Part shown: positions 1 to 64,000 of the stretch, in pieces
How positions within the stretch are numbered: position 1 is the stretch's first letter
Layout of the letters: each line of letters opens with the position of its first letter
NCBI RefSeq assembly: GCF_964355755.1
Contig: NC_092674.1
Location: 9,305,001 to 9,369,000, forward strand
From: Antedon mediterranea
Taxonomy: Eukaryota; Echinodermata; Crinoidea; Comatulida; Antedonidae
Direction: 5' to 3'
DNA: 64,000 bases
The notes under the pieces: model-generated
What the model saw: only the letters and a program-made list of their open reading frames with translations
Database searches by the model: none
Told to the model about the DNA's origin: nothing
Made by a program: the position numbers and the translations under genes

Positions 1-62
1 CTTCTTACGAAACATTAGTACGGCAACACCAACAATTAAGTAAGTACTTAAATTTTGCAACG

Positions 63-97
63 AGGTCAAAGGTCATCACATATGAGGTCAAAGGTCA
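63..97 (+). promoter_or_regulatory. Two direct-repeat nuclear-receptor-like sites (DR1)
   Basis: The 13-mer AGGTCAAAGGTCA occurs twice, 22 bp apart. It is two AGGTCA half-sites separated by one base, the DR1 arrangement bound by HNF4/RXR-type receptors. A close match is at 1345-1356. No gene is visible next to it, and this motif can also be spread by repeats, so function is uncertain. Confidence 0.25.
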
Positions 98-1530
98 ATT
101 TGTAATAAACACTAATAAATATATATTTACCATCCTAAAAACCCAAATTTTTTGAAGAAAACATACTTTAAAAGGTTAATAGATATAATGATGATATATT
201 TGTATGTTTATTATCATAAGATATCATTGAATATCTACATAAATCCAAGATTTTATGTTGGTTAGCAGTTAAGTTCATACACTTAGTACAGTAAATTTAG
301 AATATGGAATAAAATATTAACATTTTTCAATGCCTCAAGACCTTTGATGGTTTAAGTAAATGTTTAGATAATTTGTATGTGCTAATTTGGAAATCAAATA
401 ATCAAAGTGGAGTTTAATATGAAACTAATTTGATTTAATTTCTTTTCCAGGCTATAAGAAATACAGTTCATTAAACATTTGAATAGAGTTGTTTCTTCTT
501 TAGTCAATTGGTTTCAATGGACTTCTTTACTGTACATCATCCAGAAACTGCAGAAATATTTATTCTAGAATGTAAAGAAAGAAAAGAAAATCAAGTTAAT
601 ATTAGTGTTCAAATTAACAATATAGTGAAAAACTACTTTTCTTGAGTAATGAGGAATACAAATAAAAACAATATTCAAGGTTGACCACGTCTAGGCCTAT
701 ATTAATTAATTAGTCTTGCTGAGCATAAGTCTAGTTCACATTATATATATACTGTATAAGCCTAGGAAAATAAATAAAAACATTTAAATAAAGTTAAAAT
801 AAAAATAAATTATTTTAGTTACAGTACTAATTAATAACATAAAAAAGTTCTATTTACTGTATTATAGACTAGAGGGCCTAGGAATAAGAGGGAAAAAAAT
901 CAAAATTATTTAATGGTTTGCTAGGCCTAAAAATATAAATTTCACTTTTGGTGTTGTTTTTATGGATATAACATAAAATAAAGGTAAATTTAATACAAAG
1001 AAAGTAAAATCAGACAAGTTAACTATCTTTAATAGTCTAGGCCAACAAGGTGACGCCATCTGTTTACTTTGCCTGCCTTGGAAAATCTCTCAATCAGCCT
1101 AGGCGAAATGTAGTGCGCCCTCTATAATGGCCTAGCCTAATCAATTTTTAAATAGGGTCACTTTTCGCACTCTCTCATTTTTTTGCGCTAAGGAATATAA
1201 TAATCTAACAAACTTACCTTTATATTTCAAAATCCAAGGAAAACAGAGATGCGATCAAAAAACTTAATCTTTAATGTTTTCCGTAAGTAAAATCCGATCA
1301 AAAACTTGTTACCATCGTAAAATACGCTAAAAATTATATTTCGCGGTCAAAGGTCACTTTATATTTTTTGGCAAATATTCAAGACGTCATATCCGAAAGT
1401 AGTTCCAGCATAACTACAATAAGTCCGCCGAAAAACAAAAACAAACATAGGTATTCCCCTGTCGCGGAGGGACACATGTTTTGTATTTAAATTGTTGGTT
1501 CCCTTATACACAGCGCCCTCTAGCGATATT

Positions 1531-1745
1531 AAATAAAGCTAGCCTAGCTAGGCCGGGACCTACTACTAGCTAGCCCACGTCTAGGGCGGCCTAGCCTAAT
1601 TTTAGCAAGCTATTATTTATTAGCCTAAGGTCCGCCTAGGCTAGCCTCCTCTAGCTAGTAGGGCTAGGCTCCTAGGCTACTAGAAGCCTACTACTACTAG
1701 CCTAGTAGGCCTAGCTAGGGCCTAGCCTATCTAGCTAGTACTAAA
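1531..1745. repeat. CTAG/TAGGCCTA-rich low-complexity tract
   Basis: About 200 bp are made largely of overlapping CTAG, CCTAGG, GCTAGC and TAGGCCTA palindromes. TAGGCCTA is scattered through the whole window, but nowhere as densely as here. No reading frame or tandem period is evident. Confidence 0.6.
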
Positions 1746-2866
1746 AGTCACGGTTGCCTAAAAGCTACGTTACTTTTTGGGCATTTTCACAATACCAGCT
1801 AGACTAGGATAACTTTAAAACGTTTCTTAACAACTTAAAGAATTTATTTTTAAATAAAACGTAAGAAAAATTACATTTTAAACAGAAAGTCTGCTCGATC
1901 TTCGATAGGAATCTTCCATATTTTCCTCCTCCTCCCTGTTATCTGTGTAAACATATGCAACAATACGGCCCAGAAAGGAAGATATCGATGCGAACCGTAA
2001 CATTTCCATGAATTTAATGTTTTTGTTTTGTTTGGTTGATCGCGTTCCACATTACGTTGAACGCGTTCGATGAGTATTAAATGTGTTTTTACTTACATTG
2101 TCTTGATTTAAAAAAAAAAACATCCAAGAAATTCGTAAGCAGTTGTTATATAGGCTAGTAGTTTGTTAATTTGTTAGGTTGTTAAGAGCAGGAATACAAA
2201 AATAAGTAGATATTTTGTGCAGTGACATTTATTGACAAATTAAATTTATTTATGATATTCTAGTCCATGTTTCAATCATTATTTAAACAAAACAAATGCC
2301 TTATCTGTGCCTAAAAACAATCATTGCCATTTACAATAAAAAAACAAACTTTATTTGTTGTAGGCCAACATTACATAACACTGTGTACCTACTGCCTGTA
2401 TCAATAATCTGATTACACAAATTACGATTACTATACTAAATTAATAGTGTAATGATAAATAAACACTATTTTGTATTGTGGCAATTCCACAAAAATATGA
2501 TCTTAAAAGATAATCATCTTAAAATAATCGAGATCGGATGATATTTAAGGATTCAATTTCAAAGAGATGTAATGAAAGAAAAAGTCTTCACGAAAACATG
2601 AAACAGACAAGCAAAGTTGTAAGAGGAACGATCACAAAACAGTACAAGTTGAGTGCTATGAACAAGAAACGTTAAAATAAAGATATTTAGACAATTCATT
2701 GTCCGAGGTCTTTACATATTGCACGAAATGTAGGTCTAAACCAATAAGATAACAATAACCATAAAAAATAACATATAACTTAAAAAACGTAAAAAATAGG
2801 CCTACAAAATATAAATAAACACTTCAAATTCACATATTTAAATTCTTAATAGCAACAAAGTAAATA

Positions 2867-3680
2867 TTGTTTTTTTTATTTTTTTTTATTCAGTATATTA
2901 CACAGAGGCGCCTTACAAGATGGAACCACCTTAGCTTCAAGGCGCCTCAGATTAACAAATACAACATTTTAAATCAACTAACAGAAACATCAATCAAATC
3001 TTCCAGAATTAACAAGAAATTGTTGAATTTACAATATTAAAATAGCAATTAATAATTAAAATTAAAAGTGCATTACAACATATAAAAATGACATTAAAAT
3101 ATTTAAAGCATAATGATAAAATGTTATTTAAAAAATATAAAACACTAGCGCTGTGAATCATGTATTTATATATAGGCCTATTTATAATAAAAATTATCTG
3201 TTGATTTAGCGTTTTCTTATTAAATTCTCGGCTCCCATACAGTATACTACCAGGAGTCTCCAACCGGGAGCCATGGAGCCAGGGTTCCTCAGACCACCCC
3301 AAACAAAGACTGACCATTCATGTGATAATTCCAATTAACACGAATTGAATTGATTCGCGATATTCACACCCACTTAACACGTGGAGTAGAAAATTTGAAT
3401 GTAACAATACCTAAATACACCCTTAGTAAAATGAATTCGTCCTTTAAAGTTGCAGGCGCAAAAATATGGAACAGTTTACCAATTAATATTAAATCGGCAC
3501 CAACAATTACGTCCTTTAAGGCTAGATACAAATCTCATTTCTTTTCATAAACACTGTATTATATTTAATTAAGTTTCTCTTTTGTATATTTTGATTAAGA
3601 CAGATGTAAAACAGATACACTGTTATCTGATTGTTTTATCCTGTATAAATATATTATTTATTATTATTATAATAATTGTA
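2867..3680 (+). mobile_element. 5'-truncated non-LTR retrotransposon 3' end
   Basis: Codons from about 3351 to 3550 encode a short peptide containing the motif KIWNSLPINIKSA followed by SFKARYKSHFFS and a stop. This ending (x-WNSLP-x-I-K/R-x-A-x-S/T-x-x-x-FK) is typical of the reverse transcriptase C-terminus in CR1/Rex/L2-like LINEs. An AT-rich trinucleotide tail (TTA/ATA) at about 3655-3675 fits the 3' end. The upstream part from 2867 begins with a T-rich run and holds an inverted repeat with arms GAGGCGCCTT / AAGGCGCCTC at about 2905-2949; it may belong to a second insertion. Only the last 65 or so codons remain. Confidence 0.55.
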
Positions 3681-4131
3681 TTTGTCAGCCAAAAATTTCT
3701 TCACAGTTACTTATGAATAGAAAGCAATGACAGTAGGCCTAAACATGAAGATTGTTTGATCCGCTGGTGACGTAAGAATGTTTCATGCAATGCAGCAGGA
3801 TTGTGGCAGGTACCTCGAAAAACCACTACTTTCAGATTGAACATTAGTCTTTTCTTGATTGTCGGTGTCCTAAAAACAAATATACCATCATGGTGAATAA
3901 ACTATTTTTACAAGGAAAGGAAAATAAATAAAATGAGATTGCCTCGCAGGCCTAAACTACGAGATGTAATTTGGGACTTGGGCCCATATGGGCGAGTGTG
4001 CCAGTAATCCTATCAAATATCGGCAATAGTATATGGTTAGCCTACAATATTTCTTCTTCTTTCTGTCTAAATGGGTGAGGGTAAACGTAGCTAAATATGT
4101 TATTTTGAGTTTGTGTATTTAATCCATCAGG

Positions 4132-7100
4132 TCAACTTATTTTCTGGGCAAAAAAAGCGAAACTTTGAAGGGAAGACTGAGAAGGAAAACTTCTTACTTT
4201 GAATCGTTGTTTCCAGCGTCTGATGTTATATTTTCCTAGTGAATTAAGTACATCAATTATCTCTTCTTTGAGGCTTTCATAGTCGAGGCTTCGTCGATCA
4301 GCTCCCAGACTATGCTCCATATTGTAGGCCTCCTCGAGGAATTCCATACTAAGACTGAAGCGGTTTTCCGCATCCGCTGAAGAATATAATAAAAAACCTT
4401 TATTATTGCAATGAGAGTTTTTAGACTCTACAGATCACAATGTTGGTCGGTCGGTTGGTCGGTAAACACTAACTTGAGCACGCGACTGCAGCCATGTATA
4501 TGGCCTTGTTTTATATACTGCTTATAGAAATATAAAATACCAAAACATTGTAAAATAAGAAACAATTACTGAATAACCACACTTTATATATCGTCTCTAA
4601 AGATTCTTGAGGTGGCCGTTTCTATAATTGTGATACAGTATAAATTGGTGAAGGGTTGGCAATTTTAGATTTGCAATTGTCATAATATCGTTATTCCGAT
4701 CTTTTTTATTCTGGCGTTATCATAAAGTAAACAAATAACAGTAACTAACCTCGCTGGGCCTCTGATATTTCTGCGGCTCTTAATATTTTCTTACCAATAT
4801 GATGGTGAACACGACCAACAAAGTACAAGCACCTGGCCGTGTCTGGGTTTTCTTTCAAAATCCGTCGGCAAATACCCAAACTTTTCTCAGCATCTGGGAG
4901 AGCTTTTATATAATCTCCCTTTTCAAAGTTGCAAAGCGCCATGTTTTTCAATATTTTGGATCTATGTGAAATTTCTATACCCGGGAAACTATTCTTCTGT
5001 ATTTTCCATGCCTTTTTGAACCATTCTAAAGCTTCGTCGTACTTTGCTGTTTTCTCAGCACCCTTGAGTCTATTCCCCCAACTTCTTAAACAGGCTCCCA
5101 TATTCATGACATACACAGAATAATCAATATGTCCTTCTGGATAATTATCTGTAATTCTTTCAATTATGTCCAACGCCTGTTGGTGATACGATCTAGCCTC
5201 ATGATATTTTCCCCGACGGTGTTGCAAATGGCCAATTGAGTTCAATCCACGCGCCGTCATTGTATGATCTCTTTCGTGTTTTCGTCGTAGAGCCAAAGAT
5301 CGTTTAAGTGCATTCAAACTTTTCAAGTATTTTCTCTGTCCACTGTATGCTCGTCCTTTCACGTACAGACATGCGGCCTTAGCAATCATTGTATTTTTAT
5401 GACCTGTATCTTCAGATTTTAGTTTATCAATCGTCTTCAATCCGTCGTTGGCAGCATCGACTGCCATTGGCAGTTCGGCTTGACAAATGTGCTGGTCGCC
5501 TAACCATGCACAGAAAAAACTATAACTTGTATAGTCTCTTTCTTTCTTGGCTAATTTTGATTTCTTTTCAAAATACTCAACTCTTCGATCTGCTTCAACC
5601 AACCCATCCCAGATAGCATACTGCCTTTCTTCTTCGGAAAAGTCAAATTCGGCAACAGTGTTTCTTGGTGAAATGTTAGCTTCCTGTTTAAGATATTCGA
5701 TCAGATTTGATTTGTCACTCTGGAACCTTTCAAAACCCTCTTTGAAATTTCTATTTGCAAGTTCACAAATTCTATTCAACTTTTGATGGTAATGTTGAAA
5801 AAATGCTGCCTTGGCAGTATCAATACAGGTTTTCAAACACGGATCTTCGCCTATTGCAAAGTTGCAGGTCTGCCTCACCAATGTGTGGACAATGTACTGA
5901 TTACACTCGCCTTCACACGATGCAATGTTTTTAAATTGATCTAGCTTATCAAACTGCAAAACTCCGTAGGCGCAAAGTTCCTCTAGATGCAAACTAGTAG
6001 TACTCTTCTCTTCGTCAAGAATAATGGCAGCTACCTCTCTGTAAAAGAAACTTGGAAAGACGGCCAGCTTAACCAAATATGACTTGCAATTGTTATCGAG
6101 TTGATTAAACATGACATGCAGGCAACTGAGAACACTCTCTGTTTGTTCGATACCATGATTGTCAGTTTTGCCATACCTGTGCTCAAAAACTTTCTGTGCT
6201 GGAGTCGGGTTTTTCAGAAGTTCCAGTAGCTCTTTTGGTTGCATATGTCCCAGTTTCATACGACTGGCCACCGTTCGAATCGCATGAGGGTTTTGGCCAC
6301 AAGCAAGTACCAAATCTTTACAGATAGCATCGTCGAGCTTTCGTAGCTCAGACGAGCGACGAAGAAGGGACATGGCATCTAACACTTCAAGAGGTTTTAT
6401 TTCAAGTTGATGAAAGCTGTTTACCGACAATAAGGACTCATTATCAACTCTGTATCTTGATGTGATTAGGAATTTTACTCTCTGATTTTTCTCGGCAACA
6501 AACTCACGAAGAAAATTGATGAAGTCATCACGTGGTGGTATTCTTGGCTTCAAAACGTCGTCCGCATTATCTAAATAGATTATTGTTTCTGAAAAAACAG
6601 AGTAACATATACGGTAATATATCATGGTAGATTAAAATAATTATTCTGGATAATGTTACAATACACGCCTGTTAAAAGGTTTTGTATACTGAGAGTGCAA
6701 CAACGATACATATTTTGATGAATTTTCTCTTAAATTTAATTTTATGGTTACAGTAAAATCTCATTAATATGAGTTATTGTAAAAAAAGTGACAATGATGT
6801 TGGCGGCAATGGTCAAAAACGAAAATGCCAAATGATGTGTATAACTGGTACCTAATTTATTTTCTCGTATCCAGCAAAATAATTCGGCAGCGTTAAAGTT
6901 AGATGGTACCATGTCTTTGATACCAATTGCGTTCATGATGGCAGCTCCTACTTCACTCAATGACATTAGGTTCCTCAAGTTGACAAGATAAGTTCTGTTA
7001 AAAAAGAAATCGAAATAAAATTTGCAATACAATAGCTTGTAGGCTCATTTTTATTAATGTATTACTTATCTATATATAAATTTACGTAAGGGCAAAATTC

Positions 7101-8901
7101 GATAAATCGCGGTTTATTTCTAGAATTTTTACTCGATGGTATATAAAGTTGGTTCATACTTTCGGTACTGATTTTAACCACCTGATGTAACCCTGTTTAC
7201 TAATTAAATTGAGTTAGATAATTAGTTATTGACGATTAAAACGAATTTAGGTTCAACGATTTGCCCCAAATAGGGGTGTTTTCCGATCGTGGTATACACT
7301 GTCTAATGGATGTCCAACTTGAAAAATACCCGCACACAATAATACGAGGACGCTTCGCATTTTCCTATCTCCTCCTAAGATAATTGTTTTTAATAGCTGA
7401 AAACCGGTTGAACTGCTCGAGTACAGCATCATAATGTTGAAGACAGGCCGATTTTCTTTAAAAAATACTATTTTGATAGATTTAATTTACGTTTTTACAA
7501 ATGTATTGATTTGCGATGAATGGAACATTCCAATCTCCCAGTCTGCCAGTTTGGTTTAACACAAGTAGGTAAATTTATGAGCCCTTGGAGAATAAACTTG
7601 CAATACTTTGACAATACAGTACTGCAAATACCTATTAACCATTTTTGGTCGTCATTTGAATCGAACATTTCTTACTGTGAATACTGTTAGATGTAAAAAA
7701 AATATATACAAACATTTCTTACTGTGAATACTGTTAGATGTAAAAAAAAAAAATACAAATAAACTTTATTACTGTGATTGTGGGTAGGCTCTACTGTTAG
7801 ATATATAAACACGTAATATACAAATAAACTTTATTCCTGACATTTGCTTCTCAACGTTTGCATTAATTAATAATTACAAAAAATATAAACGTCGTAGTGG
7901 TGTATCGTTACATGTACTTTACTATTTCAATCGACTATGACAGTGACAGTTTTAACAAAGTATTAAATCGCAAATGTTTTACTATATTTAGTCACCGTTA
8001 GTGGTATATTATTTATAGGCCTATAAAAATGAAAACAATATTTCGTTACTGACGTGGATAAAGAATATATTTAAAAATTGTTCCTCTTTGTACCTATCCT
8101 CTTTCCCATCCCTCAACCCTAATTAAACAATTTGGACTCATTTTGTGGTAAGTTTCTCTTTCGGAAGTAATTCCCAGGGTGCTAATTTTGGTTGACTACA
8201 TAAATCATTGTGTCTACTTATTCGTTTCTGTAAACGACAATGTATTATAGTCCTGCGGTACGTGCATTTAAAATCGCCAGATTTTTTACCCTGAAATTAC
8301 TGTGTATTCGAGAACCATCTGTGGGCACGACCATCTAGTTAACTCAAATTAAACTAACTTAAAGATGTGTTTAATGTGCTTACGTAACAACAAATTCTTC
8401 TTTTAAATATGCGGAGTAGATTGCGCAAGTCTGAATAGATAACTTTGTTTTTCCAATTCCAGGCGAACCGGCGAGAATCACACAACAACATTTTCCAGTT
8501 TTCGCAGCAAAAGCCTGTAAGATTTTGTGCAATTCTTTGTCTCTTCCAACAAACAAAGAATCGTGTTTTACTGACAGCAACCTGATGCGTTCTTTATATT
8601 CTTTTATTTTCGGTTTATACTCTTCAATCTCGCCTAAGCCAGTTTTGTTCTTCATACGCTCGTATACTTCCTCTAGAAATCTAGTATCGTCCTCCGAAAT
8701 AATCCCATTGTCCCAGAGTTTCTCGAACAATTCTAGCGGTGTTGATAATTCATCGTAGACATCCTTGGCCAACTTATCTCTTGAGTATAGTTTAACTTTC
8801 TTGAATTCTTCATCTTTCATGCCATCATGCTGTTCAGTTAAGAATGCATAAAACGGATTAACAGTAACGGGAATTTGATCGTTTTCTTTACTTGACGTCA
8901 T
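4132..8901 (-). CDS. DED / NB-ARC / TPR receptor, inverted copy D
   Basis: Coding exons on the minus strand: 8901-8384, 6994-6852, 6588-4750 and 4376-4198, each bounded by AG and GT, with phases that keep one frame. Exon 1 begins MTSSKEND, follows an acceptor at 8915, and carries a DED-like domain (LFEKLWDNGIISEDDTRFLEE) and the P-loop GSPGIGKT. Exon 3 opens with the Walker B segment IIYLDNADD, then FLITSRYR (RNBS-B-like), GQNPHAI, and VHTLVRQTC at the MHD position, followed by TPR-like helices with RAYSGQRKYLKSLNALKRSL. Exon 4 encodes a helical EEAYNMEHSLG segment. The acidic fifth exon of copies A-C is not found downstream; without splicing at 4197 the frame continues about 22 residues to a stop at 4132. 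By family analogy a cytoplasmic STAND-type sensor; the ligand is unknown. It is the most diverged copy and has no visible break in exons 1-4. Confidence 0.75.
7665..7752. repeat. Two-copy tandem duplication, 47-bp period
   Basis: The segment starting ACATTTCTTACTGTGAATAC is present at 7665 and again at 7712, each ending in an A-run. It lies in the first coding intron of the minus-strand NLR gene. Confidence 0.7.
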
Positions 8902-8959
8902 GATTTCCTTAGTCCTATATAATAAAATATGTGAAAAAAATATGGTCATTACAGTGGGA

Positions 8960-9004
8960 CCAAAGATTGTATAGCGCCGCTACGCGGCGCTATACAATCT
9001 TTGG
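8960..9004. repeat. Perfect 21-bp inverted repeat with 3-nt spacer
   Basis: The left arm 8960-8980 and the right arm 8984-9004 are exact reverse complements, separated by TAC; the arm tips are GCGCCGC / GCGGCGC. The seven bases GTGGGAC occur as a direct repeat on both sides (8954-8960 and 9004-9010), overlapping the arm ends, like a target-site duplication. It lies about 60 bp upstream of the start codon of copy D, just before its exon-1 acceptor, and could be a minimal foldback insertion or a hairpin-forming regulatory site. Confidence 0.85.
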
Positions 9005-9010
9005 TGGGAC

Positions 9011-10980
9011 AGCCAGTCGACAAATCGTGTCAAATTTCGACTCTGAGAGGGCGCCCTACTTTTCTAATTTAGTTCAAAATTGCTAAATTTTAGGGTGTTG
9101 GAAAAACACAATATTTGTAAATTTAGCTGATTATCGGAAAAATATTGTTAGTGAAATAAATTCATAAATGGTTTTAATATATTGTCATGTAAAATTAAAT
9201 GTATTTGAACAAAACGATAATCTGTAATTTAACGGCAAAATCAACCAATGTCTTTTTTTCGAAATTGTACCCTAGAAAATCATTAAAATAAAATATTTAG
9301 AAAAATTGAACAGTCCTGAATTTAAAATCCCTGTTAGAAAAATTAATAATCTACAGAATACGATATTAAGATACAAAATTCGGTGGTTGGGATGCAGCTC
9401 CGACTATTCAAACTAAAGGTACCACTATTTGTTCCATCGAAAACTAGCGAAACCGCCATTTTGTAAACACATCGTCATCGTGTTTATGAATTTATTTATA
9501 TTGAACGATATACGCGATGTTTATAATTGTCCGCGTATAAGAATTCATATAAATAAATACATTCCAATACAACGTATATTATTACTTGTTTATTTATCAC
9601 AGTATACATTTTAGTTGAGGAATATTTATCATAACTATTATAATAGCTTTTATACGAGTCCGAGGCCTAGCCCTATTAGCGAGCGATTGTTCCAGGGGCG
9701 GAAAGTCACTTAGTGACGTTGTGATCGGGCGCGTCGGGCCTAGCTAATATTAATAATATGACCTGAAATAAGCGGCTAACAAGAACTGTTATATACTTGC
9801 TTACAATTGTTTTGTTATTGATGAACAAACAAGCAATTAGATTGAATAACAAATTATTTATTCATTTTTTTGGGGTAAAAACATGTACAAACTAGTACTG
9901 TATAATAGAAATTATAAAAATAGTAATATTAAACTAATACAGTATTAATAAAATATAAAATAGGCCTAAAATACAATAAATATTCAATTTTTAAGGTCTA
10001 CCACATGACAATAACATAATTTACAGAGTATAGTGTAGTAGGTTTGCATTCAACATAAATATTTGTATTGTAATTCATCTAAATCCTCTGCAACATACAT
10101 ATATATTTGTAATTCAACATGCTGTTTTAAATAATTAAATTATAGTTTGGGTATGACAATGTCGATAGGTACCGGTGTCATCTTTTTATCCACTTCACTC
10201 TCAGTTTGAAGTCACAAAGACAAAGAACTCTGCATCATCAACGATTCCTGAAAGTGTCAGAAAAAATAATAAACATTATTTTAAAAAAACGTTAATGTCT
10301 GGTTGTATATATAATTATAATATAATATTATATGATGACATAAAAGTAAGGCAAATGGAAGCTGTATTTTATTAATTAAATTACAGTATTTACTATTATT
10401 ATTTATATAATCTAGGCCTACTACTAGTACTAGTAGCCTGCTAGGCATCTATTGAGCCTAATAAATCAAATAATAAATGAAAAATAAAATAATAATATTA
10501 ATACTGATTGAAAAAAAGGTTTTTTTTGCGGGGATCAGATCACCAGGCTAGGCCGGCCAGGACCAATGATACTCGTAATCAGTACAACTTAACGACTATC
10601 GGATCAGCATCAACACAGTACAACACACGTCTCGCTATCGCCTATACTGACACACGTGTCTCGCGTTGCCGAAACCACGCTCACAGCTAGGTCTCGCTAT
10701 CGCCTATACTGACACACGTGTCTCGCGTTGCCGAAACCACGCTCACAGCTAGAAAATGTACCTACCTTTCGAGGCCTGAGAATACACCAACAAATTTTGA
10801 ACAGGATAGAAATATATCATACTCGATTAAACTAATATTATTTTTGATAAAACAATTGATTATAATTGTTTTAATTTGTTGGGATGCACCTCCGACTATT
10901 CAGAAAATGGACAACAAAACAGTAGTCAAATCGTACCACATTTATAAATTTCACGAGTCCCGACTTCAGTCGCCGAATGT
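9011..10980. other. Intergenic region without recognised gene
   Basis: AT-rich sequence. The 24-bp phrase beginning TTGGGATGCA, followed by CTCCGACTATTCA, appears near 9390 and again near 10878 in the same orientation with one mismatch, so an insertion or duplication may lie between. A small GTCACTTAGTGAC palindrome is near 9704. No coding exon was identified. Confidence 0.4.
10629..10752. repeat. 62-bp tandem duplication
   Basis: A 62-bp unit beginning GTCTCGCTATCGCC and ending CTCACAGCTAG is present twice head to tail (starts at 10629 and 10691), with no difference that I can see. Near-identity implies a recent duplication. It is more GC-rich than its surroundings. Confidence 0.85.
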
Positions 10981-11003
10981 ATTGTATTAGCTTCGGTTTC
11001 AGC

Positions 11004-12536
11004 GTTGCCAGCGATAAAATTTAAATTATGCCGTATCCTGTCTCAAATAATGCCAGATTGGGAAAAATAATGCCAGATCCCCAAAATGTGGCCCTAAACA
11101 GCGCCACCAACGGTTGTATGTCTAATAAACGTTTGTAAAACCCCAACTGACACAATATAGGGCCTAAATTGTATCCCTATGTCGTTGCAAATGACACAAA
11201 CACCAAACCACGAACCCTTCTCCCCCCACCCCCCCCCCCCCAAAAAAATTTAGAATTTTTAAGCTGAAATATGAGAGCTGCTCGATCTTTGCACTTAATT
11301 TCAAATATGAAAGGATCTTAGCCCACCATAATTAGAAAATGGCAATTATAATTTAAAATAGGAAATAAAAATATATATTAAGTGTCTCCAGGACCTCAGC
11401 CCCACCATGGTTGATAAGAAAATTTTGAAAAATGCTGATGGCCGGAAATGCCACTTAATTTAGAATATGAAATAAAAATATATTTATTAGTGTCTCCAGG
11501 ATCTTAGCCCACCATAGTTTGAAAATGAAAATAGGAAATCAAAATATATATTAATTGTGTCCGCCAGGACCTCAGCTCCACCATGGCTGGTGCTGAGGTA
11601 AGAAAATTTGGGAAAATAGAGCTGCTCAATGGGCGGAAATGGCACTTAATTTCAAATATGAAATAAAAATATATTTATTAGTACCTCCAGGATCTTAGCC
11701 CATCATAGTTTTGAAAATGGCAATTATAATTTAAAATAGGAAATAAAAATATATATTAAGTGTCTCCATGACTTCAGCCCCACCATGGTTGGGGCTGAGG
11801 TAAAAAAAATTGAAAAATAGAGCTGCTCGATGGGCGGAAATGGCACTTAATTTTAAATAAAAATTACCTCGCCCACATGGTCACTACTGGGGCTGAGAGG
11901 TGAAGAACATTTGGAAAAATAGAGTTGCTACGACGATGCAAATGGAACATAATTTGAAATATGGAAAACAAATTCTGCTAGAAGAAATTCTTTTTAAAAT
12001 TAGAGCTTCTAATTAGTTACTGGAAATTGCCATTTCAAGGGTTGGGGTAGGGGTGCGGCCACTTATAATTATGAACTGAAACAACAAAACCCCTTTCATA
12101 ATGTTTTCGTTCAATTGTATCTGTGGATCCAATAACCTGCATGGTCTCTGAAATAGAGCAACATAATTGGCCAATAGCTAGCCTCTTCGGATTTGTTGTG
12201 CTGCCTATATCGCACACACGGTAGTTTTCGAGCAGCCTTCCTATCCGAAGAGTCTATTTAAGTCCGAAACAAAAGGATGGAAGAACTATTGTACGGAAAA
12301 CCCGAACAGATCTGTTTTGTACGATATGATATTGTGTAAGGTGATATGTATTAAATTTCAAGATTTAACAAAATATTTTATTTTTGTTCTGTGGTATATT
12401 ATTTTTTTGGTAGTTCAAAAAACACAAAATTATGCCAGATTATGCTAAAAACGGCTAAATAATGCCGCGGCATTATGCCAGATGCCGTGGGCCTCTAAAT
12501 AATGCCAAAAAGCATAATAATGCCAGAAATGGCAAC
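11004..12536. mobile_element. Putative non-autonomous element with GTTGCCA ends
   Basis: The left end starts GTTGCCA (11004) and the right end stops TGGCAAC (12536). Both ends carry several ATAATGCCAGAT-like motifs: 11036-11085 on the left, and 12420-12535 in both orientations on the right. The interior (about 11260-11900) is an imperfect array of roughly 200-bp units, each with a CTCCAGGA(C/T)CT(C/T)AGCCC-like core and a GGCGGAAATGGCACTTAA-like phrase. No transposase is visible. Boundaries are inferred from the inverted ends only. Confidence 0.4.
11260..11960. repeat. Imperfect tandem repeat block, about 200-bp units
   Basis: At least three units share AATAAAAATATAT(A/T)TTA, then a CTCCAGGA phrase, then a TTAGCCCA or TCAGCCCCACCATGG phrase, then a GCTGCTCGATGGGCGGAAATG-like segment with variations. 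The units have diverged by small indels. A C-run at about 11222-11240 precedes the block. Confidence 0.6.
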
Positions 12537-12829
12537 TATGTCCGGTTTCTTTGAAGGAAACCGATTGGTTATTCAATAATACTTATTAGGAAATGCTTTT
12601 ACCATAATAGGTAATGTTGGGCGGGTCTTAAATATTTATGAGAGCTTAAAATAAAACAGCACTTATTTGCTAGGCGACGAAAAATCGTGGTTTCAGTTTT
12701 CAACGATAGGTGGCGCTTCAAAATCGTCAATGCGGAAGTAAGTCGATTTTACACGATTTAACGGTCAAAACGCGAAGTGGCTTTCCCACTGATTAAAATC
12801 TACGCCATGTACAGTGTTGAAAGACGACA

Positions 12830-13857
12830 AAAATTATGTTTATTGGAATGCTACAACTTAATTGTGAATTTAAAGACTTAAGGTATAAGTTTCTATCTTG
12901 TATAAACGATATTCTCTTGAAGTGTAATTGTGAATCCAAAAATATTTTCACCACTCTCTCAAATTATAAAGAAGTCTACTTTCCAATTTCTGAAATCTTA
13001 AGAAAACTTAACTATATAATGATAGATGAATGGAGAATTGAATTACAAAATAAATCAAGTCTCCACATCTATGAAACATTAAAATCAAAACCTGGACTTG
13101 AAAATTACTTAATTGATAAAACTAATTTTGAAGGTGCTGCATTAAAATTTAAAGCTCGTTCAAATACTCTACCTTTGAATGATAGAACTGCAAATTGGAA
13201 TATTGATAATAATAAAAAATGTAAATTGTGCGGTACAAATTCGGACGAAGACATCCATCATTTCATCCTTAATTGTCCAGCTTTAAATAATATACGTAAT
13301 CAGGAATTATTTCATTTATATGTGGATATGTATAGAAATGGCAGCAAAGATATGTTTGATACTTTTTATACTTCTCCTGAAAATGACAAACTTAAATATA
13401 TTTTGGGATACTCAGATAATTTAATTGATGAAGAGTGTGAAAATATTTTGGATAGTTTTTGTAAAAGATACCTAAAACAAGCATGGCAATTTCGAAATGA
13501 TTCACTGAATTCCATGACTCAATAACTATGTTATCTACATTGCTACATTAAGTAAATTGAAATAAAAGTGGGTTGGGGGTTTTTCGTAATAAGCTGTGTT
13601 TATCAGCTGATTTTATTTTATTTTATACACTTTTACTATATCTTGTTTTGTATTCATTGTGTAAAGTAATGATCTACTGTATGTATCGATGTAAATTGGG
13701 GGGGGGGGGGGGGTTAGGATAGGGGTTGATAGTTGATTTTGCCTTTTTTTACTTTTCTGTTAATTGTTATATTTTATATTGTGAAGGATGCACCTTTGTG
13801 CTAAGTGTGCCACCGATCTAAAGGTGTAATTCCAAATAAATAAATAAATAAACACCC
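12830..13857 (+). mobile_element. 5'-truncated non-LTR retrotransposon, ORF2 C-terminus
   Basis: The open frame 12836-13525 (about 229 residues) has a zinc-binding CKLCGTNSDEDIHHFILNCPAL segment, the zf-RVT-type CxxC...H...C signature found at the end of LINE ORF2 proteins. It is preceded by NTLPLNDRTANW, a usual spacer between the reverse transcriptase and that finger. No RT catalytic motif lies upstream, so the copy is 5'-truncated. The 3' UTR contains a run of about 16 Gs (13698-13714), and the element ends in (AAAT)n at about 13835-13855. The frame is still open, so the insertion is fairly young. Confidence 0.75.
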
Positions 13858-13859
13858 GT

Positions 13860-16800
13860 AATTTCTTTGTTGTCGTTTTGCTCACCTTTTATTTTCTTTA
13901 TTTTCATTATCTTTATCATTGGTGTATATCATTGCTGTTCAATTTATTTCAGTAATTTGTTTTTTTTATTTGATTTTTCATTTGTTTTTGTTGTATGTTA
14001 AATCCATCATGAGATCTCCTCTTAGGTTAAATTTAACATGAAATAAAATAATAAAATGAATAGGATACTGAATCGGCATATACACTTGTTCCCAGAGTAG
14101 GCTACTCAACATTTTGTTTTAAGAGTAACCTTTTTTTAAATGTGACCACTTGGAGAGATGTCGAGTCGTGACGAAGTTGGAAGGGATATACTAAAATATG
14201 GATCCTGGACGGATATGGATCGGCTCACAGGTTACTAAAAGTGGAACTTGGTTCCTTTTATCCCACATTAGGTAAACTTGTACATATACTTCTACATATA
14301 CTTACGTACCGTTAGCTCAGGCTTAATGATGGCAATATAACGAACGGAGTTGCTTAGGCCTATTTTGCTCGATTTCGATCGACTATTTTATAGACTATTC
14401 ATTGGGAAACATTCAAAAAGAGGATACCTATCCACATAATTCTCATGCATTCGTAAAACCACGATTAATTTCTGTAGGCCTACCTGTCTGCTTGATTATT
14501 TATATGGAAAGCTTCCATTTTCTATCATTGTGACCCGGATTGAATTATGCAAGCAAAATCGATGAACCGAATGGTTTGTTTATTGATTGTAATGTTTTTA
14601 AAACAAATCCTATTCGTTTGTTTGGCTATTCGCGTTAACCTCATTACAAAACGCGTCGTTTAATCGGGGTAAGATTTCAGTTCAGCACATTGGTAGGCCT
14701 AATAATATTTGATGTGTTAACATAATTAACACGTCGTAAAATTCCGACACGTACCATGTCCCCAAAATGATAGTTTCAAGCCTGTCAGCTCCAATATTTA
14801 CTATTCCATAAAAGTTAATACCTTTGAATTGTAATAACAGTAGATGTGACATCTACTGCAGTCATAGATTACATTTCGAAGGTATGTGTCATCATAATGT
14901 TTAGTTGACGCACATAATCATGCATTGACGGTAATTGCGTTTTTTATACTACATGCATGCATAGTTATTGAAAATTATTTTTTGCACTACCGTGTGTAAT
15001 TATTGTAACCGACATAGAGGCCTATATTCAGTTTTCGTAATTATTCCATGATAGGCCTTCTCTACAAGGTAACGTAAAATAGCTGAAGACTTTAAGGTAA
15101 GAATCTACTTAAGCCTAGGCCTACTATGTTGGAATAATTATTCGTTAACTCTATCTATATGCCTATTCTGTTACATCGAATTACATTTTCAAATACCGTA
15201 ACAATAACATTCAGTCTGTTGATACATAATATAAATAAAATATATAACCACCTCTTCAGCATAACGACGCCATTAAAATGTCGTTAAAAGGAATTGGTTC
15301 ATTAGATATAGGTCTACTGTAGGCCTACTGCTCCGGGTTGCTAAGGTTTAATCGTTATAGGACGTTTGATCTCCTTATACAAGTACATACGAGGAAAACA
15401 TTTAAAGACATATTTCGGATCAGGCTACTATGTAGGCCTACATAGGCCTACAGATTGCATGTTCTTTTTCGTCATAAAATCTGATCACAAACACTCAAAG
15501 GTCTAAAATGCAAATGGTTCAACAATAAATGCTTTGCATTTTCTAACTTCTAACTTTATTAATCTAAAAAATAGAATTTGTAGAATTGGGATTTTGATAA
15601 CCATATCAAGATGATAGATATACTTAAAGATATATTGTACTCCTGAAAAAATAATATAAATTTGTGTTGTTAAATATGCTAGGATAATAGTTATTCACTT
15701 TGTGACCAAAAATTGGATAAAAAAAAAATATTTGTGACCTGAAAAACTGTAATTTAAAGCAAAAAATAGTCAGATTGGCTGCCAGCCAATTAATGTTTGC
15801 TTGAATATAACCGTTTGTTTGTCTTTTTATAATAAGTGAAAACGTTATTTTCCCGTTTTTTCTGATTTACTCTCTCAAAACTATAAAATCATCAATTCAC
15901 AATCTGATTTTCAATTAATCTTCATTTTTCATGTTTTCACTCTTCGCTGTTTATACTCACTTGAATTATTTTATCTCCCAACAAGAATGGCTGTCTACCC
16001 CAGCACTATACCACCACTAATACAACATTCGACCTTGCAAATACTAGAATAACTCTTTTATTTAAAATAACAAAAGCCTATTATTAAAAAGAGCTAGACC
16101 TATCATATTATGTAAAACGGAAACATTAGCATAATATAACGGCATAACGTATGCAGATGTGATTTTGTAAGTTGTAATAGCTTAACTAATATTTCAAAGA
16201 TTCCATCATGAAAAAGGAAATCATTTATTATAATAGTTCTTCCACGATTCCATGTACCATGTTTTACCAATTCTTTTTATTTGTGCCTATCCTCCACGGT
16301 ATACATTTCTCATAAAAAATAGGATTGAGCATTTCATGAAATAGTATTTTCATTTCTCCCTGATCATACTTTACTGTATGATGTTACTGATTTAAATAAA
16401 TCAAATGTTTAAATTCATGGGCTAGATACTGTACAATGAAAAAAAAACTACTGTTGTTCATAGTTATAATTAGAAAAGCGTCTATGAATATATGTAGTAG
16501 GCATATGTTCGCCAAAGCTTAAAAACAAATCACATAGGTACTGTACTGTATTAAATATTTTTTTAATTTAAAAGGTATATATCACAGTATTGTATTTACA
16601 ACACATTTCTATTTGTACATTTGCCATGATCTACATTAGACCAAGAATGTTCATACAATTTATACTTTATTTTATCACTTTTTTTTAACTATAGGCCTAC
16701 ATATTACCATTATTCCACCCCGTATTCAAAACGCCTCCCTTCCGAGTAAACTCCTCTCTCGAATAAACTCCCCCTTTTTTAAAAACCGTCCTGAGCAATT

Positions 16801-17030
16801 ACCTGTAGGCGTTTATTCGAATAAATACGGTATTTTTTACACGACCGTTTTCCTTATCGTTTTGTTGATCGTTGAAATAATGGTGAATGAAATTAAGTCT
16901 TAATTTCTTCACCATCAATGTAGTATTGCCTTTGAGACGAAGTGTACCGTATACACCAAGTTAGTATTGAATAATTCGCTATTAAGATAAGATATTCCGT
17001 AATTACGTATTACATTTGTTATATTTACAG
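13860..17030 (+). other. Upstream flank of copy A (duplicated block)
   Basis: From about 14,520 this flank matches those of copies B (from about 23,545) and C (from about 44,930). Shared landmarks are a GAATTATGCAAGCAAAA phrase, GAACCGAATGGTTTGTTTA, GGCTATTCGCGTTAACC, a paragraph ending GAAGACTTTAAGGTA, and one around CATTCACACTACCAGG or its variants. The A version is the most diverged; the promoter-proximal part shared by B and C is barely recognisable here. No independent gene is seen. Confidence 0.6.
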
Positions 17031-17042
17031 GAGAAATGGGTC

Positions 17043-20000
17043 ATGGCGTCAAATAATGAAATCGATAATATTGCCATCACTGTTAATCCGTTTTATGCAT
17101 TCATAACTGATCAACATAATGGCATGGTCGATGAAGAATTCAAGAAAGTTAAACTCCATTCAAAAAACAAATTGGTCAGGATTGTCTACGATAAAATAAA
17201 AACACCACTAGATTTGTTTGAGAAACTCTGCGATAATGGGGTTATCTCGGAGGACGATACTAGATTTCTGGAGGAAGTATACCACCATATCCAGAACAAG
17301 ACTGGCCTAGATGAGATTGAAGAGTACAAACGTAAAAGAAAGGAATATCAAGAACGTATCAGGTTATTGTCAGTAAAAACCGATTCTTTGTTTGTTGGAA
17401 GAGACAAAGAATTGCACAAAATCTTACAGGCTTTTGCTGCGAAAACTGGAAAATGTTGTTGTGTGATTCTCGCCGGTTCGCCTGGAATTGGAAAAACAAA
17501 GTTATCTATTCAGACATGCGCAATCTACCCAGCATTTTTGATAGAAGAAAAAGTAGTTGTTACGTAAGTATAACGTATTGCTATTAAACTACTACATGAC
17601 GTATTCTAATCTTAGTTTCCGTTTTTGTGTTTTTAGATACTTAAGTTATAACCGAAAGTTTGTAACCAAACACATTATTTAATAATCATATTTTAAAGAC
17701 GACTTAAATATCTTATATTTTATATTTACTACAGTACTTATCTTGTAAACCTAAGGAACTTAATGTCATTGAGCGAAGTAGGAGCTGCTATCATGAATGC
17801 AATTGGTATCAAAGATATAGTACCATCTACGTTTGATGTAGACGGGTTATTAGAAAAGATACGAGATATGAAATCAGGTATATTTTAAATGTCCTTTTCC
17901 CAGAATGTTATCAATACAAAAAATAAAAAATTATAGGCAAATAAGAAATGGAATATGTGCTAAAAATAATTCCACAAAGCAAAATGATTACATTCATTTT
18001 ACTTATTCTACTAATAGAAAAATATTTTTAAGACTGATTATTATACTCAATATTGAAATTGGACTTAAAAAAACTACAGAACGGTAAAATTAAAAACTAC
18101 TACTTTACAGTCAATACACAGTAAACGCACTTAATTAGGCTTATATATCGAAGAGATGGTTAAATAGGGGATTCAGTAACTAAGTTACAATATAGTATAC
18201 AAATATTATGTTTTCCAGAAACAATATTCTACTTGGATAATGCTGATGATGTTTTGAGACCAAGACGTCCTGTGCGTGACCACTTCATTAATTTTCTCCT
18301 TGAATTTATTCGAGAAGAAAATCAGAGAGTAAAATTCCTAATCACAACAAGATACAGAGTTGATAATGAGTTCTTATTGTCGGTAAACAGCTTTCATCAA
18401 CTTGACATAAAACCTCTTCAGGTGTTGGATGCTATGTCTCTCCTTCGTCGCTCATCTAACCTTCCAAATCTTGATGACACGATTTGTAAAGATTTAGTGT
18501 TTGTTTGTGGCCATAACCCTCACGCAATTCGAGCTGTGGCCAGCCGTATGAAACTGGGACATATGAAACCAAAAGAGTTACTGGAACTTCTGAAAAAACC
18601 GACTCCAGCACAGATAGTTTTTGATCACAAATATGGCGCAAATATGTCTACTGAAGGCCAGGAGATCGAACAACAGGAGAGCGTCCTCAGATGCTTACGT
18701 GTTGTGTTTGATCAACTCGACAACAAGTACAAGTCATATTTGATAAAGCTGTCCGTCTTTCCAAGCTTTTTTTACAGAGATGTGGCTTCTATCATTCTTG
18801 GTGAGGAGAAGAGTTTCACCAGTTTGTATCTACAAGAGCTCTGTATCTATGGTCTTTTGGAATTCGATAAGCTTGATCAATTTAAAAACATCGAATCTTG
18901 TGAAGGGGATTGTAATCAATACAATGTTCATACACTGGTGCGGCTCACCTGTGAACTTGAGACAAGAGATGATGAGTCTTTAAAACCATTCATTGATACT
19001 GCCATGATAGCATTTCTCAATCATTACCATCGAGTGATCAATGACATCTGTGAACTTGCAAACAAACATTTCAAAGAAGGCCTTGAAAAGTACCAGAGTG
19101 ATAAAATCAATCTAGTACAATACCTGGAACATGAAGCAAACAGAAAACCGGCAAACACTGCAAAAGAATTGAACTTTTCGCAAGAGGACAGACGGTATGT
19201 TGTCTTTGATGGCTTGGTCGAGGCAGATCGAAGAGTTGAATATTTTGAGATCAAATCACGCATAGCTAAGGCAGAAGGAGACTTGATCAGTTACAGCTTT
19301 TTATGCGCATGGTTAGGTGACCAGTATATATGTCAAGCCCAGATATTAGAAGCACATAAAGCCGCGGATAACGGATTGACGACACTTGATAAACTAAAAT
19401 CTGGAGACAGAAGTCATGAAAATACAATGATTGCTAGGGCCGCCTGTCTGTACGTGAAAGGACGAGCATACACCGGGCAGCAGAAATACGAGGAAAGTTT
19501 GATGGTTCTCCACGAATCGTTAGCTTTGCGACGAAAACTTGAAGGAGACCATACGATGACCGCACGTGTACTCAACACAATTGGGCACGTGTTCTATCGT
19601 CAGAAAAAACTTCGGGATGCTCAGCGCTATCACGAAGAGGCATGGGAAATGATTGACAAAATCACAGGTGGTAAACCAGAAGTACATATTGATTTTTCTG
19701 TGTATGTCATGAATGTGGGAACCTGTTTTAGAAGCTGGGGAAATAGATACACTGATTCTAAGGAAACCGAAAAGGCCAAAGAACAATATGACAAAGCTTT
19801 AGATTTTTTCAATAATGCTTTAAAAATGCAGCAGAGGAGTTTTCCTGGTCTAGAGATTGAACTGACGTCAAAGATTCTTAGGAATAGAGCACTTTGCTAC
19901 TTTGAAATGGAAGAATACACCAAAGCTCTACCAGATGCTGAACGAAGCTTGCGTATTAGCCAACGGATTTTGAAAGAGAACCCTGACACAGCTAGATGTC

Positions 20001-21459
20001 TGTACTTTGTTGGATGTACTCACCATCATATTGGTAAGAAAATACTAACAGCCGAAGACTTATCAGAGGATGAGAAAGGTAAGTTCTGTGAGCAAGCGGG
20101 AAAAATAAAATTATCTTGTCAAATTTCAAATTATCGGATATACGTGATATGACATAAAAACTATTATAAACTATTCTGTTACCCTATAGCACTCTGGTCA
20201 GTATTTAGAAAATTAAAGGCATGTATGTATTTACATTTATTATAATCGTTTAAGTAGTTTATATCAGCTAATACTTTTACGCTTTTGTTCGAGAGCAGTA
20301 GCTGATATAAACTATTTAAAAAATTGCAAAACGTTCAGCGTGTTTCCAAAATGTATATCATTATAACCAATTCCATTTGTTATAATAATTTTTCTTCAGC
20401 GGATGCTTACAATCACTTCAGTCTTAGTATGAAATTCCTTGAGGAAGCCTACAATATGGAGCATAGTCTTGGACCCCATCGACGAAGCATTGACTATGAG
20501 GACCTCAAGGAAGAGATAATTGATGTACTCAGTTCACTCGGAAAAGACGAGGATGCCACCAATCTCTGGGAACAACGATTTGCGGTATGTTTTGTTTTCT
20601 AATGAAAACAGATGAAATTTTTTGATAATGAAAAGTATTTAAAATAAAGTACTAGGGTCAGATTTATCAAACATCTTTAGAAAGAAAAATTTAATTCAAC
20701 TTAGGTCAATTGTTTTTGCTTTAGTCAGTTTGTTTACAAATAATCTAAGCAATTATTTTCTTAACTCTTAGATGACGAAGTCTATTCCATAAGATACCAT
20801 GAAAAGAACTGGTCTGATAAATACAGCTTTTCACTCGAGTACTTCTTAACAAAAATATTGATATTTTAACTTACGGCAACGTGGTGTAAATTTAGCTCAT
20901 GAAACTCTATTCCTTGTCGAATCATAATCATACAAATAGATCACATCACAAATATGACGATATGTTTAATATCCTGTAATTAAACGTGTTCTTCGATCGT
21001 TGTCGACATTTTAAACCAGTATCTGAATTTGCAAGTTGTTTGAAATAAATCATTAAAAAAATGAGCTGTAAAGTTATGAAGAGAAATAGCCGAAATATTT
21101 TATTTTTACGAAATTAACTATACCATTATCAATAAACCTGCGTTTTTCTTTTTTTTAATTAGTTGATCAGTCAGTACATTCACGATATCATGTTTTTCTG
21201 TATTTAGGAAACAGACCAACAAGATACTACTGAAAGTTATCATACCTGTTATGAACATATCGGTGCACCAACGCAACCAACTGAAACCACTAAAGAAGAA
21301 GAAGAAGATGATGAACCTATGGAACCACATGGATCAACGGATGAAGAAGGTGCATCGTTGAAACAATCAGAGGGACCTAAAGAAGAAGATGTTGTAGCAG
21401 GTGGAAAGAGTTACACAACTCGAAAATTGTTTAAGATGGACAAGTGCTACGTTGCCTAA
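17043..21459 (+). CDS. DED / NB-ARC / TPR receptor, copy A (intact)
   Basis: Five coding exons: 17043-17563, 17735-17877, 18219-20078, 20400-20584 and 21208-21459. All introns are GT-AG and phases agree, giving 986 residues. I chose ATG 17043 (MASNNEID) because TTTACAG at 17024-17030 is a splice acceptor, so the frame upstream is intron. Residues about 16-95: DED-like (LFEKLCDNGVISEDDTRFLEE). 145-152: P-loop GSPGIGKT. 224-232: Walker B IFYLDNADD. 261-268: FLITTRYR. 319-325: GHNPHAI (GLPL-like). 458-460: VHT in place of MHD. About 571-831: TPR-like helical repeats. 842-903: EEAYNMEHSLG helix. 904-986: acidic tail ending CYVA. The architecture is that of animal NLR-like/STAND immune sensors; signalling through other DED proteins is inferred. 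It is the only copy whose full five-exon frame is open. Confidence 0.85.
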
Positions 21460-23059
21460 AAAAGAAATCTGATTTTAGGTTTATTTAAACGGAGATCAAA
21501 ACATGAACCATAAATAAAATAATACAGTTATAAAATTTAAAATAAAATGTAATGACAAAAAAGATCGATGTTTCAGAACCAACATGAAACAATTCTCAAG
21601 AATAAATGAGAGAAAATGGTTCCATGATGGTTTCGAAACGTCAATCTTTATTGTCATTAAATTTTATTTTTAAGTTATAATAGTAAACGTCTCTTAATTC
21701 GTAAGTTACATTCCACAGAAAAAAAAATCGAACCAATAAACCAATAATTACTGATTGTTAAATTAGTTCAGTTAGTTTTGTTAGACATATTTTTATAGAA
21801 TGTTTTGGCAGCAACAACTGCTTAGCACTTATTAGCACCTACACGAAATTAGTTTCAAACTTATTTACATTCCAATTGTTATTATAGTAATTAATATACT
21901 TTTTTTTAATCGAACCTTGTCTAAATGCAATATTAATTTAATATTAAGGTCTAGATAACTGAGGCCATCGATTAGAAGGAATACGGCCTAGATTTTGACG
22001 ACTTAGAATTACCTTATTTAAAAATGTATATAATGCAATTAGTGGGAAATAATATTAATAGCCGCCTATAATATAATTTAACATCTTGAAATCTTAAATT
22101 ATTTAAAATTTTCAATAATCCATTTCTATTTAATTATTTAAAAGCTTTATATTCGTGTACAGTATTAAATGTGCATTTTTACTATGTGGACGATGTATCG
22201 ATACATGTTAGAAGGATGGAATACGAAGGGTTACCTGTTAGTTTGAGGAAGAAGCTGTTTTAGAGGTATCTGTTCACCCATTGTCTCTCCCTTCTCCCTT
22301 CAGTGTGATTAATTTAGCTGAATTTAGTGCAAAATTACTAAATTAGTATGTACTTGGTATGGCTTACATATTTCACAGAGTAAAGGTTGGTAATCACGGC
22401 TAAATCTATAAAAGAAAGTTACGGTATATACTGTTGGTCTGAACATTTTTTTTATTTTGAGACAGAATTTCAGTATAACAAGTTTAGTTTTCCGTATCTT
22501 CAATTAATTATTACTTAGACTAGTAATTTCTGTAGTATATGTCATGTCTTTTGGTGATGGTGTCGATGATTTCATATAATGAAACTGTATCAATGGGTCT
22601 TATTTTCTTCTTTCAAAATTTGTGTATTGCTATAAATAGTAACTAAATGTGTAGTCTGTGCTGCTTAAAAAAAGTTTTTATTTAGCCTATTTGTTTTGAA
22701 AGGAATATTATTGAAATAAAACAAACCGTATAGGCCTTTAGTATACAGTTCATAGCAAATTAGAAACCAGCACACACAGTAGTTGATCTTGCACACATCA
22801 AGCAAGTTTGACGAATAATGTGTATCACAGTAGTGATTTTAAAAGGGACAGATAGAAAAAACATAAAAAGGTACAAACACATTATAAAGAAAATGGTCCA
22901 ATAAAAGTCAAATAGCAGCAAACTAAAGTGTTATTTGTTGTTTTTGCAATTGTGTTACAATTAAGACAATTCATTGCATTATGTCATGTTTTCTACAGTT
23001 TCAATGTATAACAATTTTCTTTTGCCGCCTTGGGAATTGTACCAAATTTTGTTCCATTA

Positions 23060-23090
23060 AAAAAAGCGATTAGGACTCGAACCAATCGAG
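23060..23090 (-). other. Weak Pol III B-box-like motif with T-run
   Basis: On the minus strand GGTTCGAGTCC matches the B-box consensus and is followed within 12 bp by TTTTTTT. I could not fold a tRNA cloverleaf or find an A box at the right distance. It may be a SINE remnant or chance. Confidence 0.15.
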
Positions 23091-23351
23091 GCAGAATGGA
23101 AGAAGACTTACGTGCAGTCTAACGGAATGTTGCGCACACTGAACATACACAAGAAGCGACACGCGGTAAGCGTCAAATATAAAAGTCGAGCAAAGCTTGA
23201 AAAACTTGCCCAAGGAACATCTCAAGTCTTCGCGCGAGCATCGAGTTCACCACTAAAATAGTGTGCACCGGCCTTCCGGACTACTTGCTCGTTTTAGATC
23301 GAATATCTTTTATTTTGCTGGAAAAGCTACTCATTGCGTTACAGATGTATT

Positions 23352-23480
23352 GTCCCCCAAAAACATGAAAAATGAAGATTATTAAAATCAGACTCTGAAT
23401 ATGTCATTTTGTTGATTTAATCAATGTAATCACTTCCGTAGAAATAACCCCCATCCCCGCCTCCTACTTACATTTTTTTT
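23352..23480 (+). mobile_element. Partial GTCCCCC MITE
   Basis: Starts GTCCCCCAAAAACATGAA and follows the same sequence as the complete element at 46,938 for about 100 bp, then decays. Its far end is missing. Confidence 0.5.
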
Positions 23481-24538
23481 AAAGTAAATATAACAAATGC
23501 ATTCGTAAAACTCCATTATTAATCCGTGTATTTGCTGATTGATTATTAAGACCCGGATTAAATTATGCAAGCAAAACCTATGAACCGAATGGTTTGTTTA
23601 TTGATTGTTGGTAATGTTTTAAAAACAAATTATTTTCGTTTGTTTGGCTATTCGCGTTAACCTCATTACAAAACGCGTCATCGGTGGTAAGTTTCAGTTC
23701 AGTAAACATTGGTAATGTTTAAGCAGGGAAGATGTAATTTAACTCTTCCCTGGCTTAAGTGTTCTTAACACGTCATCAAATTCTGATACGTGCCATGATA
23801 GTTCAAGCCCGTCACTATTCACTAATTCAGAAGTTATACACTTTAAATTGTAATCTGTAATACAGTATAACAGTAGGTTAATCAACATAATGTTTAGTTG
23901 ACGCATAGAAGCATGCGTTGACGATTATTGCGTTTTATTATATTGTAGGCACAGTAAAACAATATTGAATATGTAATTGTGTTTCCGTTGTAATCTCCAA
24001 AGCAACGTAACTAGATGTAGGAAGACTTTAAGGTATGTTTAATTCAACCTATATCCTCTTCGTTTCACTCTATATATAGTCATATAGGATAGTCGGTTAG
24101 GCCTACATCTGCTGCAATTACATTTTACATATTTTCAAATAACAATGAAATTACGCTCTGTTGATATAAAATACATTTCAGCATCATGAGGCCCATAAAT
24201 AAAAAGGTCATACAAAGGGTTTTGTTGGTCTATTGAATGGAGTATAGACGAGTATAGTGTAGGCCTAATGTAGGTAGGTGGGAAGTTCTATATCATTAAT
24301 GGACGTTTTATACTGTACATTCACACTACCAGGAAATCATTAAAAGACATTTTGTGGCCAACATGTAGGCCTACATGCATGTTTTATATTCTCTATCATC
24401 ATAACATCTTATGACAAACAATTAAAGCTTTAAAATGCGAACTGTTCATATTATTGATCTGCATTTTATATTAATGGCAATGACAAGAATCTACTTAGAT
24501 GTTATATAGAACAAATAATGTTTTTATATTACCTATTA

Positions 24539-24651
24539 GTGCGATGGTAAAAATAATTTGGTGAAATATGAAATTCTATTTTTACTCGAGCTTCGCCTCA
24601 TAAAAATAGAATTTCATCTTTCACCACCTGAAATTATTTGTACCATCGCAC
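24539..24651. repeat. Long hairpin-forming inverted repeat, flank of B
   Basis: The ends GTGCGATGG and CCATCGCAC face each other. The arms of about 45-50 bp are imperfectly complementary around a CTCGAGCTTCGCCTCA centre. The equivalent in the C flank is 45,866-45,967, so it was present before that duplication. It looks like a small foldback element; no coding role is seen. Confidence 0.65.
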
Positions 24652-25911
24652 TCATTATTTGTATAATAAACGAATTTAGGCCAGACCCGGCGGCTATTCC
24701 TAATGACTTACTAATGAAACAAAAACAAATTGAAAATATAAAATTCTTAGGATTTTAATATACTATAAATAAAATGAGAAAGATACCTGAAATTACATAT
24801 TTACTTACTTAAATAATATCTATAATTTATTTCTTATATCTTTCATTTATTATCATAATTTTGCGACACGCATGGCTAGTCCACTAAACACTAAATCACT
24901 CCTGTATTAGTCGTGCAAAGAATAGGCATTGAATGAGATACAGTGTTGGCTACAAGGTAGAAAAACTGATAGATTAAACGGTACTGTATATATGCTGGTA
25001 TGTTTTAGATTGCAACAGCATAAATTGCAAGAGCTATTATATTCTGGAAAAAGGAAACGTATCTATACAAATATATTAATAGACCTATACAGACGCGCTT
25101 TTGTATAATGAAAAAAAAACCCGTTTTGATTGTTGTAATTTATTTTACAGAACTGAAAATAGTTTGTTATTTTAATGGTATTCCATGGTTATCAATGACT
25201 GCAGATTATTACACAGTTATCTTTATGGTTTATATTTATTTTACATAGTTGTAAGCATTTATCATAGCTCAGTTATTGTACCATTCAAATTCATGAGCGG
25301 TCCAAAGTTTCAATCAATATTTGTATTATATCTGTTGAAGCTTTGAAAACAAATTGTATAATATAGATAAGATATTTCTTTTTGATTAAAAATGATTAAA
25401 TAGTGGTCCATATACAAGGAACCAATCTCTAAAGACCAGAGAAGTACTAGGAAGACCACTGTTATTTATAGTTTTGAAATATGACCCTGATTAGTGAATA
25501 CATTACGTTCTAAATTATTATTAGTTTAGTCCAAGATATTGTTTAGTGTATCAGTTTTATTTTTATTATTCAAAATTACATGTTATTGTCTCCTTTACCG
25601 ATAATAAAAGAAAACGAGATTTGTTCAGGAAAATGTAAACAGAAACGGAAATTGTTTAACATTATATAAGTAGGGCTATGATTTGTATGTTGCTTGTTTA
25701 GGGATCTTACGATTATTTTAAAATTATAATATAATTCCTAAACAATATAGTAATGTATCTGCTTGTGTTCGTTTATACGCGAATTTTGCAGTAGGTCAAC
25801 AAAAATAGGCGTTTCAAAAGCTGATGTTATAGATATATTAATTAAGTCATCCATCAATGGACCCGTAAACAAAACTGTATCCTCAATCAGCCATACAAGT
25901 CTGTGATACAG

Positions 25912-26005
25912 CAACAATTGTTGTTGTCGATTATCTTTTATGATAAAAATGGTGAATGAAATTAAGTAAAACCTTTGATACTCACTGCAGTCTTTCAGAC
26001 GAGAT
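25912..26005 (+). promoter_or_regulatory. Putative promoter and 5' non-coding exon of copy B
   Basis: This stretch is nearly identical between B and C. It contains the palindrome CAACAATTGTTG (25912-25923), a TATA-like GATAAAAAT (25942-25950), and a short segment CACTGCAGTCTTTCAGACG that runs into a consensus donor, GAGAT|GTAAGTAT, at 26005/26006. The coding exon opens with an acceptor at 26488, so a spliced 5' leader exon is likely. The transcription start is inferred. Confidence 0.4.
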
Positions 26006-26061
26006 GTAAGTATATGTATATGTTAGTATTAAAGAATTATATTATAATAGTATACACACAA

Positions 26062-26435
26062 ACGCCTTTATCACGTGGAAACACCGGTTCTCGTCAGATC
26101 ACCGAAGTTAAGCAACGTTGGGGCTGGTTAAAGTTTGATTGGGAGACCATCTGGGAATATTGGGTGCTGTATATGGAGCTGGCGTTAGGCATTTGAAATC
26201 AGCATTGCTGACTCTTATGGCAGCCCCTGCATCTAGTATCTACCTCAGACGTATTGGCTTATGCCTTTCCTCTCGTCAAGGTGGACACTTGACGAGAGAA
26301 GCCCTTGATCAATGTTAGCACCAATCAAGGTGCTTTAAACAGTCCTGACTTTGTTTGTATCATCAAACCTGTTAGTGGCGGTAATTATCGCTGTTGGTTT
26401 CAATGAAATAAAATGTCAAAAAATAAAATAAACAT
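26062..26435 (+). mobile_element. 5S-rRNA-derived SINE (SINE3-like)
   Basis: The first 120 bp resemble 5S rRNA: GAAGTTAAGCAACGTTGGGG corresponds to box A, GGTTAAAGTTTGATTGGGAG to the intermediate element, and GGGAGACCATCTGGGAATA with GGGTGCTGTA to box C, the internal Pol III promoter. A non-5S body follows, including an inverted CTCTCGTCAAG / CTTGACGAGAG pair, then an A-rich end at 26,420-26,435. It sits in the 5' leader intron of copy B. Copy C has the uninterrupted site (TATACACACAAACCTAG near 47,180), so insertion followed their divergence. It is a SINE, not a functional 5S gene: the 5' end and loop sequences are degraded. Confidence 0.8.
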
Positions 26436-26500
26436 AATCGTTATAGTTATAGTTATAGTTCCTTATTACATGTTTGTTATATTTACAGAAGAAATGGATC

Positions 26501-29500
26501 ATGACGTCAAATAATGAAATCGATAATATTGCCGTCACTGTTAATCCTTTCTATGCATTCATAACCGATCAACATAATGACATGGTCAATGAAGAATTCA
26601 AGAAAGTCAAACTCCAGTCAAAAGACAAATTGGTCAAGATTGTCTACGATAAAATAAAAACACCGCTAGATTTATTTGAGAAACTCTGCGATAATGGAAT
26701 TATCTCGGAGGACGATACTACATTTCTGGAGGAAGTATACAACCATATCCAGAACAAGATTGGCCTAGAAGAGATTGAAGAGTACAAACGTAAAAGAAAG
26801 GATCATAAAGAACGTATCAGGTTATTGTCAGTAAAAACCGATTCTTTGTTTGTTGGAAGAGACAAAGAATTGCACAAAATCTTACAGGCTTTTGCTGCGA
26901 AAACTGGAAAATGTTGTTGTGTGATTCTCGCCGGTTCGCCTGGGATTGGAAAAACAAAGTTATCTATTCAGACATGCGCAATCTACCCAGCATTTTTGAT
27001 AGAAGAAAAAGTAGTTGTTACGTAAGTATGTCATATTGCTAACTACTACCTATTTTAATTATAGTTTCTGTTTCAAGTGTTGTAGATAATTAAATTAAAG
27101 TCAAACAGTCCTTGGGAAACTTTAGTAACTGCACATATTATTTAATAATAATAAATTATTTCTTTCAAATTTATGAATAGTTACATTTTAAATACAACTG
27201 AAATAGTTTATATGAAAGCCATTATTTTTTACTACTACTTTTTTTCTACAGTACTTATCTTGTAAACCTGAAGAACGTAATGACAATGAAAGAAGTAGGA
27301 GCAGCCATCATGAATGCAATTGGTGTCAAATATATATTACCATCTACGTTTGATGTAGACGAGTTATTAGGAAAGATACGCGATATCAAATCAGGTATAC
27401 TTTAAAATGTCTTTTTTTCCATCCAACAGTAGACCCAAGGTTCAAGTTCAAAACCCGAATCTGAAGCCCTACACATGTACATTAGAAAACCTATTTGATC
27501 ACTTTAAAATGATATACTATTATACTATGTATGGTATTAAGTTACAATATTATATAATAACATTATGATTTTTTTTCAGAAACAATAATCTACTTGGATA
27601 ATGCTGATGATGTTTTACGACTAAGACAGCCTGTACGTGACGACTTCACCAAGTTTCTTTGTGATTTTATTCGCGAAGAAAATCAGAGAGTAAAATTCCT
27701 AATAACAACAAGATATAGAGTTGATAATGAGTTCTTATTGTCGGTCGACAACTTTCATCAGCTTGATATCAAACCTCTCCAGGTGTTGGATGCAATATCT
27801 CTTCTTCGTCGGTCGTCTGGGCATCCAAATCTTGATGACACGATTTGTAATGATTTGGTATTTGTTTGTGGCCATAACCCTCACGCGATTCGAGCTGTGG
27901 CCAGTCGTATGAAACAAAGGAATATGAAACCAAAAGAGTTACTGGAACTTCTAAAAAAACCGGCTCCAGCTGGAAGAGTTTTCGATCACAGGTATGACGC
28001 AAATATGTCGACTGAAGGCCAAGAGATCGAACAACAGGAGAGCGTTCTCAAATGCCTACGTGTTGTGTTTGATCAACTCGACAACAATTGCAAGTCATAC
28101 TTGATAAAGCTGTCTGTCTTTCCAAGCTTCTTTTACAGAGATGTAGCTTCTATCATTCTTGGTAAGGAGAAGAGTTTCACCAGTTTGTATCTACAAGATC
28201 TCTATATCTATGGTCTTTTGGAATTCGATAAGCTTGATCAATTTAAAAACATCGATTCTTTTGAAGGGGATCGTAACCAGTACAATGTCCATACACTGGT
28301 GCGGCTCACCTGTGAACTCGAGACACGAGAAGATGAGTCTTTAAGACCCTTTTTTGATGCTGCCATGGTAGCATTCCTCAATCATTACCATCGAGTGATC
28401 AATGAAATCTGCGAGCATGCAAACAAACATTTCAAGGAAGGTCTTGAAAAGTACCAGAGTGATAAAATAAATCTAGTACAATACCTGGAACATGAAGCAA
28501 ACAGAAAACCGACAAACGCAAAAGAATTGAACTTTTCTCAGGAGGACAGACGGTATGTTATCTTTGATGGCTTAGTCGAGGCAGATCGAAGAGTTAAATA
28601 TTTTGAGATCAAATCACTCAAAGCTAAGGAAGAAGGAGACCTGATAAGTTACAGCTTTTTATGCGCATGGGTAGGTGAACAGTACATATGTCAAGCCCTG
28701 ATATTAGAGGCACATGAAGCTGCGGACAACGGTTTGACGACACTTGATAAACTAAAATCTGGAGACAGAAGCCATGAAAATACAATGATTGCTAAGGCCG
28801 CCTGCCTATACGTGAAAGGACGAGCATACATCAGGCAGCAGAAATACGAGGAAAGTTTGATAGTTCTTCATGAATCGTTAGCTTTGCGACGAAAGCTTGA
28901 AGGAGACCATACGATGACCGCACGTGTACTCAACACAATTGGGCACGTGTTCTATCATCAGAAAAAACTTCTGGAAGCCCAGCGCTATCACCAAGAGGCA
29001 TGGCAAATGATTGACAAAATTACAGGTGGTAAACCAGAAATACATATTGATTTTTCTGTATATGTCATGAATGTGGGAACCTGTTTTAGAAGCTGGGGAA
29101 ATAGATACACGGATGCTAAGGAAAGCGAAATGGCCAAAGAACAATATGACAAAGCTTTAGATTTTTTCAATAATGCTTTAAAAATGCAGAAGAGGAGCTT
29201 TCAGGATCAAGAGACTGAATTGACAGCAAAAATTCTTAGGAATAGGGGACTTTGCTACTTTGAAATGGAAGAATATACCAAAGCTCTACTAGATGCTGAA
29301 CGAAGCTTGCGTCTTAGCCAACGGATTTTGAAAGAGAACCCTTATACAGCCAGTTGTCTGTACTTTGTTGGATGTACTCACCATCATATTGGCAAGAAGA
29401 TACTAACAGCTGCAGACGTATCGGAGGACGAAAAAGGTAAGATAAATGTGTCCGGCCTTCTAGGAGCAAGCGGGAAAAATACATAATCTTGTCAAATTTC

Positions 29501-31351
29501 AAATGAAACAAGGCCATATACATGGCTGCAGTCGATCGCGTGCTCAAGTTAGTGTTTACCGACCAACCGACCGACATAGTGAGCTGAAAATGAAAAAATG
29601 ACAGTAGTTTTAGATGACATATACAACTATTCTATTACCCATAGCACTGTGGTCAGTATTTGAGAAATTTAAGAATAGAAATGTAGGTATATACCTACAT
29701 TATTATAACCAATTTCATTTGCTATGATAATTTTTCTGCAGCGGATGCTTACAACCACTACAGTCTTAGTATGAAATTCCTTGAAGAAGCCTACAATATG
29801 GAGAATAGTCTGGGACCCGATCGACGAAGCATTGACTATGAGAAGCTCAAGGAAGAGATAATCGATGTACTCACTTCACTCGGAAAAGACGAAGACGCCA
29901 CCAATCTATGGGAACAACGATTTGCAGTATGAGTTTTTTTTTCTATCAAAAAAAAGTATTTGAAAATAAAGTACTGGGGTCATAATTATCAAACACCCTT
30001 AGAAAAAAAAATCACCTTAACTTGGTTTTAAGTCAATTATTTTGCTTAGAAATAACCTTAGCAACTACTTTCTTAAAGGAAAGGAACACCCTGGGCTAAA
30101 TGTGCCACTGTGCTTATAGATAAATGTAATAAAAACATGATTACAATGGTTCAAGGTACAATAGTAAGCAATTTAGTTAAAAAATAGACTTTTAAACGAC
30201 AACATATCGGAAATTGAACAGCGCCATTTTGACAGGTTAAGAGCAAATATGTGACGTCAGATTAGGTGGACGCATTCAAGCAAATCCAAGCGTCCATCGT
30301 CTTAGTACAGTATTTCAATATGGAAGTGCGGGATATAACCATAAATAAAATCAATTAAATAGCCTAACATACCTAATAATTCGGAATATGGCTTGGAGTT
30401 TTTATAATTCAGAAAATTTGGAACCAGAATATACAGAAAGAGAGTTAGTTTTGCGTTGTGCAGATGAGGAAAAAAGAAGAGAAGAAGAACATTCTCGAGC
30501 ATAACAAGCCGTCGAAGAATGGTGTACTTGCGGCCAGTGTATCTGTACTGTATGCCTTACTAGGCCTAGAACTCGTGTTGAACGAAAATAAAGTAGACAC
30601 TGCATCGTCAACAGCCTTCGTTTGGAAGGTTTACCAGTTAATTCCCCATCCAAATCCCGTTTGAAACAGCTAGGCAATAAAAGTAACAATAGATTAATAA
30701 TAGCTGAAAGATTTACGAATTGGCTTGCAGAAGAAAAGATCGAGCGAAGGTTTGTTTACCAAGCCAGCGCATGCTCATACCGCGTCATCGCCGTCCTGCA
30801 TGACCGCATGTCGCGTTATTAGCCAATCATATTAGCGGATTCGCTTATCCAATAGAAGCGCCGAATGCAACCGCGAATCTTAAAATTTTCGTCGGCCGTA
30901 TCTGACGTCACAAACAGGCTGCCATGAGCACAAGATGGCGATTTTCAAATGTCTTGAAAACAGCTTTAAAATCCTGTTTACTAGAAAACTACAAATCCGA
31001 TTTAAACATAAATTGTTCTGAATATTAAGTTGGTAGGGTTACTTTTATAATAGTTAGGTAAAATATTAGGTTGTTCCTTTCCTTACTTAGATGACGAAGT
31101 CTATTCCATAAAAATACCCTGAAAAGAACTGGTCTGATAAATAAAGCCGTAGTTCTTCTTCTTAAAAAAAATTGATCTGTAAAGTTGTGAAGAGAAATAG
31201 GCCAATAGTTTTTTTAAACAAAGTTAACTATAGCATTATTAACGAACCTGTGGTTTTTTTCTTGTTTGAATTAGTTGATCAGCCAGTAAAATCACGATAT
31301 CATGTTTTTTTTTTCTGAATTTAGAAAACAGACCAACAAGATACTACTTAA
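26501..31351 (+). CDS. DED / NB-ARC / TPR receptor, copy B (tail stop)
   Basis: Coding exons 26501-27021, 27252-27394, 27580-29436, 29742-29926, and 31325 to a stop at 31349-31351, giving about 909 residues. Start MTSNNEID follows an acceptor at 26488. Domains follow the order of copy A: DED-like, P-loop GSPGIGKT, Walker B IIYLDNADD, FLITTRYR, GHNPHAI, VHTLVRLTC, TPR-like helices, EEAYNMENSLG. In the last exon, codon GAA of copy A is TAA here, removing the acidic tail (about 75 residues). The frame beyond stays open to the ancestral stop at 31559-31561, so the change is recent. Intron 1 carries a 5S-SINE and intron 4 a 1-kb DNA element. The sensor part is likely still functional if the tail is dispensable. 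Confidence 0.8.
30076..31084 (+). mobile_element. 1-kb DNA transposon-like insertion in copy B intron 4
   Basis: Bounded by inverted AAGGAAAGGAACA (30076) and TGTTCCTTTCCTT (to 31084). Intron 4 of copy A runs without interruption across the matching point, so this is an insertion. A decayed frame near 30,388-30,580 reads ADEEKRREEE then EEWCTCGQC, resembling the cysteine motif of P2X7-C-terminal-like proteins often multiplied in marine invertebrates. The right half is GC-richer and holds CCAATCA, two TGACGTCA sites (30,252 and 30,903) and an AAGATGGCG, so it looks promoter-like. Non-autonomous; superfamily not assigned. Confidence 0.6.
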
Positions 31352-31561
31352 AGTTATCATACGTGTTATGAACATATCGGTGCACCAACAGAAACCACTA
31401 AAGAAAATGACGATGAACCTATGCAACCACATGGATCAACGGATAAGGAAGGTACGTCGTTGAAACGAGAGAGAACAACGAAAGAAGAAGATGCTGTAGC
31501 AGGTGGAAAGAATTACACAACTCGAAAATTTGTTAAGATGGACAAGTGCTACGTCGCCTAA
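31352..31561 (+). pseudogene. Disabled acidic-tail remnant of copy B
   Basis: The frame downstream of the 31349 stop continues without further breaks as a tail homologous to copy A (SYHTCYEHIGAPTETTKE..., ending KMDKCYVA) to TAA at 31559. It would be translated only by readthrough or if splicing avoids the stop. Confidence 0.7.
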
Positions 31562-33540
31562 AAAAGAATTCAGATTTGAGGTTAATTTAACATGAAACAT
31601 ACATAAAATAATAAAGCTATACATTTCCACAGAAAAAAGCCCGAACCAATAGGCCTATAATTACTGAAAATTGATGAAAATAAACAGTTAAACAAAAACC
31701 TGTTGTCTGACCAGGGAAGTTAAATTAGTTAATTTTAATTTTTAATAATTCGTTTAACCTCTAATAGTTAGGCCTAGTTGTATGGGAAAATGTACATAGG
31801 CCCTAACTCTTCATGATTGTTAAATTAGTTCAGTTAGTTTTATTAGACATATCTTTATAAAATGCAGCAACAATTGCTTAAAACTTTTACGGAATTATTC
31901 TCAATTTATTTACATTCCAATTGTTATTATAGTAATTGATATACTTTTAATCGAACCTTGTCTAAATGCAATATTAATTTAATATTAAGGTTCTATACCT
32001 TGCATAGGACTAAATAACTGAGGCCACCGATTAGAAGGAATACGGCCTGAGATTTTGACGGCTCAGAATTAGCTTATTTGTATATAATGCATTTAGTGGG
32101 AAATAATATTAATAGCCGCCAAATATAATTTAACATCTTGAAATCTTAAATTATTTTTAATTTTCAATAATCCATTTCTATTTAAATTATTTAAACGCTT
32201 TATATTTTTTTTTGTCTTATGTAGGATCGACCCACTTTTATTTCTTCATCAATAAAATGTTCGTTTACAATGAGTACATTGAGCACATGAGTAATGTAAT
32301 GATACAATACAATATAATTGACATCAACTAACTTTCAGTACAACTGATATCTCACTCCTACCATTGCATTTTATATATAATAGTATAAGGAAAGAAAAAA
32401 AAAATTCCTCTATGTTATACACTCTATACGCTTTATATTTGTGTACAGTAATAAATGTGCATTTTTACTATATGGACGATGTATCGATACATGTTTAGAA
32501 GGACGGGATACGATAGGATACCTGTGTGTTTAAAGAAGAAGCTGTTTTAGAGGTATATATATATTATATATTCTCTCTTCATTGGCACTTTTAAGGTTTT
32601 TTTTTAGTATGTGTGCCTTGTAAAGTTTATTAAACAAATAAATAAAAAATTAATTTAAGGGAAAATTCCTGAAAATCTTTGTTACTCTCTTATTTTGGCA
32701 AGTATTTCGCTCTGTTTCTAAGCGCCAAATGTATTATTAAGGGAAATTGGTCTATTGAATAGAGTTTTATACTTTAGGCCTGCACTATGTATAGGAGGTA
32801 TCCTGTATTTACACTTCCACAGTAGGATTACATGTTCTGTAGGTCTACAGATAAATTTTGTATGCACAAGTGTTCAATATTGTATATGTAATATCTTGTA
32901 ATATCCAATTTAAGCCCGATCTACTATTAATTACTAACTAATTAAGAAAAACAGTAAGAACTAGAAACACTATGTTCAATAGAACATAACCCCAGTCAAT
33001 GGTGTGGACAAATCATCACGAGTTAAAGTCTCAGTAGATGACTTTTTTTAAATTTTATCGCCAAACGCGAGTGTTGCCACACGAAAATTACACAGTCAAT
33101 ATCATCGTACTCGAGAATTTACTGGATTTTATATGTTTAATGACAGGGACACGACAATTGCGCGAATTACTCAGTCAATATCATCGTACTCGAGGATATA
33201 TACGATTTACGATCCTCACAGCGGTAGTTATGTGATGCAGTTTCAACCAATCACGTTCACGTATTTACATAGGCTATGTAATATAATTATTTATTTGTTA
33301 CCCTGCTTGTTCACGAAATACGGTAAATATCTACGTTCTGATTCCATATTCTGATCCGCTTGACTGAGTAAATGGGCGTAATAATACGGAATTATATCTC
33401 ATACATATTGACCAATCGGATTACAGAATTCACGTACACTAAGAGATAAAATTAAATATTACCGTATTAATTCTTTTATTTAGACTCATCAGGGAAGTTA
33501 CCAAGGCTATACATGACGTTGACAAAAATACATTATTCTA
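31562..33540 (+). other. Copy B 3' flank
   Basis: Homologous to the flank after copy A (landmark GGAATACGGCC at 32,038), interrupted by a retroposed insert at 32,208-32,427. A 30-bp phrase TCAGTCAATATCATCGTACT(CGAG) occurs twice near 33,091 and 33,172. No gene recognised. Confidence 0.5.
32208..32427 (-). mobile_element. 220-bp retroposed insert with 13-bp target duplication
   Basis: The direct repeat ACGCTTTATATTT flanks it at 32195-32207 and 32428-32440, and a T-run at the left marks a minus-strand poly(A) tail. Flanks of A and the other copies have a single AAAGCTTTATATT without the insert. It is LINE- or SINE-type retroposition by structure; the parent sequence is not recognised. Confidence 0.65.
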
Positions 33541-36500
33541 TTGTACATTGTGAATATGCTGGTATATACCTTAATACATTCTAGAAATATAATTGCGTTT
33601 CTATTATAATTAAACAGGGTTATCGAATATGATATTGATGGACTATGTAATTGTGGTAACCGACATATTCAGTTTTAGTATGTAATTGAAGACACTCTCC
33701 AAGGTACCGTAACTAGCTGTAGAAAAACGTTAAGGTAAGAATACTTAAGCCTACTATGTTGAATGCAACCTGTATATCCTCTTCGTTTAACTATATCTAT
33801 ATCTAAATCTATGCCTATTACATAGTTCCTAATCTAATTACATTTTACACACTTTTGTCCCCCTGAAAAAAATAATTCTCAACATTTTTTTGAATATGCC
33901 ATTTAACATATAGTTATCCACTTTGACAAAATTGGATCGAAACAAAATGTTTACCATGATCTCCAGCCTAATCTATCTCTTTCCTTCTCCACTGTGCGCC
34001 TCCAGGTTGTTTTGGGTCGACCCACACGACGCTTCTCTTCTGGCATCCATGGTAATGCAGTCATACAATGGCATTCAGGATTCATCCTCAGAACATGGCC
34101 TATCCACCTCCACATTTCCATTTTCATTTCTTTGCTGATTATTTTAACTTTCGTTTTAGTCATTATTTTTGCGTTAGACATAAACTTATGGCCATTTCAT
34201 TTTTAAGATTCGTCGTAAGCATTTGAATTGAAAGATATCCAATTTCTTCTTGTCTCCCTCATTGCTTTCCGTATTCTATTATTGATGTCTTCACCACTAC
34301 TAATAATGGCGCCTAGGTATGTTAATGTATTGACCTCATTTAGCTCCTGGTCGTCGATTTCAATTCTATTGTAATTCTTGCTGTTGATCCTTAATACTTC
34401 TGTTTTCTTTGTATTTATTTTAAGCCCTGTTTTTGGCAGTTGTTTTCCTCGTAATCCAGTCAACTACAATCAAGAATAAAAATCCAGACATCACATCTCC
34501 CTGCTTCACTCCTGATTTGACTTCGAACCACTCTGACTCTACTCCATCGTCCAAGACGGCACACTTTTATGATTTTATTTGGTATTCCATAGATTTCCAG
34601 GACTTTCCACAAACTTTCTCTGTGCTTTTTCAAAATCCACGGAAGTGATATATAAGGCAGACTGCCATTCTACAGCTTGTTCAACAATATTTCGTAGAAC
34701 AAATATTTGCTCCACCGTGCTTCTGCCTTTTCTGAAACCTGCTTGCTCATCTCTTATCATGTTATCCAGCCCATTGCTTATTCTGTTAATTAACACTTTA
34801 CCAAACACTTTGCTAGGAACAGAGGTAAGTGTTATGCCTCTCCAATTCCACATTCGGTAAGGTCACCCTTCCATGGTAATTTATGATGAGCGCCTGTTTT
34901 CATCTACTTCTTTTTCCCATATAATGTCTTAAATAAATCTTCAAGACATTCAATTGTTATGTTAATGTCAACTTTTAGCAATTCAGCTGTAATTTTATCT
35001 AAGCCACCAGATTTATCATTTTCCATTTTCTGAACTGCGGTTCTGGTTTCTGCTTTAGAAATATATTCAGTTGAGATTTCATCTATGGTTGGATACATAA
35101 TATTATCTGTATCATCTGCAACTGTATGTTCTGGAGTAGGCCTGTTAAAAATCTCTTCAAAGTGCTCTCGGCCACCTCTCTTTCTTCTCTGCCTCAGTTG
35201 TTATCACATTTCCGGACCTGTCCTTTACTAAATTGGTTTCTTTTTTGTCTTTTCATTGCTCAACGTCTTTGTAATCTCGTACAATTCTCTCAGCTATGGT
35301 TGCCAGGTCGCCTGCCCATTTCCTCTTATCTTTTCTCATGCTTTTCTTAACTTCTTATCTGTATCTCTGTATCTCTCTATGAGATTTTGTTTAATTCTAT
35401 CTGACTTTGCTTGTTCAATGTCTCCTTAATTTTCTTCTTTGGTCGACTATCTCCCACGAATCTTTCGTTATCCATGTTTTTTATTTCTTTTAGCCAAGTA
35501 CTTCTTTTGCAGTTTCCTTGTATGCATTTACAATGCTACTCCATTTTGTCTCCACGTCTTCTATTTCGTCGAAATCTTTTAACACTTCAAATCTGTTATT
35601 TAGTTTGATTGAAAATTGCTTTCTCGTATCTGGATGTTCAAGTTTAGTGTCAAACTTACTCCTGCTACTTCTGTGGTGGTGTTTTCTTTTCAGTTTCAGT
35701 TTGATTTTTGATGGTCACTTGCGATGTTGGCACCTTTCACAACACTCCTTATGGATGGTCTGTGTTGCCTACTAACCAGTATATGGTCTATTTGGTTGTG
35801 TGTCGTTCCTCCTGGGGATGTGCAGGTATATTTGTGTATATTTCGGTGTGAAAAGATTGTACCAGTTATCACCAAGTTGTTTAGACCGCAAAAGTCGACA
35901 AGTCTTTCTCCATTATTGTTTCTTTTTCCAATGCCGTGTTTCCCCATTATACTTCCGTATCCGTAATTTTCCATTTCCACTTTTGCATTAAAATTTCCCA
36001 TTACAATAAGTAGATCGTGTTTTGTGCATGCTGTCCGTGACCGATTGTAATTGCTCGTAAAAGTTTTCTTTCTCCTCTTTGGTTGAATCATTTGTTGGTG
36101 CATACGTTTGGATGATTGACAATTTCATGAATTTTGAGAAAACTCTTGCGTATATAATTCTGCTATTTTATTGGTTTCGAGTAGTGATTTCTCATCTCTC
36201 ATTTCTTTGACATCGTCAGTGCCACACCGTGACGATGTGTCGTCTTCTCTCCCTGAAAATAGTATGCTCTCTCCTGTGCTAAGTCGGACTTTTCCAAATA
36301 CTAGCCATCTGCATTCACTGACCCCCAGCATATTTTGAACCTATCCATTTCTTTTGCCAGTTGTGCTGATTTACCAATTGTTTACAATGTTCTGACATTC
36401 CAACACCTAACATTTGTAATTTCTTGTTTCTTCATTTTTCATGTTTTTGGGGAACAACACTTTAAATAACAATCAAGTATACGCTCTGTTGATACAAAAT

Positions 36501-36800
36501 GCATTACTACCCTTACAGCATCACGGCGCCATTAAACGCCGTAAAAGAAGAATTGGTCTTTTGAATAGAATATCATAAACTGTAGGCCTACTGCGCTCCG
36601 TAGGTTGCTAAGTTACACTCCTAAGACGTTTTATCTTGTACACTTTAAATACCAGAAAAACATTAAGAGTTTCTTACGCCTCCATAATTTCCATTTAAAT
36701 GTACCAAGTTTTACTAATTACTATCCTCCATGGTATAATTTTCGCTTAAAATAAATAAATATATATATTGTTTTACTATAAATTGTATATATATATTTTT
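33540..36800 (+). other. Orphan copy of the NLR upstream flank
   Basis: 33,540-33,856 matches the copy A flank at 14,880-15,190 (GTAACCGACATA, ACTTAAGCC...CTACTATGTTG). 36,456-36,770 continues it with matches to 15,195-15,420 (AGCAT(C/A)ACG(G/A)CGCCATTAAA, GACGTTT) and then to 16,230-16,330 (CCATGGTATA-like). No NLR exon follows. It therefore looks like a fourth duplication unit whose gene is gone, split by a nested transposon at 33,857-36,455. Confidence 0.6.
33857..36455 (-). mobile_element. Degraded endonuclease/RT non-LTR element nested in a MITE
   Basis: Read on the minus strand: an endonuclease-like region at 36331-35696 with SECRWLVFGKVRLSTGE, later DLLIVMGNFNAKVE and THNQIDHILVS; a reverse-transcriptase part at 35098-34203 with WRGITLTSVPSKVF, QAGFRKGRSTVEQI and LKINTKKTEVLRI, then TYLGAIISSG; and a C-terminal part at 34181-33951 with MWRWIGHVLRM and GRPKTTWRRTVEKE. 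These are typical of RTE-like elements of marine invertebrates. Several frameshifts separate the pieces, so it is inactive. Both outer edges (33,857-33,935 and about 36,430-36,455) match the two ends of the GTCCCCC MITE at 46,938-47,158, so it apparently inserted inside such a MITE. Confidence 0.75.
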
Positions 36801-39055
36801 TTACTATAAATAATAATATATTATAAACATTATAATATTTTTACAAATCAAATTTTTTAATTACATTCTGAATATCCTTCTATAATGTTTGCCTGTATTA
36901 AAAAGATGTAGAATAGTAAAAGATGACTTACTTGAATTTGTATATAAATAAATAATTGTTAATCTCAACGAATAATGATAATTATAATAGCTCAGTATAT
37001 TTTATACTTTTTAAATTTCTATAATCCTTTCTTATTTAATTGTCATTGTTGTGTATTGTAAATACAAAGTCTGTAGTTATTTCGAGGCTTTTCGATGTTT
37101 GTCTAGCTGAAGTAGTAGTAGTAGTATGTGACAAAATATTTATCTTTTATTAAGTCAAAACTCCGTCTGGAACTCGGACTACTGCAAACGTTATATCAAC
37201 ATCTATGTTGATTGTTGTTGAAAAATAATTTTCATTTAAGGAGAAAGCAGCAGTTTTCAACTAATTTAGTTGATTGTATACAATATCTTCCAATAATTTA
37301 CCTACACAATATTGAAAACACGTAGGCCTAATGGCACAAGAAACCGGAAATTAAACACAATGGGTTAGGGTTTAGGTTAGGGTTTTTGTAGTAGAATAGG
37401 CCTAATAGGTTTCAATTAAAATAAAATATTAACAAAATGTTGATTTTCAATAATTATGGATTACAAACCACTCGTGGGTACATTATATATTTCACAATGT
37501 ATAAACAAAAAGTCTAAAGTCACGCATGCTCATGGTACCGGGAATTTCCAAATAAATAATTATATTATTCACAATTATAGTGACACTGAAGGACGACGAG
37601 TTAAGGGTATCTAAACATTTCTGATAACACCTAAGATGCCTATTTACGTGTTGTGGTTTATGTCTAAAATCGTAAGCAAACTTTCTGGAAACTGTAGGCC
37701 TATAATTGAGATGCCCGTAAGCTTGGTTCCCACTACGACAGCGCCCACAACTGTTTAAAAAAAGAGACCTTTTCGGCCACAAATGTAAAAAAAATCCAAA
37801 TCAAATTTAGTGCTAGGCCCAATCAATTTTGATTGAGTTAATGTACTGTATTTATATATTGTATTGAGTTCTTGTTGTTTCAATTGTGTGTTCACGATAC
37901 GTCTGTTAGGGTGGTTGTTAACGTTGCTTTAATGTACGTATAGTCAAAGAATATATATCACAAGAATGAGTAATCCGCAATTTTTGCATGAGAAATTTGT
38001 AAGAGAGAGTGATGCCCGCCCTCATAAGGGCGGATGTATAATAATAATACCCCATATATATAGCGCCCTTTTCATGAGTAATCATGCTCAAAGGCGCTTT
38101 ACAAGCATTATTACCCCAGTATTTTTTGGAGCAAACACGTATGGAAACATACTCACATAATGCAGTCAGTAACCAGCGCAAAGTTGTGTCTTGTTCTAAC
38201 CGGGTACCCATTTATACACCTGGGTGGAGAGAGGCAAACGTAAGTAAAGTATCTTGCCTACGGATACAAGCAATGCGGCGATAGTTGGATTCGAACGTAG
38301 GTCTGACGATCGGTAGTAGTCCACACTAAACAGACTAAATAAAACTTGATTTAATAGATACTAACATGTCATATTAAATAGAATTATGATAATTTATTTT
38401 GCAATTGTAAAACATTTTATATAACATATTTAATAACAAACTAGTGTACATTCACTTCTACAGAAAATTATTTACAAAGAAAGGCCGAACAGCAACATAA
38501 AAAAATCAACCAAGAACTACTCAGCACGGCCTATTCTTTGCCATTGCCGCGTAATAATCTACGCCCGGTAAATAAGTATTGTTTTTATGATATAAATTAG
38601 TATAAAATACATGTTATTAACAGGATACAATTTTAAATTTCATTAACATTTTAATATTTGTTTTACCAGAAACAAGTTAAATATAGAAATATGATTAAAC
38701 TATCCTTCGTGAAACAACACGCCCGGTAGCGCCCGGTTGATGAAGCGAACTGTTTATTCGGCAGTTTTTACTAAATAAATTGCATGAAACGAACAATTAA
38801 ACCGTCACAAAAAGTTGTATACATCCTCACTTATGGCGGCGCCCTACCACATGGACAATATTACTGTTACAGGGAAAATCGCGGATTACTCATTCTTTTC
38901 TATATATTCTTTGGTATAGTTCAAGACGATATTTGTTATTTGCGCATGCACGATACTTCAAGGTCAAGGCCATGTTATAAACCAACGAGTTAACATGCAA
39001 ATATCGCGCGCACGAGCAGCAAATGGTAATAATCCAACGCGTTAACGACGACCCA
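36800..39055. other. Transposon-rich region, no gene recognised
   Basis: Includes three near TTAGGG units at 37,362-37,386 (telomere-like, probably chance or a short interstitial tract) and a fragment of a GCTTGGTTCCCACTA end at 37,718-37,733 like the MITE at 55,201. GC-richer patches near 38,520-38,840 have no open frame. Confidence 0.4.
38040..38330 (-). mobile_element. SINE-like repeat with degenerate Pol III B box
   Basis: Contains GGCGCTTTACAAGCATTATTA, ACCGGGTACCCA, a CACCTGGGTGGAGAGAGGCAA phrase, AAAGTATCTTGCC, and on the minus strand GTTCGAATCCAAC (B-box-like, 38,286-38,298). From general knowledge of such repeats, this series recurs in many aquatic animal genomes. The A box is not convincing. 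Confidence 0.4.
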
Positions 39056-40185
39056 ATACCCTTTTTACACTATCGACTGAGAGAGGAACACGAGTTGAAC
39101 TCGGAGGCAATTTCCATTTACACTAGCCAAAAAAACTGCGAGATAAACTGGAGTTGCGCCCATTTACACTACATCGATCACCCCGGTGCTGTCAATCAAA
39201 TCACTATTGCAAGCGCACACGTGGAACTTAACTGACTATGGTGGTTTAAACGTTTAAACACAAATCGACAAATCTCATATAAAAACATAATAACCCGAAT
39301 TTACACACAATTTATTTAATTTTGAATGTAGTCCAGTGTAATATTTTCTTTGTGGCTATTAAGATTATCATTTATTATTTAAAAATTAGGGCCTAACAAT
39401 TATTTTTCTTTTTAAAATGACTGCATTTCCGGCTTGTAGACTGTACGTACATTAAATAGGCCTTAAATTGTTAGGTTGGCGTAAAAATAGGGTAGGTACG
39501 GTAAGTATTTAAAATAAAAATGTATTTTTAATTAGCATAACAATGTATCAATGAATAAAAATTATTATATGGAACTTTTTCAGTTCCTAAAAAAGATATC
39601 ATTTTCATCCATTGAGACGTCAGTATTATATATATTTTCCCCTTTTTCAATAATTAGGCCAACATAAAATCGGCCAGGGTAGAGTTACACCAATATTACA
39701 TTATTTTAGGCTTTCTGGTAAGGTAGAATGCACACGTCCACGAACAATTTCAATATTTTCAGCAGAAAAGAAAATCACAAATTTGTTTGTGCCTTTAAAA
39801 GAAAATAACGAACAGCACAATATATCGTACAATTATTATTTTAAGCAAAAAAAAGGTGTATTTTAAGCAAAAAACCTATTTTGTTTGCATAATATTGTAT
39901 TTCTGTGACAACATGTTACATTTTCACGTCAATGACCTTTAACAGCTCGGTGTTGAACCACAAAAACCGTTTACACTTCGTGTATCCGGTGTAGATTCGA
40001 CTACACCGGAGAAGGTACACCGGAAAACATTCAGCTTCGTTTCACCCCGGGGAGAACACACCGGGGTGGTTGGATTTTCCCATTTACACCAGTCAATAAA
40101 AACCACAACACCGGCGTTTAACGGCCCGGTGTACTAACAACAGCGGGGTTACACCGCTGTTACGGTGAACGAGTAAAAGGGGTAT
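39056..40185. mobile_element. Putative DNA element with ATACCC(C/T)TTTTAC ends
   Basis: The left ATACCCTTTTTAC (39056) faces the right GTAAAAGGGGTAT (ends 40185), 12 of 13 matching. The right portion (39,980-40,170) has a row of short perfect hairpins such as CCGGTGTAG / CTACACCGG, CACCCCGG / CCGGGGTG and AACAGCGG / CCGCTGTT. No transposase was found. Terminal bases resemble the MITE at 46,466. Confidence 0.4.
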
Positions 40186-40229
40186 AACAGACTGTAGACT
40201 TCATTTGGCATTTTTTCGAAAAAAAAAAA

Positions 40230-40707
40230 GAAGGTAAAACCACATGAAACTGCTGATCAACGAATTCAAGAGATACTAGATAAGAGAAAGTGGAAAGATT
40301 TTCGGAATAAATTCAAAGATCTGTTACTATACCTTGTATCGGTGAGTGAGTTTTATCCGTTTAAGGTTTTCATTAAAGTCAGTTACAGTCATATCATCTG
40401 CATTATTAAAATAATGTTTGTTTGGTTTTATTTATTTATTTTATATTTTAACTAATACTTTTTTGTATTATAATGTTTAGTAAATAAATATAAATAATTT
40501 ATTTTTTATTTTTTCATGTTTTCTGTGTTAGATTCAACCTACCAATTGATGATAAGTTTAAATGGCTGCAGAACTTCAGTGATCTCAACAACGAGGAAAA
40601 GCATCGACGCCCATTAGAAAACTCAAGTGAAACCATTTCTGTTGCAAGAAATATGTGTTTTAACATTGAAGAAATAGAAAAAATATATAAATGTTGCTGA
40701 TTCACTG
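40230..40707 (+). other. Possible two-exon gene fragment, unrecognised
   Basis: The frame at about 40,230-40,340 reads HETADQRIQEILDKRKWKD and ends at a donor-like CG|GTGAGT. After TTCTGTGTTAG at 40,531, another frame reads PIDDKFKWLQNFSDLNNEE then SVARNMCFNIEEIEKIYKCC to a TGA at 40,699. The phases do not join with the best splice sites. It could be a decayed transposase fragment or a pseudogene; no family recognised. Confidence 0.2.
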
Positions 40708-41219
40708 ATTGACATTGGTTGACAAACTATGACAATGAGAAAGCAGATCAAATACACCAAGCGTTATTCTACTGTCTCCTTTGAATCAGCCTCTTGCACC
40801 TCTTATTATAGAATAGTGATTGAATCATATGAGACTCATCCAAATCACATAAAGCAAATTAAAATGACGAATTTAATAATAATCTGACAAATCAGCGAAT
40901 ACTGTAGATTTAAATTGTTTCCGCAGATTTTATCATTTTTGTATAAATTATTTTTATTTATCTCCGCGTACATTGTCGTCATTTACAATATTTAACAGCA
41001 TACCAAAAGAAGCAAGTGCTTGTCAGTTTGGTAACAATTTAAATGCATTTAAATGTACGATACATACCAGACAACATTCAACTAAAATTATGTAAAAGAA
41101 GGTCAGCACCTCCGGTGGGGCACTCCCATGTGGGAATAAGGGGAAATCCCCTCTACTTTAATAGTGACGCACATAAGCGCGACCAACAATCAAAGTGACC
41201 ACCACAGGAGAGGTATAAC

Positions 41220-41701
41220 CAGGCCCGTAGCCAGTTTTTTTTTTATAGTTTAGGCCCCCCCCCCCACCCCTATTACAGCGAACCCCTATCTCTGACATGC
41301 CCAATAGCTCACCACATCTCTTAAATTCATCCAAATACGTGCCCCACAGTACAAAAGGTTATTCGTAAATTGAAAAATTCGTGAACTCGTTCGTGAATAA
41401 CTCATACCTTCTTCCCTGTATGAGCGTACTATAGCGATACGTGTCTTTAAATTTCTAAGAGTTGCAAATGAATTGCCGATTTTCACCTGAAAAATAAATA
41501 GGAATTTTTGGTCCCTGGATGTATACCAAGTGAATGAATGATCAAACAATCGGCGGTTCCGCATAGGGCACGCACATCTAACATACGGCAACAAATGTTA
41601 TCGTCCTTAAATATATTCCACGTGTGTGAGAAGGAAAAATGTTCAGTGACCCAAATACTTAGTGTCCAAAGCCCCTTTGACAGATCCTGGCTACGGCCCT
41701 G
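41220..41701. mobile_element. 482-bp MITE with CAGGxCCGTAGCCAG ends
   Basis: Left end CAGGCCCGTAGCCAG and right end CTGGCTACGGCCCTG are inverted copies apart from small mismatches. The flanking direct repeat ATAAC (41215-41219 and 41702-41706) is a plausible target-site duplication. A C-run lies at about 41,254-41,267. No coding capacity supported. Confidence 0.65.
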
Positions 41702-41739
41702 ATAACAGGACATAAGGCAGGATGAACCCTGTTTGGAGG

Positions 41740-41763
41740 CACTATGTCATGAGCGACTCATGG

Positions 41764-41796
<33 letters not shown>

Positions 41797-42660
41797 GCAT
41801 TAAAATCGTCATTCCACATTTGGAAGTGGACTGCCACCAGGTCTCTCCATCTACTATGTTCTGTAATCTGTATTGTCCATTATTCAAAATAACATATTAT
41901 CACTTGCCCCACGAATAACATTGCTATTTATGTCGTTAAAACGTTCCCATCTACTTCACAAAATGGATGACATTGTTCACAATAATTTACTTGAAACAAG
42001 TTTGCTCAATCTATTTCTATCTACCCGGTGTGTTTTTTCATAGCAACGGAATTTATATCATTTCCATATTTACGAGATGTATTTGTTTCTTCACTATAAC
42101 GGAATTCATATCACTCGATTGCAAATTTCCTACTCTTTTCTCGTCCATCCTCTTCAAATGAACAAGCCCTCTTAGCTCAATTTATTGCGAATGGGTCATA
42201 CGTGTCTTCGGATTTCCTCATTTCTTGTTTTGTCCAATCTTGTCTTATTGACAATTGCTCTGAGGGTTCTCATTTCTGAAGCTTGTATTCTACTTCAATC
42301 CGTTGTTGTTATTGCCCATGTTTCAGTACCAGGACTTTATCAAAGATTATCTTTTTTGGTTTCTTGGGTACACGGTCTATTTTTTTAGAATGGGATACAG
42401 AGCACCTTTCCCATTCTCACTGTGATATCCAGTCTATTTCCACCTTCTCTCATGATGATGTTTCCTAGAACCATCCTGGTTGGGAAGAAAATGGAAACAT
42501 TGATCTTTTAGTTGGTACAATCGTATCAAACTTCTCAATTCTTTAACACTAATGTTGTTGTTTTTACTGTCTACTTTTAATTTATGCATAGGGAAAGTCA
42601 CGCCGTCTCCACACACATAGACTGCCCAAATCATTATGCTACCTATAATACCAAATTTAA
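41740..42660 (-). mobile_element. Decayed non-LTR retrotransposon 3' part
   Basis: On the minus strand, in shifting frames, ASEMRTLRAIVNKTRLDKTR and EEIRRHV resemble the region after the reverse transcriptase domain of RTE-like elements. Nearer the 3' end a WRDLVAVHFQMWNDD-like phrase is followed by a (GAT)n tail (41,764-41,796). Multiple frameshifts; inactive. Confidence 0.5.
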
Positions 42661-43840
42661 ACTCTTGTAATAATTCACTTTAAAACTATACCCAGTTACT
42701 TTCTTGCTTGTGTTTAAAATCTAAAGAAAAATCTAAGAAAACCGTTGCTACAGTAGTATGACTATGTTATAATAATAATAATCCTAAAGGACATCCTCTT
42801 TTTGTTGGATTTACTAATAATTTATTCTAAATTTAGGTTTGTGAATCAAGATTACTATGTAACTAATTTACATATTTTTGTTTATTTGTATTAAAAAGAT
42901 TCAATATAACTAAGTATGTTGCATCAAACAGCTCATTGTAATGGAGGGAAATATTGGAACATCTGAACAAAACAAACCTAAGTTCTTTAGAATTGTTAGT
43001 TTTAATTAAATTCACATATACTGAGTAGTATGAATGATGTTTAAGGTTTACTGTGCAATGTCATAACAAACATGGTAAGCTTCTTAATTAGTATTAGTTA
43101 TAAATTATTATAAGATTCCAACAAAAAGGAGGACGAGTAAATAAACAATTTCTTTTATAACATAATATATAGTCATACTACGTTTACTTTGATTTGTTTT
43201 TATTGTTCAACTATGATTTTAAAATATCTAACAGTATTCTGTATAGCATTTGTCATTCATTTACCGGAGTTCTTTAAAATTGTGATATAGTTTAGATCTG
43301 TAAGTATAATACTAAATATTAATAATGATCTTGGTGATGAAAGATTTAACTGTGATGTTATTCATTAAAATTAATAGAATTATCTACTTAGGACTTGGTA
43401 CAAAAAATATTCCAATACACCCAGTCGTTACCAAGTTACGCAAAGTCTTAACTTTGACCATATTGACCTTTTGGCCCCTGTACTGACCAAGCATTCCAGT
43501 TTTTTTGGCCAACAGTAAAAAAATGATTTATATTGATATAAGGAAGCAAAAAAAACCTTGTTGGCATAGTTTGCTAGAGGGTGCAGGTGAACCATTTCTG
43601 GCTCCGCAACTACTTTCTTCTTCCCTCAACCATTTCAAACACATAATCATTTTCTCCAAACTATTCCTATTTTGTAACTACTGTAGTTTATTTTATGAAA
43701 CATATATTTGTTATTCACACTGTAATTTTCACTGATTCTGTAATAAAAATAATGTTTTTTATTCTAACTATTTGATGCATAAAGCCAATGCTTTTTAATT
43801 CCAAAGTATAGCAAACAATGTAACATCATTAAATGTTTTT
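42661..43840. other. AT-rich intergenic, no feature supported
   Basis: I see only AT-rich sequence with imperfect duplicated phrases around ATCCTAAAGG/AACAAAAAGGA. It immediately precedes the DED-only gene and should hold its promoter, but no core element could be pinned. Confidence 0.35.
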
Positions 43841-43862
43841 GCAGACGAATATTGTTGGCGAA

Positions 43863-44213
43863 ATGGCAAACGATGATGAAATAATTGAGAAGTTCGATAA
43901 ATTCATCTTTGAATTCAGTAAAATTTACGAATCATATAAATTTAAATGGTTGAGATTCTGCTTATTTAACATACTGTGTTACAGTGACCTCATAGCTGCA
44001 ACTTCAGGACATCAGTTTTTAAATTCACTAGAAGATGTTGGAGTTATTCCACACGATGATGTTCATCTTTTATTAGATATCGCAAAACTGTCACGTTTAA
44101 AAAAGGCAGAAGATCTTGTAATTGATTATATTAAAACAAATGGTCAAAATAAGGCCAAACCAGTGCTGTCAAACTATCGGAAAAAGAATACGGCCAAGAT
44201 TATGACGGCTTAG
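43863..44213 (+). CDS. Single-DED protein, 116 residues, chimeric 3' end
   Basis: The exon begins after TTTTTGCAG at 43844; ATG 43863 (MANDDEII) is the first in frame. Nearly the whole protein is one DED-like fold: helical FDKFIFEFSKIYESYKFKWL, then HQFLNSLEDVGVIPHDDVH, LLLDIAKLSRLKKAEDLV and IDYIKTNG. The L-x-x-x-G-x-I-x-x-D/E-D pattern is characteristic of DEDs and recurs in exon 1 of the NLR copies. From about 44,178 the coding sequence (AKIMTA and the stop at 44211-44213) is the same DNA that is non-coding flank after copies A, B and C. A stand-alone DED can act as adaptor or FLIP-like decoy in apoptosis/NF-kB signalling; that role here is inferred. A 5' leader exon is likely upstream. 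Confidence 0.65.
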   Translation: MANDDEIIEKFDKFIFEFSKIYESYKFKWLRFCLFNILCYSDLIAATSGHQFLNSLEDVGVIPHDDVHLLLDIAKLSRLKKAEDLVIDYIKTNGQNKAKPVLSNYRKKNTAKIMTA

Positions 44214-46800
44214 AATTAACTTATTTAAAAATGTATATAATGCAATTAATGGGAAATAATATTAATAGCCGCCTATAATATAATTTAAGATCTTGAAATC
44301 TTAAATTATTTTCAATTTTTAATAATCCATTTCTATTTAAATTATTTAAAAGCTTTATATTTGTGTACAGTATTAAATTTGCATCTTTACTAGGCCTATA
44401 TGAACGATGTTTCGATACCTGTTAGACAGATGGGATACGATGGGATACCTGCTAGTTTGGGGAAGAATTTGTTTTAGAGGTGTCTGTTACCCATTGTCTT
44501 CTCCCTTCAGTGTGAATAATTTAGCTGAATTTTGTTCAAGATTACGGCTAAATTAGTTTCCCGTATCTATAATTAATTATTACTTAGGCTAGTCATTTGT
44601 GTAGTAAATGTCTTTTGGTGATGGTGTCGACGACTTCATATAATGAAACTGTTTCAATGCGTCTTATTTTCTTCTTTAAATATGTGTGTATTGCTATTTA
44701 ATGGTAAACAAATGTGTGTCTTTGCTGCTTAAACAGTTTCTATTTATTTGGTTTGGAAAGGAAAATTATCGAAATAAAAAATAAATTGTTATTTGTTGTT
44801 TTTGTAATAAGACAATTCATTGTACTATTTCATATAAAACGTATTTTTGTTTAGGGGACAATGCACAAATATCATTCATTCGTAAAACTCCATTATTAGT
44901 CCCTGTATTTGATGATTGATTATTACAACCCGGATTGAATTATGCAAGCAAAACCGATGAACCGAATGGTTTTGTTTATTGATTGGTAATGTTAATTAAA
45001 AACAAATTATATTCGTTTGTTTGGCTATTCGCGTTAACCTCATTACCAAACGCGTCATTGGTTCAGTAAACATTGGTAATGTTTAAGTGTTAAACTTAAC
45101 ACGTCATCAAATTCTGATACGTGCCACGATAGTTTCAAGCCCGTCACTATTCACTAATCCAAATTGAATTGTAATCTGTAATTTAACAGTAGGTGAGTCA
45201 ACATAATGTTTAGTTGACGCACAGAAACCTGCGTTGACGATTATTACGTTTCATTATGTTGTAGGCATAGTAAAACAATATTGAATATGTAATTGTGTTT
45301 TCTTTGTAGGCCTACTCTCGTAGTAAAAAGTAACGTAACTAGCTGCAGGAAGACTTTAAGGTAGGTTGAATTTAACCTATATCCTCTTCTATTCGCTCTA
45401 TCTATAGTCATGTAGCATAGTCTGTTAGGCCTACATCTACTGCAATTACATTTTACACATTTTCAAATAACAACGAAATTACGCTCTGTTGGTATAAAAT
45501 ACATTACCACCATTTCAGCGTCATGACGCCAAGAAATGAAACATCGTACAAAGGGGAATTGATCTATTGAATAGAGTATAGACATATATAGTGTAGGCCT
45601 AATGTGGGTAGTTAGGAAGTTCTATAATCATTAACGGACGTTTTATCCTGTACATTCACACTACCAGGAAAACATTAAAATCCATGTTTCGTGGCCTACA
45701 TGTACATACATGTGTTATGTTATCTTTCATCATAAAATCTTATGATAAACATTAAAAAAACTGTTCAATATTATTGGTCTACATTTTAATAATATCTTAT
45801 ATTAATGACAATGACAAGAATATACTTAGATTAGGTTATATAGAAAAAATAATGTTTTTATATTTGTGCGATGTTAAAAATAATATAAATTCTATTATTA
45901 ATCGGGCTTCGCCTCATGAAAATAGAATTTCATCTTTCACCTTCTGAAACTATTTGTACCATCGCACTCATTATTTGTATATAGGCCTAATAAACCAATT
46001 TAGGCAAGACCCGGTGGCTATTATTAATGACTTACTAATGAAACAAAAACAAATTGAAAATATAACATTCTTAGGATTTTATTATAATATAAATAAAATG
46101 AGAAAGTTACCTGAACTTATTCGTGCAAATAATAGTCATGTAATGGGATACAGTAGGGACTAGTGAGTTTTATATTGCAAAAGCATAAGATTACAAGAGT
46201 TATTATATTCCGTAAAAAGGAAACGAAACATCTACAAATAAATTAATAGATCTATACAGGTGCGATTTTGTATAATGAAACAAAGCAAACAGTTTTGTTT
46301 TAATTTAATTGCAGAAGTGGAAATAATTTGTTTTATTTTAATAGTGTTCCTTGTTATCAATGAATGTAGAGTATTGCGCAGTTATCTTTAGGTTTGTATT
46401 TATTTTACCGATAAAAAGAGATTTATTTAGGAAAATGTAAATAGACAAAGAAATTGTGTAACCTTATACCCCTTTCACACCAAAAGCAAAACTCCGGAGA
46501 CACTCCGGAGACACCCCGGAGACACCCCGGAGTTGACGTCCCGCTGTTTGGTGTGAAAGGGGTATTATATAAGTAGGCCTGTTATTTGTATGTTGCTTGT
46601 TGTTTGTTTAGAGACCTTACGATCATTTTTAAATTATAATTATGATTCTTAAACAATATAGTAATGTATCTGATTGTGTTCGTTTATACGCGAATTTTGC
46701 AGTAGGCGTTTCAAAAGCTGATGTTATAGATGTTTTAATTAAGTCAGCCATCAATGGACCCGTAAAAATAACTGTATCCTCAACCAGCCATACAAGTCTG
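44214..46800 (+). other. Downstream flank joined to copy C upstream flank
   Basis: 44,178-44,850 matches the flank after copy A. 44,880-46,930 matches the copy B upstream flank (23,500-26,040) at high identity apart from the MITE at 46,466-46,565. A hairpin at 45,866-45,967 is the partner of 24,539-24,651. Just after it both flanks keep a short frame containing LLMKQKQIENI.FLGF, longer in C; its origin is unknown. Confidence 0.55.
46466..46565. mobile_element. 100-bp MITE with perfect 19-bp inverted ends
   Basis: Ends are ATACCCCTTTCACACCAAA and its exact reverse complement. The interior is a short array of CCGGAGACAC-like units. The corresponding point in the copy B flank (about 25,660, AACATTATATAAG) has no insert, proving insertion after B and C separated. 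A related degraded element is near 60,307-60,420. Confidence 0.85.
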
Positions 46801-46808
46801 TGATACAG

Positions 46809-46902
46809 CAACAATTGTTGTTGTCGATTATCTTTTATGATAAAAATGGTGAATGAAATTAAGTAAAACCTTTGATACCCACTGCAGTCTTTCAGACGAG
46901 AT
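46809..46902 (+). promoter_or_regulatory. Putative promoter and 5' non-coding exon of copy C
   Basis: Same arrangement as upstream of B: palindrome CAACAATTGTTG (46809-46820), TATA-like GATAAAAAT (46839-46847), then CACTGCAGTCTTTCAGACG and a consensus donor GAGAT|GTAAGTAT at 46902/46903. The conservation over this short span supports shared regulation. Confidence 0.4.
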
Positions 46903-46937
46903 GTAAGTATATGTATATGTTAATATTAAAGATGTGT

Positions 46938-47158
46938 TATCCCCCAAAAACATGAAAAATGAAGATTAATTAAATCAGACTTTTAATAGGTTATTTTGTA
47001 GTTTTAATAAAGTTAATCACTTCTGTAGAAAAAATAACCGTTTTCACTTATATTTTTTTTCCAATCTAATTTTTGGTCAAAGTGGATAACTAATATATGA
47101 CATTAAAATGGCAAATTTAACAGAAATGTTTTTAATAATTATTTTTTTCAGGGGGACA
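46938..47158 (+). mobile_element. GTCCCCC MITE in leader intron of copy C
   Basis: Begins (T)ATCCCCCAAAAACATGAA and ends TTTTTTTCAGGGGGACA. Outside the C-runs, AGATGT lies on the left and ACATCT on the right in inverted orientation, so the true ends may be longer. Relatives: 23,352-23,480 (one end), 15,630-15,950 (diverged), and the two ends around the element at 33,857-36,455. Confidence 0.6.
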
Positions 47159-47242
47159 ATTTACATCTATATATTATACACACAAACCTAGTTGCTATAG
47201 TTCCTTATTACATGTTTGTTATATTTACAGCAGAAATTGATC

Positions 47243-50200
47243 ATGGCGTCAAATAATGAAATCGATAATATTGCCCTCACTGCTAATCCGTTTTATGCAT
47301 TCATAACTGATCAACATAATGGCATGGTCGATGAAGAATTCAAGAAAGTCAAACTCCAGTCAAAAGACAAGTTGGTCAGGATTGTCTACGATAAAATAAA
47401 AACACCGCTAGATTTATTTGAGAAACTCTGCGATAATGGAATTATCTCGGAGGACGATACTACATTTCTGGAGGAAGTATACCATCATATCCAGAACAAG
47501 ATTGGCCTACACGAGATTGAAGAGTACAAACGTAAAAGAAAGGAACATAAAGAACGTATCAGGTTATTGTCAGTAAAAACCGATTCATTGTTTGTTGGAA
47601 GAGACAAAGTATTGCACAAGATCTTACAGGCTTTTGCTGCGAAAACTGGAAAATGTTGTTGTGTGATTCTCGCCGGTTCGCCTGGAATTGGAAAAACAAA
47701 GTTATCGATTCAGACATGCGCAATCTACCCAGCATTTCTAATAGAAGAAAAAGTGGTTGTTACGTAAGCATGTTATAATATTGCTATTAAACTACTACGT
47801 ATTTTAATTTTAGTTTCTGTTTTAGGTGTTAGATATATAAATTATAGCCGAACCATCCTTAAGAGACTGAACACATTATTTAATAACAATTACAATTTTC
47901 TTTTCAATTTATGAATAATTAAAATTCTAAATATGACTGAAATATTTTTTTTGTCTACAGTACTTACCTTATAAACTTGAGGAACTTGATGTCAATGAAC
48001 GAAGTAGGGGCTGCTATCATGAATGCAATTGGTGTCAAAGATGTAGTACCATCTACATTTGATGTAGACGAGTTATTAGGAAAGATACGAGATATGAAAT
48101 CAGGTATATTTTACAGTAGACAGTACAGTAGACTAACGGTTAAAACCCCAAAATTTGAGGCACTACACATATCAATTTGAAATCAACCAATCACAAATGT
48201 TAATCAATTTATCAGTTCTAAATTATATACTATTATACTGTGTATGATAATAAGTTACAATATGGTATATATAACATTTGTTTTTCAGAAACAATAGTCT
48301 ACTTGGATAATGCTGATGATGTTTTGAGACCAAGACGCCCTGTACGAGAACACTTCATCAATTTTCTTGTTAAATTTATTCGTGAAGAAAATCAGAGAGT
48401 AAAATTCCTAATCACAACAAGATACAGAGTTGATAATGAGTCCTTATTGTCTGTAATCAGCTTTCATCAGCTTGATATAAAACCTCTTCAGGTGTTGGAT
48501 GCCATGTCTCTCCTTCGTCGCTCATCTGACCTTCCAAATCTTGATGAGACGATTTGTAAAGATTTGGTTTTTGTTTGTGGCCACAACCCTCACGCGATTC
48601 GAGCTGTGGCCAGCCGTATGAAACTAGGACATATGCAACCAAAAGAGTTTCTGGAACTTCTGAAAACCCCGGCTCTGGCTAAACAAGTTTTCGATCACAA
48701 GTATGGCGTAAAAATGTCTACTGAAGGCCAGGAGATCGAACAACAGGAGAGCGTTGTCAGATGCCTACGTGTTGTGTTTGATCAACTGGACAACAAGTAC
48801 AAGTCATTGTTGATAAAGCTGTCCGTCTTTCCGAGCTTCTTTTACAGAGATGTAGCTTCTATCATTCTTGGTGAGGAGAAGAGCGTCACTGGCTTGTATC
48901 TACAAGATCTCTGTATCTATGGTCTTTTGGAATTCGATAAGCTTGATCAATTTAAAAACATCGATTCTTGTGAAGGGGATTGTAATCAGTACAATGTCCA
49001 TACACTGGTGAGGCTCACCTGTGAACTTGAGACAAGAGATGATTCTTTAAGACCCTTTTTTTATACTGCCATGATAGCATTCCTCAATCATTACCATCGA
49101 GTGATCAATGACATCTGTGAACTTGCAAACAAACATTTCAAGGAAGGCCTTGAAAAGTACCAGAGTGATAAAATCAATCTAGTACAATATCTGGAACATG
49201 AAGCAAACAGAAAACCGACAAACTCTGCAAAAGAATTAAACTTTTCTCAGGAGGACAGACGGTATGTTGTCTTTGATGGCTTGGTCGAGGCAGATCGAAG
49301 CCAAATCACGCAAAGCTAAGGCAGAAGGAGACTTGATCAGTTACAGCTTTTTATGCGCATGGGTAGGTGACCAATATATATGTCAAGCCCAGATATTAGA
49401 GGCACACAAAGCCGCAGACAACGGATTGACGACACTTGATAAACTAAAATCTGGAGACAAAAGTCATGAAAATACAATGATTGCCAAAGCCGCCTGCCTG
49501 TACGTGAGAGGACGAGCCTATATCGGGCAGCAGAAATATGAGGAAAGTTTGATAGTTCTTCATGAATCGTTAGCTTTGCGACGAAAACTTGAAGGAGACC
49601 ATACGATGACCGCACGTGTACTCAACACAATTGGTCAGGTGTTCTATTGTCAGAAAAAACTTCGGGATGCCCAGCGCTATCACCAAGAGGCATGGGACAT
49701 GATTGACAAAATCACAGGCGGTAAACCAGAAGTACATATTGATTTTTCTGTGTATGTCATGAATGTGGGAACCTGTTTTAGAAGCTGGGGAAATAGATAC
49801 ACTGATGCTAAGGAAACAGAAAAGGCCAAGGAGCAATATGAAAAAGCTTTAGATTTTTTCAATAATGCTTTAAAAATGCAGCAGAGGAGCTTTCCTGGTC
49901 TAGAGATTAAACTGACGTCAAAGATTCTTAGGAATAGAGCACTTTGCTACTTTGAAATGGAAGAATACACCAAAGCTCTACCAGATGCTGAACGAAGCTT
50001 GCGCATTAGCCAACGGATTTTGAAAGAGAACCCTGACACAGCTAGATGTCTGTACTTTGTTGGATGTACTCACCATCATATTGGTAAGAAAATACTAACA
50101 GCTGAAGACGTATCGGAGGACGAAAAAGGTAAGATAAATGTGTCCGGCCTTCTAGGAGCAAGCGGGAAAAATACATAATCTTGTCAAATTTCAAATGAAA

Positions 50201-51592
50201 GAAGGCCATATACATGGCTGCAGTCGATCGCGTGCTCAAGTTAGTGTTTACCGACCAACCGACCGACATAGTGAGCTAGCTGAAAATGAAAAAAATGACA
50301 GTAGTTTTAGATGACATACAACTATTCTATTACCCATAGCACTGTGGTCAGTATTTGGGAAATTTAAGAATAGAAATGTAGGTATATACCTACATTATTA
50401 TAACCAATTTCATTTGCTATGATAATTTTTCTGCAGCGGATGCTTACAACCACTACAGTCTTAGTATGAAATTCCTTGAGGAAGCCTACAATATGGAGCA
50501 TAGTCTGGGACCCCATCGACGAAGCATTGACTATGATGACCTTAAGAAAGAGATAATGGATGTACTCAGTTCACTCCGAAAAGATGAGGATGCCAAAAAT
50601 CTCTGGGAACAACGATTTGCAGTATGAATTTTTTTTTCTAAAGAAAAGTATTTGAAAATAAAATACTGGGGTCAGATTTATCAAACACGCTTAGAAAAAA
50701 AATCCTCTAAACCTGGTTTTAAATATTTTGTTTTAGTCAGTTTACAAATACCCTAAGCAACTATTTGTAAGTTTATTTTCTTAATTCCATAACCTACCGT
50801 GGACTAGTTTGATAAATAAAGCCGTAGTTTTTCTCTTGAGCTTCTTCTTAAAAATCTTGACAACAAGATTGATATATTTTCCGCCAGGCCTGGTGGTATA
50901 AGATGTGACTGACGGGTAAAATAGTTTAAAATTAGCTCAAGGAACTTTTTTCCTTGTTAAATCAAATAATATACAGTACCGTATCACATGTCAAACCATG
51001 ATAACGATACTTTTAATATCCTGTAATTGAAATATACTCTTATCTGCTCACTTGTTAAAACGTGTTCATCGTCGTCGACATTTTAACTAATGAATCCGAA
51101 TTCGGAACATTGCTTTGTGCAAGTTGTTTAAAATTATTATTAAAATAAATTTAGCGGTAAAGTTGTAAAAATAAATCGGCTAATATTTTTCTTACGAAAT
51201 TAACTATACCAATATCAACTGGAAATGTTCTCATTTTTTAATTCTGTAGGCCTACACTCATGATATGATCATGTTCGTTTGTTTTTTAGAAAACCGACCA
51301 ACAAGATACTACTGGAAGTTATTATACGTGTTATGAACATATCGGTGCACCAACGCAACCAACAGAAACCACCAAAGAAGAAGATGATGATGAACCTATG
51401 CAACCAACGCAACCAACAGAAACCACTAAAGAAGAAGAAGATAATGAACCTATGCAACCACATAAATCAACGGATGAAGATGGTGCATCGGTTAAACGTT
51501 CAGAAGGAAGAAAAAAAGGAGGTGATGCTTTAGCAGATAGAAAGAATTGCGCGAGGGCTACGTCGCCTAAAAAAAGAAAATTGGAAAAATAA
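47243..51592 (+). pseudogene. DED / NB-ARC / TPR receptor, copy C (frameshifted)
   Basis: Exons 47243-47763, 47961-48103, 48289-50128, 50437-50621 and 51290-51592, start MASNNEID. Exon 3 lacks a net 17 nt at about 49,299 relative to copies A and B, right after GLVEADR, so the frame hits a stop at 49317-49319. The product would be about 564 residues: DED-like domain, P-loop GSPGIGKT, Walker B IVYLDNADD, FLITTRYR, GHNPHAI and VHTLVRLTC, but no TPRs. Downstream the original frame (49,300-50,128) and exons 4-5 are otherwise open. The tail contains a duplicated PTQPTETTKEE segment and ends SPKKRKLEK, a basic NLS-like string absent from A and B. It is either a recent pseudogene, a TPR-less variant, or an assembly error at one spot. 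Confidence 0.75.
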
Positions 51593-51624
51593 ATGATGTT
51601 AGGTTGATTTAACGGAGATAAGTT

Positions 51625-52075
51625 AAGAGAAAGGCTTGCATATTTTAAACATATACCAAAAGCAACTTCGCAAAATTATAGGTATCAGGTTCCCAGACAG
51701 GATATCAAACATAAATGTGTATACAGAAGAACAGGAACAAAAACCAATTTCGTTCGTAGTCGACGCAAGATGGAGACTATTCGGTCACATACTCAGACAA
51801 GACCCATGTACACCAGCCAACACAGCAATAAACTATTATTTCAGCCACACTACCAATATAAAATTTCGAGGAAGACCGAGAACCACACTACCAATTGATG
51901 GCAACGACCTACTCACCCTTAATAAGCAGAATACAAACATCAAGTATCCCGGACAATTGAAAACCAAGAAAGACATCAAACAACTAGCCAATGAAAGATT
52001 CGATTGGAAGAAACTGGTAAAAGAGATATACGGAGCAGGCCAAGCGGAAATGTCGGCAGTAATCATCATCATCAT
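51625..52075 (+). mobile_element. 5'-truncated non-LTR insert in copy C 3' UTR
   Basis: The frame encodes QLRKIIGIRFPDRISNINVY, ARWRLFGHILRQDP, KFRGRPRTTLP and a final FDWKKLVKEIYGAGQAEM, the usual C-terminal run of echinoderm and cnidarian RT elements. An ATC-repeat tail is at 52,058-52,073. In copies A and B the 3' UTR runs without it (TTTAAC... directly to CACAGAAAAAA...). It inserted after duplication. Confidence 0.7.
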
Positions 52076-52115
52076 ACCAAAAATTCACAGAAAGCAAACC
52101 GAACCAAAATATTGA

Positions 52116-54780
52116 TTGAAAAATGATGAAAATAAACTATGAATTAAATTTAAACCAAAACCCGTTGTCTGACCATGGAAGTTAATTTAAATTACGTTTT
52201 AAAATAATTGTTTTAACCTCTATTTGTATGGAAAATGTACCTGTGCCCTAAATCTTCATGATTATTAAATTAGTTTAGTTACTGTAGTTTGTTTTGACAT
52301 ATTTTTTATCAAATTTCATGGCAACAACAAATTCTTAGAACTTTTACGGAATTATTCCAAATGTATTAAATTGTTATAGTCATTGATACACTGTATTTTT
52401 TTTATCGAACATTGTATAAATGCAATATTAATTCAAGGTTATACATTGCATAGGCCTAGATAACTGAGGCCACCGATTAGAAGGAATACGGCCAAGATTT
52501 TGACGGCTTAAAACTAGCTTATTATAAATGTATATAATGCCATTAGTGGGAAATAATATTAATAGCCGCCAAATATAATTTAACATCTTGAAATCTTAAA
52601 TTCTTTTGAATTTCCCATAATCAGTTTAAGTTTCTATTTAAGTATTTAAAAGCTTTATATTTGTGTAGGCCTACAGCATTAAAAGTGCATTTCTATAAAG
52701 GTGTGATGCGACAGAGTACCTACTAATGGAGTGGGGGATAGAGGAGAGTTTAGAGAAGGTGGTGGTTAGGTTTAGTAGAGGTGTCTGTTAACCTGTTAGC
52801 TTCTCCCTTCATTTGCACTTTTTCTAATATGTGTGCCTTTTAAAGTTTAAAAAGGTAAAAAACGCGCCATTTGAATGACCGAAATTCCTGTGATACAGGA
52901 CATATATTTTGGCCCCCCGGTTTACTTCTATTAATTTGTCAAATGTATTGCTATAAGATTACGGCAATATTAGTTTCAAAAGTAGTCACTTGGTAGGCCT
53001 ACATAATAACATAGATAAAAAGTAAAAGAATCAATTAATTTAGTTCCAACATGGAGCTACATGTTTATGGTTTTGTTTTGTGATCTTAGAAAACTTATGA
53101 ATTTCAGCAAGTATTTTTAGGCACTGACATTTCATTCAGTATAAAACGTTTCTTCTCCATGTTCTCATATAAAATAATACTAAATATAAGTGATGAATGA
53201 TAATGAATTTAACATTTATATAATGCAACAATTTCTATTTTAAATCTCTTGTCTTGTTAGTGGTGTTTGTGATTTCATAAAATGAAACTGTTCCAATTTG
53301 TCTTATTTTCTTCTTTCAATATATTATGTATGTTACTTTAAATGCTAAATAAATGTGTAGTGTGTGCAGCTTAAACAGTTGTTTATTTGGTTTGGAACGG
53401 AAAATTATTAAAATAAAAAGGTTCATCGAAATTATAAATTGTTCGATTTCACCGTAAACAACATACGGCAGCAGATCGTGCATACCGTAGCCTAAATCTT
53501 CTAATTGTAACCCTGGGTTTTTATTCTTTGATTGTTTTTTAAGGTGGGTTACTATTAGAAGGGGGGTTACTATTAGAAGGGGGTTACTATTAGAGTGTGG
53601 GTTAGAAGATTTACGGTACTAGGAGGGGAGTGGCGATTTGACGAATATCGTATGGAGCTAGTTCCCTTTCTTCCCATCTGTCATTATTGTAAAAACCATC
53701 CGTAGAATTAAGCCTCATAAGTACTTTTATGACGGACAATAAAATAAAGGGTAACAAATAAATCTTTTAAATTGATGATTTTACAGACGTGTTTCTCGCA
53801 AATTGGTCACATACTACACCCACAGTATTATGATTTTAAAAGTGGATCACATACATACATACTTTACTTTATATAGCAGAAAGATTCCAAAGGAAATGAA
53901 TTTGGTTTCAATATTGTTTGGAACAATATTTATTTGCATTTTTGTTCCATTAAAACAATTTAACAAAAGAAATAAATCAATTGAGGGCAATCAAAACAAA
54001 TATTTATAAATTAAAAATAACAAATAATATGAAACCAAACCTTACATAAATGGATCAGTCAAGTCTATTTGGAATATGTAGTCCTACAAAGTTCCTAAAA
54101 AATAAGCAAATTAATAATTTTAAAGATGAACCTGGCGTTTTTTTAGTACCTATTTAGTCAATTGAAAATTTGTTTAAAACAAAATAAGACTTTTTAAAAA
54201 TGTTTTGAATGACTCTTGTTACAAAAGTGAACACACCTTTTTCCTTTGGATGAGTAATAGCTACCGGTATGAATGATGTATATGCTGGATTGCTGTCGGC
54301 TGCCCTCTATGTTCAACAACTTTAAAGTTAGTCCATGTCCGAAAGTTTAGTAACATCTGCAAGTTAATTTTAAAAACAGTATTATTATAATAAAAAATGG
54401 TATTTCTAGACTAAAAACACAATCAAGTATTATCTAGTACAGAAATATATATTCAAAAAATGGCAGGACAGACATTGAAAACTGTATAATTTCCAGAGTT
54501 TGCCTTTGAATAATTAAAATTTAACATTAACTACAAAAAGTTACTTTCCTACCAGTTTGTAAGTAAAGACTCCAAATGTATTTTTTCTGGTATTTAAGAT
54601 GATCAATAACAGGTTACACTTTCCAGAAAATTTCCTTTTCAGAAGTAAACTAATTTGTATATTTTGACAGCGTGTATTGTATGTAGGCATATTGGAGACG
54701 GACACTGGTATTCCCCAGAAGACCTTGCTGAAGCAATGGCAGACAAAAGCTTATGGAAAACCTAGTCGGTTATTTTCTGG
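52116..54780. other. Copy C 3' flank and gene-free sequence
   Basis: 52,440-53,400 matches the flanks after A and B (GGAATACGGCC landmark at 52,486). Around 53,541-53,612 a 19-20-bp unit GGGTTACTATTAGAAGGGG is repeated about three times. Beyond 53,700 no homology to the other units and no gene were seen. Confidence 0.45.
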
Positions 54781-54786
54781 ACTAAG

Positions 54787-55136
54787 CAAGTCTTGTGTAT
54801 AGTGGCACTGTGGCTTGGTGGACGACGTGCTTGCAAGTCTTGTGTATTATAGTGGCACTGTGGCTTGGTGGACGACGTGCTTGCAAGTCTTGTGTATTAT
54901 AGTGGCACTGTGGCTTGGTGGACGACGTGCTTGCAAGTCTTGTGTATTATAATGGCACTGTGGCTTGGTGGACGACGTGCTTGCAAGTCTTGTGTATTAT
55001 AGTGGCACTGTGGCTTGGTGGACGACGTGCTTGCAAGTCTTGTGTATTATAGTGGCACTGTGGCTTGGTGGACGACGTGCTTGCAAGTCTTGTGTATTAT
55101 AGTGGCACTGTGGCTTGGTGGACGACGTGCTTGCAT
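54787..55136. repeat. 50-bp tandem array, seven units
   Basis: Units start AGTGGCACTGTGGCTTGGTG at 54801, 54851, 54901, 54951 (AATGG variant), 55001, 55051 and 55101. They are nearly identical, so recently amplified and probably length-variable. Each contains GTGGACGACGTGC. Confidence 0.9.
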
Positions 55137-55200
55137 AACTTGGTTCAAATCTCGTTACAATTCCAGCATTTTTTCTGACGTTCAAATACATAGCCACTAC

Positions 55201-55387
55201 CTAAAGCTTGGTTCCCACTAGAACGTAACGCAAGGACGTAAACGCAACGCAAGCGTTTTAACCAATGACAAGCGAAGTTATAGACAGTTAGCAATCGCAA
55301 GCGAATAAGCCATCGCGTGTGATTGGTCAATTCACTTGCGTTGCGTTATGTCATTGTGTTACGTCGCTAGTGGGAACCACGCTTTAG
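55201..55387. mobile_element. 187-bp MITE with CTAAAGCxTGGTTCCCACTAG ends
   Basis: Left CTAAAGCTTGGTTCCCACTA and right TAGTGGGAACCACGCTTTAG are inverted copies with one mismatch. The interior is rich in GCGTTACG/CGTAACGC-like segments that extend the foldback. A single end of the same family is at 37,718-37,733. Confidence 0.75.
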
Positions 55388-55954
55388 CCTCAAGTGAGAC
55401 TTGGTTTACAAACTTCTCATCCAAGAATATGCATGTGTTGTTAAATGGTGTGAAAATAATAACAAATTACAAGTACAGTAAAAGGAACAAAAACGAAATA
55501 CAAGTTATCTCTACCAAATTCCTTTTTTAATATATTATATTTTCTTAGCAAGCAGGCAATAAACAAAGCTCTCAGACGAATACTCTATAAAAAGATAGTG
55601 TATACAAATAGCTATAGAAAATGAGATGTTACTACAATACTGCTATACTTCCAACAACAGATTACACATTCCTGTACATCTAGTGTTCATTTTACAAAGT
55701 GTTTTTTTCTTTGATATCAAAATGATATCAAAATACAATATATAAAAAGTACAATTCACTTTCCCTTAAATTTCAAGCAGGGTTTAACTTTATAACTTTA
55801 AAATTTATTTTCTTCTAATGCTATGCAAATGATGATGATTAAATTCAGTGAAAATGTTTTACGATATCATAAATGGACTAAAAACCATTAAAAATCAGCA
55901 TTTACAGTACCACTAATAAATGTACGAAAAACATGTTACATGACCTCTTTGGAT

Positions 55955-56275
55955 AGCCATGAATATTCATAGCTGAAAGATTACAAATTAAACAAAAGTC
56001 ATGAATATTCATAGATGCAAGTTTACATATTGAACATAAACCATGAATATTCATAAGTGAAAGTTTACATATTTGACATTTATTTCATGAATATTCATAA
56101 TCGTGAAAGTTTACATATTGAACATAATGAATCAAAAATGAAATTTTACATATTGAACGTAACAATTAATATTCATAAGATGTAAGTTCACAAAATGAAC
56201 ATAAGAAAATGAATATTCATTGAAATACGATTACAAATTAAACACATATACATGAATATTCATTGCCACTTTAAA
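55955..56275. repeat. Imperfect array around the palindrome ATGAATATTCAT
   Basis: About six or seven copies of the 12-bp perfect palindrome ATGAATATTCAT are spaced by roughly 40-46 bp, each followed by a GAAAGTTTACATATTGAACAT-like phrase with variations. The spacing and spacer diverge while the palindrome is mostly kept. Confidence 0.7.
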
Positions 56276-56469
56276 AATAAGGACAAATGCAATTTCATAC
56301 GATGTGTTCAAGTACACCCGCCTCCATGACCACCTGTAAAATGAGCATTTATTAGCATATGAAATGGCTATATCTGCATATCAGATGAAATACAATAAAC
56401 ATACGAGATATGATAATCTGCATAATATGTAATATGAAAATTTGCAAGATATCATAATTTACTTAAAGA

Positions 56470-57345
56470 TATGATCATCTGTAATTAAATATAATATGGA
56501 CATCTGCATATGAGATGTCTCACTATACATAGATACATGATCATCTGTATATGTAATATGGACATTTGTATGAGATGTCTCACTATACACATGAGACTTG
56601 ATCATCTGTATATGTAATATGAACATCTGCATGAGATGTCTCGCTATACATATGAGACATGATCATCTGTATATGTAATATGAACATCTGCATGAGATGT
56701 CTCACCATACATATGAGACATGATCATCTGTATATGTAATATGAACATCTGCATGAGATGTCTCACTATACATATGAGACTTGATCATCCGTATATGTAA
56801 TATGAACATCTGCATGAGATGTCTCACCATACATATGAGACATGATCATCTGTATATGTAATATGAACATCTGCATGAGATGTCTCGCTATACATATGAG
56901 ACATGATCATCTGTATATGTAATATGAACATCTGCATGAGATGTCTCACCATACATATGAGACATGATCATCTGTATATGTAATATGAACATCTGCATGA
57001 GATGTCTCACTATACATATGAGACATGATCATCTGTATATGTAATATGAACACCTGCATGAGATGTCTCACTATACATATGAGACATGATCATCTGTATA
57101 TGTAATATGAACATCTGCATGAGATGTCTCACCATACATATGAGACATGATCATCTGTATATGTAATATGAACATCTGCATGAGATGTCTCACTATACAT
57201 ATGAGACTTGATCATCTGTATATGTAATATGAACATCTGCATGAGATGTCTCACTATACATATGAGACATGATCATCTGTATATGTAAAATGATCATCTG
57301 CATATGAGATATAAATATACATAAGAGACATGATCATCTGTATGT
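56470..57345. repeat. 61-bp tandem array, about 13-14 units
   Basis: The unit contains CATATGAGACATGATCATCT, GTATATGTAATATGAACATC and TGCATGAGATGTCTCACTAT. Starts at 56649, 56710 and 56771 give a period of 61 bp. Units differ by single substitutions (C/T, A/T). Outer units at both ends are degraded, and similar CATATGAGAT motifs extend to 56,340 on the left. Confidence 0.9.
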
Positions 57346-57540
57346 AACAGATTGAGATCAAATAACATGTATAAGTATATCACTTTAAAACGTCATTAGC
57401 ATATGATCACCTGTATACTCTATAATATATTCAAAATCATTGTTGCAAATATCTTTCTTCTACATACAAAAAGAAATATGATTATGTACATTTTTTGAAA
57501 TACAGTTATTTGCATACAAGTGCCAGTCATAGTATACAGT

Positions 57541-57963
57541 AGAAAATCGCTATTTAGGAGACATCATTTTAAGGTGACACTTTTCCAGTGTGTTATATTT
57601 TAACACTACAGCCAACCCCTATTTAGGGGCCACTTTTCCAGTGTGTTATATTTTAACACTACAGCCATCCCCTATTTAGGGGCCACTTTTCCAGTGTGTT
57701 ATATTTTAACACTACAGCCAACCCCTATTTAGGGGCCACTTTTCCAGTGTGTTATATTTTAACACTACAGCCAACCCCTATTTAGGGGCCACTTTTCCAG
57801 TGTGTTATATTTTAACACTACAGCCAACCCCTATTTAGGGGCCACTTTTCCAGTGTGTTATATTTTAACACTACAGCCAACCCCTATTTAGGGGCCACTT
57901 TTCCAGTGTGTTATATTTTAACACTACAGCCATCCCCTATTTAGGGGCCACTTTTTGGCCCGG
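57541..57963. repeat. 53-bp tandem array with two hairpins per unit
   Basis: Units begin TAACACTACAGCCA at 57601, 57654, 57707, 57760, 57813, 57866 and 57919. Each unit holds CCCCTA-TT-TAGGGG and GTGTTA-TATTT-TAACAC, both able to fold as hairpins. Near-identity suggests recent expansion. Confidence 0.9.
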
Positions 57964-60900
57964 CAGATGTCCCCTTGATAGTGTTCTACTGTATTTCTTA
58001 AGTCTCATAATGCCATCGTAAATTATATTGAAGGTAAAATTAAACTTATAAAAAGTAATGAAATTGTTAATGTTACAAGATTAAAGCAGAATACATAGAC
58101 TTAAAACTAAAAGTAACGAACATTGTGAGCCAAAAACTAAAAAAAAATAAATGTAATGGTCCAATGCAGAAAAAATATGTATGTATTTTGCATTAGCTAG
58201 CTCTCTCCTCCGCTGGATTTGACACATTTCATAGATTGTTCAGATAATTTTAAAGGTATATTTCATTTCAATTACAACTTGGTGATTTCCTCTACAACAA
58301 AAATATTTGAAAAAATAAAAGCAAAACTCATAATCGACTAGAATGTATGTTGATTCCCACATACACTTGACACAATCGAACTCGTATCATACTACACACA
58401 TTCGGTCTCTCTCACACGCAGCAATTACTAGTTTGCGAAAAGAAACATGCACAAAAATTCTTAAATGCAACACAATTATTTATGTTGCCAAGAATAATTG
58501 AAACACCTTCTTATTATCAAGTTTGAACTGTTGAGCTGGTCCCCTGTCAACTTGTCCACAGCCTATGACATCATCATCAGCAGCATCATTTAAATATCAT
58601 GCATAATTCATTACCTTACTTATCATAGCAACCAGCCTGTGGTATATTTAATATGATACATTGCTTAAAAAACGTACAATAAAATAATATCAACATTTAT
58701 AAAATCAATTAATTTGTATCCAAATTATTTAAAGGGTCATCATACATATAATTAAGGCTTTGATGCCAAAATATTTATTTTCGGTAGATCTGAAAAATCA
58801 CTTTTCGTTCATTTTTTTTAGTAATATATCTAACATTCATATAAAACTACAAATATCTATTCACTTCTTTATACAGTAATAATAAATATATACAATGGCT
58901 ATACAACAGAAGACAGTGTGGTATATGTTTAAATGCTATTGGTATCCATATGTATTTTATCAGATTTTAAACAACAGTTGTTGGCAAATCATCTGCCTGA
59001 ATTCACATTTTCAGAAGATTCTGCGTAATGCTCATTACTTACAAAACCCATTTATTTTATTTATCAGAGAGTGCAAGTTTCAACACTAAAGTTTATACTG
59101 GTAGAACAAGTTACATTTTTAACAAAACATGGCCAGTTATGAAAAACACTCTTTCACATGTTAATTATCATCTAATTTCATTAAATACAATATCCTATAA
59201 TCTTTGGCCTGTCATCATTCATGGAAAAAAAATAGCTCTCATTTAAGAAATATAAGATATAAAAGAAAACTTTTTACACTGTACACTGTAAATTCAACCA
59301 GTTACAAAGTCACCACTGTAAAATTGAAAAAAAAAAAAATGGTTGTGGCAATACTTATTTAACAGTAGGTACCAAATCCAGTGAATATGGCTGTGGTAGT
59401 ACGTATCTGTTAACAGTAAGAGATAGTTGTTGTTCCAAATGCTTATGCTACAAAATTTGTTTTTGGTATAAAGACATTGCCAGAAATTCTGTTCAATTTG
59501 GTGTTAAAAATCTCAGTAAAAAGCTTTAGGAATAAAACCAAAAAAGGTCTTGCTTAGAGAAATTTTGGTGTGAAGCTTAAGAAGCAGCGAACAAATGTCT
59601 ACTCAAAACTGGTTTTAAAGTGGGATATATTACATTGATTTTGTTAAGAGATTCTATGCAATGAGAAGTTAAATAGAGTGTCAATTAGAAAAATAGCCAG
59701 TTACCAACTAGTTAAGAACCATATAGAAACATGTATATAATCAAACCAATAAAATTTCTTTAGATAGACTTATGTTGATTAAATTATCTCCAAATTAGTG
59801 GAATGTTATTTGAAACTTCTGGGTTTTGCGAATGTTCCACATATAATAATAATTTCAATATAAAGTACTCATACAAAATTATGGATATCATTAACAATTG
59901 TATGCCACAATGCAGGAAAAAATATACAACTTTGTTTCTATTGCCCACACATCCAGAACATTAAATTTGACATTATTTGACTATCAAATGTTTGTGATAA
60001 CCAGGAAACTGTCAAGAATTTCAAACATGTAACCTCAAATAAATTTGACATACATTAAAGAAAATCACAATAAGAATATATGAACATTGTATGTATCAGA
60101 GTTAAGAAAAGCAATCTGAAAACTAGGCCGACAATTGGTTCCAACTCACATAGTTTTTAAAGCTAGAAATGAGCTGGCATTGGCATTACCACCCACACCA
60201 AGAGGTGTGATGATGATATTGCGTTAATTCCCAAATGCATTTTTAAGTTTATCGAAACTGTAAAAACGCAGATTTCCTTAAACAGCCACTGGACATAGTT
60301 ATGCTGATACCCCTTTCACAGAGGTAACGGTAAAATTCATGAAATATTACTTTCTATATGAACGGGTCTAGATGGGTAATAACACCAGCATGCTTACTAC
60401 AATTTTTGTGTGAAAGGACTCTGGAGTTGATTTAAATTAATGAAAACTGGTCATATTCTTAGTTCTACGATAGTAACTCTACTACGTATGCATGTGTGAC
60501 TTCAGAACCAATCATAGGGCAGAACTCAGTATGTTTGCATTTTAAACAAGCATGAAGTGCTACAATATTGTTATTAAAATCAGTAAAATTATGCAAGATT
60601 TGTTTAAGTATATTTCCTGACTTGAGGGTTTGAAATTTAAAATTTTAACCACCATAAGATTGGCACCAAATCTGGGAAGATCACAAAGGTGTAACGTTTG
60701 AAAAAGAAACAGATTACAAATATAGAACAATTACAAATGTGTATTATTAATTAATTAAAAATCGTAATGTACAATTAAAATAAACTTTTAAAGGCAATTT
60801 TGGTAACTACATTTTTTTCTACAGATAGTATAAATTTACATATTCACATATTTACAGGTACCGGTAGATATTTAAATGAGTTAACCTCCTGAATTTTGAA

Positions 60901-61582
60901 TAATCTGTTGGTCTTCAACATGATGTTTGGCAAGTTGCCAGCTAAAACTGGCAGATAAATACAAAGCTATCTCAAATACTGTTGCCTATTCAGTGTTTGC
61001 AATCACACAAGTACCATCTTAATGTTATTATTGGGTAGAAACAGCACAAACTGTTGTTGCTTAGGATATGTACAGACAGATGACATTAGACGCCTTAGTT
61101 GTAAAATCATCCTTCGTGTTTAGGCAGCATTAAGATCTGTCTACACTATCAAACTTTATGTGACCAAAAAATGTGATGTGCCCATATATGAACACGATGA
61201 TGTAATATCACTACCATATTTGAGGACATGACACTTTTTTGTCAAACTAGTTTGATAGTGTAGACAGAACCTTAGAGGTGCAGATTGTTGTAACACTAGA
61301 TGGGGATTCAGATGGGTTACACCTCATGTATCTGTCTCCGTTAAAACCACTAATAAATACTTAAAAATAACATTATACTAAATTATATATTAGTTGGTTT
61401 TTGGCAGACATACAAATGTCATGTGTCTGAAAATAGCCAAGCATCTACTGGATGGTAACAACAGAATTGGTCCATTCCCATTTTGCGCAGCTTAAAGAAG
61501 CTAGCCCTAATCTTCACCTATCAAATTATTTCACACACCAATTATATTTATCTATGGACCTTGCTCTAAGCATTGACCCACT
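57964..61582 (-). other. Region downstream of the Q-rich gene, likely 3' UTR in part
   Basis: No coding exon on either strand. The part nearest 61,582 follows the stop codon of the glutamine-rich gene and is presumably its 3' UTR; the poly(A) site cannot be fixed because AATAAA motifs on the minus strand are frequent. It includes MITE-like sequences at 60,307-60,420 and 61,132-61,274. Confidence 0.4.
61132..61274. mobile_element. 143-bp MITE with CTGTCTACACTATCAAACT ends
   Basis: The left end reads TCTGTCTACACTATCAAACT and the right end AGTTTGATAGTGTAGACAGA, exact reverse complements over 20 bp. The interior has no coding potential. It lies about 300 bp past the stop codon of the Q-rich gene, so probably inside its 3' UTR. 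Confidence 0.8.
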
Positions 61583-64000
61583 TTACAAGGGATTGCTTAA
61601 AATGGCTTCAAGATCATTGAGGTCTGCCTCGGTAAACTGTTTTGTTGGATTATGCAAACTAGCATTTGGATTGGTCATTGGCACATTGTTCATAATATTC
61701 TGATGTATGTTAATGTTATTTGGATTTCCGTAAGTGGATACACCAGCTGATACTTGTAATTGTTGGTCCAAAGCTTGCTGTTGTGAATTCAATGAAATCG
61801 AGGTTTGAATGTTTGTATTAATTTGCTGCCGATTAGCCATATTCCCGGGATAAAACCCCCGCCGCATATTCATGTTGGGTACATTATTTGTGTTCATTGT
61901 CGTGGCTGCGGTCTGACCAAAGTTAGTCTGTTGCTGGAATTGCATGTCACCAGGCAAGTTGAAAGTGTTTTGAAAGCGTGGGTTTGTCACGGTTGTGCTA
62001 ACTTGTGCAGTTGCTTGAAGCATATTTTGTGACATTGTTGGGTTCATAACTTGATTCCTTCCTTGCCAGACTCTCTGTTGTTGTTGCTGCTGTTGCTGCT
62101 GCTGTTGCTGTTGCTGCTGCTGTTGTTGTAAAAGCTGTCCTCTTGCAAGCATGTTGCCATTTTGTCCGACCATAGTTTGTCTGTTGATTCCTGGCCTGAG
62201 TTGAGTATTTTGACCAGCAGCCAACCTCATCATCGCTACACTCTGTCCATGTTGCTGCAATCCTTGAGTGTTTTGATCCTGATAATTAAACATAGGGTTC
62301 TGTTGGTTTGCCAGAGTTTGCATCGTCTGTCCAGCCGGAGCATGAGGAACCTGCATTCCTTGAGTTGGCATATTAGCCATCCCCTGTCGGTAATCTGGTG
62401 GATTCATTGAACTGGGATTTTGCCGCTGCATCAGTTGTGCTTGCTGCATACTCATTTGAGTGTTTTGGTACACAGAGTTATTCATGGTTCGTGTTTCCTC
62501 GTAACGTGGTGGAGGTCTACTGTTATGATTCATTACTTGTTTCATCTGATCTTGCATGTTTTGTGTTGGCATCAACTGTTGATTGTGTTGTTGCTGCTGA
62601 AATTGCATTTGTTTACTGTACTGCATCATTCGCATTTGTTGTTGTAGCTTATTTTGTCGCGACATTAGCAGCGACGATCCATTATTCAATTGTTGTTGCA
62701 GCAGCTTTTTACTAGACATGTGCTGTTGATGTTGATGTGGCTGTCGTAGCATTTGTTGTGTGATTGGCATATTTGTCTGCTTGAATGGTAAGCTTGGTTT
62801 CTTCTGAGTTTGCTGTTGGTTTGATAGAATATTTGGTACTGGCGGCCTAACAGGAATAGAAACATTTGGTGTACGGTCGATGCTAACCGGCATTATTGTG
62901 TCTTGCTGATAATTTGGAGTGAACGGAGCAATTTTCTGTGGATCCTCAAACACTGTGCCACCAGGTCCAGTAAACACCTGTTTTGGAGCTGCTTGCCCAG
63001 GTAAAGACATATTTGCTTGCCCGGATAGGGACATATTTGCCTGCCCAGATAAGGACATATTTGTTTGCCCGGATAAGGACATATTTGGCTGCTGCTGTGG
63101 CTGCTGGAACATGCCATTCATTTGAACCTGAGGTTCAGATTTGATCATGTTATTTGTGAATCCCATTCCGGGTTTTGCATGTGATATTGACGAAAGTGGA
63201 TTTTGAAAGTTTGGTTGCCTGTGTCCTAATTGTACTTGTTCTTGTTTTGGGACTGCATTTTTATAAAGAGACGGATTTTTTGGAGAGTTACGCGACATAG
63301 TGCTCATGAATTGTTGACTCTCTGTTTTTATTGGCTGCCGAAGCATATCCTGATTTGGTTGTTGATTTGGTCTTAATTCACCTATATTTGGGAGGGCTTC
63401 ACTTGTCGGTGTCTTAACGTCAGTGGCGACGGTGTTTGGTGGTCCTTTCATATCGTACGCACCACCAGCACCATTGTTACCTTGCGGCAGGACAGTCATG
63501 CTGTCCCTTGGCATGGCATTGTTTATCTGTCCATTAATTTGTCCATTAACCTGGCCAAGTGACATGCCAGGTGAGTTAGTACTATGAATAAGAGTCTCCT
63601 GATTTTCATCCGTTTTGTTATCTCCAAATTTTGTTCCAAAACTTTCAGTCAACTCTTTTTTCCATACTTCTTCTAGTTCTTTTAGTTTTTTCTCAATTTG
63701 TTTGTACTGATCGGGATCACGAATTATGTCATTTTCAATATCCTTAAAATTAATATGGCCATCAATAAGATTTGAAACAAAACAATCGTTTCTAGAATTT
63801 GGACTGAATGACATTGGATCATTATCAGTGGCAGTTGCTAGCGTATCTTGTTGTTGACTTATCGTGACATTCACATTTGTTTTATCGTTTAGCGTGATAT
63901 CAATCGACATACTTGTGCTTGACACATTTTCTCCAGCTTTGTGATTTGGTCTTTTTGGTGGTATCTGATGGCCTTCTGGCTCTGCGTGACTATTTTCCCG
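61583..64000 (-). CDS. Glutamine-rich co-activator, probably mastermind-like (last exon, partial)
   Basis: One long open frame runs from the right edge to TAA at 61583-61585, about 805 residues. It is still open at 64000, so the start and any upstream exons are outside the window. Features in order: KRPNHKAGEN; an acidic/helical IENDIIRDPDQYKQIEKKL segment; four tandem octapeptides of type NMSLSGQA (about 63,000-63,090); many Q- and M-rich blocks; RPPPRYEE (62,495-62,520); about 19 consecutive Q (62,074-62,130); and a C-terminal acidic ADLNDLEAILSNPL. RPPPxY within a Q/N/M-rich protein and an acidic leucine-rich C-terminus resemble mastermind-like proteins, nuclear co-activators of the Notch-CSL complex that recruit p300. 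The diagnostic basic N-terminal helix is not in view, so another Q-rich co-activator (BCL9- or NCOA-type) is possible. Confidence 0.55.
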   Translation of the reverse strand, partial: RENSHAEPEGHQIPPKRPNHKAGENVSSTSMSIDITLNDKTNVNVTISQQQDTLATATDNDPMSFSPNSRNDCFVSNLIDGHINFKDIENDIIRDPDQYKQIEKKLKELEEVWKKELTESFGTKFGDNKTDENQETLIHSTNSPGMSLGQVNGQINGQINNAMPRDSMTVLPQGNNGAGGAYDMKGPPNTVATDVKTPTSEALPNIGELRPNQQPNQDMLRQPIKTESQQFMSTMSRNSPKNPSLYKNAVPKQEQVQLGHRQPNFQNPLSSISHAKPGMGFTNNMIKSEPQVQMNGMFQQPQQQPNMSLSGQTNMSLSGQANMSLSGQANMSLPGQAAPKQVFTGPGGTVFEDPQKIAPFTPNYQQDTIMPVSIDRTPNVSIPVRPPVPNILSNQQQTQKKPSLPFKQTNMPITQQMLRQPHQHQQHMSSKKLLQQQLNNGSSLLMSRQNKLQQQMRMMQYSKQMQFQQQQHNQQLMPTQNMQDQMKQVMNHNSRPPPRYEETRTMNNSVYQNTQMSMQQAQLMQRQNPSSMNPPDYRQGMANMPTQGMQVPHAPAGQTMQTLANQQNPMFNYQDQNTQGLQQHGQSVAMMRLAAGQNTQLRPGINRQTMVGQNGNMLARGQLLQQQQQQQQQQQQQQQQQQRVWQGRNQVMNPTMSQNMLQATAQVSTTVTNPRFQNTFNLPGDMQFQQQTNFGQTAATTMNTNNVPNMNMRRGFYPGNMANRQQINTNIQTSISLNSQQQALDQQLQVSAGVSTYGNPNNINIHQNIMNNVPMTNPNASLHNPTKQFTEADLNDLEAILSNPL

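Follow-up and report, generated by a model that had tools for sequence, protein, structure and literature searches.

We found that an open reading frame of 116 codons in an array of immune-receptor genes is, judged from its sequence, the first half of a caspase-8-like double-DED protein, which was broken by DNA rearrangement. This frame, designated as ORF F, lies at positions 43863-44213 on the plus strand of the 64-kb window, that is, the whole stretch of DNA that was analysed. We consider it probable (about 0.8) that ORF F goes back to a tandem-DED gene, of which it represents the 5' coding exon, and that a rearrangement within a tandem array of receptors composed of a DED, a STAND-type ATPase, and TPRs cut this exon between its first and second death effector domains (DED1 and DED2). 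The original prediction, a DED-only gene with an open frame, agrees with the frame found here.

Exon F (43845-44213, plus strand) comprises a leader and the entire ORF F, and is preceded by a splice acceptor AG at 43843-43844; the ORF starts 18 bases 3' of this acceptor. The acceptor 'gcag' and the leader 'ac...gaaATG' are common to exon F and its paralogues L012 and L015, and those of L017 are similar. As the paralogues have a similar acceptor and leader up to 'gaaATG', exon F is the coding-opening exon of its family, located behind a presumed untranslated 5' exon. A strong donor pattern (GT[AG]AG) was absent 3' of the ATG; thus, exon F reads as a terminal exon. The encoded protein ends with ...NYRKKNTAKIMTA, followed by the stop codon. 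Of the positions that at least 90% of family members have conserved, F retains most, K15 being among the exceptions.

The AF2 model of F (pLDDT 79, pTM 0.69) has the six-helix fold of the Death effector domain superfamily, as originally predicted. Its best match in VIA-align was the DED of FADD (Z 12.7, rmsd 1.3, 84 residues), the leading rows of the structure comparison were DED proteins, and the modelled fold is near the DEDs of FADD, PEA-15, and caspase-8. PEA-15, the top row in Foldseek, resembles F in being a small DED protein with a short tail, but the identity is only 14% and the tails differ. Pfam PF01335 gave no match in F itself, and its matches in the relatives L012 (2.5e-5) and L013 (7.9e-6) were both beneath the curated cut-off.

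The genome contains at least 150 relatives of F. The six closest are 50-60% identical to F and are located on other chromosomes (C2 and C10); no parent closer than about 60% was present among the matches listed. The similarity between F and its close paralogues stops at residue 108, and the exon of the paralogues continues for about 70 residues past that point. When the whole L012 exon was modelled by AF2, a tandem DED was obtained (pLDDT 92.9), which aligned with that of caspase-8 over 159 residues at a Z score of 16.0. A TRADD-like_N-type exon follows the tandem-DED exon in two of the three parent loci examined, and in the third the next exon is recognised by visibly related sequence. Pfam was run on part of the parent-locus exons, including the next exons of L016 and L012: the L016 exon matched TRADD-like_N with 24.7 bits (cut-off 23.7), and the L012 exon had no Pfam match of its own and is visibly related to the TRADD-like_N-type exon. 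Inspection of the three parent loci by eye, and by Pfam for some of their exons, revealed no caspase-like domain. Some members of the family carry stops. The sequences and the caspase-8/FLIP-like model suggest that the donor of F was DED1 of a tandem-DED exon from this very large family, which is distinct from the array receptors. F shares with the tandem-DED and TRADD-like_N expansion a homologous DED1 exon with the 5' leader and the acceptor; a second DED and a TRADD-like exon are absent from the 64-kb window, and no DED2 match near C5:9.3 Mb was found among the best 150 scored. A search among the 150 scored relatives also gave no un-fused gene with the C-terminus of F, a finding in keeping with the fusion that was originally proposed. 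The donor gene itself may have been F's own locus.

The junction between the two parts of ORF F is sharp. Codons 1-107 (43863-44183, plus strand), which encode DED1 and the start of the inter-DED helix, have 55-60% amino acid identity to L012 and L013. The following segment (44184-44213, plus strand), which encodes the new C-terminus (K)NTAKIMTA and the stop codon, is read from the 3' flank of a receptor unit. Between F and the parent L012, 11 of 12 bases are identical at 44174-44185 and only 5 of 30 at 44186-44215. The comparison with the flanks of receptor copies A and C gives the mirror image: from 44183 on, 9 of 10 and then 26 of 30 bases are identical, whereas just upstream the counts are 6 or 5 of 30. 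Because the identity switches sharply on both sides, codons 1-107 are old, and codons 108-116 and the stop codon are derived from the flank. The block identities place the breakpoint at 44183-44186 on the plus strand, with about 3 bp attributable to either side; the breakpoint had been predicted near 44,178, and the alignment with the flank moves it slightly further right.

The captured flank (44183-44780, plus strand) is 87% and 84% identical to the DNA beyond copy A at 21976-22347 and 22484-22721, respectively, the former corresponding to 44183-44557 of F. Its identity is 88% to copy B (32035-32207) and 83% to copy C (52481-52690); a further homologous segment of the copy B flank lies at 32430-32556. 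The claim that the last codons and the stop of F are DNA common to the 3' flanks of A, B, and C is therefore upheld. When a 641-bp flank query was compared with the 354-Mb genome, close copies were found only within the array, in addition to two weak 84-bp matches on C1; thus, the flank is not a dispersed repeat. Nor is it a hidden coding exon, because the frame of the F tail is broken by an early TAG in the copy A flank and by a frameshift in the copy B flank. The stop and last codons of F have indeed been taken from non-coding DNA at the edge of a receptor unit. In copy A, the flank begins about 517 bp beyond the stop codon in the presumed last coding exon (~21208-21458), and it is thus likely 3' UTR or terminator DNA. 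AATAAA is present at 44773 and 44780, 560 bp past the stop of ORF F. The common flank also contains a near-perfect palindrome, AATTTAAGATCTTGAAATCTTAAATT, at 44283-44308, with one mismatch in A, B, and C; weak relatives of the surrounding ~80 bp are found at C1:23.07 and 23.15 Mb. In the first 200 bp of the flank (44187-44384), F and A differ by 5.7%, compared with 11.3% over the longer flank, which could reflect conversion or constraint.

Around F, the array consists of copy A (16986-21458, plus strand; its ends are placed in part by splice signals), copy B, a receptor of the same type (26459-31559, plus strand), copy C directly downstream of F (47201-50178, plus strand), and the more diverged copy D on the opposite strand (4748-8979, minus strand). 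Copy A contains exon 1 (16986-17564), a TPR exon extending to ~20073, an exon at ~20382-20583, and the last coding exon mentioned above. In copy C, the TPR exon (48222-50178) is divided over two frames that overlap near 49258-49298, which suggests either a pseudogene or a recent frameshift in this copy. A 162-codon frame close to its last coding exon (51627-52112), whose sole Pfam match was a sub-threshold bacterial domain, reads like a retroelement fragment.

The receptor DED exon with the P-loop exists in only four copies genome-wide, namely A-D, and F, which has no similarity to the copy A exon, is not a fifth. BLASTP between F and the copy A DED exon found just 8 identical residues out of 18, and a profile comparison with the receptor DED gave 44% probability over 28 columns. 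An array receptor is thus ruled out as the donor. The predicted fusion of a DED exon at the array holds, but the exon is DED1 of another, very large tandem-DED family.

The stretch that runs from the copy A 3' flank to copy B and the one that runs from F to copy C are colinear; in particular, the copy C 5' flank (44874-46932, plus strand) is colinear with the copy B 5' flank (23497-26035). F thus occupies a position in which a receptor would be expected. At 36457-36666 (plus strand), 7.2 kb upstream of F, there is a relic of the 5' flank of a receptor unit, with 72% identity to 45457-45678 of C and 15237-15402 of A. When this relic was used as a genome-wide query, the only other listed match besides a short dispersed stretch (approximately query 18-71) was that of A; local BLAST showed C and B as well. 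The spacing from the 5' relic to the 3' flank is 7.7 kb around F, versus 7.0 kb between the same marks around copy C, and no receptor exon is left between the two relics. From the sequence, F appears to occupy the site of a lost receptor unit (X), bracketed by both of its flank relics. A dispersed, transposon-like repeat with dozens of copies, parts of it in both orientations, occupies 42471-43613 (plus strand) and ends about 230 bp before exon F. A degraded LINE-like element on the minus strand (33954-36124), with matches to reverse transcriptase and endonuclease, lies between the copy B flank and the relic of X, and another reverse-transcriptase-type ORF is found at 12821-13525 (plus strand).

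The following order of events can be inferred. A tandem-DED gene, with the TRADD-like_N-type exon next to it as in two of the three parent loci, would have resided within the receptor array. A rearrangement would have cut its exon between DED1 and DED2 and joined it to the 3' region of unit X, which has lost its coding exons but retains the 5' flank relic at 36457-36666. The frame would then have run by chance for nine codons into the non-coding DNA of X until the first in-frame TAG. The cheapest event would be one deletion from within the tandem-DED exon to the 3' region of X, since the removal of DED2, the next exon, and the body of X could account for both the junction and the losses; alternatively, a duplication edge landing in the exon would have produced the same junction. 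On the other hand, the two flank relics could stem from two separate lost units. At 72%, the 5' relic seems to be the older of the two, the 3' flank being 87-94% identical to A, but flank identity differs a great deal across the array. We rejected a model in which a duplicated segment inserted into an intact tandem-DED gene and the second half of the gene survived to the right, because the window contains no DED2 or TRADD-like exon after 44186; the nearby part of C5 has no DED2 match either among the best 150 scored.

Whether the product of this cut between DED1 and DED2 has a function is a separate matter, and we slightly favour a relic over a young decoy gene. At somewhat better than even odds, F is a non-functional fragment that is open for want of time and yields either no protein at all or an unstable product whose DED1-DED2 interface is exposed. 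Both DED2 and the exon after it have been lost, a repeat ends shortly upstream of the exon, the adjacent copy C is frameshifted, and stops occur in other family members. The F-A flank difference of 5.7-11.3% corresponds to about 0.03-0.06 substitutions per site on the F side since the split, and in neutral simulations of a 107-codon frame, the frame stayed open in 5% (0.065 substitutions per site) to 22% (0.03 substitutions per site) of runs. The omega of the F branch, most of which predates the fusion, was 0.50, compared with a background of 0.38; it differed significantly neither from the background (LRT 0.31) nor from 1 (LRT 1.90). Decay sits less easily with the retention of the open frame, the start codon, the acceptor, and most of the highly conserved family positions. 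The intact modelled fold near known DEDs, the conserved acceptor and leader, the AATAAA signals past the stop, and the terminal character of the exon leave a smaller but appreciable chance that F is a young DED-only gene, which would use the old promoter and the captured 3' region for polyadenylation, and whose lone DED1 would cap or poison tandem-DED assemblies. The pyrin-only and CARD-only proteins (POPs and COPs; PMC3775265) offer a precedent by analogy. However, neither test is strong; the omega value rejects neither equality with the background nor neutrality, and open frames survive in 5-22% of the neutral runs.

The original prediction had proposed that F could serve the adjoining DED-bearing receptors as an adaptor or decoy. 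The two are physically close and both are DEDs, which lends the proposal weak support; however, since the sequences of F and the receptor DED have next to nothing in common and F comes from a different DED family, in which there are at least 150 other potential partners, we consider this role improbable. Instead of the adjoining receptors, the tandem-DED family is the obvious partner, and F, if made, would more plausibly interfere with its own family. If F is expressed, the most likely action, by analogy with CARD-only and pyrin-only proteins, would be that the lone DED1 caps or poisons the DED assemblies of that family. The full proposal, in which F is an expressed DED-only protein that captured its C-terminus and polyadenylation region from a receptor unit and restrains the tandem-DED family, as an invertebrate parallel to the primate CARD-only and pyrin-only proteins, is rather unlikely in our estimation.

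CARD-only and pyrin-only proteins are single death-fold domains that duplication or rearrangement has detached from a larger gene (PMC3775265). F is likewise a lone death-fold domain separated from a larger gene, but it is a DED rather than a CARD or PYD, and is known here from sequence and a model. Among tandem-DED proteins, such as c-FLIP and the caspase-8 prodomain, the likeness lies in the modelled DED of F and in the tandem DED of the parent exon, whereas F has DED1 only. Large animal expansions of proteins with a DED plus TRADD-N are described by Kaur et al. (2021, PMC8195603). The present family is similar in its large expansion in one animal genome and in that a TRADD-like_N-type exon comes after the DED in two of the three parent loci, but differs in having a tandem DED, whereas those described there have a DED plus TRADD-N, and F is without the TRADD-like portion. 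If expressed, F would be a base-by-base case of an immune-gene array making a single-domain regulator, in which a single break provided the shortened death-fold domain and its stop codon, and perhaps a poly(A) site as well. As a relic, F would belong to the ordinary debris of a rapidly changing immune locus, yet it marks one rearrangement of the array.

Toward the right edge of the window, an 805-codon open frame on the minus strand (61586-64000) runs beyond the edge; it had no Pfam match and a weak PDB match to a splicing protein (E 0.0055, 51 residues). A 61-bp tandem repeat with 13 register-shifted matches is present at 56410-57441, and other tandem arrays are located at 54786-55135 and 57569-57955.
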